A DNA stretch of 64,000 nucleotides from Thiospirochaeta perfilievii. GTDB taxonomy: Bacteria > Spirochaetota > Spirochaetia > DSM-2461. The DNA is taken from the NCBI RefSeq assembly GCF_008329945.1, contig NZ_CP035807.1, positions 3,534,001-3,598,000 of the forward strand, in the 5' to 3' direction. The notes below the pieces were generated by a model, which was given only the letters and a program-made list of their open reading frames with translations, was not told where the DNA came from and did not search any database. A program made the position numbers and the translations under genes. Shown here piece by piece: positions 1 through 64,000 of this stretch. Within the stretch, counting starts at the first letter, position 1; each line of letters opens with the position of its first letter.

Positions 1-228
1 GTGGGTACCGAAGTAGAATTCGATACTGTATTAATGATTGGTGGGGACAATAGTAAAATTGGAACACCATATGTGTCTGGTGCAAAAGTAAAAACTGTAA
101 TAGAGCACAATATCAAAGATAAGAAAGTTCGTGTTTTTAAATATAACAGAAGAAAAGCTTATAGAAGAACTCAAGGACATAGACAACAGTACTCTTTAAT
201 TAGAGTTTCTGACATTCTAGAGGCTTAA
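1..228 (+). CDS. rplU: 50S ribosomal protein L21 (5' end outside window)
   Basis: C-terminal 75 codons of L21, a large-subunit protein that binds 23S rRNA. Family proteins are about 103 residues, so roughly the first 28 codons lie before the window; the GTG at position 1 is an internal valine codon (VGTEVEFDTVL), not a start. The basic RRKAYRRTQGHRQ stretch and the ending IRVSDI are typical. The rplU-prp-rpmA-obgE order that follows confirms the call. Confidence 0.95.
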   Translation: MGTEVEFDTVLMIGGDNSKIGTPYVSGAKVKTVIEHNIKDKKVRVFKYNRRKAYRRTQGHRQQYSLIRVSDILEA

Positions 229-231
229 TAT

Positions 232-591
232 TTGATAGAAGTTATTTGCATTACAGAGGATTCTTATTTAACATATTTAAAAGTTTCCGGTCATGCAAGT
301 AAAGATCGAAATAATACTATTATTTGTTCAGCAGTTTCATGTTTAACAAGAACAGTATGTGAGATCACAACAAGGCTTAAGGGTGTTTCTTCTAAGTGTA
401 GTGCCCCCAATCCTGGTGATGTTTTATTAACTATTGAAAGAGTTAATGAAAACATTAAAGATAGATTCTGTGGTATAACAGATTACTTACTTATAGGAAT
501 TATAGGAGTAGTTAGAGATTACCCAGATTCTGTAACACTTAAAATTAATAATAAGGAATGGTACGATGGCTCACAAAAAAGGTGGTGGTAG
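232..591 (+). CDS. prp: ribosomal-processing cysteine protease Prp (YsxB family)
   Basis: 119 residues, TTG start three bases after the rplU stop. The family motif pair is present: catalytic His in SGHAS (about residue 21) and catalytic Cys in ICSAVS (about residue 33). In Firmicutes and some other phyla Prp removes an N-terminal extension from ribosomal protein L27, and it is encoded between rplU and rpmA as here. The oddity is that the L27 encoded next begins directly at the mature sequence, so the usual substrate extension is absent. The gene overlaps the start of rpmA by 26 bases, suggesting translational coupling. Family call is secure from motifs and context; the substrate in this organism is open. 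Confidence 0.85.
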
Positions 592-820
592 TTCTAAAAA
601 TGGTCGAGATTCTCAATCTAAACGACTTGGTATAAAAAAATTTGGTGGCGAAGTTGTTAAAGCTGGTGAAATTATTGTAAGACAAAAGGGTACAAAAATT
701 TATCCAGGTGAAAACGTTGGATTGGGTCGAGATTACACTCTTTTTGCTAAAGAAGCAGGAAAAGTTGTTTTTGGAACTAAAAAGAACAAAAAGAATGTAT
801 CTATAGCTGTAGAGGCATAA
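566..820 (+). CDS. rpmA: 50S ribosomal protein L27
   Basis: 84 residues beginning [16 protein letters not shown], the conserved N-terminus that reaches the peptidyl-transferase centre. The [10 protein letters not shown] and VRQKGTK motifs are typical. No ATG, GTG or TTG lies in frame between the upstream stop (533) and this ATG, so the protein has no cleavable leader of the Firmicutes type. It overlaps prp at its 5' end and is followed 11 bases later by obgE. Confidence 0.97.
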
Positions 821-831
821 GGAAACTATAT

Positions 832-1818
832 TTGCGTGGTTTTATAGACGAAACTCGGATTGAAGTTTTCTCAGGAAACGGAGGTCCGGGTGCAGTCTCT
901 TTTCGAAGAGAGAAATACGTAGAAAAGGGTGGTCCCGATGGGGGCGATGGGGGAAAAGGCGGAAACGTTATTTTCCAAGTTAGAAGAAACCTAAAAACTT
1001 TTTCTCACCTTAATTCTAAACATACTTTTAAAGCTAAGAATGGTGGACAGGGTATGGGACGAAAAAAACACGGTGCCAATGGTGCCGATGTTCTTATTCA
1101 AGTTCCTCCTGGTACAATTATTAGGGATTATAACTCAAAAGAAGTGATTATTGATTTTTCTGATTCTACAGAAAAAGATTTTGTTTTTTTAGTTGGTGGA
1201 CGAGGTGGTCAAGGAAACTGGCACTTTAGATCTGCTAAAAGACAGCTTCCTCGTTTTGCTCAACCAGGTGAAGAGGGGGAATATCGAGAACTTCTTCTAG
1301 AATTGAATATGATAGCCGATCTTGGTTTTGTTGGTTTTCCTAATGCGGGGAAATCGAGTCTACTAAAAATGTTAACTAATGCGGATCCTAGGGTCGCAGA
1401 ATACGCTTTTACAACTAAAATACCTAACTTAGGAGTTATGAGAATTCACGATAAAGATGTGATATTGGCAGATATTCCAGGTATTATAGAAGGTGCCCAT
1501 AGGGGAACAGGATTAGGTATAAGGTTTTTAAAGCACATATCAAGAACAGCAGCTTTAGTTTTTATGGTGGATTTAAGTAATCCTGAATTCCTAACTCATT
1601 ATGAAAAACTCTTATTTGAAGTTGGAGAGTTTCAGCCTGAACTTTTAGAAAAACCTAGACTATTAATTGCTACTAAAACAGATATCGAAGGTACTGACGT
1701 AGCATTGAAAGAGTTAAAAGAAACATATCCTGATCTTGAAATTACAGCAATATCTGTTTTTGCTAGAACAGGAATTGAAGAGATAAAGAAGAAATTCTTT
1801 GACTTATCACATAAATGA
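832..1818 (+). CDS. obgE: GTPase Obg
   Basis: 328-residue Obg GTPase, involved in late 50S assembly and stress control. The glycine-rich Obg fold covers about residues 1-158 (FSGNGGPGAVSFRREK, GGPDGGDGGKGG). The G domain follows with Walker A GFPNAGKSS (about 167), switch II DIPGIIEGAHRGTGLG and the TKTD base-recognition motif. It lacks the extra C-terminal domain found in some Gram-positive Obg proteins. The TTG start is preceded by AAGGAAAC, and no better start lies nearby. It overlaps nadD by 4 bases, a typical coupled arrangement. Confidence 0.96.
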   Translation: MRGFIDETRIEVFSGNGGPGAVSFRREKYVEKGGPDGGDGGKGGNVIFQVRRNLKTFSHLNSKHTFKAKNGGQGMGRKKHGANGADVLIQVPPGTIIRDYNSKEVIIDFSDSTEKDFVFLVGGRGGQGNWHFRSAKRQLPRFAQPGEEGEYRELLLELNMIADLGFVGFPNAGKSSLLKMLTNADPRVAEYAFTTKIPNLGVMRIHDKDVILADIPGIIEGAHRGTGLGIRFLKHISRTAALVFMVDLSNPEFLTHYEKLLFEVGEFQPELLEKPRLLIATKTDIEGTDVALKELKETYPDLEITAISVFARTGIEEIKKKFFDLSHK

Positions 1819-2396
1819 AAATAGCTATTTTAGGGGGGACATTTAATCCTCCCCATTTTGGTCATCTTTTTTTTGCAAATGAAGTAAGGCAAAAATTTGG
1901 GTTTGATAAAATCATTTTCGTCCCAACATATATATCTCCCCACAAGCAATATAGTATATTATCAAGTTCTAAAGATAGGTTAGAAATGCTTAAATTAGCT
2001 ACTAAAGATATACCTTGGGCTCTAGTTTCTGATTGTGACATTAAACGAGGTGTTATTACTAGAACTGTGGATACAATTGATGATATCAATAAATTATACA
2101 ACTTAACTGATAAACCAAGTTTTATTATAGGAGATGATTTAGCTCCAACATTTCACTTATGGAAAAATCCCAAAGAGTTAGTAGAGAAGGCAAATATAAT
2201 AATTGGAGTACGAGAAAACCTAAGTTTCGACTTTAAATATAGCCATTCCCTTATTAAAAATAGAGTCTTCCCACTATCTTCATCTGAGATTAGAGAAAGA
2301 GTTTCTTCAGGTCTAGATATCGATTTCCTTTTACCAAAAGAAGTGATAGAATACATAAGAGAAAATGGATTATACAGAAGTAATAGTAAAGATTGA
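1815..2396 (+). CDS. nadD: nicotinate-nucleotide adenylyltransferase
   Basis: 193 residues. NadD transfers AMP from ATP to nicotinate mononucleotide in NAD synthesis. The nucleotidyltransferase signature GGTFNPPHFGHL is at residues 7-18 and the C-terminal SSSEIRERV matches the family ISSTxIR motif. Length is normal. The ATG overlaps the obgE stop (ATGA), and the 3' end overlaps yqeK by 32 bases; the nadD-yqeK pair is widespread in bacteria. Confidence 0.94.
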   Translation: MKIAILGGTFNPPHFGHLFFANEVRQKFGFDKIIFVPTYISPHKQYSILSSSKDRLEMLKLATKDIPWALVSDCDIKRGVITRTVDTIDDINKLYNLTDKPSFIIGDDLAPTFHLWKNPKELVEKANIIIGVRENLSFDFKYSHSLIKNRVFPLSSSEIRERVSSGLDIDFLLPKEVIEYIRENGLYRSNSKD

Positions 2397-2949
2397 TAAT
2401 TATTTAAAGAAAAATATAAGTGAGGGTAGGTATCTTCATTCAATAAAAGTTGCTGAAATGTCTTCTTTGATAGCAAAATTAACTAGAAATGATATGGATA
2501 TAGCTTATATTTCTGGTCTTGCCCACGATATTGCTAGAGAGTTTAAGGTAAGAGATTTAAAGGAACAAATTTCAAAGTTCAATATTTTTTCAGAAGAGTT
2601 TTTAAAAATGCCTCAACTTTATCATGGGCCAGTAGGTGCTGCTTTTGTAAAAGAAGAATTCTCTATTATTAACAGTGATATTTTAGAAGCAATAATGTTT
2701 CATACAGTAGGTTTTCCTAATATGTGTAATAATGCTAAAATTATATATGTTGCTGATTATATTTCCCTAGATAGAACCCATATAGATAAGGGACTAAGGG
2801 AAGCTATTTTAAATAAAAGTTTAGATAAAATGGTTTTGGATGTTATTAATCTTTCAAAGGATTTTTTAATTAGTAAGGGTAATTCCTTGGTTAAGGAGAC
2901 AGAGGATATGTATAAGAGTTTAATGGAGATTAATTTTGAAAAAAAATAA
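2365..2949 (+). CDS. yqeK: YqeK-family HD-domain hydrolase (likely Ap4A hydrolase)
   Basis: 194-residue HD-domain phosphohydrolase. Visible metal ligands are His in YLHSIKVAE, the HD pair in GLAHDIAR, and the later HGPVGA and MFHTVG histidines. YqeK proteins hydrolyse diadenosine tetraphosphate symmetrically and are regularly encoded next to nadD, as here. The start at 2365, inside nadD, gives the usual family N-terminus (a short helix before the RYxHS motif); the later Met at 2458 would delete the first metal ligand. Confidence 0.85.
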   Translation: MDYTEVIVKIDNYLKKNISEGRYLHSIKVAEMSSLIAKLTRNDMDIAYISGLAHDIAREFKVRDLKEQISKFNIFSEEFLKMPQLYHGPVGAAFVKEEFSIINSDILEAIMFHTVGFPNMCNNAKIIYVADYISLDRTHIDKGLREAILNKSLDKMVLDVINLSKDFLISKGNSLVKETEDMYKSLMEINFEKK

Positions 2950-4114
2950 AGAGTTTGATAAAAGCTTACTAATTTTATTAGCCATAATACTTATAACAGC
3001 AATGACAGCATTCTCCCTTTATTTAAATGTTCGAGTTGATAAAATATCCCAATTAGTTAAAGAGAAGGGTGTTATTAGTATTTTAATAACTATTGTTGAG
3101 GATAAAAAGCCATTATTAACCCAGGTTTTACTAATTAATACCGAGACTAACAAAGGTGCACTAATTGACGTTCCTGAAAACACTGGGACTATTATGTCCT
3201 CTATGAAAAGGTATTCTAGGGTTGACTCTATTTATAATGAACAAGGTGTTGATGTCTTTAGGGATAAAATCGGAGAGATTTTAGCTGTAGATTTACCATA
3301 TCACTTGGTTATAGAAAAAAACAACTTCTCCCAATTAGTAGATCTTTTTGATGGATTAGATATTTTTATTTCAAAGGCTTTAGAGGATAATACTACCCAC
3401 TACAGTATACCTTCTGGAAGTGTTGTTCTTGAAGGTGATAAAGTACTTCAGTACTTAGATTTAGAAATATCTACAGAGCATAAGACTGGTAAAGTTAGTC
3501 GTAAACAAAAAATAATGCAGAGCTTTTTAATGCAGGTTAAAAAGTATTCAAAAAAAATTGTAATAGAAAAAAACTTAGTTCAAATATCAGAAAAAATAAG
3601 AACTAATTTGGATATGAACTCCTTAAAAAAATTGTTTGATTATCTAGGCCAATTAGAAGTGGACAGACTTGTTTTGCAGGGGATATTAGGGGAGAGTAAA
3701 ATTGTTAGTGGTGATGAACTAATCTTCCCTTACAATAATGAGAATCTTATTAAAGTAAAGGTGAAAATGATACTGATAAATCTTAGTAACCCTGAGGTTA
3801 TTAGTGATGAAAAAATTAATTTTAATATAGAAGTTTTAAATGGAACAAATGTTCCAGGATTAGCATCCCGTGCTGCTAACCATCTAAGTAGTTTTGGTTA
3901 TACTATTTCAGGTATTGGCAATGCAGAACGTGGGGATGAAGAGCATGAGTTTACCAGTATACTTATTAGAAAAGATAATAGGGAAGCTGCAGAAGCTATA
4001 GGCGAGTTGATCAATTGTGATTATATACACTCTCAAGTAGAAGAGGGAATAGATGATACAATTGATTTTACAATCATATTAGGAAAGGATTTTGATGGAA
4101 AACGTTGTAATTAA
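2936..4114 (+). CDS. LytR-CpsA-Psr (LCP) family membrane protein with LytR C-terminal domain, degenerate active site
   Basis: 392 residues with a single N-terminal membrane anchor (about residues 9-29), an LCP-like domain (about 45-210) and a LytR_C domain (about 295-390, starting NIEVLNGTNVPGLASRAA). LCP enzymes transfer lipid-linked glycopolymers to the cell wall. Here the usual DTM and IPRD motifs are replaced by TQVL and VPENT, so catalytic Asp and Arg residues appear missing, although the later basic motif (SRKQKIMQ) remains. It may be a non-catalytic or altered family member. TTG start, overlapping yqeK by 14 bases. Spirochaete rplU-rsfS operons often have such a gene just before rsfS. 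Confidence 0.75.
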   Translation: MKKNKEFDKSLLILLAIILITAMTAFSLYLNVRVDKISQLVKEKGVISILITIVEDKKPLLTQVLLINTETNKGALIDVPENTGTIMSSMKRYSRVDSIYNEQGVDVFRDKIGEILAVDLPYHLVIEKNNFSQLVDLFDGLDIFISKALEDNTTHYSIPSGSVVLEGDKVLQYLDLEISTEHKTGKVSRKQKIMQSFLMQVKKYSKKIVIEKNLVQISEKIRTNLDMNSLKKLFDYLGQLEVDRLVLQGILGESKIVSGDELIFPYNNENLIKVKVKMILINLSNPEVISDEKINFNIEVLNGTNVPGLASRAANHLSSFGYTISGIGNAERGDEEHEFTSILIRKDNREAAEAIGELINCDYIHSQVEEGIDDTIDFTIILGKDFDGKRCN

Positions 4115-4460
4115 TGATGTGTTAACATTAGCAAAAGAGATTGAAGGGTTAAAGGGTAGTAATACATTAGCTCTTAATTTAATGGAACACTGTTCATGGA
4201 CAAGTTATTTTATAATAACAACATGTAGTAGTAATGCCCACTTAAAGGGTGTTGTAAATGAAATAAGAGGGAAAATTCACTCTATGGGATACTCTATAAA
4301 GCAAAATAGAAAGAATACTGGTGATAGTAACTGGGTTCTTCTTGACTGTGGAGACTTTATTATTCATCTTATGAATGACGAATTAAGAGAGTACTACAAT
4401 CTAGAAGAACTATGGAAAGATTCAGAAGTTGTTTACTCTTCATCTTCCAATGTATCATAG
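4095..4460 (+). CDS. rsfS: ribosomal silencing factor RsfS
   Basis: RsfS (Iojap/YbeB family) binds L14 on the large subunit and blocks subunit joining. Matching parts are the N-terminal ALNLMEHCSWTSYFIITTCSSN strand-helix region, NWVLLDCGDFIIHLM, and the closing YYNLEELW motif. I place the start at ATG 4095, preceded by AGGAAAGGA; an in-frame TTG at 4092 lies closer to that site. It closes the rplU operon. The last 28 bases overlap an oppositely oriented gene, leaving no room for a conventional terminator. Confidence 0.92.
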   Translation: MENVVINDVLTLAKEIEGLKGSNTLALNLMEHCSWTSYFIITTCSSNAHLKGVVNEIRGKIHSMGYSIKQNRKNTGDSNWVLLDCGDFIIHLMNDELREYYNLEELWKDSEVVYSSSSNVS

Positions 4461-4717
4461 TGATCCGCTTCTTCTTGATCTATAATACTTAAGTTATCGA
4501 TAATATCTGGGTCAACTGGCTCAGGTATGTCACTCTCCATCTCATCTTCAAAATCTTCATATTCATCCTCTATGGATTCATCTAAGACAATGCCATCATC
4601 TAAAATAGAATAACTATCATCTACTTCTTCGTAGTGATCATCTTCGCTATCACTGTATAAAAATTCATTTGAAGAAAACCCCATCTGTTTTTGACTGATC
4701 GATAAACCTGAAAACAT
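4433..4717 (-). CDS. small highly acidic protein, unknown function
   Basis: 94 residues, about one third Asp or Glu, with almost no basic residues after the first dozen. No signal peptide or known domain is recognised. The reading is supported by a good ribosome-binding site (AAGAGGAATATT before the ATG, on the minus strand) and by its place as a separate transcript upstream of nothing else. Its 3' end overlaps rsfS tail-to-tail. Composition suggests an intrinsically disordered or DNA-mimic-like protein, but that is inference only. Confidence 0.6.
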   Translation of the reverse strand: MFSGLSISQKQMGFSSNEFLYSDSEDDHYEEVDDSYSILDDGIVLDESIEDEYEDFEDEMESDIPEPVDPDIIDNLSIIDQEEADHYDTLEDEE

Positions 4718-4790
4718 AATATTCCTCTTATTAGAAAGTTAATATGAATATATTTATAATACATTGTCATTGTCAATAAGGTTTTCTTAA

Positions 4791-5267
4791 TTAAGTGATA
4801 TTAATGCAAATAAAGATTTTAAAAGTACCAAAAGCATCATTAATGTAGTATGTTTGGGAGACATCATAGTCTGAAACGCTAGAATATATCGAACTTCCAA
4901 CTATTATAGATGGAGGAGTTATATTTGAGTCTAAGCCAATACTAGAAAGGTGAATTGTAGATCTACCGGAAATTTGATTAGTTATTTCACAAAATGTAGA
5001 CTTGTGGAAGTCTCCAAAGCTTGATGAATCTATCTCCATACCAATATAATCAGCTAAAATATTAACAAAATTTGTAGCACTTTCAAAATCTGTTTGCAAC
5101 ATTAAATATCCGTGCAATCTTCCTGTAAACCCAATAGTGATTAATATGGAAGACTCAATATCTCTCTCTTCTAGACTTATCGTTGCATTATGGAAACCTG
5201 ATTCATTCATTATCTCAGATATTGATTTTTTGAAACATTCTAATGCCTCTTCAGATATTTTACTCAT
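4791..5267 (-). CDS. CheX/CheC-like chemotaxis phosphatase domain protein
   Basis: 158 residues consistent with a single CheX-type domain. CheX dephosphorylates CheY-P in spirochaetes and others. The active-site helix signature E-x-x-N is visible in FCEITNQISGRS (about residues 92-103), with the hydrophobic strand pattern LITIGFTGRLHGYLMLQ ahead of it (about 48-64). No cheA or cheY is nearby, so it is an orphan copy. The minus-strand start lacks a clear Shine-Dalgarno sequence. It could instead belong to the broader CheX-like domain found in other signalling proteins. Confidence 0.7.
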   Translation of the reverse strand: MSKISEEALECFKKSISEIMNESGFHNATISLEERDIESSILITIGFTGRLHGYLMLQTDFESATNFVNILADYIGMEIDSSSFGDFHKSTFCEITNQISGRSTIHLSSIGLDSNITPPSIIVGSSIYSSVSDYDVSQTYYINDAFGTFKIFICINIT

Positions 5268-5438
5268 AATAGAATTATAGGAAGTAAATTTTTAGTTGTC
5301 AAACGTATAATATTTTTTTTATTACAATCTGTTTTTGTGGGTTCTAGGGATTAAATGAGTAGAGTAAAGTTGTTTTAAGTAAATTGAGCACTAAAGCTGC
5401 TTTCGGCCTCTCATTAGGCGATTATTAGCCATATTTAG

Positions 5439-5501
5439 AGTTTTTAAGGTGATGCCCTGATCATATAACAATAAATGATCACTCTACAGAGATTAAAAAC
5501 T
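5439..5501. promoter_or_regulatory. nested inverted repeat in leader of the sugar-binding protein gene
   Basis: An outer 9-bp stem (AGTTTTTAA at 5439, TTAAAAACT at 5493) encloses a 7-bp stem (TGATCAT at 5458, ATGATCA at 5475). It ends 35 bases before the start codon of the binding-protein gene. The rest of the 268-base gap (5268-5438) contains weaker hairpins such as GGCGATTATTAGCC and no open frame I would call. It could be an mRNA leader structure or an operator; which one cannot be decided from sequence. Confidence 0.4.
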
Positions 5502-5535
5502 AGAATCTTTAACTTTTTTATACTAAAGTTTAATT

Positions 5536-6444
5536 ATGAAAAGATATGTATTCATTATTCTCTGTTTAGCACCATTATTAAATTTATACACCGAAGATGT
5601 GGCTGTTATTACTGCTGGTGGTGGGAAGTTTTTTTGGAATGAGATTATTAAGGGAGCATTACAAGCTGGGGAGGATTATAACCTTACTATCTATTCAAGA
5701 GGTCCATCAGATGAACAAAATTATCAGAGCCAAAATGCAGCTATAAGTACCGCAATTGAAAGGGGGTGTAAAATTATACTATTAGCTCCAACTTCAAAAG
5801 AGCAAAGAGTCTTTATTAAGGATTTAAAGGATAAAGGGTATCCTACTATATTTATCGATAGGGATATAGGTGGAGATAGGGTAGCTCTTATTGAAACTGA
5901 CAACTATAGTGCAGGAGTTCTAGCTGGAAAAAAGATGGTAAAAGCTTTAAATGGTAAGGGCAGAGTTGCTATTTTACGGATGGCAAAGGGTCTACTATCA
6001 ACTACAGATAGGGAAGAAGGGTTTAAAAAAACAGTTACTGAGTTAGGACTTGAAGTTGTTTTCGATGATTATATAGGGGTTGATGTAGGTGTTGGTAGAA
6101 AAAACTCATATGATATATTAGAAAAACTCCCTGAAATAGATGGAGTATTTACTCCTAATGAGTCTACTACAATATCCACCATAGTTTCTTTAAGAAGATT
6201 ACATAGGGAAGGTGATATTATTCACATTGGTTTTGATACTTCTGATCTAATATATAGAGCAATTGAGTCTAAAGATATATACGGAGTTATTATTCAGAAA
6301 CCTTTTGATATTGGTTATAATGGAGTTAAAGAAGCTAGTAAATATTTAAATGGCTTAACAGAAATTGAAGGTTATAAAACTGGATTTGACTTTATAAACT
6401 TTTTAAATATATCTGATCATCTAGCAGATAATGACAGAGATTAA
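5536..6444 (+). CDS. periplasmic sugar-binding protein (Peripla_BP_4 / ribose-binding type)
   Basis: 302 residues: signal peptide about 1-19 (MKRYVFIILCLAPLLNLYT), then a type-I periplasmic binding fold. Landmarks are the N-terminal FWNEIIKGALQAGEDYN helix, the ILLAPTS strand-loop, FIDRDIGGD, the TDNYSAGVLAGKKMV hinge helix, and FTPNESTT with HIGFDTSD in the second lobe. These proteins bind sugars or autoinducer-like ligands. No ABC ATPase or permease genes are adjacent; the next gene is a membrane histidine kinase 33 bases away. It may therefore feed a sensor instead of a transporter, which is inference from context. Confidence 0.85.
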   Translation: MKRYVFIILCLAPLLNLYTEDVAVITAGGGKFFWNEIIKGALQAGEDYNLTIYSRGPSDEQNYQSQNAAISTAIERGCKIILLAPTSKEQRVFIKDLKDKGYPTIFIDRDIGGDRVALIETDNYSAGVLAGKKMVKALNGKGRVAILRMAKGLLSTTDREEGFKKTVTELGLEVVFDDYIGVDVGVGRKNSYDILEKLPEIDGVFTPNESTTISTIVSLRRLHREGDIIHIGFDTSDLIYRAIESKDIYGVIIQKPFDIGYNGVKEASKYLNGLTEIEGYKTGFDFINFLNISDHLADNDRD

Positions 6445-6477
6445 ACATCTATATTTATGTAGATTTGGAGTGTAAAT

Positions 6478-7732
6478 TGAAAAAAAAGAGTTATAATGAA
6501 AAAAATATACTTTCCATAATACTTATAGTTTTTATAATAGCAAATTTTTTGGTGGGTTCCAACTACTAACAACAAATAGCGATAGAGTATATATATCAGT
6601 TATTCCAACAATTTTTATCCAATTCTCTCTTTTGATTATAAGTAAAAAAATTAGGACAGAAATAACAGCTACAATAATTGGATTATCCCTAGTATATACT
6701 TCAATTACAACTGTAATATTTGGGGATATTTCTAAGGAGTATAATAACCCTCTAATTCCTATTATTATGGGAATCGTAATTGTAGGTGTCTTTTCATATA
6801 GAAAAAGGTTAACTATTTCAATAATTATCTTATCAGTAGGCACCATGATTTTTTATCTATTTAAGCAGTTAGAATTAGATCCAACTGATGCAGTTTATGG
6901 AACAATTATCGCCTATATCTTAAACTTTGTAATTATATCTGCTATATCAATAAACTCAACTATAATGAATTTTAAAAGATATAAACTATCATTACAAATT
7001 GAATCAACTAATAAAAGAATGTTAGCTGGAGAGAAACTTAAAGGGTCAGAGATTATTATGCCAGCTATATCCCATGAAATATCAGGACCTTTAAGTAACT
7101 CTAGATTGGTTGCAGAGGTTTTATCAAATGAGATATCAGCATTAAAATTAAATTATATTCATGGTGTCAAAGAGTCTTTAAATATACTCTTTGACTCTCT
7201 AGATAGAGCAAATAATGTAATAAATAGGTATAAAAATATTTCAAGGAAAAATGATGTTACCAATCCTGCTATTTCAATTATTAAGTTAATTGATATGGTT
7301 AAAGATAGCTTAAATCTCTCACAGAATCTAGATTTTATTATAAATATTAACTCTTTAGATGATATGAATATAGTTAGTGGATCAGCTTTTATTCCAATTT
7401 TAAGAGATATATTTGAAAATTCTATAGTTCATTGTGGGGGAAATAGTACTACAGTTATAACTATATCTTGGAACTATATAAATGGCTCTAACCTTTGGGA
7501 AATTATTATTACTGACAACGGATCTACTGTTGATAAAAATATAAGTAAATACCTTGAACAACCCGTTCTTAAGAGTCAAAATGGTGTATCTAAAACCACT
7601 CTAGGGCTTTATTTTAGTAGACTAAGACTTGAACATGAATTTGGTGCTAAAATTTATTGTGATGAATCAAATAAACAGGGTACAAAAATCGTAATATTAA
7701 TGCCAGCTAGTTTTATTGAGATTCCTAAATAA
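6478..7732 (+). CDS. membrane histidine kinase-like sensor, 5' end broken by an apparent +1 frameshift
   Basis: A TTG start at 6478, preceded by GGAG, encodes MKKKSYNEKN and a first membrane helix. It runs into a stop at 6568-6570. The neighbouring frame is open from 6500 and continues the same membrane protein, so one surplus base in the T6 tract at 6545-6550 explains the break. The intact protein would have about six transmembrane helices and then a kinase core: H-box AISHEISGPLSN, N-box LRDIFENSIVH, G1 ITDNGS and a GLYFSRL G2-like segment. An uninterrupted frame beginning at TTG 6632 covers most of it. No response regulator is adjacent; the binding protein upstream is a plausible partner. 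It may be a sequencing error, a pseudogene or real recoding. Confidence 0.7.
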
Positions 7733-7747
7733 TATTTAAGATGAAAG

Positions 7748-8491
7748 TTAATCTAAAAATACTCTGTTAATAATTAAAGTTTCATCACTATTAGTCATAT
7801 AGTATAAAATATTTTCTTTCAATCTATAATATTTAAAGCCCATATTATCTTCTAACTCTATAGTTGTGTAACTCTGTGATGTTTTTGACTTAACTATTCT
7901 ATTCCCCAACCTATCTATCCAGTATAAGTAGTCTCCACTGTTTCCAATGTAATATGCATCTATTCCTTTATTAAAAAAGTTATAGTTAATTGGTAAAATC
8001 TTTTCTTTTAATATAAACATTGGGTAGTTCTCTTTATCTCCTAATCTTCCAATATCTAAAAGTCTTTTTGAGTCTAAAACAACTGTCTTTTTATCTTTAT
8101 TATATATTTCTGGTAGCTCTAAGTAGATAAAATCATTATCAGAATAGATAAACTTAGGTATACAACCAATTGGAAAATTTCTTTGTGCCATAAGTGACCC
8201 TGATCTATTAAATAGGTATAAAACATAGTTATTATATATTAGATATTCACTCTTTTTTACTTCAAAGTAGTTATTTTTAGGTAGTAGTTTTTCTGACAAT
8301 GTAATGGTCTTTATAATTTTACTACTCTTAATTATTGAAATAGTTTTACTATCCATTGAGGGGATGTGTAAAAAGCCGTCAGAATCTATGTCGAAAAAAA
8401 TATCATTCAATTTATAGTTTTTAGTATCCTTTACTATTTTCTGAGGAAATATATCTAAAGCTATTAATAATAAAATAAGAAGTATTTTCAT
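7748..8491 (-). CDS. exported protein of unknown function, beta-propeller-like
   Basis: 247 residues with a short signal peptide (about 1-17, MKILLILLLIALDIFPQ). The rest alternates short strands with turns such as DIDSDGFLHIPSMD and YYIGNSGDYLYWIDRLGNRIVK, which resembles one face of a propeller fold. It is convergent with the kinase (15 bases apart) and divergent from the next gene, with which it shares a 134-base control region. No family is recognised. Confidence 0.6.
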   Translation of the reverse strand: MKILLILLLIALDIFPQKIVKDTKNYKLNDIFFDIDSDGFLHIPSMDSKTISIIKSSKIIKTITLSEKLLPKNNYFEVKKSEYLIYNNYVLYLFNRSGSLMAQRNFPIGCIPKFIYSDNDFIYLELPEIYNKDKKTVVLDSKRLLDIGRLGDKENYPMFILKEKILPINYNFFNKGIDAYYIGNSGDYLYWIDRLGNRIVKSKTSQSYTTIELEDNMGFKYYRLKENILYYMTNSDETLIINRVFLD

Positions 8492-8625
8492 TTCTATATC
8501 TTAAGTTCATAAAGTGGGATAAATCAATAATAAAAAAATATTATTCGGAAATTATATGTTTTTTGAAGTTAAGGCCAAATATTAACTATAGGAGGAGTTA
8601 CAAAGTCAAATATAAGTAGGTTGTT

Positions 8626-9966
8626 ATGAAATATTATATCTTTATTACTCTATTGTTATCCTTCTCATTTACTTTCTCCAATGAAAATATTTTTGAGAAT
8701 AGTTATGAGCTCTATGGAGTTTCTAATCTAACAGATCAAGCTATGATTAGATCAAGAAGTGGAGATGATTATTTTTTTGGGATATCCCAGGGGAATTTAA
8801 TTGCAAAAAAAAAGGCTGTAAATAGTAGTTATTTTGATACCTATTATTTAGATTTTGGTCTTTTTGATATTGATATAATCCATGGTGTTAAAAGTGTAAA
8901 TTTTAGTAATGATAATAATATATTACTTATACATTGCAGGTCTAATTCTACTAATTACATTTTACTATTTAGATTTATTAACAACTCTTTAGTTTTAGTT
9001 AGAGATATATACCAAAGCGATAGTATTATAAAGTTTAAATCTATTAAGTTATTATTTGATGAAGCTATATTTATAATATATGAAAAATCAAAAATTATAC
9101 TTCTGAATTATTATTTGAATAAAGATGAAGTATTAAAAAACAGTATACCTATAGATGGGGATTATGAGAAAGATATTGTTTATACTGATGTTGCATATAA
9201 TATAAACATTTCCCTAATATTAAGGGATAAAAAAAGTTATCAACTTTGGCACTTCTATATCCATAATAAAGAAGTCGTTTCTAAATATATAAAAGAGATG
9301 CCTATTAATGACATTAAATCCTTTTCAATTATACAGACTACACCAAAAATACTCTTATATTCAGAAGATAAAGAGTTAAGTACTTACTACTATTTTAAAA
9401 ATAAGGGTTTAATGTATTTTGAAGTAGATAATTATTCTAAGGAAGGGCTTAACTATTACAGTAATAGGTTAAACAATTATTTAGCATTATATAGTGGTGA
9501 GAAACTTTTTTCATTAGACACTTTTGAGGAGTTAGATCCAGATCAATATATAATTGATTCAAGTATAAAGTACGCTTTTGAAGATATAAAAATTACTAGT
9601 ACTGGGGAAATAATTTCTGTTGAGTCAAATACTCAATCTTATCAAATAGATACATCTGTTATAAATAATTATTTTTTATTAAATAAGTTCCTTTTTACTA
9701 TTAAGGATAGTGGTATATCTAAAACTTTATCCTTAAATTATTTAAGTAAAGAAGGGATTGTTAATTTTTCTGAAATAGAGATGAATAATTTTGTTTTGAA
9801 TAGTGGTCTTCTAGATTATAAGCCTGGATTATTTATTCTACCTATAGAGAATCTGTATATTATAGAGAAAAATTGGGACTATCTTTTTTCTGATCACCCT
9901 CCAATAATATTTGATAACTATATTCTATTTAGTATAGCAAATGTTAAATATATAGGGGCTTTATAA
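8626..9966 (+). CDS. exported protein of unknown function, upstream partner of the giant protein
   Basis: 446 residues with signal peptide about 1-18 (MKYYIFITLLLSFSFTFS). The body is rich in short beta strands and aromatic residues, compatible with a repetitive beta-sheet or propeller fold; no named domain is recognised. Its TAA stop shares an A with the ATG of the giant gene downstream (TAATG), so the two are almost certainly translated from one message. This suggests a role in exporting, anchoring or assembling the giant protein. That role is inference from position only. Confidence 0.7.
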   Translation: MKYYIFITLLLSFSFTFSNENIFENSYELYGVSNLTDQAMIRSRSGDDYFFGISQGNLIAKKKAVNSSYFDTYYLDFGLFDIDIIHGVKSVNFSNDNNILLIHCRSNSTNYILLFRFINNSLVLVRDIYQSDSIIKFKSIKLLFDEAIFIIYEKSKIILLNYYLNKDEVLKNSIPIDGDYEKDIVYTDVAYNINISLILRDKKSYQLWHFYIHNKEVVSKYIKEMPINDIKSFSIIQTTPKILLYSEDKELSTYYYFKNKGLMYFEVDNYSKEGLNYYSNRLNNYLALYSGEKLFSLDTFEELDPDQYIIDSSIKYAFEDIKITSTGEIISVESNTQSYQIDTSVINNYFLLNKFLFTIKDSGISKTLSLNYLSKEGIVNFSEIEMNNFVLNSGLLDYKPGLFILPIENLYIIEKNWDYLFSDHPPIIFDNYILFSIANVKYIGAL

Positions 9967-12900
9967 TGGGTAAAAAAAGTCTCATAATTTACTTATTTTT
10001 AATAACAGTTAAACTCTTTTCATATGAAGCTGTTTTAATTACCCCAACATCTTCACAAATTGATAATTATTTTAAAGAATCTATTACTATCTATTGTCAA
10101 GCTGACGTTACAAGGAAGACAGCATCTTTTGATTTTGAAGTCTACTCTGAAAAAGGGAAGTTATTAAAAACGAGAAGAATAACTAATGATTATATCATGG
10201 ATTTACCGGTTAAAGATCCTGGAGTCTATACATTCAAAATTTATTATCGATATTTTTTAGGTTCTGGACGTGAGGAGCTTGACACTGCATCAATTACTGT
10301 TTTTAAAGATGTAAAAGCTCCAACTCTTTCAACTTCTATAAAACCTAACTCGTGGACAGATGGCCTTGTTACTGTAACTGCAACTGGAGAGGATGAAGAG
10401 TCAGGGTTAGATGAAATTGAGTATAGTCTAAATAATATCACATTTAATAAAGGTTCTGAGGTTAAATTATATAGTAATAACTCATATGTTTATTTTAGAG
10501 TGAAAGATAAAGTTGGAAATTTGTCTGAAACAATAAAAAGAGTTGTTAATAATATAGATAAAATATTACCTTCTTTATCAGTAATACAAAACCCAAATAA
10601 TGACACTTGGACAAATAAAAGTGTTTACCTTACAGTAAGCCCTATTACTGGACCATCAAAAGTTAATAAAATTTTATATAGGGAAGGAGATACTGGTAGT
10701 TGGAAATCTTATAGTTCTCCTATTAAAGTTAACGATAATAACTTTTTTTACTTTAAGGTTAGAAATAATGCGGGAATATGGTCAAAGGAGTATAAACATT
10801 TTGTTAAAAATATTGATAAGACTCCAGCTATACTAAATTTTTCAAACTTCCCCAATATATGGACAGATGGTTCTGTAACTGTTACTCCTACACCTTTTGA
10901 TGATGAGTCAGGAGGCCCCTATATAGTTCAAGTAAAAAATGAAAATGATATATATACAAGTGTTGATAGTGTAAAAGTTGATTCAAATAGTACTCTGAAT
11001 TTTAGAGTAAAAAACAGGGCAGGAAGTTGGTCAAATGATATACCATATGAAATAAAAAATATTGATAAAAGTGATCCAGTAATTGAACTTTTTGAATCTC
11101 CAAAGGGTTGGACAAATAACTCTAAAACTGTAACTGCTATAACTTCAGACCCAGAGTCTGGAATAATTTCAACAGAGTATAGTTTTGATAAGATAAATTG
11201 GTTTTATGGGAAAACTACAACTTCAATTGTTGAAAATTCAAAAATCTATTTTAGAACTACAAATGTTGCAGGTAGCACAACTTATAAAGATTTTATTATA
11301 GATAATATAGATAAAACTCCACCAACTTTTAATCTTAAAACACCTTCTATACTACAATCAGATCAATTTCAAATCGAAATTTTAGACCTGAACACTAAGG
11401 ATTTAGACTTAGGTACACTAAATGTTACAGTAGATGATAAAACAAATATTAACTTTATAGCTAAAAAGGATAGTGTTAATAATAAGTATGTTATTGATTT
11501 TAATATATTATCAAAACTAAAATTAGGGCCTCATACTATTAAATTTACAGTTACTGATAATGTTGGTAATAAATCTAAAGATAGTTCTTTTACTTTTTGC
11601 AGTGTTAAGGGTTTGCAGTTAAGTCTAGATAAATCCTCTTTTTTTATTATAGATAATTATACCCAAGGTGAAATAGTTTTAAAAACTTTAAGTTTGAAAA
11701 AACCAAGTGTTTCTGGTTTTAAACCTAATTCTACATATAAAAATAGATATTTAAGTAGTTCAGAATTTAACTATGAATATAGTACTGATGGAAAGAACTG
11801 GGTTCCCCTTATAAAGGACCTAAAGAGAGATACTGTTATAGGTAGTAACAATCAGCTAGATATTCTTGATGGTTCTAAAACTCTTTTTGTACGTGTTGTT
11901 GATAGTTATAATAATTCAAGTCCAGCTTTAGTTTACAGTTATACTGTTGATAAGACCCCTCCACAACTTAAGTTAATAACAACTTCGCCTTCAAACTCTT
12001 GGAGTTCAAAGGATATTAACTTACAATTATCAGTTTTAAATGAATCAGAGGAGTATAATATCTTCTATGATTATAAACCATTAGGTTCTGTAAATGGAAC
12101 CCAATACCCTTTAAATGATAGTGGTCTTATTACCCTAGGAACTAACTCTGATAATGGAAGTTACTCGTTTTATGCAAAAGATAGAGCAGGAAATATTACA
12201 GAACAAAAAAATAGAGTAACTTTCATCTCAAAGATTGATAAAAAAGTTCCCACAATATCTATTAGTGGAAATCCATCTACATGGACAAATAAGAGTGTAA
12301 CTTTAACATCAAATATAATTCATGGAGAATCGGGGATAAAAAGAACTCAGTATTCACTTAATGGTGGAGTTCAGTGGATAACAGGAGACTATGTAACTAT
12401 TCTCCAGAATCAGAATGATATTATGTTTAGAACTCAAAACAATGTTGATATCTGGTCTCCTGTAACAAAAATTGATGTTATATATATTGATAAAAAAGAA
12501 CCTGTTATCGACTTTAGTATTAGTGTAAATGGTAATGTTATGGATACTAAAGCTAATTCAAAAGTGGATATATCCCAACTATCTATAGAAGAGGATAATC
12601 TTAAAAATATTAAATATCTAATTGAAGGAACTAATATAACTAAGGAGTTAAATATAGGTAGTTCTTCAGATTTTAGTATCCCTCTTCCTAAATCCCTTGC
12701 AGAGGGAACTTATAATGTTGTTATTTATGGTGAAGATTTAGCAGGGAATATTGGTTCTCATAATAAGAGTTTTGTTTTAGATAGAACCCCACCATCGATT
12801 AAAGGTTTAGATTTGATAATCTCTAAGGATAATAAAATCTTAGGTAATGATGATGTTACAGGAGATCAAAATCTAAATATGAAATACTCCGGTTACGATA

Positions 12901-15900
12901 AAAGTATAATTAATCCAAGGTATAAATTCTATATAACTAAGGATCAACCAGGGGTTATAGAGAGTTTAGAATCAAAGGTTAAATTCTATAATTCTGAAAC
13001 TAAAATTAATCTTAAAGAAAATGGGCTATATTATATCTATACATATCTCGTAGATGATGCAGGAAATCTCTCTGAGGATTATATGTTTAGAACAATTAGA
13101 TTTAATAGTAGCTCCATTATGCCTCCTGAAATCTTCGGTGTTAAAGAGGCTAAACTAGCCACTGATGTTATTACATATAACAGTCCTCAATTTATAATAA
13201 CTCCTAAACTTAAAGATAGTCTCGGAGTTAATATTGATTATGGAGATATTATTATCACAGGGTATAATTATAAGTTATTTAAGGGTAGTTATTTAAATTT
13301 TGAAGAAGAGAATAATTTTTTATCAGGGGAGATTAGTGCAGAAGATGGCATATATACACATTTAGGGTTTGAATCTTTAGAAGATAATCTACCTAGCGAA
13401 TTCTATACTCTAATTGTTCAAGCTAAAAGTAATACAGATCAGTTAAGTCCCTATTCAAATAAATATCATTTTAGAATTGATACAACTCCCCCTGAGTTTT
13501 TAGAGGTAAACTCTTCTTCTCATACTGATGAGAATAAATATTACTCCTATGATTATGTGGATATTTTCTGGGATAATCCTTGGGATATGACAGGAGTAAA
13601 AAAGTATAAGTATTACTTAAGTAGCGATGGTCATAATTTCTCAGAAGGAGATACCAGCAATGTTATTAAAAATGGAGATAGATTTAACCTACACATACCC
13701 TTTGATAACACTACAGTAAATGGCTCCCTATTTGTTCATGTTGATGCCATAGATTATGGTGGTAATGTTAATAAAAATAATTCAAGAACTCTTGAAGTTA
13801 AGATAAATAGAGATATTCCTGAAGTTAAAATAGGTTCAATAAAAAACAGTATAGAGACTAGAAGTTCTTTGATTCGTTGGGAAGTTAAAAATCGTATAAT
13901 ATCCCAATCTATTGTTTTGGTAAAAGATGGAGTTAGTATAAGTACTATACTTCCAGGTTCTTCAAGGGAGTATTTATTAGATAACCTTGAACCTGGAGAG
14001 ACATATAAAGTAAAGATTTATGCTTTTTCAGACTCTACAGAGTCCCTTATTGGCATGGATTCAATAGAGTTTAACATTGATGATATTAGTAATACTATTA
14101 TTGAGCCAGAGAGTATAGGTTACACATCCCAGTTTAGTGGTTATAGAGTCGAAGGTGAATTAAATAGTAGTAATATATCATTGTCAACTGGAGTGCTTTT
14201 CATTCCAAAGGTTTTAGATTTTATAGATGGTGATGTAGTTATTAATGAGGTTAGTTTAGACAATCTTCTATTTGATAATAATAAATTTATTTCTGGTGAG
14301 AATAATAGTCGATCCTTTTCTACGACAATACACGGCTTTAAATTAAATCCTAATCTAAATAGTAGTATCATTATAAATCAAGGAGATGGATTGACTCTAA
14401 CTAAAAGGAGTTTAGAGTACAAAATAAATGAGAATGAGTTAAAAAATATTCTGTTTAATAATATATATATAAAATCTGCCTCAAGTTTAGATTTAGAATC
14501 AGATCAAAATGAAATTATACCCTTTGAAATTTTATCAACTTATAAAAATACCCCTTCATGGTTAATTTCAGGAGTCTCAAATGTCTCATTATATAAAAAG
14601 TTTTTAAAACTTAATAACGGATTTATTGATTTGAATCCTTATTCTGATCTAAATATTGTTGACTTTAACAATAGGGCTAGTAAAAAAATTGATCTATATA
14701 ATATTCTTCTAGATTCTAGTAGAACATTTATTAGTGGAGATATAGAAAATACACTACTATTTACCATTGGATTTGATGAAACTTCTTTAGGTTTGAAGGT
14801 TACAAATTCAAGAATTATACAAAATAAGCTAGTCATTGATAAAGCAGAGTTAAATTTGAAGCCAGGTTACAATGTTTATGACTCTGAAGGTAATATTAGC
14901 AAGGTAGAGATTGTAAACTTAAGAATAGATCAATACGGAAATATTCTCTCTTCTCCCACATTAGTATCCCCCTTTTATATAGATAAAGGGAATAGTTCCT
15001 TAATATATATTGATAATCTTAATTTTTCAAAGGGTGGGATTAGTGGAGACGGCAATGTTTTATATAATAACAATGTCATTAAGAACTCCAATTTTAAAAA
15101 TCTCTCCCTAACTAATTCTGGGGTAAGTGAATATTCTACAGGAGATTTAATAAACAATTTCAGTTTAATAACTAGATCAGGTTTTAATCTATTTGCCTTA
15201 GCTAATAGTATAAAAATAGTAAATAATGGTTATCTTATAGACCTAGGAGTTATTGATTTATCTCCCTTTGAAACAGGGTTGAAATTCAATATATTCGATA
15301 TGATTATTGATTTTAATTATAAGGATATTATTAGAAAAGGTATTAACTCTGTAGGGGAAGTCTTATTATTAAAAAATATAGACTATTTCAAAACCGTAGA
15401 TAACAGTTTTAAGGTTACTGATCTAGAACTTAATAATAGTAACCTAGTTGCAAAAAGAACGGAAATACAACTTCCAGATTTTTTTAAAACTGAAAATATT
15501 GTTATTCAAGATATTGTACTTGATATTAACCCTCAGACAAAAGTAGGAACATTTGGTAGTGGAGTAATTGATTCAGAAACAAAATCCATAACCTTAGAAA
15601 ATGGCTTTAAGATGATATTTAAAACAGGCCGATATCACGATAACTTAATAGAGATTCCAGAGTCCTATATATCACTTCCTACTGGCTCGAGTATAGAAAA
15701 AGTTAAACTATTAAATTTAAAAACAAATTTTTATGCTACTACTTATGATCCTCTACCTTCTAAAATAAGTTTTGAGAAAAATGGATGGAAGTTTAATATA
15801 TACAATCCATATTTTACAAAAGAGGGAATTACAGGTGAGACAGTTCTTGAATTACCTATCCTAGGAACTTTAGAGAGAGTAAATCTTGATAATTTTATAC

Positions 15901-18900
15901 TAAAATCTGATGGAACCTATGACATATTAGATACCGTTACTAAAACTTCTCAAGTTAACATTGGTGGCTATAATGTTTTAGTAGATGGAGTAACTATTTT
16001 AGATAATGCAAATGAACACATAATTAATTTTAAATCAGTAAACTTTTACAATCGGGATAAAAGTATTAATTTAGAAATTAAGGATATTTCTTTTAACAGT
16101 AATGGAGAGATACTTGCCTCAGGCTCAGAAGTTATCCCTGAATCTTTTGTAAGTGAAAATGGTTATACCGTAGAGGCTAGTGGAATTCAATATAGAGATG
16201 AGAAACTCTATTTAAAGGGTGACTTATATCTTCCAGAATTTATGGGAGCTTTAAAACCCTTAGTTTTTGATAACTATTCTATGGAAATAGACCTAGATTG
16301 GAATATTATATCTCCTCCTATTAAGAGTTCTTTGGGAGTCTTTTTTAATAATGTAGAGGTAAATATAAGTAATTTTATAATATATGAAGATGGAATATTT
16401 ATTGAAGATAGCTTGGTCAAACTAGATGATAATAACTCATTTATCATTAAAAATAGCGCATTTGATAGTGTTGGGACTATTTTAAGCAGAGGTTATATAG
16501 AAGTTGAAAATCAATCAATAACAATATCTGACTGGTCTATGATTTTAACACAGGGTGGATTTTCTAAAAAAGGGATTTTCCTAGAATCCCTGGTCACACT
16601 ACCTAAGGAGTTAGGTTATGGAACACTATACTTTGAAGATATGTTGCTTTATAGGGATTCGGATATAGTCAAATTTAAAACAAATACAGTTATTGACTCA
16701 TTGGAATTTTACTATAATAAAACGTTCTTTTCATTTGAAAAAATCAGATTAAACCCAGACTATATCACTATTTCTAATGGTATAATAGAACTCCCTCAAA
16801 ATGAACTTTTAAATGGTGAGGCTATAAATATAAGCTCTTTTAGAATCGGTAAGGATGGTTCTTTTCAACTTTCTGGATCAGATGTAGAACCTATTAGCAT
16901 AGATGGATTTGAGTTATATATAAATAACTTATCTCTTAAAGATAGTGTTTTGGATTTAGCGGGGTCTGTACAATTTCCTGTAGGTTTTGGGATTTCAGAA
17001 TTAGCGGGAAGAGTATTTTATATAAAAACATTTAATTACAACTTCGAGTCAAATCAATTAATTTTTGATGTTGAGTTAGATAGTGTTATTATAGAAGTTT
17101 TAGATGGCTGGACTACTGAGATATCAGAAATTAGTATTTCAAATAGAGGTATTATTGTTGGAAATGGTATTATAAATTTTCCAACTACTTGGTTAAATAA
17201 TATCTCTGTTGATAGTGTTGGATTTACAGATTTATACTTTGATTTTAATACAAATAAATTCGATATTGGTTCTATTGATATTAGTAACGTTATTGTTGAT
17301 TGCCAAGGGTACAACTTTACTATTAATAATATTTCATACTCCTCTTTAGACGGATTTATATTAGCTGGAGAGTTTCCATTAGATAATCTATTTAAAGGTG
17401 AAAAAACTTCTCCTGTATTAGTCATTGATAAGTTGCAAATAAATAGTGATTTTTCAATAAGAGAATTAATCGCTGGAGTTAAAGGCTTTAACCTCTCTTT
17501 AACCCCTAATAGAGAATTACTATATTCTGGTTATATCGGTATTGAATCATCTATAGACTATGGAGTTTTAATAAATTTAGATGGGAAGATAGAAATAGGG
17601 ACATCATTCGCTGTTGAAGATATGGTTGGAGATAGTTTACAGATAGAATCCTTTAGTTTTGATATGTTCAATAGGGAAATTATTAGCCTAAATGCAAAAG
17701 TTTTAATTGATGAAAAACGTTTTTTAAGTACTCAGGTTAGTGATTTTGAATTTGGTGTAAACTTTACTAACAAATCTGATGTTATAACATTTGTTTTAGG
17801 TGGTAATGTAGAAATCCCTAATTCATTTCCTGGAATTGGTGGAGAGATTTTTACACTATTTGGTGAGTTTGACTCCCTTGGTAATGTAAATAATTTTATC
17901 TCAAGTCTAACTATATCATCAGATAAACCACTATTAGGTGATATAACTTTAAAATCTGGTTCTAATGTAACACTTCTACCTATCCATAAGGTCGTAGGAG
18001 ATAAAAAATCTCTTAGTGGTTTAGAGTTCTCATTTAAAAATACGATGTTGGAATTTAGTAATAACTTTACAATAGAGAGACTTAGGGGAGGATCTATTGA
18101 AGTTAATGAGTTAATTCTTAATACAGAGATGGGTTTTGATAAATGTGACTTAAATTTTGAAATACCTGAAAGCTTTGACCTTTTTGATAATATTAAACTT
18201 TTAAATGGTTCAATATCCCTATTATCAAATCATGAGAATGATATAGTTACTTCCATCTCTGGTTCTCTTCAATTACCTAAAACTGTAGGTGACATTATTA
18301 TAGATATTAACAACTTTAGCGTTAGTTCTAAGGGTTATTTGAATCTTGATATTAGTGGTGAAGCTGATAATGTTACAATTATAGACCAACTAAAACTGAA
18401 TAATGCTAAAATTACAGTAGGAAGCAGTGTTAATAATGACGCACTGGATTTCTATATAAGTGGTGATTTTAAACTATTAAGTAGTTCGTTACCTAAGGAG
18501 ATAAGAAGTTCACTATTAACTGGTTCTATAATATTCTCAACTAATGGTGGTATAAAGTCTTTTAACCTAGGTTTAAATTCAGGAGAACCTCTAGAATACA
18601 AACTTATAAAAGGTGTTACATTATCCCTTAAAAAGCTATCGATTTCTGATCAGGGTATAAATTCCTCTGTCTCTTTAATACTAGAAAATGGTTTTTATGG
18701 ACTTGAAGGTTCATCTAGAACAGAGGGCTCCATTTTTATTGATTGGAATGGAAAGATTACTCAATCCAACATAACATTAACTACACTGTATCTTAAATAT
18801 GCAGATATGGGTTGCCTTATCTCAAATATGAAATTAAATGAGAATGGGCTTAATTTCCAGTCGGCAATATTAGAATTACCAACTTCTTTAGGTAGTGGCC

Positions 18901-21900
18901 AAGTTGAAATTAATAATGGTGGTATAAATAGTAGTGGAAACTTTTATGGAGATTTTAATGTTGGAGTTTTAAAGGTTGATATTTTAGGGTGTTCTATATC
19001 CCTCTTTACTCCAAAGTTAGATGTAAACAACCAACAAATAACTTGCTCAAAAGCAATGTTTGAACTACCTGATGCATTAGGGGCAGCAAGTGTAGAGTTA
19101 GCAGATGTTTCTATAGATTCAAATGGATTAAGTATTAATGGGGGTGGTTTTACACTTCCAGATATTGATACTGGGGTGATGAAATTCTCTAATATGGCTG
19201 CAATATTAACAATAAGCGGTGATGACTATGAAATTGGTGCAACAGGAACTGTTTTTATAGCAGGTATGGGTGAAATTGAAGCTACAATCTCATTTGTAGA
19301 TTTATCAATACCAAACTACCCCATTGGGTTAAAATATGCGTATTTTAGTTTTGAAGCATCAACTGGAGGTATTCCTTTAGCTACAACCGGTATGTTTCTT
19401 ACAGGTATAAGGGGTGGTTTGGCATTTGGTCCTCCTGGTAACGACCTTCCTAATGAGTTTAGAGAGAAGTTTACAGATGGAATGAGGATTCAGTTAGGAG
19501 TTACTCTTACTGATAAGCTTAAAAAAATTCAAGGTGAAGCAGACTTCTGGTTAAATGTCTCCAATATGGATTTTGCCCTAAAAGGAAAACTCCAATTCTT
19601 AAATGGATTATTTGAAGCTTGGGCTTTAGCTTTGTATACACAATCATATGGGTTAGAGGTTAGTGCTGGAGTCGATGTAAATTTAATAAATAAGTTTTTT
19701 GTAGAGGGATTTATTCGAGCTCATATTTTTGAGAAAAACAATATGGCAAAGTTCTGTGGTGAAGCAACTGCAGGAGTTTCTGTTCAGGACCTATTGTTTG
19801 GTTTTCCTGATAAACCTTTTAATTTAGGGGTTCTAGGACTAGAAGTTGGGGACTTTAAAGGGGATAGGCACGGGTTTAAAGGTTATATCTCCCTGAAAAT
19901 AATAGGGAAAAAGGGGTTCTATGTAGGAACAAATGGTGACTTTAAGCTTGGAGATGTTAATTCATATTCTCTTCTTGATAGTGTATCAAGGTCTATTAAG
20001 CCTAATAACTTATTAGGAGGATTAATAAATAAGAGATATTCAGTTGTAAGTGAGAATACTTTAAGTCGGAGTATAGAAAAACCTAACAGTCGGGAAAGAA
20101 TTATATTTAGTCTTGATTTTATAGATGGAGATCCAATTATAGTTGCAATAAGTCCTTCTGGAGTAAGATATTCAGAGGGTGATGAAAACGTGGTTGTAGA
20201 GAGAATTGCTAATAAAATATTAATGGCAGTCGTTAACCCTGAAGATGGCCAGTGGGAAGTTGAGGTTAATAACTTAGTACTAGGTAGTGAGTATAATTTA
20301 GAGGCTATTAGTTTTGATAAAAACCCTGAAATAGAGCTGGTTTCTCCTAGCTTTATTAAAGAACATAGTACAAAAAAGTATGATGTAAATGGTACTTACG
20401 TTATCTATAACAATCAAAATCCTGAAATTTCAATCTACGCTTCAAGGGAAAAGGGTGCTTTAAATGGGATTGAGTTAGGATCATTTTTTCCTAAAAAAAC
20501 AGATATATTTGATTACACCATAGATACTAGTGGATTAGATAATGGTGAATATTATATCTATGCAGGTATTTATGATGGTCAAAATCCAGAGCTATACAGC
20601 TATGCAGAGGGTTCAATAATTGTTAATAATGATATTCTTGGATTTCCTAAAATAAATGATTTAGTCGCTGGAATTTCAGATGATAATGTTGTTAATATCT
20701 CTTTTAGTCATGAATTGAAGTCTAAAGCTAAGGGTTTTAACTTAAATATAGAAAATAATGAAACAGGTGAGATTGAAATTTTAAACATTGGTTATTTAAC
20801 AAAGTTTACACTTTCAAACCTAACAAAGTCCGATATATACACCTTATCTGTAATACCTTATGACCATATTGGTCAAGCAGGGAAGAAATCAAACTTAGTT
20901 GTTGTTGACTATAATAAGAGTAAACAGTTAGTAAATAGTTTTAATTTACAAACAGACTCAATAATTGTTGATATAGATAGTAGTTCAAAAGGTTCAATAG
21001 TAGTAGAAGCAGAGCAATTTATTCAAACTAATGGTTCAAACGATTATGTTGAGTTAGAAATAAATAATATCCCTAGTTTTCTATCATTAAGACAGATAAA
21101 TAATAGGATAAATTTAGAAGATATTGGCAGTTTTGATTTTGATATAATATGTGTAGGAGAATATTTAATTCAAAATAATTATGGAATTGAAGTAAAAAAA
21201 TATGTAGAACCAGGTGAGTATTTTATAGATGTCTCAGTTAAAAACATAGGGAATGAAAATGTTTTCAAGGATATTTCTATTCCAGTAATAATAAAATACT
21301 CTGATCCCCAGATAGATAATATAATACCAAAAAACTGGCATGTTTACGATGAAACAAAAGTTGAAATTAAGGGTTCAGGTTTTTCAACTAATACTACAGT
21401 TAGTTTTGGAGGTGTAGAGTGTGAAGTTGTTAGGCAGAATCAGACTACACTAAATGTTATTGTGCCAAGTCTTAATTTAGATAATAGTGGGGTACTTAAA
21501 ATTTTAAACCCAGGATCTTTAGATGGAAGTAAAAAGATAAACCTATTAAAGCCATATTATAAAATTAATGAAATTAAAAAGTCAACAACAATAATAAGTG
21601 GTGGAAGTACTTGGCTATATAGTAAAATTAAACCGTATAACAGGTTTGAAGAAAGAGTATATTTTGAATTGATAGAAGCTCCAAAAAATTGGGATATATC
21701 CATAACAGAGAGTATAGATGTTAACTCTAATTTTGTGTTAAAGGTTACTGTTCCATTATTGACTCCTAATGGTTCATATCCTATTAAAGTTAAAACAGGT
21801 AATAGTATAAATACATATTTTGTAAATGTTGTAGATAAATATCCCTCTCCATATATCTCGGCACTCTCATCCCATAGAGGCAATATAGGAGATTCTATTA

Positions 21901-24900
21901 CAATCTATGGGTACGGCTTTTACCCTGACTCCGAAGTTAACTTAAATGGTATAACTATACCCAAATTTAATCAAAGTGAAGATTATATACAATTTATTCT
22001 ACCAGAAGATGCAAAAAATGGTGTATTAACAGTCAAAAGAGGTATGCAAACTTCAAATGGTGCCCTTTTTGAGATCCAAAATAATAACTTTAATATTTAT
22101 CCTCCTAGAGATACTATTCAACTTGTTCCTGGAACGAGTATCACAAAAAGAGTTTATATAAATGGATATGCTGATAATGTAAAATTAGATGTATATGCAA
22201 ATAGTAGCTTAATAAATCCTATTTTAAGCGAATCTAGTATTACTCCAAATGGTTTAGTTGATATAAGAATAGATACTAATAATAGTATAAAGAGTGGGAC
22301 ATATAATGTAACTATAGAAGGAAGAAGTAAGAGTATTATTAAAAGTAGAGTGATAACAGTTTCAATTGGGAATAATATCGCTTTTAAAAATAGTGTTTTA
22401 AAGGACGCAAGAGTAGATAATGAGTATAGTGATAGACTCATTGTGGAGAATAACCTAAATGGTTATTCATTTGATCTATTAGAAAATAGTACTCTCCCTT
22501 ATGGTTTAAGTTTAAATCGATTAACTGGTGAGATATATGGAGTCCCAACTAATCCTGGTTCTTATAATTTTAAAGTTAGAGTTAGTGAATCTAAACAAAG
22601 GTATAGTGAAAAAGAGTTCACAATTACAGTTCTTGATAGCGGCTGGTTTAGACAGCAGGGGCCTAATGGAAATAATAAATTTAATAATACCTTATCTCCT
22701 GGTAACGATAAAGTTTTATGGGAGTCTAAAAAAGATAAAGATGCAGAGTACCTCTTATCATCAATGGGAAATATTTATAGAGTATCAAATTCAACTATAG
22801 AGGCTTTTGATAAAATAACAGGGAAACTTAAGTATAGAATTAACGCAGAGATTGTAAAAACATCACTAAGTGGGGGATTTATTCTATCCTTAGAACGTAG
22901 ATTTAGAGACTCCTTAGATTTAACAAGTAGTGTTAGTAATACTCTCTATAATGATCAATATCTTATTATATATGATCAGAACACAGGAGGAGAAGTTGCA
23001 GCTTTTAAAGGAGTTTCACAGTATAATACCCTAAAAAATCGGGTATATATAAGGATAAATGGTAGAGTTGAATCCCTCTCTATTGATAACTTGGATGTTA
23101 GATCAGGTGTAAACAGTGTAGTTTTAGAAAATGGAGTAATTACCACAGAAGATTCTCTTCTCAAGCTTAATGAGAATAGGATTGAAGAGTTTCAAAATAA
23201 CAATTTCAACCTAGTTATTGAAGAAGATGTAAAGATCTGTTTTGTTACAACATATAAAGAGAATCTTTTTACTATGAATAACTATGGAAGATATCAAGAG
23301 TACAAAACAGGAAAAACTATTAACACCGGGATAGCTGATGGAAAATTAGCTGTTGGTGAGTATTTTACAGTTGCTTACAATGATTCAGAAATCTGCATAT
23401 TAAATAGATCAGATATGTCTTTAATTTATAAAAATATTAAAGTTGACGAACAACTGTTAACAAAGGATAAACTAATAATTTTAAATGAAACAGGGATAAC
23501 TTCAATTAATTTATTCTCTGGAAAGATCATATGGAGAGGATTGGGAAACTACAGATCTCTGATTTCATGTGGTAAAAATCTCTATGTTTTAGATGAAGAG
23601 AATAGGGTTATCTGTTTTGGAGGATCAGTAAATATTGAACCTCCTGTTACTACTCTTAACATTACACCAATAAAACCTAATGGATTAAATGGTTACTATA
23701 ATATTAATCCAATTTTTGATCTCTCTTCTTTTGATAAGGAAGGGGGGTGTGAGGCAAAATACAGTATCGATTCTAATAATTATATAAAGTATTCAGAGCC
23801 TAAAACTCTAGGTGATGGTAAATATACTCTTAGTTACTTTTCAACAGATAATTTAGGCTTATCAGAGAAATTATCATCACTAAAGCTAAAAATTGATACA
23901 GTTAAGCCAAAAACAGAAATGTTTATCGATTCAAAAAATAAAAATAGAGGTTTTTATAGGCAGGCTCTTACTCTGAATCTATTTGCCACCGATGAGTTAA
24001 GTGATATAAATAGTACTTATTATATAAAAAATGGGAAAAAGTTCACATATAAAGATCCAATATTTTTAGACAAAGAGGGCTCCTTCCAACTTTCATGGTG
24101 GAGTCAGGATAATGCAGGAAACTTAGAGTCAAAAGTTAGTAAAACCATATCCATTGATCTTAACAATCCAACGGTTAGTTATAACCTTGTTGATGATGGG
24201 GATAAAGAAATTTTATCTATAGAGGCGGAGGACTCATTTAGTGGGATTAACAGAGTGGAATATAAAATTGATGACAGTATTATTTCTAAATATAGTGAAC
24301 CTATCTCTTTTAATAAAGGCAAAATATATAAAATAACCTTTAGGTCTGTTGATAACTCGGAAAGGAGCTCCTACTGGAAAGAGATAGTTTTGGATCTTAC
24401 TAATATTGAGTCTGCTAATTTAATAGAAAACTTATCAACTAAGTGGGGTCAAAGTAGAGTCTCTATAAATAAAAATATTCAAATTGGTGATGATCTATTT
24501 ACAATAAAAAATAGTAAAAAGAAAGATATAAAGATAAAACAGCTTCCTGATTATTTAGCAGGTGGCGAGATGGTTCTTAACGACTATAATAATAAGAATT
24601 CAATGGATAAAAACTTTTACAGTTTTAATGCTGGATTAATAATAGATTTATATCTATTAAAAAACAAAGATTCTAGGATCATTTTAGATGATAGTTGGGA
24701 TTTAGTTGAAAAGGATGTGGAAATTTCCCCTGGTTATTTTCCTGGAGGGGCAGATGTCTATCATAAAATATTTGCACAGGGAGATTTTATTGTAATTCCT
24801 GGATCATATAATTGGAAAGATTCAAGTCCAAATATTATTATTGCAAAAAGAAATTCAGGAGCAAGTCTAAATATTATAAGTCCTACACCAGGTAAATCTT

Positions 24901-25823
24901 TATATCCATTAAGTAATTATTTCTGTAAATCTTCTTTAGTTGCAGGAGAAGTTTCTAGATTATGGTCTTATAGATTGTTAGGGGATGATTGGATCTCTCT
25001 AGGATCTAATACTAAAGGATTTTTAGAACTTCCATATCTAGACCAAAACAGTTCATTAGAGCTTAAAGTTGATGTTAGAGTGGAAAATCCTATGGATAGA
25101 GTAAAATATTATACTATATCAAAAAAAAGGGTATACAGTGTTAAAAACCGTAGTGGATTAGTTATATCTGAACCAGTATCAGGTTCACAAGTTCTTCTTA
25201 ATATAACTACACCACTTAAGTACTCTGTTACGGGTATAGAGGGGGATACTATTATTCCCAAAATTAGTTGGGAAACAAATTCTGGAGAAATATCTCAGGG
25301 CAATTATACCCCTAATTTAATAGGAATAACCGAGATTAAATCTATGTTTCTTACTTATGGTGAGTACATGAAGATAAATAAACATAAATTAAATGTGGTA
25401 GAGAAATATAAAAAAGAAGTTTTTAACTTTACAGAGGGCTTTTTAGGTAGGTATTCAACCCATGAAGATGGACGAGTTTATGGTTTCTCAGAAGATCACA
25501 GTTCTAATGCAAAGATAAATAATGGAAAAGTATCAGTTTATCTAAAGAAGAACTCATCCTTTGATTATCTGGTTAATAATGGCTTGTACCAAGTAAAAGT
25601 TTTATTAGGACCATTAAGTAAAAAAGACGTTCCTTATATAAAGTTTGAGGATGATACTATATTTATAGATACAACTCAGAAAAGTAAAATATATAGTGTG
25701 GAGACATCTGTAGATGTTAAGGATAATATCCTTACAATAAGCGGTTCTGATAATCTTAAAATTATTAGTATAGAATTAGTAAGAACATTTAATCATATAA
25801 AAAATGTAATTACTGGCCATTAG
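9966..25823 (+). CDS. giant secreted multidomain protein (5,285 residues)
   Basis: One uninterrupted frame of 15.9 kb. Signal peptide about 1-19. From about 118 to 452, four Ig-like repeats of 81-86 residues share IDKTxP, WTxxSVTVT, ESG and FRVKNxAG words; further Ig-like modules follow to about 1,370. About 1,380-3,060 is a long degenerate beta-repeat (listed separately). About 3,060-3,340 is a glycine- and aromatic-rich segment resembling a membrane-inserting or barrel region. Later come fibronectin-like modules, two TIG/IPT domains (about 3,777 and 3,959), a putative Ig domain (about 4,135), a PQQ-type propeller (about 4,226-4,558), OmpL47-like repeats (about 4,559-4,818) and a C-terminal CBM-like domain (about 5,149-5,285). 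No sortase, T9SS or autotransporter signal is seen. Likely a surface or periplasm-spanning structural protein, perhaps binding polysaccharide; function is inferred. Confidence 0.85.
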   Translation: MGKKSLIIYLFLITVKLFSYEAVLITPTSSQIDNYFKESITIYCQADVTRKTASFDFEVYSEKGKLLKTRRITNDYIMDLPVKDPGVYTFKIYYRYFLGSGREELDTASITVFKDVKAPTLSTSIKPNSWTDGLVTVTATGEDEESGLDEIEYSLNNITFNKGSEVKLYSNNSYVYFRVKDKVGNLSETIKRVVNNIDKILPSLSVIQNPNNDTWTNKSVYLTVSPITGPSKVNKILYREGDTGSWKSYSSPIKVNDNNFFYFKVRNNAGIWSKEYKHFVKNIDKTPAILNFSNFPNIWTDGSVTVTPTPFDDESGGPYIVQVKNENDIYTSVDSVKVDSNSTLNFRVKNRAGSWSNDIPYEIKNIDKSDPVIELFESPKGWTNNSKTVTAITSDPESGIISTEYSFDKINWFYGKTTTSIVENSKIYFRTTNVAGSTTYKDFIIDNIDKTPPTFNLKTPSILQSDQFQIEILDLNTKDLDLGTLNVTVDDKTNINFIAKKDSVNNKYVIDFNILSKLKLGPHTIKFTVTDNVGNKSKDSSFTFCSVKGLQLSLDKSSFFIIDNYTQGEIVLKTLSLKKPSVSGFKPNSTYKNRYLSSSEFNYEYSTDGKNWVPLIKDLKRDTVIGSNNQLDILDGSKTLFVRVVDSYNNSSPALVYSYTVDKTPPQLKLITTSPSNSWSSKDINLQLSVLNESEEYNIFYDYKPLGSVNGTQYPLNDSGLITLGTNSDNGSYSFYAKDRAGNITEQKNRVTFISKIDKKVPTISISGNPSTWTNKSVTLTSNIIHGESGIKRTQYSLNGGVQWITGDYVTILQNQNDIMFRTQNNVDIWSPVTKIDVIYIDKKEPVIDFSISVNGNVMDTKANSKVDISQLSIEEDNLKNIKYLIEGTNITKELNIGSSSDFSIPLPKSLAEGTYNVVIYGEDLAGNIGSHNKSFVLDRTPPSIKGLDLIISKDNKILGNDDVTGDQNLNMKYSGYDKSIINPRYKFYITKDQPGVIESLESKVKFYNSETKINLKENGLYYIYTYLVDDAGNLSEDYMFRTIRFNSSSIMPPEIFGVKEAKLATDVITYNSPQFIITPKLKDSLGVNIDYGDIIITGYNYKLFKGSYLNFEEENNFLSGEISAEDGIYTHLGFESLEDNLPSEFYTLIVQAKSNTDQLSPYSNKYHFRIDTTPPEFLEVNSSSHTDENKYYSYDYVDIFWDNPWDMTGVKKYKYYLSSDGHNFSEGDTSNVIKNGDRFNLHIPFDNTTVNGSLFVHVDAIDYGGNVNKNNSRTLEVKINRDIPEVKIGSIKNSIETRSSLIRWEVKNRIISQSIVLVKDGVSISTILPGSSREYLLDNLEPGETYKVKIYAFSDSTESLIGMDSIEFNIDDISNTIIEPESIGYTSQFSGYRVEGELNSSNISLSTGVLFIPKVLDFIDGDVVINEVSLDNLLFDNNKFISGENNSRSFSTTIHGFKLNPNLNSSIIINQGDGLTLTKRSLEYKINENELKNILFNNIYIKSASSLDLESDQNEIIPFEILSTYKNTPSWLISGVSNVSLYKKFLKLNNGFIDLNPYSDLNIVDFNNRASKKIDLYNILLDSSRTFISGDIENTLLFTIGFDETSLGLKVTNSRIIQNKLVIDKAELNLKPGYNVYDSEGNISKVEIVNLRIDQYGNILSSPTLVSPFYIDKGNSSLIYIDNLNFSKGGISGDGNVLYNNNVIKNSNFKNLSLTNSGVSEYSTGDLINNFSLITRSGFNLFALANSIKIVNNGYLIDLGVIDLSPFETGLKFNIFDMIIDFNYKDIIRKGINSVGEVLLLKNIDYFKTVDNSFKVTDLELNNSNLVAKRTEIQLPDFFKTENIVIQDIVLDINPQTKVGTFGSGVIDSETKSITLENGFKMIFKTGRYHDNLIEIPESYISLPTGSSIEKVKLLNLKTNFYATTYDPLPSKISFEKNGWKFNIYNPYFTKEGITGETVLELPILGTLERVNLDNFILKSDGTYDILDTVTKTSQVNIGGYNVLVDGVTILDNANEHIINFKSVNFYNRDKSINLEIKDISFNSNGEILASGSEVIPESFVSENGYTVEASGIQYRDEKLYLKGDLYLPEFMGALKPLVFDNYSMEIDLDWNIISPPIKSSLGVFFNNVEVNISNFIIYEDGIFIEDSLVKLDDNNSFIIKNSAFDSVGTILSRGYIEVENQSITISDWSMILTQGGFSKKGIFLESLVTLPKELGYGTLYFEDMLLYRDSDIVKFKTNTVIDSLEFYYNKTFFSFEKIRLNPDYITISNGIIELPQNELLNGEAINISSFRIGKDGSFQLSGSDVEPISIDGFELYINNLSLKDSVLDLAGSVQFPVGFGISELAGRVFYIKTFNYNFESNQLIFDVELDSVIIEVLDGWTTEISEISISNRGIIVGNGIINFPTTWLNNISVDSVGFTDLYFDFNTNKFDIGSIDISNVIVDCQGYNFTINNISYSSLDGFILAGEFPLDNLFKGEKTSPVLVIDKLQINSDFSIRELIAGVKGFNLSLTPNRELLYSGYIGIESSIDYGVLINLDGKIEIGTSFAVEDMVGDSLQIESFSFDMFNREIISLNAKVLIDEKRFLSTQVSDFEFGVNFTNKSDVITFVLGGNVEIPNSFPGIGGEIFTLFGEFDSLGNVNNFISSLTISSDKPLLGDITLKSGSNVTLLPIHKVVGDKKSLSGLEFSFKNTMLEFSNNFTIERLRGGSIEVNELILNTEMGFDKCDLNFEIPESFDLFDNIKLLNGSISLLSNHENDIVTSISGSLQLPKTVGDIIIDINNFSVSSKGYLNLDISGEADNVTIIDQLKLNNAKITVGSSVNNDALDFYISGDFKLLSSSLPKEIRSSLLTGSIIFSTNGGIKSFNLGLNSGEPLEYKLIKGVTLSLKKLSISDQGINSSVSLILENGFYGLEGSSRTEGSIFIDWNGKITQSNITLTTLYLKYADMGCLISNMKLNENGLNFQSAILELPTSLGSGQVEINNGGINSSGNFYGDFNVGVLKVDILGCSISLFTPKLDVNNQQITCSKAMFELPDALGAASVELADVSIDSNGLSINGGGFTLPDIDTGVMKFSNMAAILTISGDDYEIGATGTVFIAGMGEIEATISFVDLSIPNYPIGLKYAYFSFEASTGGIPLATTGMFLTGIRGGLAFGPPGNDLPNEFREKFTDGMRIQLGVTLTDKLKKIQGEADFWLNVSNMDFALKGKLQFLNGLFEAWALALYTQSYGLEVSAGVDVNLINKFFVEGFIRAHIFEKNNMAKFCGEATAGVSVQDLLFGFPDKPFNLGVLGLEVGDFKGDRHGFKGYISLKIIGKKGFYVGTNGDFKLGDVNSYSLLDSVSRSIKPNNLLGGLINKRYSVVSENTLSRSIEKPNSRERIIFSLDFIDGDPIIVAISPSGVRYSEGDENVVVERIANKILMAVVNPEDGQWEVEVNNLVLGSEYNLEAISFDKNPEIELVSPSFIKEHSTKKYDVNGTYVIYNNQNPEISIYASREKGALNGIELGSFFPKKTDIFDYTIDTSGLDNGEYYIYAGIYDGQNPELYSYAEGSIIVNNDILGFPKINDLVAGISDDNVVNISFSHELKSKAKGFNLNIENNETGEIEILNIGYLTKFTLSNLTKSDIYTLSVIPYDHIGQAGKKSNLVVVDYNKSKQLVNSFNLQTDSIIVDIDSSSKGSIVVEAEQFIQTNGSNDYVELEINNIPSFLSLRQINNRINLEDIGSFDFDIICVGEYLIQNNYGIEVKKYVEPGEYFIDVSVKNIGNENVFKDISIPVIIKYSDPQIDNIIPKNWHVYDETKVEIKGSGFSTNTTVSFGGVECEVVRQNQTTLNVIVPSLNLDNSGVLKILNPGSLDGSKKINLLKPYYKINEIKKSTTIISGGSTWLYSKIKPYNRFEERVYFELIEAPKNWDISITESIDVNSNFVLKVTVPLLTPNGSYPIKVKTGNSINTYFVNVVDKYPSPYISALSSHRGNIGDSITIYGYGFYPDSEVNLNGITIPKFNQSEDYIQFILPEDAKNGVLTVKRGMQTSNGALFEIQNNNFNIYPPRDTIQLVPGTSITKRVYINGYADNVKLDVYANSSLINPILSESSITPNGLVDIRIDTNNSIKSGTYNVTIEGRSKSIIKSRVITVSIGNNIAFKNSVLKDARVDNEYSDRLIVENNLNGYSFDLLENSTLPYGLSLNRLTGEIYGVPTNPGSYNFKVRVSESKQRYSEKEFTITVLDSGWFRQQGPNGNNKFNNTLSPGNDKVLWESKKDKDAEYLLSSMGNIYRVSNSTIEAFDKITGKLKYRINAEIVKTSLSGGFILSLERRFRDSLDLTSSVSNTLYNDQYLIIYDQNTGGEVAAFKGVSQYNTLKNRVYIRINGRVESLSIDNLDVRSGVNSVVLENGVITTEDSLLKLNENRIEEFQNNNFNLVIEEDVKICFVTTYKENLFTMNNYGRYQEYKTGKTINTGIADGKLAVGEYFTVAYNDSEICILNRSDMSLIYKNIKVDEQLLTKDKLIILNETGITSINLFSGKIIWRGLGNYRSLISCGKNLYVLDEENRVICFGGSVNIEPPVTTLNITPIKPNGLNGYYNINPIFDLSSFDKEGGCEAKYSIDSNNYIKYSEPKTLGDGKYTLSYFSTDNLGLSEKLSSLKLKIDTVKPKTEMFIDSKNKNRGFYRQALTLNLFATDELSDINSTYYIKNGKKFTYKDPIFLDKEGSFQLSWWSQDNAGNLESKVSKTISIDLNNPTVSYNLVDDGDKEILSIEAEDSFSGINRVEYKIDDSIISKYSEPISFNKGKIYKITFRSVDNSERSSYWKEIVLDLTNIESANLIENLSTKWGQSRVSINKNIQIGDDLFTIKNSKKKDIKIKQLPDYLAGGEMVLNDYNNKNSMDKNFYSFNAGLIIDLYLLKNKDSRIILDDSWDLVEKDVEISPGYFPGGADVYHKIFAQGDFIVIPGSYNWKDSSPNIIIAKRNSGASLNIISPTPGKSLYPLSNYFCKSSLVAGEVSRLWSYRLLGDDWISLGSNTKGFLELPYLDQNSSLELKVDVRVENPMDRVKYYTISKKRVYSVKNRSGLVISEPVSGSQVLLNITTPLKYSVTGIEGDTIIPKISWETNSGEISQGNYTPNLIGITEIKSMFLTYGEYMKINKHKLNVVEKYKKEVFNFTEGFLGRYSTHEDGRVYGFSEDHSSNAKINNGKVSVYLKKNSSFDYLVNNGLYQVKVLLGPLSKKDVPYIKFEDDTIFIDTTQKSKIYSVETSVDVKDNILTISGSDNLKIISIELVRTFNHIKNVITGH
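10317..11321 (+). repeat. four tandem Ig-like protein repeats in the giant gene
   Basis: Units are marked by IDK at residues 197, 283, 367 and 448 (spacing 86, 84 and 81 residues). Each carries W-T-x(2)-S-x-T-V-T, a D-x-E-S-G turn and F-R-x-K/T-N-x-A-G near the end. The pattern matches OmpL47-type or bacterial Ig-like domains of spirochaete surface proteins. The units diverge at the DNA level, so the expansion is old. Confidence 0.75.
14100..19160 (+). repeat. long degenerate beta-repeat region of the giant protein
   Basis: About 1,680 residues in units of very roughly 85-100. Recurring words are a strand ending in (E/Q)LPxxLG or a similar proline turn, then (V/I)x(I/L)xNFxLxxDG, then a G-Y or G-F strand and a short NNxS loop (for example near 15,840, 16,600, 18,880 and 19,060). 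The last units sharpen into FELPDALGAASVEL and FTLPDIDTGVM. I recognise no family. The regular amphipathic strand pattern would suit a beta-helix or a beta-groove like those of AsmA/TamB-type lipid-transfer proteins; this is inference. Confidence 0.6.
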
Positions 25824-25843
25824 CTTGATTAGTTGATTTAAAA

Positions 25844-25916
25844 AAACCGCCTTATTCGTATGTAATAACGCTTTTTATCGAAAAAGTTTTACTTTTATTT
25901 TATTTTTAGGCGGTTT
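25844..25916. repeat. long-loop inverted repeat after the giant gene
   Basis: AAACCGCCT (25844-25852) and AGGCGGTTT (25908-25916) form a perfect 9-bp stem with a 55-base AT-rich loop, 20 bases after the giant gene's stop. The loop is too large for a standard terminator, but T-rich runs lie inside it. The remaining gap to ispE (25917-26127) has AT-rich, promoter-like sequence and no gene that I can see. Confidence 0.45.
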
Positions 25917-26127
25917 ATTACAGGATTATTCAACAAAAGTTTCTATTGACAGTAGAGGTCTATTGGTAGAAAAAAGCATTTTTTCATCTGTATAACTGTG
26001 TTTATTTTTAATGATCTATAGGTGGAATGTTGATTGACCTAGGAAGTTATAATTGTTTTTTATACCCTATTAATTATAGTATAAAATATTTATATACAAA
26101 TAGTTTTCAAATAAATATAATATAAGA

Positions 26128-27018
26128 ATGAAATACGAATATGTAATTAACTCCCCATGTAAAATCAATCTTCACTTAGATGTGCACAATAAACGAAGGG
26201 ATGGATACCATAATTTAACATCAATTTTTCAACTGATATCTCTACAAGATAGAATTTATGCAAAAATAAACAATACAAAAACAATAACAATTGTTGGTGA
26301 TTTTGATTGCTCATTGGAAGATAATTTAATTTATAAGGCTGGGAAGAAGTTTTATAATAAATTAGGTATAAAAGAAGAGATAGACTTTTGTATAGAAAAA
26401 AATACACCTAGTGGTGGTGGTTTAGGAGGGGGGAGTAGTAACTGTGCAGCAGCTCTACGACTTTTGAATACCATTTATAATAAGCCTTTATCAGATAAGG
26501 AGTTATTTGATATAGCTCTTTCCTTAGGAAGTGATGTTCCTTTTTTCTTAGGTAGTGGTACAGCGCTTGTTCAAGGACGTGGAGAAATTGTTACACCACT
26601 AAATACAGTTAAAGGATACCATGTATTGGTTGTAAACCCCTCTATACATATATCAACAGCTAAAGCTTTCTCTTTATTAAATGATGCTGGGGTAATAACA
26701 GAAAATAGCAGTCAAAACCTGGGTTGTATAAAAGATACTTATACCCAAGGCATAGATAATTTTAGTAATTTTAAAAATAGTTTTGAAATCGCTTTATTTT
26801 CAGATTATACTTTCATAAATGACATAAAGACGATTATGTTAGAAGAGGGTGCAGCTATGGCAGCATTATCAGGTAGTGGTAGTACAATGTTTGGCTTGTT
26901 TAAGCATAAAAGTGATTCACAAAGGGCTAAGGATAGACTAACAGAGAATCGTCAATATAAAATTTTTATAGTTGAGCCCCTAGAGGATTTTCCAGCAACA
27001 GAGAAAATAGTCTTCTAA
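26128..27018 (+). CDS. ispE: 4-diphosphocytidyl-2-C-methyl-D-erythritol kinase
   Basis: 296 residues. IspE phosphorylates CDP-ME in the MEP isoprenoid pathway. GHMP-kinase landmarks are [22 protein letters not shown] at the N-terminus, the ATP-binding [18 protein letters not shown] (about residues 93-110) and [21 protein letters not shown]. The C-terminal [13 protein letters not shown] motif is also present. Length is normal. It opens a housekeeping cluster ending with tilS and is followed 22 bases later by spoVG, an order found in several spirochaetes. Confidence 0.95.
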
Positions 27019-27040
27019 GGTCTACTACAGGAGGAACACT

Positions 27041-27319
27041 ATGGAGATTACCGACATTCGTATTAGAAAGGTTGATGCCGAAGGTAAATTAAAAGCTTAT
27101 GTTACAGTTACATTTGACGACTCTTTTGTTGTGCATAATGTAAAAGTTATTGAAGGGGATAGTGGAGTGTTTATTGCTATGCCAAGTAGAAAAACAAGAA
27201 AGGGTGAATTTAAAGATGTAGCCCATCCGATAAACACTGATTTTAGAAATAAAATGCAAGCACAAATTCTTGAATCATTTAATAATTCTGATCATTATGA
27301 GGATGAAGAAGAGTATTAG
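27041..27319 (+). CDS. spoVG: SpoVG-family regulator
   Basis: 92 residues. It starts [39 protein letters not shown] and carries the conserved [21 protein letters not shown] block. SpoVG is a site-specific DNA- and RNA-binding protein in spirochaetes (Borrelia) and a septation and regulatory factor in Firmicutes. A strong AGGAGG-like site lies before the ATG. The acidic tail (HYEDEEEY) is common in the family. Confidence 0.93.
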
Positions 27320-27391
27320 CAACTTTTCGACTAAAAGTATTGACGGTGAATCTCTAAATGATTATTATACAATTCCATAAACTATTGGATA

Positions 27392-27420
27392 TTGACTAAT
27401 TTAAACACTTATGTTTAAAA
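27392..27420. promoter_or_regulatory. palindrome and promoter-like sequence upstream of rplY
   Basis: TTTAAAC (27400-27406) and GTTTAAA (27413-27419) form a perfect 7-bp inverted repeat with a 6-base spacer. It sits directly after TTGACT, a -35-like hexamer at about 27393. A second TTGACG lies near 27340 with ATTATACAAT about 18 bases on. The arrangement suggests a promoter for rplY with an overlapping operator. It rests on consensus matching only. Confidence 0.4.
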
Positions 27421-27463
27421 GTTTTTGTTGAAATTCGATTATTATAAATTAAGGAGAATAGAT

Positions 27464-28054
27464 ATGGATAAAAGAACCTTATCTGTTGTTAAAAGAACAA
27501 GCGTAGGTAAAAACTCATTAAAATCTTTAAGAAAAGAAGGTTTTATTCCTGCGGTAATGTATGGTCATTCTGATAATACATTATTTTCTGTTAACGAAAG
27601 AGAATTTGGTAAGAAATTTAAAGTTATTTCTGAGAATACAATTATTGACCTTAAAGATGGTAAAGATGTATATCACGTTCTTATCAAAGACTTTGACGAA
27701 GATGTTTTAAAAGGTAATATTTTACATCTTGATTTTTACGAAGTAGAAAAAGGTAAATCATTAAATACTATAGTTCCTTTACATATTGAGGGAAGCTCTG
27801 TCGGAGTAAGATTAGGTGGAAGCTTAGAAACTTTAGTACATGAAATTCAAGTGGAGTGTCTTCCAAAAGATATTCCTGAAGAGATTATTGTTAATATTGA
27901 GAACTTAGAAATTGGTCAATCAATACATGTAAAAGATTTAGCAGAGATTAAAGGTGTTAAATTTCTTACTAGTCCTGAGCAAGTAATAACTCATGTAACA
28001 AAAGCTGGAGCAGCTGCTATTGAAGAAGATGAAGCTGAAACAGTAGAAGAGTAA
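27464..28054 (+). CDS. rplY: 50S ribosomal protein L25 / general stress protein Ctc
   Basis: 196 residues from ATG 27464, which follows an excellent AAGGAG site. An in-frame TTG at 27425 would add 13 residues but has no such site. The N-terminal L25 domain binds 5S rRNA (GKNSLKSLRKEGFIPAVMYGHS), and the C-terminal TL5/Ctc domain (about 95-185, VPLHIEGSSVGVRLGG) follows, then an acidic tail. It lies one base before pth, the usual rplY-pth pair. Confidence 0.94.
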   Translation: MDKRTLSVVKRTSVGKNSLKSLRKEGFIPAVMYGHSDNTLFSVNEREFGKKFKVISENTIIDLKDGKDVYHVLIKDFDEDVLKGNILHLDFYEVEKGKSLNTIVPLHIEGSSVGVRLGGSLETLVHEIQVECLPKDIPEEIIVNIENLEIGQSIHVKDLAEIKGVKFLTSPEQVITHVTKAGAAAIEEDEAETVEE

Positions 28055-28055
28055 A

Positions 28056-28628
28056 ATGACTCTTCTAGTAATAGGTCTTGGTAATCCAGGTAGTAAATAC
28101 CATGGGACAAGACATAACACTGGCTTTGATGTTGTTGATAAACTTGCATCAAAGTTTGGTGTTAAATTTTCAAAGCCTTTTTTTAAGAAGTATTTTATAA
28201 CTCATATCACTTACAATTCAAACAAATTTATTCTTGTAAAACCAACAACATATATGAATCGCTCAGGAGAAGTTCTTCCTTCACTACTTAGTAAGTATAA
28301 ATTAACAAATAGCAGTGTTGTTATTGTTGTAGATAATTTAGACATTGAAAAAGGTCTATTAAAGTTTAAGCTTAAGGGATCAGATGGAGGTCATAATGGT
28401 TTAAAGTCCATAAATGATTATCTAGGTTCTAATGAGTATAAAAGATTGTTTGTTGGTATAGGAAGACCACCAAAGGGAGAATCTATTACAGAGTATGTTC
28501 TCTCTCCTATTGAAGATAACGAAGTTCTCGAAGCTGAGGATAGAGCTGTAGAAGGTCTGCTTAGGCTTACATCTGATAGTATTAGTCAAGTTATGAACTA
28601 TATAAATAGACGAAAAATTGATAAATAG
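28056..28628 (+). CDS. pth: peptidyl-tRNA hydrolase
   Basis: 190 residues. Pth recycles peptidyl-tRNA released from stalled ribosomes. Motifs: VIGLGNPGSKYHGTRHNTGFDVVD with the catalytic His in RHNTG (about residue 21), KPTTYMNRSGE, and DNLDIEKG followed by the GSDGGHNGLKSI motif. Length is normal. Its 3' end overlaps tilS by 11 bases. Confidence 0.96.
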   Translation: MTLLVIGLGNPGSKYHGTRHNTGFDVVDKLASKFGVKFSKPFFKKYFITHITYNSNKFILVKPTTYMNRSGEVLPSLLSKYKLTNSSVVIVVDNLDIEKGLLKFKLKGSDGGHNGLKSINDYLGSNEYKRLFVGIGRPPKGESITEYVLSPIEDNEVLEAEDRAVEGLLRLTSDSISQVMNYINRRKIDK

Positions 28629-29604
28629 TATTAGGAATTATCTAATAGATAATAAAATTTTTAATAAAAATATTTTAGTAGCGTTATCTGGTGGCCCAGA
28701 TTCAGTATCTCTACTTTTTCTGTTAAATTCAGTAAAAGAAGAGTTTTCTATAAACCTCTCTGCAGCATATGTAAACCACGGTTTAAGATCAAAGGAAGAG
28801 AATCTAGTCGATTATGATATTGTAAAAGAGCACTGTTCAAACCTCGGGGTAAAATTACATGTTAAAATATTTAAGCAGGGAGAAATATTTGAGATATCCA
28901 AGGAGAGAAGAAATAGTATTGAGTCTGTTTCTAGGGAGTTAAGATATAACTTCTTTAATCAACTTGTTGCTAAAGATGATTTAATAGCAGTTGCCCACAA
29001 TAGAGATGATCAAATCGAAACACAAATTATGCGTTTTTTTCAAGGTAGTTCATATGAGGGTTTGATTGGAATAAAAAGCGAACGAGGGAATATTATACGT
29101 CCCTTGATAAATATAGAGAAGAGTTACCTATTAAGTTATCTAAATAGTGAAAGAATTAAATTTGCCCTTGATAAAACAAATAGTGAGAATGATTATCTAA
29201 GAAATAAAATTCGTAATATCCTTATTCCAACAATAGAGGAAGTTTTTCCATCTTTTAGAAACTCTTTATCAAAACTAGAAGGAAAACTAATAGATTTAAA
29301 TCAATTTATTAATCTAAAATCAAAGGATTTAGAGTGGACTAATATCTTAGGTTCTTGGGTTACAAGTTACAATGATTTCTTGAATTTGTCCTACTTAGAG
29401 CGAGAAAATGAGATATATAGGGTTTTTGATAAAACATTTCATGGAGATATTCCTAGCTACCGACTTCCTAATAGATTTCTTAAGCCTATTAGAAAACTAA
29501 ACTTTAAAAACAATGAGATTATTTTAGAAGGTCACGGAATACAGTTTTATAGGAATAAAGAACATTTAATTTGGACCCTGTTGAATAATAAACTATTAAA
29601 ATAG
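28618..29604 (+). CDS. tilS: tRNA(Ile)-lysidine synthetase
   Basis: 328 residues. TilS converts C34 of the AUA-reading tRNA-Ile to lysidine. The PP-loop ATPase motif VALSGGPDSVSLLFLL is at about residues 21-36, followed by YVNHGLR and the AHNRDDQIETQIMRF motif. It is a shorter form, lacking much of the C-terminal domain of the 430-residue enterobacterial enzyme. TTG start inside the end of pth. Confidence 0.92.
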   Translation: MINSIRNYLIDNKIFNKNILVALSGGPDSVSLLFLLNSVKEEFSINLSAAYVNHGLRSKEENLVDYDIVKEHCSNLGVKLHVKIFKQGEIFEISKERRNSIESVSRELRYNFFNQLVAKDDLIAVAHNRDDQIETQIMRFFQGSSYEGLIGIKSERGNIIRPLINIEKSYLLSYLNSERIKFALDKTNSENDYLRNKIRNILIPTIEEVFPSFRNSLSKLEGKLIDLNQFINLKSKDLEWTNILGSWVTSYNDFLNLSYLERENEIYRVFDKTFHGDIPSYRLPNRFLKPIRKLNFKNNEIILEGHGIQFYRNKEHLIWTLLNNKLLK

Positions 29605-29648
29605 TTAAATATGTTGTAGATAAATAAAATCATCATTAAAATAAATGT

Positions 29649-30974
29649 ATGATAAAGCATTTTATAATAACTTCTCTACTCTTTATATTTTCGATAAATA
29701 TCTTTTCTTTAGATGGACTTAATAAAGACAAGTTGCTATCTAAGGAACTTTTTAATAGTTATAAAGAGGATATTACTTTAGAGCAACTAAATAAGGTTTT
29801 AGAGTTTGATAAAAATAATCAGGTAGCATTAATTAGTAAAGCGATCTATCTAGATAAAAATAACTATGACTTGAATTTAGTTAAGAAAAACTTGGAACTC
29901 TCAACCCTCCCAACCTTTGAGAGTCAGTTACACTATATAACAACTCTGTATAGACTAAATATGTATGAGCAAGTTCTTGGTTATACATCCAAAATAGATT
30001 TAGGAGATATAGGCAGAATGGATGTTTTATTCTATATTGCTGATTCCTATATTAGAACAGGACAAAATATGGATGCTTTAAAGATAATAAAAAGTGCCCA
30101 ACATCAATATCCTAATGAAGTTAAATTTTATGAATTAGAATATCTAATAAAACCATTAAGAATAAATTTAACAAAAGTTTTAAACAGAGAAACATCCCTT
30201 CAGAGTTTAATAAGACTATATCAGAGGTGTTCTGGTCTAGTTCCAAAAATTACGATTGAGGTATTATTAAATAAACAACTTAGAAAAGCTAATATAAATG
30301 AGATTAATGGTTTAGTTGGTAACTACATGGTTATACCTCTGTTGCTTAAAATATTACCCAAAGAAGAACTCTCTGGATTCTATTATTTGGATACAAATAG
30401 TGATACATATCCAGATACCCAATTTTGTCTACAAAACGGTATTATTGAATATAAAAAAATAGACTCTAATCAGGATAATATATATGAGCTACAGTTTTAT
30501 TTTAATGATTCAATCCCATATTTAATAAGATATAATGAGTCTGAATTATATTATGATAACTACCCGTTTATTGATAAAATACTCTTAAGTGAGAGACCTG
30601 ATTACAAAAAAGAGTATGACTTATATAAATCATATACAAAATTTAAAATTCCAAACCCTATTATTAATAGTAAGATTAAATTAGATTTTAGTCTATTAGA
30701 TCGATTAAAGACCATATCCATAACAACATATCACAATAACCAGTTAGTAGACAAAAAAAAGTTTATCAATGATAACACCTATTTTTTATTAGAAGAGTAT
30801 AATAAGTATGGTGGTTTTGACTTATCTACATATTTTGAGGATAATATAAAAAAATACAGTCTAGAGGATATAAACTCTGATGGCTTATTTGATATATATA
30901 AAAAGTTTAGTGATGATCTTGTAATTGAAACCAAATACAATCAGGAGAATTTAGAAAACTGGTGGCTAAAGTGA
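29649..30974 (+). CDS. exported TPR-like protein with calcium-loop-like motifs
   Basis: 441 residues with signal peptide about 1-20 (MIKHFIITSLLFIFSINIFS). About 30-160 looks like tetratricopeptide helices (LDKNNQVALISKAIYL, FYIADSYIRTGQNMDALKII). The C-terminal half has three D-x-(N/D)-x-D-x loops (DTNSDTYPD, DSNQDNIYE, DINSDGLFD) reminiscent of thrombospondin-type or dockerin-like calcium sites, set in a toxin-repeat-like YELQFYF/YDLYK pattern. Proteins of this shape are common in Treponema but have no assigned role. It overlaps the protease gene downstream by a few bases, so the two may work together. Confidence 0.65.
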   Translation: MIKHFIITSLLFIFSINIFSLDGLNKDKLLSKELFNSYKEDITLEQLNKVLEFDKNNQVALISKAIYLDKNNYDLNLVKKNLELSTLPTFESQLHYITTLYRLNMYEQVLGYTSKIDLGDIGRMDVLFYIADSYIRTGQNMDALKIIKSAQHQYPNEVKFYELEYLIKPLRINLTKVLNRETSLQSLIRLYQRCSGLVPKITIEVLLNKQLRKANINEINGLVGNYMVIPLLLKILPKEELSGFYYLDTNSDTYPDTQFCLQNGIIEYKKIDSNQDNIYELQFYFNDSIPYLIRYNESELYYDNYPFIDKILLSERPDYKKEYDLYKSYTKFKIPNPIINSKIKLDFSLLDRLKTISITTYHNNQLVDKKKFINDNTYFLLEEYNKYGGFDLSTYFEDNIKKYSLEDINSDGLFDIYKKFSDDLVIETKYNQENLENWWLK

Positions 30975-32698
30975 AGAAGTTTGTTTATATAATTGTTGTT
31001 TTATTTTTATCTTGCACAACCGAATTAATTGAGTATGAAGCTGACTTGGATGTTATTATTGTTGAAGAGATTAACAGTTGTTTAGATGAGTCTAATATTT
31101 CAAAAGCATTTCAACTGTTAGTTTATTATGAGGATATAACAGGGGGGAGTGAGCAACTAGATGAGAGTAAAATTAAATTGCATAGTTTAATGACTACAAA
31201 ACTTAATGAGTATATTTTAAATGAAGATTGGAGTAATTTTTTTATATTATATCAAAATCTTGAGATTCTAAGGTTTAACACAGATGAGTATCAATACAAT
31301 AACTATCTTTATCAATATCTAATTAAAGATACTTCTGCAATATTAAGTAAGTCTGGAGTCTTTTTAGGGGAAGATGAGTTAGACTATTCTAAACTTAGCA
31401 GTGATCAATTAGTCGATCTAGAGATTGAGTATAATAAAGTCTCTCCAAGTAGTGACTATCCAAAATTAGTTAGTGAGCTCAATAGTCGAAATACCTATAT
31501 TAAAAGTGATATAGGAAATAATGAATACATAGACGGAAGTATAACTGTTTTTGTAAACAAAGGGATAAGTTTTCAAAATGGTGTAGGGACCCAGGATATT
31601 GTGGTAGGAAGTGGCTTCTTTATTGATAAGCTTGGGTATGCCGTTACCAATTACCATGTAGTTGAGTCTTTAGTAGACACAGAGTATGAGGGTGTTGCTA
31701 ATCTTTATATTAAACTAAATGGATTAATTGATAAAATCCCTGCAAAAATTGTAGGCTGGGATAAGGTTTTAGATCTTGCTTTAATAAAGGTTTCTCATAT
31801 TCCTGAGTATGTCTTTTCCTTTGCAAAGGATAATGATATTAGTATTGGGGATAGGGTTCTTGCATTAGGTTCTCCTGGTGGATTAGGTAGTACTGTAACA
31901 TCAGGAATTGTCTCTGCAAAAAACAGATCTCTTCTTGAGATCGGATCTGTTATACAGATTGATAGTGCTATAAATCCTGGAAATAGTGGTGGACCATTAA
32001 TTGATAACAATAATAGGGTAACAAATGTCGTATTTGCTGGGATAGAGGACTTTGAAGGGATTAACTTTGCAATACCAGTTAAATACTTAAAAAATAAATT
32101 ACAGGAACTCTATATGGGGGGGGAAGTTAAGCACCCTTGGTTAGGAGCTGGCTTAGTATATAGAAAAAATAGTATAGAGGTTGTTTATGTTAAGCCTAAA
32201 TCACCAGCCTTTTATTTAGGTTTAAATAAGAGTGACATTATAGTATCTATAAATGAAAAAAAATTCTCATCAATTATTGATATTCAAGACTATATTATGG
32301 GCTTTAATATTGGAGAAATAGTAAAGGTCAACTTTAAAAGGGGTAGTAGTTATTATGAAAAGTATATGACCCTTGGCGAGAGGCCTAAAGTTATCATGGA
32401 GAGTATAATAACTGGAGATACATCAGATAAGTTATATATTCCTCTTTTTGGAATGGATATTAGATATACAGGAAAAATATTGTGGAATAAGGAGTATCTT
32501 ATAAATGATGTATATCCTGGAACCATTGCAGACGAGTTAAGTCTTCAAGTTGGAGATATAATAGAAGTTAAGGATTGGGAGTATAATAAGGATTTAAAAT
32601 CTGTTATTTTACAGTTTGTAATACAGAGTAAAAAGGAAGGTTTTTGGGAGAAATCCATACAGGTCGCTGCTCCTATAAATGTTAATTTCTTTATATAA
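30971..32698 (+). CDS. HtrA/DegP-like serine protease lipoprotein with PDZ domain
   Basis: About 575 residues. The N-terminus is a lipoprotein signal ending LFLSC. I chose GTG 30971, which gives VKKFVYIIVVLFLSC and overlaps the upstream stop; GTG 30962 is an alternative. A helical region of about 170 residues precedes a trypsin-like domain with the triad His (VTNYHVVE), Asp (LDLALIKV) and Ser (NPGNSGGPL). A PDZ domain follows (about 390-475, VKPKSPAFYLGLNKSDIIVSIN), and a second, weaker PDZ-like stretch (VYPGTIADELSLQVGDIIEV) lies near the end. Likely an envelope quality-control protease anchored to a membrane. Confidence 0.85.
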   Translation: MKKFVYIIVVLFLSCTTELIEYEADLDVIIVEEINSCLDESNISKAFQLLVYYEDITGGSEQLDESKIKLHSLMTTKLNEYILNEDWSNFFILYQNLEILRFNTDEYQYNNYLYQYLIKDTSAILSKSGVFLGEDELDYSKLSSDQLVDLEIEYNKVSPSSDYPKLVSELNSRNTYIKSDIGNNEYIDGSITVFVNKGISFQNGVGTQDIVVGSGFFIDKLGYAVTNYHVVESLVDTEYEGVANLYIKLNGLIDKIPAKIVGWDKVLDLALIKVSHIPEYVFSFAKDNDISIGDRVLALGSPGGLGSTVTSGIVSAKNRSLLEIGSVIQIDSAINPGNSGGPLIDNNNRVTNVVFAGIEDFEGINFAIPVKYLKNKLQELYMGGEVKHPWLGAGLVYRKNSIEVVYVKPKSPAFYLGLNKSDIIVSINEKKFSSIIDIQDYIMGFNIGEIVKVNFKRGSSYYEKYMTLGERPKVIMESIITGDTSDKLYIPLFGMDIRYTGKILWNKEYLINDVYPGTIADELSLQVGDIIEVKDWEYNKDLKSVILQFVIQSKKEGFWEKSIQVAAPINVNFFI

Positions 32699-32750
32699 AG
32701 AATTGATAGATTTATTGATGTAAATTGAACCTTACTATATAGTATCAGAT

Positions 32751-34559
32751 ATGATAGACGAACAAGAATTAATACGGAATTTCTGTATAATAGCACATAT
32801 CGATCATGGTAAGTCCACATTGGCAGATAGATTCATTGAGAAATCACAGATTATTTCTTCAAGAGAGTTCCAAAGTCAACTATTAGACTCTATGGATATT
32901 GAGAGAGAGCGGGGTATAACTATAAAATCCCAAGCAGTTACCATCCCTTTTACAAGTAAAGATGGTAAGACATATAAGCTTAATCTTGTTGATACTCCAG
33001 GACATGTAGATTTTTCCTATGAGGTATCAAGGGCTATAGCCTCATGCGAAGGAGCTTTATTACTCGTGGATGCAACCCAGGGAGTTGAAGCTCAAACTCT
33101 CTCAAATATGTATATGGCTGTGGAGCAGGACTTAGAAATAATTCCAGTTGTAAATAAAATGGATCTACCAAGTGCAGATATTGGAAGAATTAGAGAGCAG
33201 GTCGATCATGATCTAGGATTAGACCCAGATTTAATCTTTCCTGTTTCTGCTAAATTCGGAACTGGTGTTGATGAGTTATTAGAAGGTATTATTGAGTGGA
33301 TCCCTTCTCCTAAGGGAACTTTAGATAAACCTTTAAAGGCAAATATCTTTGACTCACACTATGACCCTTATAAAGGGGTAATAATGCATGTTCGTGTATT
33401 TGATGGAGAGTTGAAACTAGGGGAAGATATAAAGTTTTACTCAACCGGGAAGGTTAATAAGGTAGAAGAGTTAGGTTATTTTAGAATAACTAGAGACTCT
33501 AAAAAATCTTTAAAAGCTGGTGAAGTTGGTTATATAATAGCGGGAATTAAAGATATTAGTGAAGTTCGTGTTGGGGACACTATAACAACTTTGAAAAATC
33601 CTTGTGAAGAACCATTAGATGGTTTTAGGGATGTAAAGCCTGTTGTATTCTCTTCAATATATCCAGTAGATGCAGACCAGTATGAGGATTTACAAGCTGC
33701 AATAGATAAGTTAAGACTTAACGATGCATCTTTAGTCTACGAGAAAGATTCATCGGCAGCCCTAGGTCTTGGATTTCGATGTGGGTTTTTAGGACTTCTA
33801 CATTTAGAAGTAATACAAGAGCGTCTTGAGAGAGAGTTTGGATTAAATATCGTATTAACTTCTCCATCTGTAAGGTATAGAATAACTCCTAAATCAGGAG
33901 AGGTTTATTTTTTAGATAATCCAACAGAATTTCCTGATCCAGGGGTTATTGAAAGAGCTGAAGAGCCATATATTAATGCTGTTATAATTACCCCTTCTGA
34001 ATACCTAGGTAATATTATGAATCTATGTACAGCAAAACGTGGGATACAGACTGAGTTGGAGTATCTAGATGAGAAAAGAGTGGAGATTAAATATGAGATG
34101 CCACTTGCTGAGATCCTATTCGATTTTTACGACAGGTTAAAGTCTGTTTCCAGGGGTTACGCTTCATTTGATTATGAAGAGAATGACTTTAAAGAGACTG
34201 AACTTGTAAAACTAGATATTCTTCTAAATGGAGATGTTGTAGATGCTCTATCCCAGTTAGTATTTAAAGGAAGTGCCTATGATAAAGCCCGAAACGTATG
34301 TAAGAGATTAAAGGGTGAAATTAGTAGACATCAATTTAAAATACCAATCCAAGGGGCAATTGGTAGCAGTATTATTGCTCGAGAGACAATACCTGCATTA
34401 AGAAAAGATGTTACTTCTAAATGTTATGGTGGAGACATCTCTAGGAAAAAGAAACTTTTAGAGAAGCAAAAAGAGGGTAAAAAGAGAATGAAGATGGTTG
34501 GTCGAGTTGAGCTTCCTCAAAATGCCTTTTTATCAGTTTTAAGAACAGATGAGGAGTAA
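32751..34559 (+). CDS. lepA: elongation factor 4 (LepA)
   Basis: 602 residues, the normal length. EF-4 is a ribosome-bound GTPase, reported to back-translocate stalled ribosomes or aid subunit assembly. G1 [17 protein letters not shown]2 [11 protein letters not shown]3 [12 protein letters not shown] and G4 NKMDLP are intact. The LepA-specific C-terminal domain ends [14 protein letters not shown]. It is separated from the protease gene by 52 bases. Confidence 0.97.
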
Positions 34560-34631
34560 TCTTATTTTATTCATTGATTAATGTGGGTATAAAGGTTATA
34601 TTGTTAATATATTTATTTTAATGAGGTCATA

Positions 34632-34871
34632 ATGGAGACAGGAACAGTAAAGTGGTTTAATTCTACTAAAGGATACGGTTTCATTACACAAGCTAATGGA
34701 AATGATTTATTTGTACACACAAGTGGAATTAACGGTTACATTGATGAAGGTGATACTGTGGAGTTTGAAATTGGTGATGGTCAAAAAGGCCCTTGCGCAA
34801 TCAATGTAAAAAAGTTTAATTTAGTTTTTAATCAATTTTTTATATTTCAAATCATAAAAAAAGGAAGATAA
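34632..34871 (+). CDS. cold shock protein with C-terminal extension
   Basis: 79 residues. RNP1 (KGYGFIT) and RNP2 (DLFVHTS) identify a CspA-type RNA-binding fold. The normal protein would end near [10 protein letters not shown] at about residue 63, but the frame continues with [17 protein letters not shown]. The stop codon (34869-34871) lies within the terminator hairpin, so the tail is translated from terminator sequence. Either a compact gene-terminator overlap or loss of an earlier stop would explain this. Confidence 0.9.
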
Positions 34872-34886
34872 TATCTTCCTTTTTTT
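34856..34886. terminator. bidirectional intrinsic terminator overlapping the cold shock gene stop
   Basis: GGAAGAT-aat-ATCTTCC stem (34863-34879) flanked by A7 and T7, so it can work in both directions. It serves the cold shock gene on the plus strand, whose stop TAA spans the end of the left arm and the loop. It also serves the minus-strand gene, whose stop begins two bases beyond the T tract. Confidence 0.85.
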
Positions 34887-34887
34887 A

Positions 34888-35172
34888 TTAATTTTTATTT
34901 CGTTTTAATTTTAAAGAGTATATGTTATTAAAGATATCCCGAATATTTGATTCATCCATTCTGTTTCTATCAGATAGATCTTGAAGATCTTCAATAAATC
35001 TTTCTTCCATATTATAAACTCTCGCTTCCAGCTCTCCAGAGCTAATAAAAGAGGTTAAATCATTCTCTCTATTTGACATCTCTATACACTCTAAGGCTAT
35101 ATTATTTGCTAGATACCATCTTACATCATTTAACTCAAATGAGTATTCTTTCATTAATTCTTTAATATTCAT
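34888..35172 (-). CDS. small conserved-looking helical protein, unknown function
   Basis: 94 residues, mostly predicted helix (MNIKELMKEYSFELNDVRWYLANNIALECIEM), with charged residues throughout and a basic end (LKLKRNKN). No signal peptide or membrane segment. It is convergent with the cold shock gene and shares its bidirectional terminator. No clear Shine-Dalgarno site precedes the ATG. The family is not recognised. Confidence 0.55.
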   Translation of the reverse strand: MNIKELMKEYSFELNDVRWYLANNIALECIEMSNRENDLTSFISSGELEARVYNMEERFIEDLQDLSDRNRMDESNIRDIFNNIYSLKLKRNKN

Positions 35173-35244
35173 ATAGTCTATTATGCATATATTTAACTCT
35201 TTTTCTATTGCTATAAATTAATCATAAGGGTAAAGTTTTAAAAT

Positions 35245-35805
35245 ATGCTTATATTAAATAACTATAAAGAACTATATAATACTAAAAAAGAAATTGTTGT
35301 TTTTGATCTTGAAACCACGGGTTTAAACCCAAAGAGTGAGAGGATTATAGAAATTGGTGCCCTTAAAATTAGGGATAATGAAATTGTAGACCGGTTATCA
35401 ATGTTAGTTAACCCTGGAATACCTGTTCCATTCTATTCCACAAAGGTAAATGGTATAACTACTGATATGTTAATAGGGTGTATTAGTGATATTGAGGGCG
35501 TTAAACAGTTTATTGAATTCTCTAAAAACTGTATAATTGTAGCTCATAATATATCCTTTGATATCGGTTTTATTAACTCGTATTTAGAGAGAGCTAATAC
35601 TCCAATATTAGAAAATATGTTAGTAGATACAGTAAGATTAGCTAGGAAAGCTTTCCCTGGTGAGAAAAAATACTCCCTTGGTATAATTGCTTCTAGGCTT
35701 AATATTGATGTTTTAAATGCACACAGAGCTGAAGATGATGCCAGGGTATGTTATGAGTTGTATACTATGTGCATAAATAAACTAAAAAATACGGAGATGA
35801 TTTAA
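35245..35805 (+). CDS. DnaQ/PolC-type 3'-5' exonuclease
   Basis: 186 residues, a free-standing DEDDh exonuclease. Exo I VFDLETTGLNP (DxE), Exo II HNISFDIGF and Exo III HRAEDDARV are all present. Such proteins are proofreading subunits (DnaQ-like) or housekeeping RNases. It sits 2 bases before rnhA, so the pair forms a small nucleic-acid processing operon. Whether it serves as the replicative proofreading subunit cannot be told here. Confidence 0.87.
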   Translation: MLILNNYKELYNTKKEIVVFDLETTGLNPKSERIIEIGALKIRDNEIVDRLSMLVNPGIPVPFYSTKVNGITTDMLIGCISDIEGVKQFIEFSKNCIIVAHNISFDIGFINSYLERANTPILENMLVDTVRLARKAFPGEKKYSLGIIASRLNIDVLNAHRAEDDARVCYELYTMCINKLKNTEMI

Positions 35806-35807
35806 AG

Positions 35808-36251
35808 ATGAATATAATTATATATACAGATGGTGGTTGCACCGGAAATCCAGGTCCAGGAGGCTGGGGTAGTGTCCTTTTAGTTGATGGGAAGGAGATT
35901 CTTTTATCCGGAGGTGATGAATCTACGACTAACAATAAGATGGAGTTAACTGCTGTAATAAAGGCCCTTGAGTATATTGGTGCAGAGTTTGGTTTTAAAA
36001 ATAATTTATCAATATATACAGACTCCCAATATGTTAAAAATGGTATTACAAGTTGGATTATAAATTGGGAAAAAAATGGTTGGAAAACAGCTGCAAAAAA
36101 ACCTGTAAAAAATAAAGAGTTATGGATAGAGTTAAGAACTCTTACAAAAATGACAGAGATTAAATGGTTTTGGGTAAAAGGTCATTCTGGAGATAAATAT
36201 AATGAGATATGTGACAGCTTAGTTGCAGAAGAAAGAGCTAAATTTTTCTAA
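35808..36251 (+). CDS. rnhA: ribonuclease HI
   Basis: 147 residues. RNase H1 degrades RNA in RNA-DNA hybrids. Motifs: IYTDGGCTGNPGPGGWGSVL (first catalytic Asp), NNKMELTAVIKAL (Glu), IYTDSQYVKNGI (second Asp) and WVKGHSGDKYNEICDSLV (His and final Asp). The handle region (WIINWEKNGWKTAAKKPVKN) is typical of bacterial type 1 enzymes. Confidence 0.95.
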   Translation: MNIIIYTDGGCTGNPGPGGWGSVLLVDGKEILLSGGDESTTNNKMELTAVIKALEYIGAEFGFKNNLSIYTDSQYVKNGITSWIINWEKNGWKTAAKKPVKNKELWIELRTLTKMTEIKWFWVKGHSGDKYNEICDSLVAEERAKFF

Positions 36252-36310
36252 TAAAATAGAAAAATGTCTTAAAGCACACTATAATTATTGTATGTATAAA
36301 AGGAATTAAT

Positions 36311-37642
36311 ATGGCTAGGAAGTATATATCATTAGATATTTTAGATAGTTTAGAAAAAACACAATTAGATACTATTACTAAAAATCCTATTAAAATTTTA
36401 TGTAAAAATTTTGATACAGAAGAGCAGGAGATAAAGCTTCTTAATGAACTCTACAAAAAAAACCCCAATTTTTGGAGTGACGAAAATAATAAATGGTCCT
36501 ACTATATAAATGAGAAGGATATTGTTGACTTTAAAGAAGGGAAAGAGATAGAAGAGGATTTTTATGGCTTTAATGAGTTTTACAAAGAAGCTACACAACT
36601 CTCTGATGAAAAAAGGTTAGAAGGTTTAAAGGATAATAAAAGTAGGCTTAAACTCCTTGATTTAAAGAGATTAAAGAAAGATGAAGAAATTGGTGAAGCT
36701 TTAATTTCTAGTACCAATGAGACTATAATGCTAAATAAAGTCATTTTTGATGACTTAATGAAGTTGACTCCTGAAAAAGCTAAAATTAAGTCTAAAAAAT
36801 CAGTTGATGAGACGACAGAGATTGTTAAAATTGCATCAAACCTTTTAGGGGATTACTCAGGAGATTACTCTATATTTTCAGAGTTAATTAAGAAATCCAA
36901 CGGATCTACAATTAAACATATGACAAGAACATTTGTTATGTCTTTATCCTTTTATAAATATTATAACAAACTATTAAATAATGGTTATGCATCAAAAGTA
37001 AGAGTTAATTTTGTGGCTAAATATAGGGATAAATATGAAAAACTTTTACCCCATGAAAAAAACTTCCACTTAATTACCCTTGAACGTGTTTTTATGGGTG
37101 GAATGTCCACTGTATCAGAATTAGAATCAAATGCAATTGGTGTTGGTTTTCTACTACATGATATAGGTAAACAGGTAGATTTAGAATATTTTGAAGGATC
37201 AGAGGGATATATTAAGGATAGGATTCAAGCCCATGTAACTAATGGTTTTAATGAACTCCTAAAACGAACCGTATATCCACCTGTTGTTTCTGCAATTGCT
37301 GGTTTTCATCATGAATATTATGGGGACGATAGTGGATATGGTCCCTTAAGAGACTTTATTAAGCGAAAATTTCCAGAGGGAACAAAGTGTGATCACTGTA
37401 TATCATACTCACTAAAAGATGTATATAATGGAAATGCACTATGTTTCTTTCCTGCTAAATTGTTAGAGATTGTTGATGTTTACGATGCATTAACAGACCC
37501 TGAGAGAAAGTATAGGGAGCCTCTAACACCAATTGCTGCAATTGAGTTTATGAGGGATGTTTTTATAAAGGAACATGTTAAGGTAGATCCAATACTTTTT
37601 GATATGTTTGAGTTATTTTTAATTGATTCAGGAGAGATTTAG
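36311..37642 (+). CDS. HD-GYP-like phosphodiesterase
   Basis: 443 residues. The C-terminal half is an HD-GYP domain: FLLHDIGK (HD pair), AHVTNGFNEL, FHHEYYGDDSGYGPL and EIVDVYDALTDPERKYREPLTP. HD-GYP enzymes hydrolyse cyclic di-GMP. The signature reads GYG in place of GYP, with a four-residue spacer after HHE, and a CDHC-containing insert follows. The N-terminal 230 residues are helical and charged and match nothing I know. The gene is followed without a gap by the UPF0178 gene. Confidence 0.8.
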   Translation: MARKYISLDILDSLEKTQLDTITKNPIKILCKNFDTEEQEIKLLNELYKKNPNFWSDENNKWSYYINEKDIVDFKEGKEIEEDFYGFNEFYKEATQLSDEKRLEGLKDNKSRLKLLDLKRLKKDEEIGEALISSTNETIMLNKVIFDDLMKLTPEKAKIKSKKSVDETTEIVKIASNLLGDYSGDYSIFSELIKKSNGSTIKHMTRTFVMSLSFYKYYNKLLNNGYASKVRVNFVAKYRDKYEKLLPHEKNFHLITLERVFMGGMSTVSELESNAIGVGFLLHDIGKQVDLEYFEGSEGYIKDRIQAHVTNGFNELLKRTVYPPVVSAIAGFHHEYYGDDSGYGPLRDFIKRKFPEGTKCDHCISYSLKDVYNGNALCFFPAKLLEIVDVYDALTDPERKYREPLTPIAAIEFMRDVFIKEHVKVDPILFDMFELFLIDSGEI

Positions 37643-38091
37643 TGAGAATATGGGTAGATGCAGACTCATGTCCAGTTAAAATAAGAGAGATTATTTCCAA
37701 GGCGGCAAAAAGAGTAGAAATTGAAGCCTTATATGTCGCAAATAGAGTTATACCTGTACAGGAGCATGATTATATAAGAAAGATTGTTACAAGTAACGAA
37801 GATCAAAGTGCTGATAAGTATATATTAGATAATATTAAAGAGAGCGATATTGTTATTACTAGAGATATACCACTTGCAGATGAATTAGTTAATGAGGGTT
37901 TAACAGTACTTAATGATAGAGGTGATATCTATACTAAGGAGAATATAAAGGAGAGACTCTCAATTAGGGATTTTATGAAAGAAGCCCGGGAGTTAGGATT
38001 AGGTTATGAATCTACAAACCGTTTTGGTCCTAAGGATGTTCAAAATTTCTCAAACTCTTTTGATAAGATATTAAGACAAAAAACAAGCTAG
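37642..38091 (+). CDS. UPF0178 (YaiI/YqxD) family protein
   Basis: 149 residues with the family N-terminus MRIWVDADSCPVKIREII (PIN-like fold), DKYILDNIKESDIVITRDIPLA and VLNDRGDIYT. The family is thought to be PIN-related but has no firm biochemical role. Its GTG start overlaps the TAG stop of the previous gene. Its own stop codon lies within the loop of its terminator hairpin. Confidence 0.88.
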   Translation: MRIWVDADSCPVKIREIISKAAKRVEIEALYVANRVIPVQEHDYIRKIVTSNEDQSADKYILDNIKESDIVITRDIPLADELVNEGLTVLNDRGDIYTKENIKERLSIRDFMKEARELGLGYESTNRFGPKDVQNFSNSFDKILRQKTS

Positions 38092-38103
38092 TTGTTTTTT
38101 GTC
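38075..38103 (+). terminator. intrinsic terminator with the gene's stop codon in its loop
   Basis: A 12-bp stem (GACAAAAAACAA at 38075, TTGTTTTTTGTC at 38092) encloses the 5-base loop GCTAG, which contains part of the TAG stop codon of the UPF0178 gene. The stem's own T6 run forms part of the right arm. It may also act on the converging minus-strand transcript. Confidence 0.65.
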
Positions 38104-38161
38104 CTGATCAATGACTTCTGATAATATATATTCTGTCTACTTATATATTATATAAAAGAAC

Positions 38162-39508
38162 CTAGAGTTCTTCTATAGCAGAAAGTGCGTGTTTTTTAAT
38201 ATTTTTATTTTTATCTGTTGTTGATAATGTAACTAACTTCTCTTTAAATTCTGATAGCTTGTTAAGCCTTATTCCTTGAATAGCATATAAACGGTAGATA
38301 TAATTATCATCAGCTAGTAGCTTGTTATATAGGTCTACTCCAAATTTATACTCTTTATTAACAAAGAATTTAATAGTAGCATCTAATATTGGCTTTCTCT
38401 TCTCTAGTCTATCCTTGTTATATCTCTCTTCAATTGATGGGTAAATCCAATCTACATTATGCTCTATAAGTTTTTCAATTGCCAATATCTTTTGTGTATC
38501 ACTATATGATTTTTCAGTATAAACTTCCTTAAGGAAATCTCTACACTCTTCACTATCTATATCTCCAATTGCGTAAAAAGCCTTCTTTTGTATCTTAGTT
38601 TCAGGATCTTTAAGAGCTTTATATTTTAATATATCAAAAGCTTTTGTTACTTTTTTATCTCCTAATGCTTCAATTGCTTTTTCACGAATTGACCAGTGAG
38701 GATCCCTAAGGGACTGTATTAATATGTTATCCATATCAGGAGATGAGAACTTTCCAAGAGCTTCTAATGCGCTTAATCTTAGCAGATAGTTAGTTCTATT
38801 CCCTAGGCATCTCTTAAGCACAGGAATCCCTTCTTCATCTCCAATTTCCCCGAGACTATAACATACAGCATTTCTTATAGTTGTCTCTTCGTCCTCATCA
38901 TCAGCAATTGGTATTAATAGCTTAATAGCTTCTTTAGATTTTATACTTCCTAGGGTTTTTATTACCTGAACATATACACTTTCTTCTGTATCATCATCTT
39001 CTAGATAGGATAATAGAGTTTTTTCCTGGGATTTAACTCTATTTTTACCTATTAATTTCATCGCTGCGATTACAATTTTATCATTATCACTATCAAGTAT
39101 AGATCCAATATCGGAGATTGCTTTTTTTGACTCAATTTCACTTAAATAATCAATACAAGATATGGCATAGTTGTCGCTGAATTCCTCTTGATAAATGATT
39201 AAATCAAATACTTTTAAGGCTTCATCTTCGCCATCACTAATTTCCATTTGGGTATAATAATCTAATATTGCAAGTTTAAGAGATTCATCATATGTACTCT
39301 CTAATATAGAGTTTAACTCCTTATTAAAACCCGTAATTTTATCTTTTTTTAATTTTGCTATTAACTCTTTAACTTCAGAATCGATTCCATAAAGTAGAGT
39401 TTCACTCCTTTCTTGATCTATAGAAACTATTTTTTCATTAGGTTCTTCAGAAAAGATTACACATGTTAAATAGATGATATAGATTAAAGAAAGAAGTGTT
39501 TTTTTCAT
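38162..39508 (-). CDS. exported HEAT-repeat protein
   Basis: 448 residues with an N-terminal signal peptide (about 1-20). About residues 100-440 consist of HEAT-like helical repeats (AISDIGSILDSDNDKIVIAAMKLIG, AVCYSLGEIGDEEGIPVLKRCL, PHWSIREKAIEALGD). These form protein-binding scaffolds; no catalytic motif is seen. It is the last gene of the rpsO-to-tgt minus-strand cluster, directly after tgt with no gap. Spirochaete genomes often carry a HEAT-repeat protein next to tgt. Confidence 0.8.
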   Translation of the reverse strand: MKKTLLSLIYIIYLTCVIFSEEPNEKIVSIDQERSETLLYGIDSEVKELIAKLKKDKITGFNKELNSILESTYDESLKLAILDYYTQMEISDGEDEALKVFDLIIYQEEFSDNYAISCIDYLSEIESKKAISDIGSILDSDNDKIVIAAMKLIGKNRVKSQEKTLLSYLEDDDTEESVYVQVIKTLGSIKSKEAIKLLIPIADDEDEETTIRNAVCYSLGEIGDEEGIPVLKRCLGNRTNYLLRLSALEALGKFSSPDMDNILIQSLRDPHWSIREKAIEALGDKKVTKAFDILKYKALKDPETKIQKKAFYAIGDIDSEECRDFLKEVYTEKSYSDTQKILAIEKLIEHNVDWIYPSIEERYNKDRLEKRKPILDATIKFFVNKEYKFGVDLYNKLLADDNYIYRLYAIQGIRLNKLSEFKEKLVTLSTTDKNKNIKKHALSAIEEL

Positions 39509-41723
<2,215 letters not shown>

Positions 41724-41724
<1 letters not shown>

Positions 41725-42992
41725 TATTTTTTAAACCTTATTGGGATTATTATTGCTGTTATAAGTAAAACAAAAATGTTAGGAATAGCCATAATCAGTA
41801 GTGTATTCCCTACCCCTTTATATGCATATATTTTGGTCCCCATTAAAAGTGACCAGTAAACTATTGTAATAAATAGTCCTACACCAAAACCCATCATCTT
41901 TCCGCTTCTTTTATTTGTTAAACCTAATGGGAATGCTAATAATAAAAAACTTAGACATGATAGAGGTATTAGAATCTTTTGGTATAATCCTATTTGCCAA
42001 CCTAGTAGTTCTCTGCTTTTAATTTTTGATGAGGACTTTTTTATATAATCTCTTTGTAAGTTTTGTAAACGATTTATGCTCTGGGCATTTATAGATTTCA
42101 TAGATATTAGTGTATTATACTCTTCTTCAATTTTACTTTTTATACTGTAGGATTCTAGAATGTCTGTTTTGACTTTAGAACTTAACTTATCCTTTATTCT
42201 TCTTACACCTTTATATATATCAACACTTCTCATCTCCTCTGGGGTTATTGAAGTGTTGGTTGTCTGCATATCACTAAATAGGATGTTATACTTCATTGAA
42301 TCACTGGTAAAATATTCAAACTCAGATGATTTATGCTCATCTGCAGAGAGTGAAAAGACACTGTTTAAAGATAGAGTTAATAAACCCTGTTGTAACTCAC
42401 CATCTAACATCTTCGCCTTTTCTGCCATAATAACTCTATTTAAGCCATCTTCATTTCTATCAATTATTACAAGATCTTCTATTCCAGTTTCACTATTAAC
42501 ATCACCATTGATAATTACTCTATCCTTATAAATTTTAGTAGAAAATGGTTTTAAAATAAGGTCAGGATTTCTTTGAATCAACTCTCTTCTTAATTTTCTT
42601 GACTTAGAATTACCTAAAGGTTGTAAATAGTCATTTATGATAAATGAGATAATTGATAGCACTATCCCAATAAATATTATTGGGATATATATTTTGAAGT
42701 ATGATATTCCGGATGATAGACAGGCTAAAATTTCATTATCAAATGATAGTTTACCAATAGCCATTAAAGCTCCTACTAAGACTCCAAATGGGAAGGATAA
42801 GGCAATTACTATAGGTAGAGAGTACCAAACTAGTTTTAGGACTTCGATAAAGGGCATCTCTTTTAACATCTGTCCCATAATATAGAGGATTTGATTTACA
42901 AAAAAAACAAAAAAGAAGAAAAGGAAACTTATTAAAAAGGAGAATAAAATTTCTTTAACTAAATATCTATTAATAATTGATGATCTTATCAT
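41724..42992 (-). CDS. lptF: LptF/LptG-family permease (first of pair)
   Basis: 422 residues with the same six-helix layout, starting MIRSSIINRYLVKEIL. The conserved FGVLVGALMAIGKLSFDNEILACLSSGIS segment is present. It is longer than most relatives because of an inserted charged helical stretch (about residues 255-325, KIEEEYNTLISMKSINAQS) before the last membrane helices. The pairing with the second permease supports a role in outer-membrane lipid export. Confidence 0.8.
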
Positions 42993-44021
42993 TTAATAAT
43001 TATACTCCTGAACTGTAACACCTTTTTTTATATTACCTAATATTATGTTTTTTTCATACAATTCGATAGAAGTTATATTGTTGGTTTCTAAAAAAGTATC
43101 AATAGATTCAAAATAGTTTCTATTTTCTATCTCAACATATAACCCATCTCCAATAAATGAGACAACTTTTATATTATTACTCAGTGCAATAGATGATACA
43201 GAGAGATCTGGATAGATTACCTCTACAGAGTTATCCTCAATATTCCACTTTATTAGACCTCTTTTAGCACTACCAATCCAGAATACATTATTTAACATTT
43301 TTATATCTAATATGTTTTTATTAAATAATTGGATGGGTAACTTTGTCCTTGATAAAAAAATATCTTTTTCAATATTATATATATAGAGTCCCTGTCTCAT
43401 TGAGCCAATGTAGAGATTGTTGTCATTTATAAATAGAGTTGAGATATATTCATCATTTAAATTTATTTTTCTGAAAATATTATTATTAGTATCAAAACTC
43501 CATAGACCGTAACCTAGAGTGGAAATATATAGAATACCATTATGAAAAACAATATCTGTGGCCCTAGATATTTCATTTCTGAAAATATGTGTATATATTT
43601 TATCATTTTTTTTATTGATTTCTAAAACTCTATCACTTTGAAGCACTAAAATCTTATTATTGTTATCAATTATTTTTTTAATTGAGAAATCTTTTATTGT
43701 ATATTCATCTTCTAGGAAAACTTTAAGATCACCAGTGTAAATATTATATCTAAGGAGTTCTCCTCCTAATTTTCCTATCCAGAGGTCACTATCAATTAGT
43801 TTTAAAGTAGAGATAGATCCAGAAGTTAAAACTTTTTTTTTCTCATTAATTCCATTAAATGTATCTTCAATATCTGTTTCTAATAATTCTTTAAACTTTT
43901 CCGAATTAGGAAAAGAAACTGTTTTAACAATAGTAGGTTTACTATTTTCTACTGTTGTACAGGAGATAAGAAATAACAGAATAGGAATTTTAAAGACCTG
44001 TCGAACCAAATCCGCCTTCAC
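42993..44021 (-). CDS. lipoprotein with beta-propeller repeats
   Basis: 342 residues. The N-terminus ([13 protein letters not shown]) is a lipoprotein signal with lipobox LISC. The body repeats units such as [32 protein letters not shown] and [16 protein letters not shown], the pattern of two-component-regulator-type propellers. The start is uncertain: GTG 44021 or TTG 44009, the latter giving a more compact signal. It overlaps the end of dut by up to 32 bases and abuts the first lpt permease gene, so a role in envelope transport is possible but unproven. Confidence 0.7.
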
Positions 44022-44418
44022 CTCTAGTTGTTTGATTTAATTTAATATCTTTTTGAAAATTAGCTTTAATAACTGGAGCTATAACTAGCTGTGCAATTCT
44101 ATCTAAATTACTAACGATAAAATCATTTTGACCAAGATTAATTAAAATTACCTTAATCTCTCCCCTATAATCAGAGTCAATTGTTCCTGGTGTATTTAAT
44201 ACTGTAACTCCATACTTAGCTGCAAGTCCTGATCTAGGTCTAACTTGTGCTTCATACCCTTTAGGTATTTCTAAATAGATACCTGTAGGGATTATAGATC
44301 TCTCTAGTGGTTTTATTACTATATCTTTATCAATAAAAGCCTGGATGTCAGCTCCTGCAGCTTCTTCTGAATGGTACTTAGGTGTATTAGTACTATATTT
44401 TATATCAATTGTTTTCAT
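43990..44418 (-). CDS. dut: dUTP diphosphatase
   Basis: 142 residues from the ATG at 44418, which has an AGTAGGA site. Earlier in-frame starts would read back through the pnp terminator. Dut removes dUTP and supplies dUMP. Trimeric dUTPase motifs: [22 protein letters not shown] (motif II), [15 protein letters not shown] (motif III, catalytic Asp), RIAQLVIAP (IV) and the C-terminal [11 protein letters not shown] (V). Confidence 0.95.
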
Positions 44419-44436
44419 ATTATTCCTACTATAAAA

Positions 44437-44458
44437 AAGGCAGCTTAAAAGCTGCCTT
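44437..44458 (-). terminator. intrinsic terminator of pnp
   Basis: On the minus strand, AAGGCAGCT and AGCTGCCTT form a 9-bp stem with a 4-base loop, followed by a run of T (44431-44436). It sits four bases beyond the pnp stop and just ahead of the dut ribosome-binding site, separating the two genes transcriptionally. Confidence 0.85.
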
Positions 44459-44461
44459 GTA

Positions 44462-46603
44462 TTATTTTCTTTGTGGTCTATCACCTTGCGGTCTAGGAGG
44501 TCTACTAGGTGTTCTTTGAGGCTTCCAATCAGGATTATCAGCATCCACAATACTTAAATTAAGTCTACCCATTCGGTCTACTTCAATAAGTCTTACTTTA
44601 ACTTCTTGTCCCTCTTTTAATGCATCAGAAACTTTTTGAACTCTCTCTTTTGCAATTTTAGAGATATGACATAAACCCTCTTTCCCTGGTAATATTTCAA
44701 TAAAAGCACCAAAATCTGTTAGTCTTGTTACTTTTCCTGTGTATATATTACCAGCTTCAGGGTCTTCTACCATTCCTCTAATATCAGCTTCACAAGCTTC
44801 GGCTTGAGCTGATGTAGCTGCAAAAATAGTTAATAATCCACTCTCTTCAATATTAACCTTAGCAGTATATTTCTCAGATAATCCTTTTATGTTTTTTCCA
44901 CCAGGTCCAATTATCATACCTATTTTGTCTGTAGGAACTTTGAAACTAATAGTCTTAGGAACATTTTCAGGAATGTTATCTGATGGTTCAGAAATTACAC
45001 TGTTCATTCTCTCTAAGATATGAAGTCTACCTTCATGGGCTTGGTTTAATGCTACAGTCATAACCTCTTTACTAATACCTGAAATCTTAATATCCATTTG
45101 GAATGCAGTAATTCCATTTTTAGTACCAGCAACCTTAAAATCCATATCTCCCATATGATCTTCTTCACCAAGAATATCAGATAGTACTTGGAATTTATCT
45201 CCCTCTTTAATTAGACCCATAGCTATACCTGCAACAGGACTTTTAATTGGAACACCAGCTGCTAACATAGATAGAGATCCACTACAAATAGTAGCTTGGG
45301 AAGAGGACCCATTTGATTCTAATATTTCAGAAACTATTCTAATAGTGTATGGGTAGATATCTTTTGGAGGTAAAACTGGCTCTAAAGCTCTAAAAGCTAA
45401 ATGACCATGTCCTATCTCTCTTCTACCTGTCATAAGTCTTCCAACCTCACCAACTGAATAAGGAGGAAAGTTGTAATGAAGCATAAACCGCTCTCGTTTA
45501 TCACCATCAATATTATCTAATATCTGCTCATCTAATGCTGAACCTAAAGTAACAACACCTAGGGATTGAGTCTCTCCCCTAGTAAATAGTGCTGAACCAT
45601 GGGCTTTTGCTAAGATACCAATTTCAGAAGTAATTGCTCTAATAGTCTTTGGATCCCTACCATCACATCGTAACTGTTTTTCAATTACTGCAGCACGCAT
45701 TATTTTCTTCTCTATTTCGTTAAAAAGTTTACTAAATAGAGGTTTTGTCTCATCTGTGATATTTTCAGCAAATTTCTCTGCTGCTGCATTTTTTACTTCT
45801 TTTAAAGCTGCTAATCTCTCAAATTTACCTTTAACAAATGATGCTTCTTCAATAAGCGGAGATAAATACTCCTCCATTGCTTCACTGTTTTCTAAAACTA
45901 AAGCAGATTCATGAAAACCTAACTTCTCTTTACCACAGGCATCCTGGAATTCCTGCATAAATACTAAAAAGTCTTTTAAAAACTCTTCGGCTTTACTTAT
46001 TGCTCCAAGCATCTGGTCTTCGGAAACTTCTTTTCCTCCACCCTCTACCATGCATATACCATCGTTAGTTGCACCAACAACAATATCTAAAACAGATTCA
46101 TCAATTTGATCAAAGGTTGGATTAATAACATACTCATCATTAACTAATGCAACTCTTACAGCCCCCACTGGGCCATTGAAAGGTATGTCTGAAATCATAA
46201 CTGCTGCAAATGCACCAATCATACCTAAGATGTCCGGTGGGTTAATTTGGTCTGTTGAAACAACTGTAGGAACAACTTGTAGTTCTCTGCTGAAAGCCTT
46301 ATAAAAAAGAGGTCTCATTGGCCTATCAATTAATCTTGATACTAAGATCTCTTTATCTTTAGGTCGAGCTTCTCTTTTTAAGAATCCACCAGGTATTTTA
46401 CCAGCTGCATAATACTTTTCGTTATACTCAACTGTTACTGGAACAAAGTCTAATCCCTCTTTTGGTTCAGAAGAACAACATGCTGTGGCTAACACTTCAC
46501 TTCCACCTAAACGAACGATAACTGCACCGTTTGCCTGCTTTGCCATTCTTCCTGTTTCAAGAATTAGCTCTTGCCCATTAATTTCAAATTTTGCTGTATA
46601 CAT
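44462..46603 (-). CDS. pnp: polyribonucleotide nucleotidyltransferase (PNPase)
   Basis: 713 residues. PNPase is a phosphorolytic 3'-5' exoribonuclease. Two RNase PH domains flank a helical domain; the KH domain ([16 protein letters not shown], about 560) and S1 domain ([31 protein letters not shown], about 620) follow. The C-terminal tail ends [13 protein letters not shown]. The rpsO-pnp order is near-universal, and the 17-base gap suggests co-transcription. Confidence 0.97.
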
Positions 46604-46620
46604 TTTTAGTCCTTGTTTTT

Positions 46621-46887
46621 TTATCTTCTAAGTCCAAGTTTTGCTATCAATTCTCGGTACGCTTCTAAGTTTGTTCTCTTTAAGTATTTTTGTAATCTCT
46701 TTCTTTGTCCAATCATTTTTAAAAGACCAGTTCTTGAGTGGTGATCTTTTTTGTGTTCGCTAAAGTGATTTTGTAAATCCTTTATTCTCGCTGTTAATAA
46801 AGCAATCTGAACCTCTGTAGATCCTGTGTTTTTAGTATCACCACCAAAATCAGCGACGATTTGTTCTTTTTGTTCTTTTGTAAGCAT
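46621..46887 (-). CDS. rpsO: 30S ribosomal protein S15
   Basis: 88 residues. S15 binds 16S rRNA early in 30S assembly. Typical blocks are [49 protein letters not shown] and [12 protein letters not shown] good AAGGAGAGC site precedes the ATG and a TATAAT hexamer lies just upstream. The 216-base gap to the divergent pyrE holds control regions for both genes. Confidence 0.97.
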
Positions 46888-47103
46888 TTTATGCTCTCCT
46901 TAATATCTATTATTATACTTTATTTTTTTAAACCAGATAGAGTAAAGTAACACCTTGCAATAACCAGTAAGAAATAAAGTCAATTTATTAAAATTAACCT
47001 CTATAGTTTAATTGTATTTGACTAAAAGTCAATATCTACTTTAGTTCTGGTAGGTATTAACAGTAATTTTATATTAGGATATATTATTACAAAAGGAGTT
47101 AAT

Positions 47104-47778
47104 GTGAAACAATATAAGAAAGATTTTATACATTTTATGATAGAAGCAGGAGTACTTGTTTTTGGTGATTTTACCACTAAAAGTGGTAGAAAGACACCTT
47201 TTTTTATAAATGCTGGAAATTATAAAACCGGAGAACATCTCTCTCGATTAGGGGACTTTTATGCAGAAGCAATTGATGAGAACTTTAGTGATTTTAATAT
47301 ATTGTATGGTCCAGCATATAAAGGTATTCCACTTGCTGTAACAACAACAATCTCTTTAAACAAATTAAAAAATAGAAATGTTGCATTTTGTTCTAATAGA
47401 AAAGAGGTTAAGGATCATGGTGATACTGGTATCCTACTTGGTAGTAAGTTAAAAGATGGGGATAAGCTTTTAATAATTGAAGATGTAACAACAGCTGGTA
47501 CATCAATTTATGAAAATATGCCAATAATTAAAGCTCAGGGAGATGTTGATGTTTTAGGTTTAATAATCTCTGTGGATAGAATGGAAAAGGGACTTGGAGA
47601 TAGATCTGCATTCTCTGAACTTAAAGATAAATTTGGTTTTAAACCATGCTCTATTGTAACTATGGAAGAGGTTGTTCAATATTTACATAACAGGGAAATA
47701 GATGGACAGATAATTATTGATGATAAGATGAAGTCTAAAATAGATGAGTACTACTCTATTTATGGAGCTTCAAAATAA
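47104..47778 (+). CDS. pyrE: orotate phosphoribosyltransferase
   Basis: 224 residues. PyrE joins orotate to PRPP in pyrimidine synthesis. Features: FTTKSGRKTPFFINAGNY, ILYGPAYKGIPLA, the Lys-rich FCSNRKEVKDHGD loop and the PRPP motif LLIIEDVTTAGTSI. GTG start preceded by AAAAGGAG. It is a single gene with its own terminator-like hairpin. Confidence 0.94.
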   Translation: MKQYKKDFIHFMIEAGVLVFGDFTTKSGRKTPFFINAGNYKTGEHLSRLGDFYAEAIDENFSDFNILYGPAYKGIPLAVTTTISLNKLKNRNVAFCSNRKEVKDHGDTGILLGSKLKDGDKLLIIEDVTTAGTSIYENMPIIKAQGDVDVLGLIISVDRMEKGLGDRSAFSELKDKFGFKPCSIVTMEEVVQYLHNREIDGQIIIDDKMKSKIDEYYSIYGASK

Positions 47779-47785
47779 TGAGTTA

Positions 47786-47813
47786 AAGCCCTTAAGAGCT
47801 ATATTAAGGGCTT
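47786..47813 (+). terminator. hairpin after pyrE
   Basis: AAGCCCTTAA and TTAAGGGCTT form a perfect 10-bp stem with an 8-base loop, starting seven bases after the pyrE stop. No immediate T tract follows (AGATTAAAAAAG), so it may need other factors or act mainly as an mRNA 3' end. The rest of the gap to 47976 shows no gene. Confidence 0.6.
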
Positions 47814-47976
47814 AGATTAAAAAAGTTTTACATGTTAATTGTTTTTTCTAATTTTTTTATATATATAAATGTATTAATGCCTACCTATCTTTTAATATGC
47901 TATTAAAACATCTAGTTTCTTGACGATTATTATTTATTTAAGTATTATCTACCAATATTTTTAAAAAGGTTTTTAT

Positions 47977-48501
47977 ATGAAAAAAATATTATTATTAGGA
48001 TATATTATATCTCTTTCATCACTATTCTCTGTAGAGACAAAATTTGCAGTAAGTGGTAGTTATTATAATGAGTTAATGCTTAAACCTGGAGTATCTTTAT
48101 GTAGTGAGGTTGAAGTAGCATTAAATGATAAAAACTCATTGATACTTGGTATACCAACAATTAATTATTTCTACTATCCAGGGAGTAGTCAATCCATCTC
48201 AATTTTCCCAGAAGTTACATATTTATATAGGTCTTCAAAAAGTTTCTTTATCGGCTTATCAATTGGATCAGGAGTTTCAATAAAAGAGTACATCGTTCCT
48301 GTTTATGATAGGTATGGAAATATAAGTAATAAGAATAAAGAGTATCAAAGTATCTCTTTAGCTGGAATTGTTTTTGGTTTTGATAACTTTTATGAGGGAG
48401 AGTTTGAAGCTTCTTTAGGGTGGAAAGGATTATATCCATATAATTTAGGATTCCAACATCAACCTTATTTTCAAGTTGGTTATAGGAGGTATATAAAATG
48501 A
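47977..48501 (+). CDS. small exported protein, outer-membrane beta-barrel-like
   Basis: 174 residues with signal peptide about 1-19 (MKKILLLGYIISLSSLFSV). The mature part alternates strands with aromatic girdles (SISIFPEVTYLYRS, FFIGLSIGSGVSIKEY, FEASLGWKGLYPYNLGF) and ends YFQVGYRRYIK, as an eight-stranded barrel might. No family is recognised. It is coupled to the hydrolase downstream by an ATGA overlap. Confidence 0.6.
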   Translation: MKKILLLGYIISLSSLFSVETKFAVSGSYYNELMLKPGVSLCSEVEVALNDKNSLILGIPTINYFYYPGSSQSISIFPEVTYLYRSSKSFFIGLSIGSGVSIKEYIVPVYDRYGNISNKNKEYQSISLAGIVFGFDNFYEGEFEASLGWKGLYPYNLGFQHQPYFQVGYRRYIK

Positions 48502-49541
48502 GAAAGATGCCTTTTTTTATACTACTATTAATACTTTTTTTTCAATCATGTTCTTTTTTAGAAGATACAGATGAACTAGTATACATGGAGTACGATGGAG
48601 CATATCTTCCTATTTATTCAAGGGGTAATAAGGATAGTGATGTTGTAATTTTATGGACCCATGGAGGTCCTGGATCTTCTGGTATGTATTATGGTGATAT
48701 TGATGAAATCTCATCCCTTCATAATGACTATCATATTATTTATTGGGATCAATTAAGTTCAGGTGGATCAATGGGGAATCCAGATAAAGATGATTTTACA
48801 GTTGAGAATTTTAGTAACCAATTAGATGGTGTTGTAAATATTGTAAATAATAGATATAAACCTAAAAAGTTATATCTACTTGGCCACTCTTGGGGTGGAT
48901 ATTTAGTCTCCTACTACCTAGCAGATAGTGTAGAACATCAGGAAAATTTTGAAGGGTTAATTCTGCTTAACCCAATATTAGATATACCTAGAGCTCTTAC
49001 CACAAGTATAGAGGATGTAGATAAGTATGCAAAAGATAAAATTAGCATTGGGGAAGAAGTAGATTTTTGGAAAGATGCTCTAGATTGGTATTCAGAGAAC
49101 TTAACTGATACAGGAATACTTATTGGTGAAAATATCGCAACTCACTATGACTTTATAGAGGAGACAGGTGGGATGCTTAAAAAGAGAGATCGAAATGATG
49201 AGTTAGAGTTTGAACTCGGCATAAAAATGGCCCTATTCTCACCTTTTCATTTTTATAATTACTACTCAAATCAGAGTAATATTAGAACATATTTACAGAT
49301 TGAAGACGCATCTTTAGACAATGTAAAGCATAACGGAGATCAAACTTTATCCAATATAACAATAAGAACTCTTTTTATTGCTGGAGAAGATGATAAGATT
49401 GCTTCAATAAAGATGAGTGAAGACTGGGAGGGACAGTTTGGATCAACGGTACAGTTTAAAGACTACTCTGATTGTGCCCATGCAGCATTTCTAGATAGAC
49501 CTGAAATGTTCTTGGATGATATTAGGGGTTTTGCAAAGTAA
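48498..49541 (+). CDS. alpha/beta hydrolase lipoprotein (prolyl aminopeptidase-like)
   Basis: 347 residues with a lipoprotein signal (LILFFQSC, Cys about 18). Motifs of the S33 peptidase/hydrolase family are HGGPGSSGMYYG (oxyanion hole), YWDQLSSGGS, the nucleophile elbow LLGHSWGGYLVSYY, Asp in FIAGEDDKI and the final His in SDCAHAAF. A surface- or periplasm-anchored peptidase or esterase is likely; the substrate cannot be told. Confidence 0.8.
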   Translation: MRKMPFFILLLILFFQSCSFLEDTDELVYMEYDGAYLPIYSRGNKDSDVVILWTHGGPGSSGMYYGDIDEISSLHNDYHIIYWDQLSSGGSMGNPDKDDFTVENFSNQLDGVVNIVNNRYKPKKLYLLGHSWGGYLVSYYLADSVEHQENFEGLILLNPILDIPRALTTSIEDVDKYAKDKISIGEEVDFWKDALDWYSENLTDTGILIGENIATHYDFIEETGGMLKKRDRNDELEFELGIKMALFSPFHFYNYYSNQSNIRTYLQIEDASLDNVKHNGDQTLSNITIRTLFIAGEDDKIASIKMSEDWEGQFGSTVQFKDYSDCAHAAFLDRPEMFLDDIRGFAK

Positions 49542-49583
49542 TTTTAAAAATACAAGATAAGACATTAATTATTTGATTTCTCG

Positions 49584-49612
49584 TTGACAAAAACTTTATA
49601 AGTAACTATTCT
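49584..49612 (+). promoter_or_regulatory. sigma70-type promoter of the MATE exporter gene
   Basis: A consensus TTGACA (49584-49589), a 17-base spacer and TATTCT (49607-49612, four of six matches). The predicted start would be near 49619, giving a leader of about 105 bases. Confidence 0.55.
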
Positions 49613-49617
49613 CTTCT

Positions 49618-49721
49618 CTAGAAAAGAGGGTGTACCTGGTTTTAGAGGTTCTTTAGGATTTCTTCCTGCGCTGAAACTGTTAAATGTCCCCTTTAGAAGG
49701 AATCCTTTTAACGGAGGATTC
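49618..49721 (+). promoter_or_regulatory. structured leader RNA of the MATE exporter, possible riboswitch
   Basis: An outer helix can form between CTAGA...GGG (49618-49630) and CCCC-TTTAG (49688-49696). Small hairpins lie inside: ACCT/AGGT around 49634 and AGGA/TCCT around 49655. After it, GAATCC (49700-49705) pairs with GGATTC (49716-49721), placing the GGAGG ribosome-binding site partly in the loop and partly in the stem, three bases before the ATG. An aptamer-like domain plus a site-hiding hairpin suggests translational control. It matches no riboswitch class that I can recall. Confidence 0.45.
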
Positions 49722-49723
49722 AA

Positions 49724-51016
49724 ATGATTAATATCTTAAAAAAATCAAAAACACTGCTCATTTTCTCTCTACCAATAATTGCAGGACAAATAGGACACAT
49801 GTTATTTACTCTTGGCGATACTGTTTTAATTGGTAGATACGGAACATCAGAATTATCAGCTCTTGGGATTTCTACAGCATTAAGTACACCATTTTTCCTA
49901 ATTGGTCTAGGTACAACTTATATTATTAGCCCACTAAAAGCTGGAAAATTAGCCTTAAAAGAGAGTACCAAGGGGTATCTATATACAACAATTATTATTG
50001 GGCTAATTATAGGATCAATGTTAAACATTATTGTGTTATTTCTTTCTAAAATTGTGATCTATATTGGGTACACACCTGAAGTAACTGGGCTAATTTCATC
50101 TTATTTAAGGATAACATCCTTCTCTATGATACCAGCTATTTTATTTCAGATATTCAAGGAAAACTTACAAGCGTATGAAAAAACAATGATTCCTAATGGA
50201 ATTATATTAATATTCAATGTTGTTAATATAATTTTAAACTATCTCTTTATTTTTGTTCTAGACCTAGGTATTGAAGGGGCTGCTATTGCAACAACTTTAT
50301 CAAGATTTTTAATGCTGATACCAATATCTCTATATACTTTAAAACATGTAAACAGAGAGAGAGTTTTTATATCAAGTTTATTTAAACTTGTACTAAGCAA
50401 AGGAATTCCAGTTGGGTTGAATACAGTTATTACTGCTGGAATGTTTTCAGTTGTAACTTTGATCTCTGGAAAATTTTCAGTAACTGCATCTGCTGCAAAT
50501 AATATTATAATTACCCTATCCTCCCTTACATATATGATCCCTGCATCAACTTCTAGTGCAGTATCTGTTAAAATTGGAGCTGCTTATTCTCTTAAAAACT
50601 TAAAAGAAGTCAAGGAGTATTATATTGGTTCTTTAATTATGGGGATTACAATAGCCTTAGTTACTGTTTTTATTCTTGTACTCTATCCTTATAAAATATT
50701 AGGATTAGTTTCTAAAGACCCAGAGGTTATTCAGTATGGCGCATCTATACTTTATATTGTCGCTATCTATCAAATACCTGATTTTATTCAAGAAATTTCT
50801 ATAGGTGTTTTAAGGGGATGTCGTGAAACTTTAAAGCCGATGATATTTACTGGAATAGGAATCTGGGGTATTGGATTTCCAATTGCTTTAATATTTAGTT
50901 TTGTTCTAAATATGGAGGTTAAGGGACTTTGGCTAGGTCTTACTGTTGGCTTAACAATTCTTTCTATATTTAACTCATTATTGGTAAGAAGCAAAATAGT
51001 TAATCCAAAATATTAA
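49724..51016 (+). CDS. MATE-family efflux transporter
   Basis: 430 residues with twelve predicted membrane helices. The family begins with the SLPIIAGQIGHMLFTLGDTVLIGRYG signature and repeats a related segment in the second half (GIPVGLNTVITAGMFSVVTLISG). MATE proteins export cationic drugs or metabolites using sodium or proton gradients. It sits alone between a structured leader and a decayed AraC gene. Confidence 0.9.
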   Translation: MINILKKSKTLLIFSLPIIAGQIGHMLFTLGDTVLIGRYGTSELSALGISTALSTPFFLIGLGTTYIISPLKAGKLALKESTKGYLYTTIIIGLIIGSMLNIIVLFLSKIVIYIGYTPEVTGLISSYLRITSFSMIPAILFQIFKENLQAYEKTMIPNGIILIFNVVNIILNYLFIFVLDLGIEGAAIATTLSRFLMLIPISLYTLKHVNRERVFISSLFKLVLSKGIPVGLNTVITAGMFSVVTLISGKFSVTASAANNIIITLSSLTYMIPASTSSAVSVKIGAAYSLKNLKEVKEYYIGSLIMGITIALVTVFILVLYPYKILGLVSKDPEVIQYGASILYIVAIYQIPDFIQEISIGVLRGCRETLKPMIFTGIGIWGIGFPIALIFSFVLNMEVKGLWLGLTVGLTILSIFNSLLVRSKIVNPKY

Positions 51017-51335
51017 TAGTTCTCCCTGTAAAATTTTTTTGATTTAAATCTATATGCAACAGAAATATTCTCTTTTTGTAGAACCTGTGGGTTTATACCA
51101 TTATATCTTTTAAAGGCTTTTGAAAATGCTGCAGGTGATTCATATCTAAATTTTTATGAAATCATAGATACACTTTTATTTGTAATTACGAGTTCCTTGT
51201 GTTGCTAGAGAAATTCTTTTACTGTTTTGTCTGTTATAATTCTGAATATTCTTAAGAAACGATATTTTGAAGAGTTTGCCTGAGATCGGTATATGTCAAC
51301 ATAAGTGAAGAGATCTTCATTATTATTTGGTATTT
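51013..51335 (-). pseudogene. decayed AraC-family regulator
   Basis: The minus strand reads a recognisable AraC DNA-binding tail, ESPAAFSKAFKRYNGINPQ, at about 51085-51140. Upstream of this, TDKTVKEFL and VITNKSVSMIS continue the family pattern but are cut by in-frame TAG and TAA codons. The 5' half of the gene is missing. The stop overlaps the MATE stop tail-to-tail. It probably once regulated a neighbour. Confidence 0.75.
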
Positions 51336-51344
51336 ATCATTCAG

Positions 51345-51431
51345 TAGCGGCCCCAGTTTTGAAATAAGGGGCCTATAGACCCTATTTCAGAAAATTTCTG
51401 ACGGAGTAAAACTTTGTTGAAGCCGTTAGGC
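51345..51431. repeat. imperfect palindrome resembling a degenerate attC site
   Basis: TAGCGGC (51345) pairs with GCCGTTA (51422), AGTTTT (51355) with AAAACT (51408), and TGAAATA plus GGG (51360-51370) with CCCTATTTCA (51380-51389). GTTAGGC (51425-51431) fits the general attC R' pattern GTTRRRY. It lies at the far end of the cassette array but lacks the conserved GATAACGTCC seen in the other sites. The remaining bases to 51504 hold no gene. Confidence 0.3.
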
Positions 51432-51504
51432 TGAACCCTGTTTGACGAATCATATCATGTAATTATTAAAATAACCAAAGGTAAAAGTTTTGACTTACAG
51501 TGTC

Positions 51505-51967
51505 CAGAAGGTTTTTATATCCTGTTCAGCATGTGGTAAAGAGATGAAATTTATGTTTTCTATACTTCCAAATAATATAAGAATTAGGGGGTCATCTGGA
51601 TGAAAATATATAAAAATTACATCTCCAAAAATAGGAACTATCCATGTTTCACAAGTGAGGTATATTTTAATGTTTTTACGGAGTTAAATAATTGGGGAAA
51701 TAACAAAAAAGATGGATTTTCTGATGTGAAATCGTTCTCTCTTGGGTTCTTAAAGTTGAGTATAAAAATAATCTCGAGTATTTTATGTTATAAAATCCTC
51801 TTTAGAATGTAGCGATTATTTATCAATACCCTATATGGAATACTCTTTCGTTGGCTTACAGGAACATTGGATTGAAATCGACGATAAAAACCATAGAAGA
51901 GTCTCTTTTAACTGAAGATCACCTGATGTTTGGCCTTTATAGTCGAATCAATCCTTAGGGTTATATG
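51505..51967 (+). mobile_element. right-end fragment of the IS91-like element (copy of 58008-58470)
   Basis: 463 bases identical to 58008-58470 except one position (51889 A, 58392 G). It carries the last 33 codons of the transposase without a start, and an intact copy of the following 70-codon frame (51600-51812). Such single-end fragments with one constant and one variable end are expected of rolling-circle transposition that stops early, or of deletion. Confidence 0.85.
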
Positions 51968-52006
51968 GTGAGTATCAATTAGTCTTAATCTCTTTTTTTA
52001 CTTTCT

Positions 52007-52888
52007 TTATATATTATTCAAATCTAATTCAAATCCATTATCGTAGTTTGAGATAGAAAACCCTAATTTTTTATATAAGTTAATTGCTGGAGTATTATCT
52101 AATCCTGTACGCACATATACTTTATTTGCGCCATAATTTTTGAGGTTTAATAATGTCCTCACCATAGCTGAGAATGCTAATCCTTTACCACGATGCTCTT
52201 CAATCGTTCCAACTGGTTCAAATAATCCACACTTATCTACTTCATCATACCAACAAATACATCCTGAGACGATTTGTACATTTTTATGTATAACCCTAAT
52301 TCCAAGATCATCATTGTATTTATCAGATTTAATTATATTTTTATTCTCTTTATTTGAACTTTCTTCTCCTGTAATTTGAGTAGTTTTAGGGAAATCATTT
52401 ATTGTTACGAATGAGTAGTCAACAGGAAGTTTATATTCTGGGATATTTTTTAAATCCCTTTGCATAAATACAATAGGGGCATCGAATGGCTTAAAATTAT
52501 TTGCTAAAAGGAACTCATTTTTTTTCTTATCTATATCTAAACAACTAACTTCTATACTATTAAGATTTAACTCTTTAGCTCTCTCAATTGTCCATACAAT
52601 CATATCTTTTGATATAATTGTATTGTAATAATCAGGATTAATCTGGAATTCAGGATTACTTTCAGTAGTTAAATATAATACAAAGCCAATGATAATTCCC
52701 GATTTTTCCCAAATTTGAATGTCTTTGAGGATATCAAAATTATTTGATTCTTTATTCGTTCTAAAAATTAAATCCCCAAGATGAAAATATCCTGCTGGAG
52801 ATACTAAATTTCTCATTTCAGATAAAAATATTTGTAGCTTTTTAATATCATATAATGAATTGAAACTTCGTCTATTTATTTTTTTCAT
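52007..52888 (-). CDS. GNAT acetyltransferase, probably two tandem GNAT domains
   Basis: 293 residues. The C-terminal domain (about 170-290) has the acetyl-CoA motif PVGTIEEHRGKGLAFSAM and the later VYVRTGLDNTPAINLYKKLGF motif. The N-terminal half looks like a second, degenerate GNAT fold (EVSCLDIDKKKNEFLLANNFKPF). Substrate unknown. By position it is the gene of the leftmost integron cassette; its 3' end lies 39 bases from the IS91 fragment, and its own attC is not clearly preserved. Confidence 0.8.
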   Translation of the reverse strand: MKKINRRSFNSLYDIKKLQIFLSEMRNLVSPAGYFHLGDLIFRTNKESNNFDILKDIQIWEKSGIIIGFVLYLTTESNPEFQINPDYYNTIISKDMIVWTIERAKELNLNSIEVSCLDIDKKKNEFLLANNFKPFDAPIVFMQRDLKNIPEYKLPVDYSFVTINDFPKTTQITGEESSNKENKNIIKSDKYNDDLGIRVIHKNVQIVSGCICWYDEVDKCGLFEPVGTIEEHRGKGLAFSAMVRTLLNLKNYGANKVYVRTGLDNTPAINLYKKLGFSISNYDNGFELDLNNI

Positions 52889-53024
52889 TTTATATCCTTA
52901 AAATATGCTTTTTGTGAATTACTTAATTATTTGATAATTAATATTAGTTAAGTGAAATACTACTTTAGTATTGAATTCTTTATTATCATGTTTATAGATA
53001 TTTCTCTTTTATTAAGGACATAGC

Positions 53025-53030
53025 AGATAA
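53025..53030. other. left half of attC site D, split by the IS110 element
   Basis: AGATAA, preceded by GC. Joined to CGTCC at 54426 it restores CAGATAACGTCC, identical to site B at 61649-61660 and matching sites A and C closely. This marks the insertion point of the IS110 element. Confidence 0.7.
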
Positions 53031-53093
53031 ATTATGGGAAAGGACTTGTTTTGGCATCCATATAACGATGCTATGATAGTAAGTGTAATAGGT

Positions 53094-53206
53094 TGCGACT
53101 GGTGTTATAATTAAGTCAGTACTTCTTAAAAGAAGAACGACCGATGGCTGTTGCGGGACTGGGAACTTATGTATCCCGTTATAACGATTAGCAGTCATCA
53201 GTCGCA
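53094..53206 (+). ncRNA. candidate bridge RNA of the IS110 element
   Basis: TGCGACTGGTG (53094-53104) pairs with CATCAGTCGCA (53196-53206) over 11 bp with one G-U, closing a domain. Inside are CTTCT/AGAAG (53122-53135) and CGGGA/TCCCG (53154-53178) with a 15-base loop, plus an alternative GATGGCTG/CAGTCATC pairing. IS110-group elements express such a bridge RNA from the left end, upstream of the transposase, to specify target and donor. The segment after the second stem contains ATAACG and CGTTAT, words present in the attC target. Exact ends are not known. Confidence 0.6.
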
Positions 53207-53305
53207 TTAACATTTTGAGGATGAGAAAATTTATCATACCCCGTATAGACGCATGATTATTATACTCCTCTTCTTTTAGGAAAGAAAGTAATTAGGAGGA
53301 ATGGT

Positions 53306-54412
53306 ATGGAATTTATGGGAATTGACCTTCATACAGACTGCTTTAATCACTGTACTCTAGATGAAGGGACAAAAAAGAAAGTTGGAACTTATTCGATTGA
53401 TAAAGAATCTTTGGAAAAATTTTACAAAATATTAACACCTGAAACCTATGTAATTGTTGAATCAACAACAAACTCATTCAAATTTACAGAGCTAATCCAG
53501 GACAAAGTTAAAGATGTTAATATTTCTAATACTTATGCTATGAAACTAATTAGCTTTACAAATAAAAAAACAGATAAAGTTGATGCTGAAAAATTAGCCA
53601 GGGTATTAAAGATGCAAATTTTAAGTGGAGAAGAGCAGATAAAAAGAGTGGAATTGCCACCTCCAATTATCCAAGAACTAAGAGCTTTATTTTCAACGTA
53701 TAAATTTCTAGGAAAGCAAAGAACTCAACTAAAAAATAGAATTCATTCTTTATTAAAACAGAACCTTTACCCTTTTAATAAAGTGATGATATTTAATAAT
53801 AAAATTAGAGATAAAATCTTAAATATATCTGAAGCAAGAGGATTGAAGTTTCAACTGAAGATTCTATTTGATGAGCTGGATCATTTAGAGGAAACTATTA
53901 AGTTACTTGTAACAGAAATTGAAGTTATGGGTTCTTCTTATATGAAAGAAATAGAGATATTAACTTCAATGCAGGGGATAAGTGTTTTTACTGCTATAGC
54001 TATTATTTCAGATATAATTGATGTTAAGAGATTTCCAAATTCTAAGAAATTTGCCTCATATTTAAGATCAGCACCAAAAGTTGAAAGTTCAAATAATAAA
54101 ACATTAATTAAGAGCACAAATAAACAGGGAAGAAAATTAACAATTTCTCTTCTGTATCAATCATTGAACCATTTCATAAACTCAAACAGATCCATTGAGC
54201 ATTGGTATGATAAATTAAGCGAGTATAAAAAAGTTGGTAAAGTGAGAATGGGAACTTGCAGGAGATTTATTACTGTCATTTATCAGTTACTTAAAAAAGA
54301 AGAGTATTATAGGTTCATGGACATTAAAAACCATGACCGGAAAATGCATGCTTATATGGTTTTACTAGAAAAAAATAAGGTAAATATTAGCAAATGGAAG
54401 GAGGTTTCTTGA
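53306..54412 (+). CDS. IS110-family transposase
   Basis: 368 residues. The N-terminal DEDD (RuvC-like) domain starts FMGIDLHTDCF (catalytic Asp) with VIVESTTNS and the KTDKVDAEKLA motif. The C-terminal Tnp20 domain has LTSMQGISVFTAIAIISDI and FPNSKKFASYLRSAPKVESS with the reactive-serine region. These recombinases use a structured bridge RNA to choose target and donor sites. It is full length and preceded by AGGAGGA, so likely active or recently active. Confidence 0.92.
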   Translation: MEFMGIDLHTDCFNHCTLDEGTKKKVGTYSIDKESLEKFYKILTPETYVIVESTTNSFKFTELIQDKVKDVNISNTYAMKLISFTNKKTDKVDAEKLARVLKMQILSGEEQIKRVELPPPIIQELRALFSTYKFLGKQRTQLKNRIHSLLKQNLYPFNKVMIFNNKIRDKILNISEARGLKFQLKILFDELDHLEETIKLLVTEIEVMGSSYMKEIEILTSMQGISVFTAIAIISDIIDVKRFPNSKKFASYLRSAPKVESSNNKTLIKSTNKQGRKLTISLLYQSLNHFINSNRSIEHWYDKLSEYKKVGKVRMGTCRRFITVIYQLLKKEEYYRFMDIKNHDRKMHAYMVLLEKNKVNISKWKEVS

Positions 54413-54425
54413 CTTTCATCATAGA

Positions 54426-54609
54426 CGTCCTGTTGAGGTGACTGCTCGTTCCTGTAGCGAAGCGAAAGGATTGGCGTGCTTCTTGCTCAATTATTACCCA
54501 TTAAAACTAAAATTTAGGATAAAAAGTACTGATTTCTAGTTTGAACTTTTAGTATGGGTTCATGCGAGAAGCATGACAAAGACAGTTCACTTCCAACAGT
54601 TTGTTATCT
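54426..54609 (-). other. attC site D (right part; R box split by IS110)
   Basis: Left arm CGTCCTGTTGAGGTGACTG pairs with the right arm CAGTTCACTTCCAACAG, leaving unpaired bases only on the right arm. The outer box GTTATCT (54603-54609) pairs with AGATAA at 53025. The tip is long: GCTTCTTGC pairs with GCGAGAAGC, and ACCCAT with ATGGGT further in. It directly follows the 3' end of the 95-residue gene at 54627, as an attC should. Confidence 0.75.
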
Positions 54610-54626
54610 ACCGAAGGTATATCTTT

Positions 54627-54914
54627 TCAGGATAAATTATTTATAAATTCTTTCATTTCATTTAGATAATCTTCTCTATAAAAAGAGTAGTAATAAGTTT
54701 TAGTTAATCCTATTTTAGATTCTCCTTCAAATGTCAACCAGTCTTCAACATTGCCTAATATACTATTTGTATGAGTTACTATATCTAATTCTATATTTTT
54801 AGAGGTATTTCCAGTTCTCATATGAGTTGTAACAATTTTCCTTTGAATTCTTAAATTTTTTAATTTTAATAGTTTCTTTTTTGCTTTGTCATCTAAGGAA
54901 TATAGCCTTCTCAT
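54627..54914 (-). CDS. small cassette protein, unknown function
   Basis: 95 residues with a strongly basic N-terminus (RRLYSLDDKAKKKLLKLKNLRIQRKIV) and a mixed C-terminal half ending MKEFINNLS. No signal peptide or known domain. Its ATG overlaps the stop of the exported protein gene (ATGA), so the two are translated together in one cassette. Function unknown. Confidence 0.55.
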   Translation of the reverse strand: MRRLYSLDDKAKKKLLKLKNLRIQRKIVTTHMRTGNTSKNIELDIVTHTNSILGNVEDWLTFEGESKIGLTKTYYYSFYREDYLNEMKEFINNLS

Positions 54915-55774
54915 GGCATATATTTAGGATCATCTGTTATTCCATCCCAACCAGCTAATATAAATCCTTCTTCAAGAAGATCGTTACATAAATCATTTTT
55001 TGATTCATCATATTTTATTAATTTTTTTGTATAAAACCAAACTAATTTTGAGGAATTATAAACTTCTAATTTCCCTAAATACCAAGAACCTCCATGTTCA
55101 TCATTTTTTGTTTTACCAATTACTTCTATTATATCACCCTGTATAAACATCTTTATACTTACATCTACTCCATTATTAAAAGCATATTTCATAGTTTCTA
55201 TTGGTTCTGTTGTATTTGTTAAGTTTTCATAAATATTTACATTCTCGATATTGTAATATTTACCAGTCATTTTAATCAGTTCAGTTCCATTATAATCAAA
55301 TATTGAACCTTGTTGTGGTTCAGAACCTAGAGGATATAAATTTATTTTTTCTCCTATTAGTCCATGTTCAAATGATTCCTTTAAATCTGTTTTAAACGTT
55401 AAAATAAATTCTTCATTATTCCATTCCTGTTTATTTGATTTGATATCATAGAGATGTAGTTCATTTTCTGTTATTAAATATTTTCCTTCTACATCTACAC
55501 CAGATGGAACCCAGCCTATTTTGAAAACATTATCAATGTAAAAAATAAACAGCCGATTATATCCAGTTGGATCTGAATCAAAAACCCATTTAGTTGAGCA
55601 TAACTTGTCTATAGTTAGTTTAGAATTATTAATGTCATAATTTTCATGACGTTCTTTCCATGAATATCCATCTTTAGGACCTTCTGAGTATTTTGAGTGT
55701 AATTTACTATATTCATTTCCATATAGATTTAATAAATTAAGAATTAATATTATACAAAATGCATATTTTTTCAT
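54911..55774 (-). CDS. exported cassette protein, unknown function
   Basis: 287 residues with signal peptide about 1-19 (MKKYAFCIILILNLLNLYG). About 55-150 resembles a lipocalin-like or DUF-type stress domain (STKWVFDSDP, GWVPSGVDVEGKYLITENELHLYDI). About 165-270 could be an SH3-like module (YYNIENVNIYE, GSWYLGKLEVYNSSKLVWFYTKKLI). Proteins of this kind are frequent in Treponema and Leptospira. It opens the cassette whose attC is site D. Confidence 0.6.
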   Translation of the reverse strand: MKKYAFCIILILNLLNLYGNEYSKLHSKYSEGPKDGYSWKERHENYDINNSKLTIDKLCSTKWVFDSDPTGYNRLFIFYIDNVFKIGWVPSGVDVEGKYLITENELHLYDIKSNKQEWNNEEFILTFKTDLKESFEHGLIGEKINLYPLGSEPQQGSIFDYNGTELIKMTGKYYNIENVNIYENLTNTTEPIETMKYAFNNGVDVSIKMFIQGDIIEVIGKTKNDEHGGSWYLGKLEVYNSSKLVWFYTKKLIKYDESKNDLCNDLLEEGFILAGWDGITDDPKYMP

Positions 55775-55847
55775 ATTTCCAATAATACTTGTAGTTTGAG
55801 ATGATGTCTATTGTTTTATTATATAAAAATATATCGTTTTAGAGTGT

Positions 55848-55968
55848 AGATAACGTCCTTTTAACCTGCCGGATTGTGCCCGAAGGGATTGGCGGGCTAT
55901 TTGCTTTAGAGCGAAGCGAGCAAATAGCATGACAAAAATTCGGACTGGTTCAAAAGCTTGTTCAAGTA
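55848..55968 (-). other. attC site C
   Basis: AGATAACGTCC (55848-) and the right-hand GTTCAAG (55960-55966) form the outer boxes. CTTTTAACC pairs with GGTTCAAAAG, leaving one extra C on the right arm. The tip is CTATTTGC paired with GCAAATAG. It is closely similar to site B. It would belong to the HEPN cassette, now separated from it by the IS91-like element. Confidence 0.8.
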
Positions 55969-56114
55969 AGCCTTGCAGGCAGCTCTCAACATAAAACTAC
56001 ATATGTATAAAATAAATTAACTCCATTCAAATCTCCAAGTATTAAAATTTCCTTATCACAAAAAAAAGGTTAGTTGGTATATCAACCTTCTTACCTAAAT
56101 CCAAGGAGATAAGA

Positions 56115-57001
56115 ATGGAAAAAAATAACAAATGGTATAAGCAGTTTACTGACAAACTAGAGTTAACAGGTTTACGTCCAAGAACGGTAGATGTCTACTC
56201 TAGAGCTGTGAAACAGCTTCAGGATCATTATGATAGAAACCCTGAAAAAATAACAGAACTTGAAGTTCAAGAATACCTATTATACAGAAAAAACACTTCA
56301 AAATGGGCTCCTGCAACTCTAAATACAGCTCTTTGTGGTATTAGGTATTACTATCAAATGATGTTAAATGTTAATTGGGAGCTATTTAGGATTGCGAAGT
56401 TTGCTGCTGAAAATAAGCTACCCACAGTTCTAACAAAAGAAGAAGTTGACAGGATTCTAAGGTGTGCTAGACCCTTTAATAATTATGTCTACTTAGTTTT
56501 AGTTTATAGTTGCGGTCTTCGTTTGAGTGAAGCTCTAAATCTTGAAGTTTCTGATATTGATCGTGGAAGAATGATAATTCATATCCATAGAGGAAAGGGT
56601 GCAAAAGATAGACTTGTTCCTCTTCCACATTCAACACTAAAACTTTTAGAAAGGTATTGGAAAACACATAGGCATCCTAGGTTTATATTTCCTAGAACCC
56701 AAACTAATAAAAGGGGTGCACCTGTAAATGATTTAGCTGATGATACAGTTAATAAAGGATGTGCTCAAAATGCCATGAGAAATGCTGTTAAAAAAGCCAA
56801 TATCAATAAAAAGGAGTTTCAGTCCATACTCTGCGACATTGTTACGCTACACACCTTTTAGATTCTGGAGTAAATCTAAGGTACATTCAAATTTATCTAG
56901 GTCACTCAACTATTCTTTCAACACTGGTGTATCTTCATCTAACAGCTGCAGGAAACAGTGATGCCTATGGAATTATTGATAACTTAATGGATAGGTTCTG
57001 A
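56115..57001 (+). pseudogene. tyrosine recombinase (IS91-associated), frameshifted
   Basis: The first frame runs to a stop at 56859-56861 (248 residues) and holds the SAM-like N-domain and catalytic Arg in CGLRLSEAL. From about 56814 the adjacent frame continues with [15 protein letters not shown] (HxxR), YLGHST (His) and LVYLHLT (nucleophile Tyr), ending at 57001. One missing A in the AAAAAGG tract at about 56808-56814 explains the break. A -1 slip on AAAAAG during translation is also possible. It lacks the extra helix block of IntI integron integrases. Confidence 0.8.
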
Positions 57002-57002
57002 T

Positions 57003-58106
57003 ATGGGAGCTACGATAAAAGAGATTTTTACACTTTATGCTTGGGAATACCTTATGATAAATGAGGGTAAGGTTCCAACTAACCATAAGAAAGTTATAGA
57101 TGCCATAATCAATTGTAGAACTGATGTTTATGGTATTACTTTTTACAAATGTGAAGGCTGTGGAGAAATTCATACCAGTTTTAGATCCTGTGGAAATAGA
57201 CACTGTCCTACCTGTCAGGATCATAAAACAAAACTATGGACCGCAAAGCAACTTTCTAAAGAACTCTCTACAAATTATTTCATGATAACCTTCACTGTTC
57301 CTGAAGAAATAAGAGATTTTTTCCTTCAGAATCAGAAAGAGGCTTACTCTGCACTTTTTAAAGCATCATCTGATTCAATAAAGGAATCAACACAGAAAAG
57401 TAGAACAATGAGTGGAGCTACTACAGGATTTTTTGGTGTACTTCATACTTGGGGGAGACAGATCCAATATCACCCTCATATCCATTACGTTGTCCCAGGT
57501 GGTGCTTTGAATATAAAAAAACAGAGTTGGATAAGTTCATCAAAGGACTTTTTTCTACCTATATTTCAGTTATCAAAGTTATGTAAGGATAGATTTAAAA
57601 CTCTTATGAAGAATAAAGGATTACTTCATCAAATACCTCATGTAGTGTGGGTGTGGGAACGTGGTTGGAATGTTAATATCCAATCTGTTGGATCTGGAAG
57701 GAACACCATAAAATACCTATCAAGATATGTTTTTAAAGTAGCTATTTCTGATTACAGGATTCTTAAAGTCCAAAATAGAAGAGTCTATTTTAAGTTTAGA
57801 AGTAAAAAAACTGGGCAAGTTGTTACTACTTCTTTGGAAGTCTTAGATTTTATTAAAAGGTATCTACTTCATGTATTACCTTCAGGTTTCATGAAAATTC
57901 GATATTTTGGTTTTATGCATACATCATTTAATATGGAGTATAAGGACATTAGATTAATTATCGATGGCTTAGTTGCAGTACTTAATAAACCCGTAAAACC
58001 CATTATTCAGAAGGTTTTTATATCCTGTTCAGCATGTGGTAAAGAGATGAAATTTATGTTTTCTATACTTCCAAATAATATAAGAATTAGGGGGTCATCT
58101 GGATGA
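57003..58106 (+). CDS. IS91-family transposase (HUH endonuclease)
   Basis: 367 residues. The N-terminal zinc finger has CEGCGEIHTSFRSCGNRHCPTC. The HUH motif is HPHIHYVVPGG (about 160), and the catalytic Tyr region is IKYLSRYVFKVAISDYR. IS91 elements transpose by rolling-circle replication. The C-terminal end has a second CSACGK zinc-like motif; a copy of the last 33 codons is at 51505. The start is two bases after the recombinase stop. Confidence 0.92.
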   Translation: MGATIKEIFTLYAWEYLMINEGKVPTNHKKVIDAIINCRTDVYGITFYKCEGCGEIHTSFRSCGNRHCPTCQDHKTKLWTAKQLSKELSTNYFMITFTVPEEIRDFFLQNQKEAYSALFKASSDSIKESTQKSRTMSGATTGFFGVLHTWGRQIQYHPHIHYVVPGGALNIKKQSWISSSKDFFLPIFQLSKLCKDRFKTLMKNKGLLHQIPHVVWVWERGWNVNIQSVGSGRNTIKYLSRYVFKVAISDYRILKVQNRRVYFKFRSKKTGQVVTTSLEVLDFIKRYLLHVLPSGFMKIRYFGFMHTSFNMEYKDIRLIIDGLVAVLNKPVKPIIQKVFISCSACGKEMKFMFSILPNNIRIRGSSG

Positions 58107-58315
58107 AAATATATAAAAATTACATCTCCAAAAATAGGAACTATCCATGTTTCACAAGTGAGGTATATTTTAATGTTTTTACGGAGTTAAATAATTGGGG
58201 AAATAACAAAAAAGATGGATTTTCTGATGTGAAATCGTTCTCTCTTGGGTTCTTAAAGTTGAGTATAAAAATAATCTCGAGTATTTTATGTTATAAAATC
58301 CTCTTTAGAATGTAG
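58103..58315 (+). CDS. possible small protein of the IS91-like element
   Basis: 70 codons starting in the transposase stop (ATGA). It is basic and aromatic, without known motifs. The same frame is preserved intact in the fragment at 51600-51812, but with 462 of 463 identical bases that says nothing about selection. It may be chance. The region to 58470 probably holds the element's terminal recognition sequence. Confidence 0.3.
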   Translation: MKIYKNYISKNRNYPCFTSEVYFNVFTELNNWGNNKKDGFSDVKSFSLGFLKLSIKIISSILCYKILFRM

Positions 58316-58512
58316 CGATTATTTATCAATACCCTATATGGAATACTCTTTCGTTGGCTTACAGGAACATTGGATTGAAATCGACGATAAAGACCATAGA
58401 AGAGTCTCTTTTAACTGAAGATCACCTGATGTTTGGCCTTTATAGTCGAATCAATCCTTAGGGTTATATGATTTCCTTTGTAATATAGCTAGTATTTGTA
58501 GGAAATAATTTT

Positions 58513-59118
58513 CTATATTTCATAAAATTTATATTTAAAAATTCTATTTCTTACTAAAGAGTAATTTGGATGATTTACTGGTAAACTAATCGAAACAAAA
58601 ACAGGGTTCCCTGTATTAATTTCTATGAACTTATTTAAATTTATAAAACTCTTGTAGTATCTAAAATAGTAATTTGAATTGTAATTTCCTAAAGTATCTG
58701 AGAACCAAATTCTGTTTGTTGATTTATGATACTTTTTAACTGTTATGCAATGTGGTGATTTACTTGATAGCATTATTTCAGAAATTATTGGAACATTTAA
58801 TGATAAAAAGTAAAATAAATCATTAATTGTTGCATCATAAGTCCATAATGTTTTTAGATTAAACTCATCTCTAGCATGTAATGCTAGTATACCTTTTATA
58901 GCTATAGTTTTATTAGCTTTAATATATTTTTTAGTCCAAATCATTTCAGGATATTTTTTAATTAATTTTCTATAGTATATCCACTTCCTATCGTTTATTT
59001 TATGGTATGAATCATGTACTAAATTTACTTGAAAATCATGTTTTTTTGTTTTTATGAATAACTTATTAATTTTACTAATTATCTCATAAACAATGACCTT
59101 TATCCAATATAAAATCAT
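58513..59118 (-). CDS. cassette protein, weak C39-peptidase-like pattern
   Basis: 201 residues with a hydrophobic N-terminus (MILYWIKVIVYEII). The second half has VPIISEIMLSSKSPHCITVKKY followed by RIWFSDTLGNYNSNYYFRYYKSF, which resembles the His and Asp motifs of C39-like peptidases. The catalytic Cys motif (CGP) is absent; HDSYHK stands roughly where it would be. So it is either an inactive relative or something else. It is the third gene of the HEPN cassette, starting at the stop of the second. Confidence 0.5.
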   Translation of the reverse strand: MILYWIKVIVYEIISKINKLFIKTKKHDFQVNLVHDSYHKINDRKWIYYRKLIKKYPEMIWTKKYIKANKTIAIKGILALHARDEFNLKTLWTYDATINDLFYFLSLNVPIISEIMLSSKSPHCITVKKYHKSTNRIWFSDTLGNYNSNYYFRYYKSFINLNKFIEINTGNPVFVSISLPVNHPNYSLVRNRIFKYKFYEI

Positions 59119-59496
59119 TTACTTATTCTTTATATGAAGTTTTAAATCTCCAGGTATCTCAAGTTTAATATCTTCTTTTTCATAATTAATGTTTATGTCA
59201 TAGGTTTTATTTTTTGTTTTATCTTCAATGGAAATATATATATTTTTTTTCTTATCAGGTGATATATTTTTTATACAATTAAGAATTGTCCCTTTTAAAA
59301 TATCAAAAGTCAAACCAGAGCTAGCACTTTCAATAACAAAAACTAACCCAATAATTATATAATCTTGAATTTCGCCAAAACCAATACTATCCCTAACAAA
59401 TTCATAATTGATATTATTCTCAGATAACGATTCTATAAGATCCCCATATTGCTCTTTGAAGAGTGATTCTGATGCACATTCTATTTTTACTAACAT
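59119..59496 (-). CDS. small cassette protein with hydrophobic helix, effector-associated-domain-like
   Basis: 125 residues: an alpha-beta N-terminal part, a hydrophobic helix (DYIIIGLVFVIESASSGLTF, about 44-63), then beta-rich segments (NIYISIEDKTKNKTYDININY). This order resembles EACC1-type effector-associated components of bacterial conflict systems, but similarity is by pattern only. The start overlaps the end of the HEPN gene by 7 bases. Confidence 0.45.
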   Translation of the reverse strand: MLVKIECASESLFKEQYGDLIESLSENNINYEFVRDSIGFGEIQDYIIIGLVFVIESASSGLTFDILKGTILNCIKNISPDKKKNIYISIEDKTKNKTYDININYEKEDIKLEIPGDLKLHIKNK

Positions 59497-60194
59497 AATT
59501 TAACTCCTGAATGATATTTTTTTCTATTTAGGATAGTAATTCTTTTGTCTAAGTTCCAACTTCTAGTTTTATCTAAATATGACTCTAAGTCATAAAAGTT
59601 TGTCCAATAATGCTGATGAAATGATTTATGAGGAGATTGAACCAGATCCCTCATTAAAAAGCATAGATATTGATGAATATCAAACCATTTTGTAATAGTT
59701 ACGACATCCAATTTTTTTATTTCTTCTGAAGTTTCTCTAACTTCTCTAGTATTATATTTATTTAAAGCATAAATCCATTGTCCATGTGCAATTTTATTTC
59801 TTAAAAGCTGTGGTTTTTCTATATAGTCTTTAATAATGGATTTTATTATATTTCTTTTTTTTTCTAAATCAGGATTTTGTGTCCAATCTCCAACTCTAGT
59901 CAAAGAAACTTCAAGTAGCTCTTCCCATTTCAGAACAATATTATTTATTGAACTTATTTTTTCTATTTCTGAATAGTAGAGTCCATTTGGAGTATATAAA
60001 ATCTGTGTAAACTGAGCCTCAGAAAGAGTGCTGAATAATAATGATAGCATTTTTGTCTTAAAGTCTACGGAAAAGTTATCATTTTTTCTAAGTCCAATAT
60101 TATTATCTTTGATAAAATTCTTTTGAACTTTTTTGAGATATTTTACATTTTTTGTTTGCAATTTATACAATGTTTTTATTTCATCATTATTCAT
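59490..60194 (-). CDS. HEPN-type ribonuclease-like cassette protein
   Basis: 234 residues from ATG 60194; the frame is open further upstream but there it runs through the tRNA-like sequence. It is all-helical, with R-N-K-I-A-H at residues 132-137, the R-x4-H catalytic signature of HEPN RNases, inside LLRNKIAHGQW. It resembles the MAE_28990/18760-like or RiboL-PSP-type HEPN proteins found in toxin and defence loci. No ribosome-binding site precedes the ATG, which starts 11 bases after the tRNA-like sequence. It is the first gene of a three-gene cassette. Confidence 0.6.
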   Translation of the reverse strand: MNNDEIKTLYKLQTKNVKYLKKVQKNFIKDNNIGLRKNDNFSVDFKTKMLSLLFSTLSEAQFTQILYTPNGLYYSEIEKISSINNIVLKWEELLEVSLTRVGDWTQNPDLEKKRNIIKSIIKDYIEKPQLLRNKIAHGQWIYALNKYNTREVRETSEEIKKLDVVTITKWFDIHQYLCFLMRDLVQSPHKSFHQHYWTNFYDLESYLDKTRSWNLDKRITILNRKKYHSGVKLC

Positions 60195-60204
60195 AATATT
60201 TTTA

Positions 60205-60274
60205 GTGGGGGGAAGGGAATCGAACCCTTCTCTCTTTGTAAACAAAGCGCATTAGTCCTATGTATGCTACCCCA
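60205..60274 (-). tRNA. tRNA-like sequence with abnormal anticodon arm
   Basis: Minus strand, about 70 bases. The T arm is canonical: AAGGG-TTCGATT-CCCTT (B-box GGTTCGATTCC). The D arm is GCAT-ACATAGGACTA-ATGC with the conserved GG. A short acceptor helix pairs TGGGG with CCCCA. The anticodon position has CTTTG-TTTA-CAAAG, a perfect 5-bp stem with only four loop bases where seven are needed. A functional anticodon is therefore not evident. It lies directly upstream of the HEPN gene. Confidence 0.4.
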
Positions 60275-60401
60275 TGTTAGCCTAAATTGTAATTCGTAAA
60301 ATACTACTGGTCAATTATTAATATATTTTGGTAAAAAAGTTTATATTATTGTCATCAATTTTAATTATTACTTTTTTTGAAATTTTACCGCCATTGGCGG
60401 C

Positions 60402-60516
60402 ATATAACGTCGTTTTAACCTGACGTTGTGTCCCGACGGGTTGGCGCATTCTCTGCATTTTTCTTGCAGAGAATGTGACAAAACAAAGTTCTGGTTCAAA
60501 ACTTTGTTATCTGAGC
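60402..60516 (-). other. attC site A
   Basis: ATAAC (60404) and GTTAT (60506) are the outer boxes. GTTTTAACC (60412) pairs with GGTTCAAAAC (60493), one extra C on the right arm. The tip CATTCTCTGC pairs with GCAGAGAATG. It lies 35 bases beyond the 3' end of the YoeB-like toxin gene, whose cassette it closes. Confidence 0.8.
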
Positions 60517-60550
60517 ACAACTGGTTTCCAGACAATACTAATGAATTGCA

Positions 60551-60811
60551 TTACTGATAATGAGTCCACATTCGAAGTACTTTTACTATTTTTTTATCTT
60601 CTAAAACTTGATATACTATTCTATGTTGAATATTAATTCGCCTTGAATATGAACCTGTTAAATCTCCAATTAATTTTTCATAAGGTGGATAATCTATAAA
60701 AGGATCCTTTTCCAATTGCGATAATATTTCTTTGGCTTTATTTTTTAGATTTGATGATGCTAACTTTTTAGCATCTTTTTGTGATTGTTTAGTATACAAT
60801 AATTTATACAT
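60551..60811 (-). CDS. Txe/YoeB-family toxin
   Basis: 86 residues from ATG 60811. YoeB toxins are ribosome-dependent mRNA interferases. Signatures: SQKDAKKLASSNLKNKAKEIL, DPFIDYPPYEKLIGDLTGSYSRRINIQHRIVYQV with the catalytic Glu-Arg region, and the terminal VLRMWTHY. The start shares its A with the antitoxin stop (TAATG), the usual coupled order. Toxin-antitoxin cassettes are common stabilisers of integron arrays. Confidence 0.88.
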   Translation of the reverse strand: MYKLLYTKQSQKDAKKLASSNLKNKAKEILSQLEKDPFIDYPPYEKLIGDLTGSYSRRINIQHRIVYQVLEDKKIVKVLRMWTHYQ

Positions 60812-61053
60812 TACCAATCCAAATCTACAGATAATTCATCCGTATCTGTATTCATACCTTCAATTATAGATTCTCTCATTCCAGGGATTGATGTGAGTAA
60901 CAATGTTTCTTGTATACTACGCCAATCTTCTTCTCCAATCAAAATTGCTGAAGAATTTTTCCCAGTAATAAAAACAGGCTCATGAGTTTCATTAACACTT
61001 TTAACTATTTTATATAAATCTTTTCTTGCAGTTGTAATATTCATATTACTCAT
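60811..61053 (-). CDS. YefM/Phd-family antitoxin
   Basis: 80 residues from the ATG at 61053, which has a GGAGGA site; the frame is open further upstream but unlikely to be translated. The N-terminal DNA-binding Phd/YefM domain reads MNITTARKDLYKIVKSVNETHEPVFITGK followed by SAILIGEEDWRSIQETLLL. The acidic C-terminus (MNTDTDELSVDLDW) would bind the toxin. It probably autoregulates through the palindrome 16 bases upstream. Confidence 0.88.
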   Translation of the reverse strand: MSNMNITTARKDLYKIVKSVNETHEPVFITGKNSSAILIGEEDWRSIQETLLLTSIPGMRESIIEGMNTDTDELSVDLDW

Positions 61054-61068
61054 ACGTTCCTCCAGTAG

Positions 61069-61082
61069 TACGTTATTACGTA
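61069..61082. promoter_or_regulatory. operator-like palindrome of the toxin-antitoxin operon
   Basis: TACGT-tatt-ACGTA, a perfect 5-bp inverted repeat just upstream of the antitoxin ribosome-binding site. YefM-type antitoxins bind short palindromes of this kind (core TGTACA or similar). Confidence 0.5.
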
Positions 61083-61214
61083 TTAATAGTCTACCATTCT
61101 TTTGAGTTGGTTTAAAGATCAAAAATGTTGAAAATATTAAATAAATCAAGATAAGACAATTTTTATGGATAAAGTAGATGTAAATTATCATTGATACAAT
61201 TTTATTATGAAGAA

Positions 61215-61460
61215 CACTATTTCTTAGGAGAACCGTAGGTTAAAATTCCTCATTGAAACTATTTTATTTTCCAAGACACTATTGCTTAGGAAAACCGTAG
61301 GTTAAAATCCCTTATAGAAACTATTTTATTTTAAAAGACACTATTTCTTAGGAGAACCGTAGGTTAAATTCCTCGCTGGAACTATTTTATTTTCCAAGGC
61401 ACTATTAATTAGGAAAACCGTAGGTTAAATTCTTCATAGAAACCGTTTAAATTTTAAAGA
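61215..61460. repeat. four-unit tandem repeat of about 62 bp, each with a hairpin
   Basis: Units start at 61215, 61277, 61339 and 61400. Each has CACTATT, TTAGGA(G/A)AACCGTAGGTTAAA and GAAACTATTTTATTTT or close variants. AACC-GTA-GGTT forms a hairpin, extended by AGGA/TCCT in the first and third units. The last unit is more diverged. The stretch between the antitoxin and attC site B (61083-61647) holds this array and otherwise AT-rich DNA without a gene. Confidence 0.85.
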
Positions 61461-61647
61461 AACAGTTAATTGGGCTAATAAGCACTCTCTGTTTTATGAT
61501 AATAATATTTTCTTTTCTCTTTTTCGCAATTAATTATTTCTCATATTATACTATAAATTAGAGTAATAATTCATACCAAAAAGAATAAAGCAGTATTTAT
61601 TTTATATTTTTCTTTATTTTTTTATATTTTTTCTACCGGCTTGCCGG

Positions 61648-61768
61648 CAGATAACGTCCATTTAACCTGCCGAATTGTGCCCGAAGGGATTGGCGTACTA
61701 TTTGCATTAGAGCGCAGCGGGCAAATAGTATGACAAAAATACGGACTGGTTCAAATGTTTGTTAAACT
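61648..61768 (-). other. attC site B
   Basis: CAGATAACGTCC (61649-) and GTTAAAC (61761-61767) are the outer boxes. CATTTAACC pairs with GGTTCAAATG, one extra C on the right arm. The tip CTATTTGC pairs with GCAAATAG. Read on the minus strand, the R'' box GTTTAAC fits the general RYYYAAC. The methyltransferase stop codon lies within the site. Confidence 0.8.
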
Positions 61769-62154
61769 GAGCTCCCATTATTCTGTATTATAAATTTATA
61801 GATTTCACCCCTATCATCTTTAATTTTTTCATTATAAATAATATTAAAATCTGTCTCTAATTGATTTATTTCTTCGCTAGAAATTCCAATTTGATATTTT
61901 GAACTATCAATACCCAGATTATCTTTTATAAAAGTACAACAATATAAAACTCCATCGATTTCCAATAATTTTAAAATTTCTTTCAATTTCGCAATTGTAG
62001 GAAAATAGTGAATCATTGTAATAGTATTAAACTTTTCATTTATAATATCAAAAGAATCATATTCTATATTTAATAAGTAGGTTTGAATTTTAATATTTCT
62101 TGCTTTAGCTATATTTTTAATTTTATTAAGAGCTATTTCAGAGGTAACCGTCAA
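61762..62154 (-). pseudogene. SAM-dependent methyltransferase fragment, 5' end removed by IS66
   Basis: About 130 residues. VTVTSEIALNKIKNIAKARNIKIQ matches the acidic-loop and motif II region of TehB-like class I methyltransferases, followed by FNTITMIHYF (motif IV-like) and LLEIDGVLYCCTF. The glycine-rich SAM motif should precede it but is replaced by IS66 DNA, and the apparent TTG start is only the first start-like codon after the break. It is the gene of the cassette closed by attC site B. Confidence 0.65.
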
Positions 62155-62212
62155 TTTAGTATGCCCTTAAAAAAATAAATAAAATATTACACCCTTAAGT
62201 CCGAGGGATAAT

Positions 62213-62518
62213 ATGAAAAGTCGAAAGAGCCACGAAGAGTGGAAATTATTAGTATCAGAGTTCAATAAATCAGGCCAGTCAGTTGCAGCTTTTAGTAGAG
62301 AAAATAACCTAAAAGCATCAACTTTTATTTATTGGGTTAAAATGTTCTCTATAAATACTGAAAAATCAAATTTGGTTAAGATAAAACCTAAAACGAGTAA
62401 TTCTAAGAAAACTCATGATATTAAAATTATTGTTAATGATACAAAGATTGAGATCTGTGGAGTTATAAATTCAGATAAAATTAGTAAAATAATCGCTGTA
62501 CTAATGGAAGTTAACTGA
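62213..62518 (+). CDS. tnpA: IS66 TnpA-type accessory protein
   Basis: 101 residues with a helix-turn-helix (HEEWKLLVSEFNKSGQSVAAFSRENNLKASTFIYWVK) typical of the IS66 TnpA/InsA accessory family. The stop overlaps the tnpB start (TGATG type), as is usual in IS66. It is required for transposition in related elements. Confidence 0.82.
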   Translation: MKSRKSHEEWKLLVSEFNKSGQSVAAFSRENNLKASTFIYWVKMFSINTEKSNLVKIKPKTSNSKKTHDIKIIVNDTKIEICGVINSDKISKIIAVLMEVN

Positions 62519-62865
62519 TGTTTTTAGACCTAACTAAAATATCAATCTTCGTTCGCCCTGGATCAACAGATATGAGATCTCAGATTAATGGGTTATCAGT
62601 TTTAGCTGAAAGTGAAATGAAATTAGATTCTGGTTCTGGAAGTTTATTTTTGTTTTGTAGCAAAAACAGAAAAAACTTGAAATGTATATACTGGGATAAA
62701 AATGGTTTTGCAATGTGGCAAAAGAAACTCGAGAAAGATAAGTTCCCATGGCCACAAACGGCAGATGATGCAGAAGAGATAACTTTAGAACAATTAAAAC
62801 TTCTATTGTCTGGTATAGATTTTTGGAAAGCCCATAAAGAAATATATTTTAAAGAGATGAATTAA
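62518..62865 (+). CDS. tnpB: IS66 TnpB accessory protein
   Basis: 115 residues with the Orf2 family pattern: FVRPGSTDMRSQINGLSVLAE, SLFLFCSKNRKNLKCIYWDKNGFAMWQKKLEKDKF and a C-terminal LLSGIDFWKAHK. Its biochemical role is unclear, but IS66 transposition needs it. The region up to tnpC is short (41 bases). Confidence 0.9.
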   Translation: MFLDLTKISIFVRPGSTDMRSQINGLSVLAESEMKLDSGSGSLFLFCSKNRKNLKCIYWDKNGFAMWQKKLEKDKFPWPQTADDAEEITLEQLKLLLSGIDFWKAHKEIYFKEMN

Positions 62866-62906
62866 AAGGGTTTTATAATCTTTTATAAAATTGTAGTATT
62901 TACTCG

Positions 62907-64000
62907 ATGGGCGGAATAAAAAAACAGGTAATCCCTGAAGAAATATCTACATATATTGAGTCTCTTGAAAACTCAAATAAATCTCTTGAAAATAGGGTTA
63001 AAATACTAGAAGAAGAGTTGCGTCTCGAAAGAGTAAAGAGATTTGGAAAATCTAGTGAAAAGGTTACACCTTTACAATCTGAATTATTTGATGAGTTTGA
63101 GCAAACCGCCTTGGATATAGAAGAAGAGGATGAACCTGAAGTTATATCTATTCCAGCATATAATAGAAAAAAGAAAGGTCGAAAACCTATAGATCCATCC
63201 CTACCTAGAAAACAAATCATTCACGATATATCAGAAGATGATAAACAGTGTGCTTGTGGATGTCAGATGGTTAAAATTGATGAAGTAGTAACAGAAAGGG
63301 TACAGATTATTCCTGAAAAGTCTTATGTAGAACAACATATAAGACCAAAATATGCCTGCAGGAATTGTGAAGGTTCAGGAGATGAAGATAAACCAACTTT
63401 TAGAGTTGCTCCTGCACCACCATCATTGATTTCAGGAAGTATAGTGACTGGTGGTCTTCTTGCTTACATCCATACAAATAAATTTTGTGATTACCTGCCA
63501 TTTTATCGGCAAGAGAAAAGATTTGAGAGGTATGGGATTCCGATAAGCAGACAGAATATGTCAAACTGGACTATAAAAGCTTATAGAAAATTAAAAGGTC
63601 TTAATGATATTATGAAAGATCACATAAAGACTGGTACATATCTTCAAATGGATGAAACAGTCCTCAAAGTTCATGGGGAAGTTGGTAAATTAGATTCTAG
63701 TAACTCTTACATATGGGTCACCTGTGGTGGGCCTAAAGACTCAAGTATAGCTCTCTATGAATATAATAGATCTCGAAGTTCAAAATATATTAAAGATTTT
63801 ACTGAAGGCTTTTCTGGGTTTTGTCAGTCAGATGGTTTCCCAGGTTACAATGCCGTTTTTAAAAATAGTGACAAAATAACACATGTAACATGTTTAGCAC
63901 ATTGTCGGAGAGAGCTTTACGATGCCTATAAAGCTTCTAAGCAACTAAATAAGTCTAATGTTGTAATTAATAAAATTCAAAAGATATATGTTGTAGAAAA
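62907..64000 (+). CDS. tnpC: IS66 transposase TnpC (3' end outside window)
   Basis: Open from ATG 62907 to the window edge (364 codons seen). It has an N-terminal coiled coil (STYIESLENSNKSLENRVKILEEELR), a zinc-binding region (CACGC and CRNCEG) and the start of the DDE domain: first Asp in LQMDETVLKVHGEV and second in QSDGFPGYNAVF, then THVTCLAHCRRELYDAY. The catalytic Glu would lie beyond the edge. Confidence 0.92.
   Translation, partial: MGGIKKQVIPEEISTYIESLENSNKSLENRVKILEEELRLERVKRFGKSSEKVTPLQSELFDEFEQTALDIEEEDEPEVISIPAYNRKKKGRKPIDPSLPRKQIIHDISEDDKQCACGCQMVKIDEVVTERVQIIPEKSYVEQHIRPKYACRNCEGSGDEDKPTFRVAPAPPSLISGSIVTGGLLAYIHTNKFCDYLPFYRQEKRFERYGIPISRQNMSNWTIKAYRKLKGLNDIMKDHIKTGTYLQMDETVLKVHGEVGKLDSSNSYIWVTCGGPKDSSIALYEYNRSRSSKYIKDFTEGFSGFCQSDGFPGYNAVFKNSDKITHVTCLAHCRRELYDAYKASKQLNKSNVVINKIQKIYVVE

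Follow-up and report, generated by a model that had tools for sequence, protein, structure and literature searches.

Genes and features of the locus

The window, a 64,000-nucleotide stretch of the Thiospirochaeta perfilievii genome, contains one gene encoding an exported giant protein (P0002), directly preceded by a gene for a smaller exported protein (P0001). The features of the locus are collected in Table 1. The P0002 frame begins with ATG and has no internal stop across its 5,285 codons, and in none of the other five frames does an open stretch exceed 165 codons. At the base composition of the window, the stop probability in a random frame is 0.083 per codon, giving a log10 probability of about -199 for 5,285 sense codons. 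The stop codon of the upstream gene and the start codon of P0002 overlap by one base (TAATG), with AGGGG located upstream of this junction; promoter and terminator scans at the locus were uninformative. An earlier note, made from the sequence alone, had described a single uninterrupted frame of 5,285 residues, and this description is confirmed. Assembly artefact, which that note had named as a way for its reading to fail, and read-through were rejected because a paralogue in the same genome and homologues in 15 other genomes exist, most of them full length and some in single-contig assemblies, and because such a frame would arise by chance with a probability of about 10^-199.

Table 1. Features of the giant-protein locus (positions within the window)
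Feature	Position	Strand	Basis
Exported protein of 247 residues	7748..8491	-	Relatives next to the paralogue of this genome (E = 7e-14) and next to the G059 homologue (E = 6e-18)
Upstream partner P0001, exported, 446 residues	8626..9966	+	Paralogous gene, conserved spacing
Giant exported protein P0002, 5,285 residues	9966..25823	+	ORF list and homologues
Signal peptide (about residues 1-21)	9966..10028	+	Sequence, hydropathy, signal peptides of homologues
N-terminal Ig-like head (domains spanning residues 22-1380): OmpL47-type, Big_13, weak fn3; most variable part of the family	10029..14105	+	Pfam/NCBIfam
Predicted beta-repeat ribbon (residues ~1400-3000)	14163..18965	+	Repeat profile, AlphaFold model of residues 2330-3500
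Most conserved block (residues 2930-3350)	18753..20015	+	Family alignments, structure model, amphipathicity
TIG domains and He_PIG Ig-like domain (residues ~3781-4222)	21306..22631	+	Pfam
Weak PQQ/BamB-like propeller (residues ~4247-4550)	22704..23615	+	Below-cut-off matches
OmpL47-type repeats (residues ~4584-4810)	23715..24395	+	NCBIfam

The signal peptide of P0002 (MGKKSLIIYLFLITVKLFSYEA) is its only hydrophobic segment above 1.6 Kyte-Doolittle units, and hydropathy and sequence scans found no other transmembrane helix and no lipobox. This agrees with the earlier reading of the signal peptide as the sole visible export or anchoring signal, and the homologues likewise begin with signal peptides. 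Searches with Pfam and NCBIfam found no autotransporter C-terminal translocator, RTX repeats, or T9SS sorting domain in P0002.

The recognised domains are confined to the two ends of the protein. Pfam identified Big_13, He_PIG, and two TIG domains, together with a weak fn3 match, which bears out the Ig-like and TIG domains proposed from the sequence. OmpL47-type repeats occur at both ends (NF047446, 84 and 107 bits against a cut-off of 40), and the OmpL47 equivalog model NF047441 scored 59.8 bits over the whole protein against a cut-off of 250. OmpL47 of Leptospira, a spirochaete surface protein (PMC2935396), shares domains of this type with P0002 but is short (its model has 336 positions), and the model lacks the beta-repeat ribbon. 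Two other proposals fared less well: a PQQ/BamB-like match is present where a propeller had been suggested, but it is weak (PQQ_2, E = 0.0015, under its cut-off), and the carbohydrate-binding-like end is not supported, the only match being a galactose-binding one that was also under the cut-off (E = 0.026).

Distribution of the giant family

Sequence comparison places P0002 in an undescribed family of giant, putatively envelope-located proteins of the Spirochaetia, of which our literature searches found no description. Members were present in 16 of the 395 genomes of the class (this genome and 15 others), mostly as single frames of 4,306 to 6,428 residues where contigs allow, including in single-contig assemblies. 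A profile of the conserved region recovered members at E < 1e-190 and nothing else, with no intermediates. With the same profile, no member outside the class was found among 296 genomes drawn from the phylum, and tblastn gave no match in 72,556 plasmids. A scan of named genomes with a three-sequence alignment led to uncultured Treponema MAGs, and a scan of genome contigs with the window protein alone gave no match.

The second copy in the same genome (G000:C1:1197536-1222585) has 5,105 residues in its main frame and is about 27% identical to P0002. It looks damaged, with the part encoding the signal peptide in a different frame (a 269-residue ORF); an IS66-type element sits between this copy and its upstream partner gene, and an IS3-type transposase gene lies downstream. 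IS66-type accessory genes similar to that element are also found at positions 62213-62865, near the right end of the window. A homologue in G401 (L112, L115; G401:C1:1963166-1965249), a genome of the same family as the three-copy genome G270 discussed below, is split into two frames of 1,880 and 2,039 residues and looks broken.

Repeat core and predicted structure

The core between the two ends carries a repeat whose units, about 70 to 72 residues long, are clearly detectable at residues 2036-3023 (window positions 16071-19034). Its consensus from an iterated profile is ISLSGSLVLPDSFPEGLAGTSLEINEFEIDSDGGIKSFDAGLSGLDTFTLFGGFTLEDGSLSVSKDGESILL, and the number of copies ranges from 7 to 14 per family protein, with 10 in P0002. 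This 70- to 72-residue beta-repeat is new, being absent from Pfam, NCBIfam, and PDB sequences. Residues ~1400-3460 gave no Pfam match that passed its cut-off and no NCBIfam match, the conserved block alone had no NCBIfam match, and a profile of residues 2330-3500 matched no PDB sequence. The "huge unrecognised repeat" of the earlier note has therefore stood, now with a defined unit length.

Structure prediction by segments, which that note had recommended, yielded antiparallel sheets for both segments modeled. For residues 2330-3500 (16 sequences), AlphaFold predicted an all-beta meander (pLDDT, 74; pTM, only 0.35) with a short helix every ~63 to 72 residues in its later half. For the most conserved block (24 sequences), the prediction was one continuous open antiparallel beta-sheet (pLDDT, 86.4; pTM, 0.69). 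Family alignments show invariant Gly, Pro, and Trp in this block. Its family-averaged strand amphipathicity was 2.46, versus 1.40 for shuffled strands (Kyte-Doolittle units), the alternation of apolar and polar faces is clearest at residues ~3072-3325, and aromatics are enriched at the strand ends. These models suggest that the repeat core may form one very long two-sided beta-sheet. Since one face of such a sheet would be apolar, that face would have to be shielded, whether by lipid, by the outer membrane, or by a partner, and we rank contact with the outer membrane or with lipid as the most probable.

Fold searches with the models returned LptD, the ApoB100 belt, porin-like barrels, the SprA barrel wall, and chorein-like viral proteins, with TM-scores of only 0.1 to 0.4 and rmsd values mostly near 10 Å or more. 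At such low TM-scores, these matches probably indicate a long, gently curved single sheet and not fold identity. The beta-taco of LptD/LptA-type proteins, the ApoB100 beta-belt, and the grooves of VPS13, AsmA, and TamB share with P0002 a long single-layer antiparallel sheet (predicted for P0002) with one apolar face; P0002 differs from them in its 70- to 72-residue repeat and the lack of a membrane anchor, and no sequence similarity to them was found.

The same results bear on a further reading, in which residues ~3000-3330 form a beta-barrel in the outer membrane, alone or as a section of a very large barrel, and the protein is an integral outer-membrane usher or receptor whose long arms extend into the periplasm and outside the cell. 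VIA matches to porins, LptD, AlgE, and TonB receptors reach Z scores of 10 to 13, the SprA barrel wall superposes at an rmsd of 4.2 Å over 223 residues, and the alternating apolar faces and aromatic strand ends would suit a barrel. However, rmsd values to closed barrels are mostly 8 to 14 Å, so that the confident model of the conserved block fits no closed barrel of known size, and there is no terminal insertion signal, because about 1,900 residues come after the sheet. We therefore regard a barrel as unlikely.

Partner genes

The upstream gene is tightly coupled to the giant gene in many members of the family. The gap between its end and the giant start is -11 to +4 bases in the 12 loci measured, and the encoded proteins have 230 to 583 residues, mostly with a recognisable signal peptide. 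This conserved spacing supports a dedicated partner gene, as the earlier note had supposed. The refuting case it named, that the two genes occur separately, is not upheld at these 12 loci, although three loci (G059, G142, and G192) have no upstream partner of the P0001 kind at that position. P0001 looks propeller-like by eye only and has no Pfam match; its sole significant similarity is to a 343-residue gene product beside the own-genome paralogue (E = 1e-6). Leave-one-out profiles link several of the upstream partners to each other but gave no link for P0001, the 343-residue protein, or the partners in G051, G308, G394, G274, and L095. A single family for all upstream partners was rejected, and for the unlinked members, which share position only, we claim no more than positional conservation because of these profile results.

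In 12 of the 16 genomes, an exported protein of 900 to 1,900 residues was detected, usually encoded after the giant. The window locus does not have it, the giant being followed there by an ispE-like gene, but the locus of the own-genome paralogue does. By eye, this downstream protein has a Cys motif (DCIGF) and a His motif that suggested NlpC/P60, but the assignment was rejected, with no Pfam or PDB match. The cassette consists of an exported upstream partner, the giant, and usually the exported 900- to 1,900-residue downstream protein.

Association with type II secretion

Type II secretion systems (T2SS) in Spirochaetes have been reported from genome scans (Denise et al. 2019, PMC6668835). 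Of the 395 Spirochaetia genomes, 91 have the T2SS major pseudopilin (PF08334), and these include every one of the 16 with the giant (hypergeometric P = 2e-11 by genome and 4e-8 by genus, values that are too optimistic, as related genomes are not independent and genome size was uncontrolled); the other 75 T2SS-bearing genomes have no giant. In T. perfilievii, an operon beyond the paralogue (G000:C1:1224450-1233909) encodes the secretin (GspD), GspE, GspF, GspG, an N-methylated pseudopilin, and a prepilin peptidase, and a second T2SS-like operon with a GspG match lies at 2218675-2227996. The giant gene is within about 15 kb of T2SS genes at this paralogue and in G394, G270b, G274, G308, and G246, which amounts to ~6 of 13 testable loci (chance, ~1e-6 or less), and the linkage is repeated in four families. 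The other 7 testable loci, including that in the window, do not adjoin T2SS genes.

P0002 resembles T2SS exoproteins in its N-terminal signal peptide, in the presence of a T2SS in its own and every other carrier genome, and in the frequent position of its genes beside a T2SS operon. Gene content and gene order thus suggest that the giant is a T2SS substrate. The earlier note had called the export route unknown; the protein's own signals do end at the signal peptide, but T2SS co-occurrence and linkage now provide a likely route. Known T2SS substrates are mostly enzymes and toxins and are far smaller than P0002. One point against such export is that an outer-membrane pore would need to pass a 5,000-residue protein. 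The literature searched names no giant substrate of a spirochaete T2SS and no T2SS substrate of such size or fold. The family represents a defined and testable candidate substrate class for the spirochaete T2SS. Very large extracellular proteins have also been described in another phylum (Giant1-5 of Apilactobacillus kunkeei, PMC12863079); these have thousands of residues, as P0002 does, and P0002 differs in its diderm host, T2SS linkage, and coupled partner gene.

Sequence variation and gene conversion

In the most similar pairs of family members (the copies within G270, a Treponema-family genome, and a G270 copy versus a Treponema MAG), the first 250 to 750 residues differ most. The first 250 residues are only 30 to 34% identical, and later parts of the same pairs reach 60 to 100% identity. 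The three G270 copies share exact tracts of 1,937, 1,437, 4,701, and 1,745 bases, and the adjoining DNA is about 67 to 85% identical, which indicates recent intragenomic gene conversion. The variable N-terminal head and the mosaic copies are consistent with an exposed head; taken together, the conversion and the variability of the head would suggest that selection acts at the cell surface. The G270 copies (L042-L045, L150, L151) are located at about 709k, 1481k, and 1764k of G270:C1, and each is preceded by a gene that, by eye, is apolipoprotein N-acyltransferase-like.

Proposed role at the cell surface

The explanation we favor, to which we give about an even chance, is that P0002 is a giant protein of the envelope, exported by the T2SS, that combines a variable Ig-like head with a beta-ribbon core facing lipid or membrane; both the T2SS dependence and the lipid contact are inferred. 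The signal peptide would take the protein into the periplasm, where the upstream partner may help it fold, and it would then cross the outer membrane via the T2SS secretin and reach the cell surface. There the variable head would point outward, and the repeat core of ~2,000 residues would form one long antiparallel sheet, with its apolar face covered by outer-membrane lipid or another hydrophobic ligand. A sheet covered in this way could keep the giant in place on the cell with no need for a lipid anchor or transmembrane helix. The lipid contact is a guess from the apolar face, as the structural matches have low TM-scores. The 70- to 72-residue repeat would add a further case to the few proteins that have very long sheets with two distinct faces. 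A bolder version, in which the core is a new lipid-carrying beta-groove of ~2,000 residues placed at the surface by the T2SS in a protein with a recombining, variable head, is speculative and probably wrong, but if true, the groove would be a bacterial counterpart of the apolipoprotein belt or of an extracellular lipid bridge.

Lipid could instead be carried between the membranes along a long beta-groove of the AsmA/TamB or VPS13 type, making the giant a periplasmic bridge, with its link to the T2SS either coincidental or a sign of outer-membrane biogenesis common to both. The PDB fold list is headed by LptD and the ApoB belt, the best matches in the viral library are chorein (VPS13-like) proteins (E = 5.5e-5, with low TM-scores), and the repeat has a short helix and 4 to 5 strands per period of 63 to 72 residues. 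Both models are antiparallel sheets, and their matches to groove proteins have low TM-scores. An AsmA/TamB-style N-terminal helix could in principle be supplied by an uncleaved signal peptide-like segment. However, no AsmA, TamB, or chorein Pfam family matched in 16 and 15 family members, apart from the signal peptide there is no transmembrane helix, nor is there a lipobox, that would fix one end in a membrane, and the variable head and the large Ig, TIG, and OmpL47 domains that flank the core are typical of exposed proteins. As a bridge would also leave the strict co-occurrence with T2SS unexplained, we consider it improbable, to much the same degree as the barrel.

Still less probable is an ordinary giant adhesin with a long repeat stalk and Ig-like ends, a reading suggested by the place of large repeat surface proteins as one main group among huge bacterial proteins (PMC11573180), by the OmpL47-type domains, and by the gene conversion in G270, because it would make an accident of gene order out of the T2SS association in 16 of 16 genomes and four families, and because a simple stalk would seldom contain a conserved block in which Gly, Pro, and Trp are invariant.

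Other exported proteins near T2SS operons

The neighborhoods of the T2SS operons contain further genes for exported proteins. A small lipoprotein recurs in or beside spirochaete T2SS operons (L070:2886-3560, L045:13762-14409, L072:3507-4025, and L054:5950-6666) and might serve as a pilotin or GspC substitute; its copy in T. perfilievii has a CarboxypepD_reg-like domain. A gene for a clostripain-family lipoprotein (Peptidase_C11, E = 7e-51; L039:7091-8377) lies between the paralogue cassette and the T2SS operon. The L070 operon, one of those with the small lipoprotein, is followed by a gene for an exported RHS-repeat protein of 2,033 residues (L070:8405-14503).

What the first reader, a model, noticed from the sequence alone, without database searches (positions are those of the whole stretch)
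53025..54430. IS110 element inserted precisely within an attC R box; flanks rebuild the box
Joining AGATAA (ending 53030) to CGTCC (starting 54426) yields CAGATAACGTCC, the same as attC site B. The insertion is within about one base of where integron integrase would cut. Some IS1111-group elements are known to target attC sites, but this one has the long 5' non-coding region of the IS110 group, so it may be a separate case of attC targeting.
Basis: partly seen in the sequence, partly recalled or inferred. Interest (0 to 1): 0.72.

Follow-up and report, generated by a model that had tools for sequence, protein, structure and literature searches.

The report
RNA-guided jumping gene hitting integron sites
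A small mobile element in a spirochaete carries its own guide RNA that appears to steer it into the sites where integrons swap gene cassettes, and different copies in the same genome carry different guides, each fitting the site in which that copy sits.

Summary
The window holds an intact IS110-superfamily element (DEDD transposase, 368 aa) lodged in the R' box of an integron attC site. The finding's left end is wrong by 35 bp: three other genomic copies and a fixed 17-bp junction-promoter spacing put the ends at 53066 and 54425, so AGATAA at 53025-53030 is a coincidence. The true flanks rebuild CATATAA^CGTCC, split exactly at the expected IntI crossover. A second full copy 2.5 Mb away also sits exactly at an attC; a third sits at a probable attC remnant; a truncated copy has the same kind of left flank. 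The 5' non-coding region encodes a target loop with two guides. In 22 related elements these covary with each copy's own flanks (0 of 100,000 permutations as good). So attC targeting is most likely RNA-guided, as in ISKpn4/ISPst6. It is not simply "IS110 group": guide order, subterminal inverted repeats and transposase phylogeny point to the IS1111 side; only the upstream non-coding region is IS110-like. Relatives at 48-58% identity carry other guides and target other sites, suggesting attC targeting arose here by guide change. New variant of a known kind. Transposition itself is not experimentally shown.

The parts
53066..54425 (+). IS element, 1360 bp (core CG at 53066-53067, second core CG at 54426-54427; equally 53068-54427)
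   Evidence: End points shared by genomic copies; junction promoter spacing constant at 17 bp in 17 of 17 elements
53059..53065 (+). Left target flank CATATAA, outer part of the attC R' box
   Evidence: Flank comparison and empty-site join
54426..54609 (-). Rest of the interrupted attC: CGTCC (R' core side) to R'' GTTATCT at 54603-54609; cassette genes run on the - strand
   Evidence: attC covariance model, 3588425-3588604 in the genome, E 3.7e-9; 54419-54609, 65.2 bits; fold of joined site
53306..54412 (+). Transposase (DEDD, 368 aa)
   Evidence: Pfam DEDD_Tnp_IS110 and Transposase_20; NCBIfam NF033542, 165 bits, cut-off 140
53086..53268 (+). Predicted bridge/seek RNA region in the 5' non-coding region (limits approximate)
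   Evidence: Fold z-score -2.09; conserved hairpin over 16 elements
53153..53159 (+). 5' target guide GCGGGAC, complementary to the right flank GTCCTGT (5 Watson-Crick and 2 G-U pairs over these 7 nt)
53180..53186 (+). 3' target guide TATAACG, identical to the left flank TATAA plus the CG core
53245..53251 (+). Putative donor guide ATAGACG, identical to the right end of the element plus core
   Evidence: Same segment conserved over relatives; coordinates
54409..54414 (+). -35 TTGACT at the right end, half of the circle-junction promoter
53072..53077 (+). -10 TATGAT at the left end, other half of the circle-junction promoter
53071..53077 (+). Left subterminal inverted repeat CTATGAT
   Evidence: Sequence; longer form 12/13 in relative L033
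54418..54424 (-). Right subterminal inverted repeat (ATCATAG on +)
   Evidence: Sequence; longer form 12/13 in relative L033
55848..55964 (-). Neighbouring attC of the array (its R'' end broken by an IS91-family element)
60402..60512 (-). Neighbouring attC with R' end ATATAACGTC, as rebuilt at the IS
61649..61767 (-).

Best explanation
An IS110/IS1111-superfamily element that moves as a circle and inserts by RNA-guided recombination. When its ends join they make a promoter (TTGACT-17 bp-TATGAT) that can drive a non-coding RNA and the transposase. Two guides in the RNA's target loop pair with the two strands of the attC R' end (TATAA-CG-TCCTG), and recombination at the CG core puts the element at the integron-integrase crossover. 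Inferred consequence: the interrupted R' box reads GTCTATG instead of GTTATAT, so that attC should not recombine until the element leaves. Different copies carry different guides suited to different attC variants. Shown by sequence: ends, target, guides, covariation, junction promoter. Inferred: RNA production, circle, transposition, attC inactivation.
For: Two full copies exactly at strong attC sites among 32 in the genome. Guide/flank covariation in 22 elements: 98/110 against 43 expected and 75.5/96 against 34 expected, 0 of 100,000 permutations as good. Own copies: left guides TATAA or TTTAA match their own left flank 5/5 in all four; L003's right guide pairs 8/8 with its flank. Guides lie on opposite sides of the internal loop of a conserved hairpin. 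Junction promoter with 17-bp spacer in 17 of 17 elements. Joined L001 and L002 sites fold as attC.
Against: The window copy's right guide is imperfect (5 Watson-Crick and 2 G-U of 8) and L002's is 6/8. The L003 site is only a weak attC match (7.6 bits) and its join does not fold as attC. L004 lacks its right side. No close uninterrupted copy of this attC was found in relatives. The right donor guide was not resolved. No expression or circle data.
Confidence: 0.9

Rival explanations
1. The reader's boundaries are right (left end at 53031, flank AGATAA) and the element is a plain IS110-group member that targets attC.
For: AGATAA plus CGTCC does spell CAGATAACGTCC, as at 61649; the non-coding region is upstream of the transposase.
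Against: No other copy shares 53031-53065; the junction promoter would have a 52-bp spacer instead of the 17 bp seen in 17 of 17 elements; the guide TATAACG matches the flank ending at 53067. Guide order, inverted repeats and phylogeny are not IS110-like.
Confidence: 0.02
2. The transposase recognises the folded single-stranded attC structure, and the guide matches are secondary.
For: attC sites fold; other attC invaders such as class C-attC group II introns are known (PMC9229058).
Against: Relatives with the same guide layout sit at other sequences that match their own guides; L003 sits at a site that does not fold as attC but pairs 8/8 with its right guide.
Confidence: 0.05
3. The copies share flanks because a segment with its attC was duplicated, not because of repeated targeted insertion.
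For: The L001 and L002 right flanks are 93% identical over 182 bp.
Against: Left flanks are unrelated, the transposases are only 90% identical, and guides and left target bases differ between the two copies; L003 has a different right flank.
Confidence: 0.05

Closest known systems
IS1111-attC elements (ISKpn4, ISPst6, ISPa25)
   Same: Target one end of attC sites; two-guide RNA with the top-strand match 5' of the bottom-strand match (PMC11187229).
   Different: Their non-coding region is downstream of the transposase; here it is upstream.
IS4321/IS5075 (IS1111 type)
   Same: Subterminal inverted repeats; guide order and 27-nt spacing the same.
   Different: Downstream non-coding region, other target, only 29.6 bits transposase similarity.
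IS621 / ISEc21 (IS110 type, bridge RNA)
   Same: Upstream non-coding region with an RNA whose target loop pairs with both target strands (PMC11208160, PMC11187229).
   Different: Opposite guide order according to the papers; no long subterminal repeats; transposases on the other side of the tree split (94/95).
ISMtsp17 (IS1111-family exception)
   Same: IS1111 relative reported with an upstream non-coding region (PMC11187229).
   Different: Sequence and target not compared here; reported as a single exception, whereas here a whole spirochaete clade has this layout.

Membership tests
IS110/IS1111 superfamily | DEDD transposase with C-terminal Transposase_20 domain | tested here: met
   Pfam, both domains over cut-off; NF033542 165 bits over cut-off 140
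IS110/IS1111 superfamily | Guide RNA with segments complementary to both target strands | tested here: met
   Covariation in 22 elements
IS110/IS1111 superfamily | Promoter formed when the ends join in a circle | tested here: met
   TTGAC[TA]-17-TATGA[TA] in 17 of 17; activity not tested
IS110 group | Longer non-coding region upstream of tnp | tested here: met
   240 bp upstream, about 13 bp downstream
IS110 group | Bottom-strand match 5' of top-strand match in the RNA | tested here: not met
   Order reversed: top-strand complement at 53153, bottom-strand match at 53180
IS110 group | Transposase clusters with IS621/ISEc21 | tested here: not met
   Tree split 94/95; few references
IS1111 group | Subterminal inverted repeats of 7-17 bp | tested here: met
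   CTATGAT/ATCATAG 7 bp perfect in own copies; 12/13 in L033
IS1111 group | Longer non-coding region downstream of tnp | tested here: not met
   Upstream in this clade; downstream in IS4321
IS1111 group | Top-strand match 5' of bottom-strand match | tested here: met
   Same order and 27-nt spacing as IS4321
IS1111 group | Transposase of 330-350 aa with GL-P----S(t)G motif, clustering with IS1111 members | tested here: inconclusive
   368 aa and RSAP----SN do not fit; tree places it on the IS4321/ISKpn2 side but deep
IS1111-attC elements | Insertion at one end of attC sites | tested here: met
IS1111-attC elements | Transposase related to ISKpn4/ISPst6/ISPa25 | not tested
   Their sequences were not obtained
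Either group | RNA that co-purifies with the transposase and is needed for movement | not testable with these tools
   Needs RNA sequencing and transposition assays

The most novel reading that the evidence does not exclude
A deep spirochaete lineage of RNA-guided elements, with an IS1111-type guide RNA placed at the other end of the element, has evolved attC targeting on its own by rewriting its guides, and its copies are being re-guided to follow different attC variants within one genome.
Probability: 0.5. Interest if true: 0.65.

Novelty: new variant of a known kind. Interest (0 to 1): 0.5.

Why it matters
It extends RNA-guided attC invasion from the described IS1111 elements to a spirochaete lineage whose architecture mixes the traits used to separate IS110 from IS1111. 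Within one genome it offers natural guide variants matched to different attC sequences, a ready test of how such elements change target. It also bears on integron stability: the insertion point is the integrase crossover, so the element should lock a cassette until it leaves.

Tried and rejected
Relatives with TAACG flanks (L028, L029, L030/G202, L036, G237a) as further attC cases: not claimed. G237 and G202 have no IntI over cut-off and no attC by the model, and I saw no matching R'' in the five right flanks. A close uninterrupted copy of the target attC in 26 family genomes: only a 72% match in G005 with no TAACG R' end at its left edge. Single-protein scans of the genome and viral collections found no relatives; an alignment query did. 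Rfam: no bridge-RNA family hit. The published guide order of ISEc21 could not be recovered with my simple scan, so the IS110 order rests on the papers. A strict 13-mer scan did not list the own copies' subterminal repeats because of a 1-base shift.

Full report
Setting. The window is positions 3,534,001-3,598,000 of a 3.67-Mb contig of a 3.70-Mb genome. One genome in the same class (G202) carries the same locus sequence as a record named Treponema (L030), so the host is most likely a spirochaete (inference). An integron integrase (TIGR02249, 382 bits, cut-off 265) lies at 3,612,702-3,613,646, beside an attC array that reaches into this window. Cassette genes run on the - strand, so in + coordinates the R' box is at the left end of each attC, and the IntI crossover (G^TT, from established knowledge of integrons) reads ATAA^CG.

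Observation. The transposase at 53306-54412 matches DEDD_Tnp_IS110 and Transposase_20. The genome holds three full copies and one left-end fragment. Their common sequence starts at or within a few bases of the CG in TAACG^ATGCTATGATAG, and the full copies end ...CATCATAGA^CG. In the window this is 53066 to 54425. The rebuilt site CATATAA^CGTCC is an attC R' end, as at 60402 (ATATAACGTC).

attC context. A covariance model from eight attC sites of the array finds 32 strong sites in the genome: the main array, a second array at 1.66-1.68 Mb, a pair at 1.081-1.084 Mb and a solo site at 1.889 Mb. The window copy ends at the attC 3,588,425-3,588,604. Copy L002, 2.5 Mb away, ends at the attC 1,083,902-1,084,081. 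In both, the outermost model positions are missing because the R' box is split. The joined flanks of both fold with paired R and L boxes. Copy L003 sits at TATAA^CGTCGATTTGAATTGCG..., which resembles the R'-L' half of the local attC sites, but the model scores it only 7.6 bits and the join does not fold as an attC; I read it as a degenerate remnant. The fragment L004 has the left flank ATTTAACG.

Mechanism. The 5' non-coding region folds into a hairpin whose internal loop carries two segments: the 5' one complementary to the right flank, the 3' one identical to the left flank. Over 22 related elements, found in this genome, in genome-search hits and in genome contigs, the left guide matches its own flank at 98 of 110 positions against 43 expected, and the right guide scores 75.5 of 96 against 34; none of 100,000 permutations does as well, also after removing near-duplicates. 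The guides were picked by their position in the conserved hairpin, partly by hand, after the pattern had been seen by eye. Within this genome the guides follow the flanks: TATAA in L001 and L003, TTTAA in L002 and L004, and L003's AAATCGAC pairs 8/8 with GTCGATTT. The window copy's right guide fits less well (5 Watson-Crick and 2 G-U of 8), but only one other position in the 64-kb window scores as well with both guides. Joining the ends creates TTGACT-17-TATGAT or a near variant in 17 of 17 elements, the circle-junction promoter expected of this superfamily.

Which group. The upstream non-coding region is the IS110 trait. The literature gives IS110 seekRNAs the bottom-strand match first and IS1111 seekRNAs the top-strand match first (PMC11187229), and IS1111 subterminal inverted repeats of 7-17 bp (PMC11208160). 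Here the order is top first, with the same 27-nt spacing found for IS4321. The repeats reach 12/13 in a relative (L033) and are 7 bp perfect in the own copies (read). A tree with IS621, ISCro4, ISEc21, IS4321 and ISKpn2 puts the clade on the IS4321/ISKpn2 side (94/95), on a deep branch and with few references. The transposase (368 aa...RSAPKVESSN) lacks the G--P----SG motif. It is therefore not filed in either group. It works like an IS1111-attC element with the RNA gene at the other end. ISMtsp17 is a published exception with an upstream region, so the layout alone is not unprecedented.

Origin of attC targeting. Relatives at 48-58% identity carry guides for other sequences and sit at them, which suggests attC targeting arose in this lineage by guide change. 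Relatedness to ISKpn4, ISPst6 and ISPa25 was not tested, so independence from them is likely but unproven. Several relatives sit at TAACG motifs, but I found no proof that these are attC sites.

Novelty and limits. The papers held describe attC targeting only for IS1111-type elements among IS. One Shewanella integron survey found no IS interrupting attC sites (PMC9229058). Most subscription papers, including the original IS1111-attC papers, were not available, so an unseen precedent cannot be excluded. Everything here is sequence evidence; RNA, circle, transposition and attC inactivation remain inferred.

In passing, an IS91-family element with a tyrosine recombinase gene sits at the other end (R'') of attC sites: both full copies in the genome join TTTGTT| to their left end and |TTATAT to their right end. 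It is unrelated to the present element but may be a second attC-associated mobile element in the same integron.

Noticed in passing
window 55963-58463; genome C1:1664523-1667025, 1660069-1661050, 3585505-3585967: IS91-family element (tyrosine recombinase gene, broken by a stop in this copy, plus Y2 transposase). Both full copies sit inside the R'' box of an attC at the same position (TTTGTT|CAAGTAAG ... CCTTAGGG|TTATAT); two further right ends were found, and the one read in sequence (window 51960) also abuts TTATAT. A Shewanella study reports an IS91-like element adjacent to an attC (PMC9229058).
   Followed up: partly
genome C1:3602958-3609572 (L017 4958-11572): Run of nearly identical attC sites spaced about 399 bp apart, as if one short cassette had been copied many times in the array.
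   Followed up: no
genome C1:1664410-1677419: Second cluster of at least ten attC sites about 2 Mb from the integrase gene, with no second full integron integrase in the genome.
   Followed up: no
L030, L035, L036: Related elements whose left and right core dinucleotides differ (CG/TG, CG/CA, CA/TG), which could show which core comes from the donor and which from the target.
   Followed up: no
window 61181-61432: Four tandem copies of a 62-bp repeat near a small gene pair in the array.
   Followed up: no
L028, L029, L030, L036, L021: Related elements in other spirochaetes inserted at CGCATAACG or CGCCTAACG; they resemble attC R boxes but no attC was demonstrated.
   Followed up: partly
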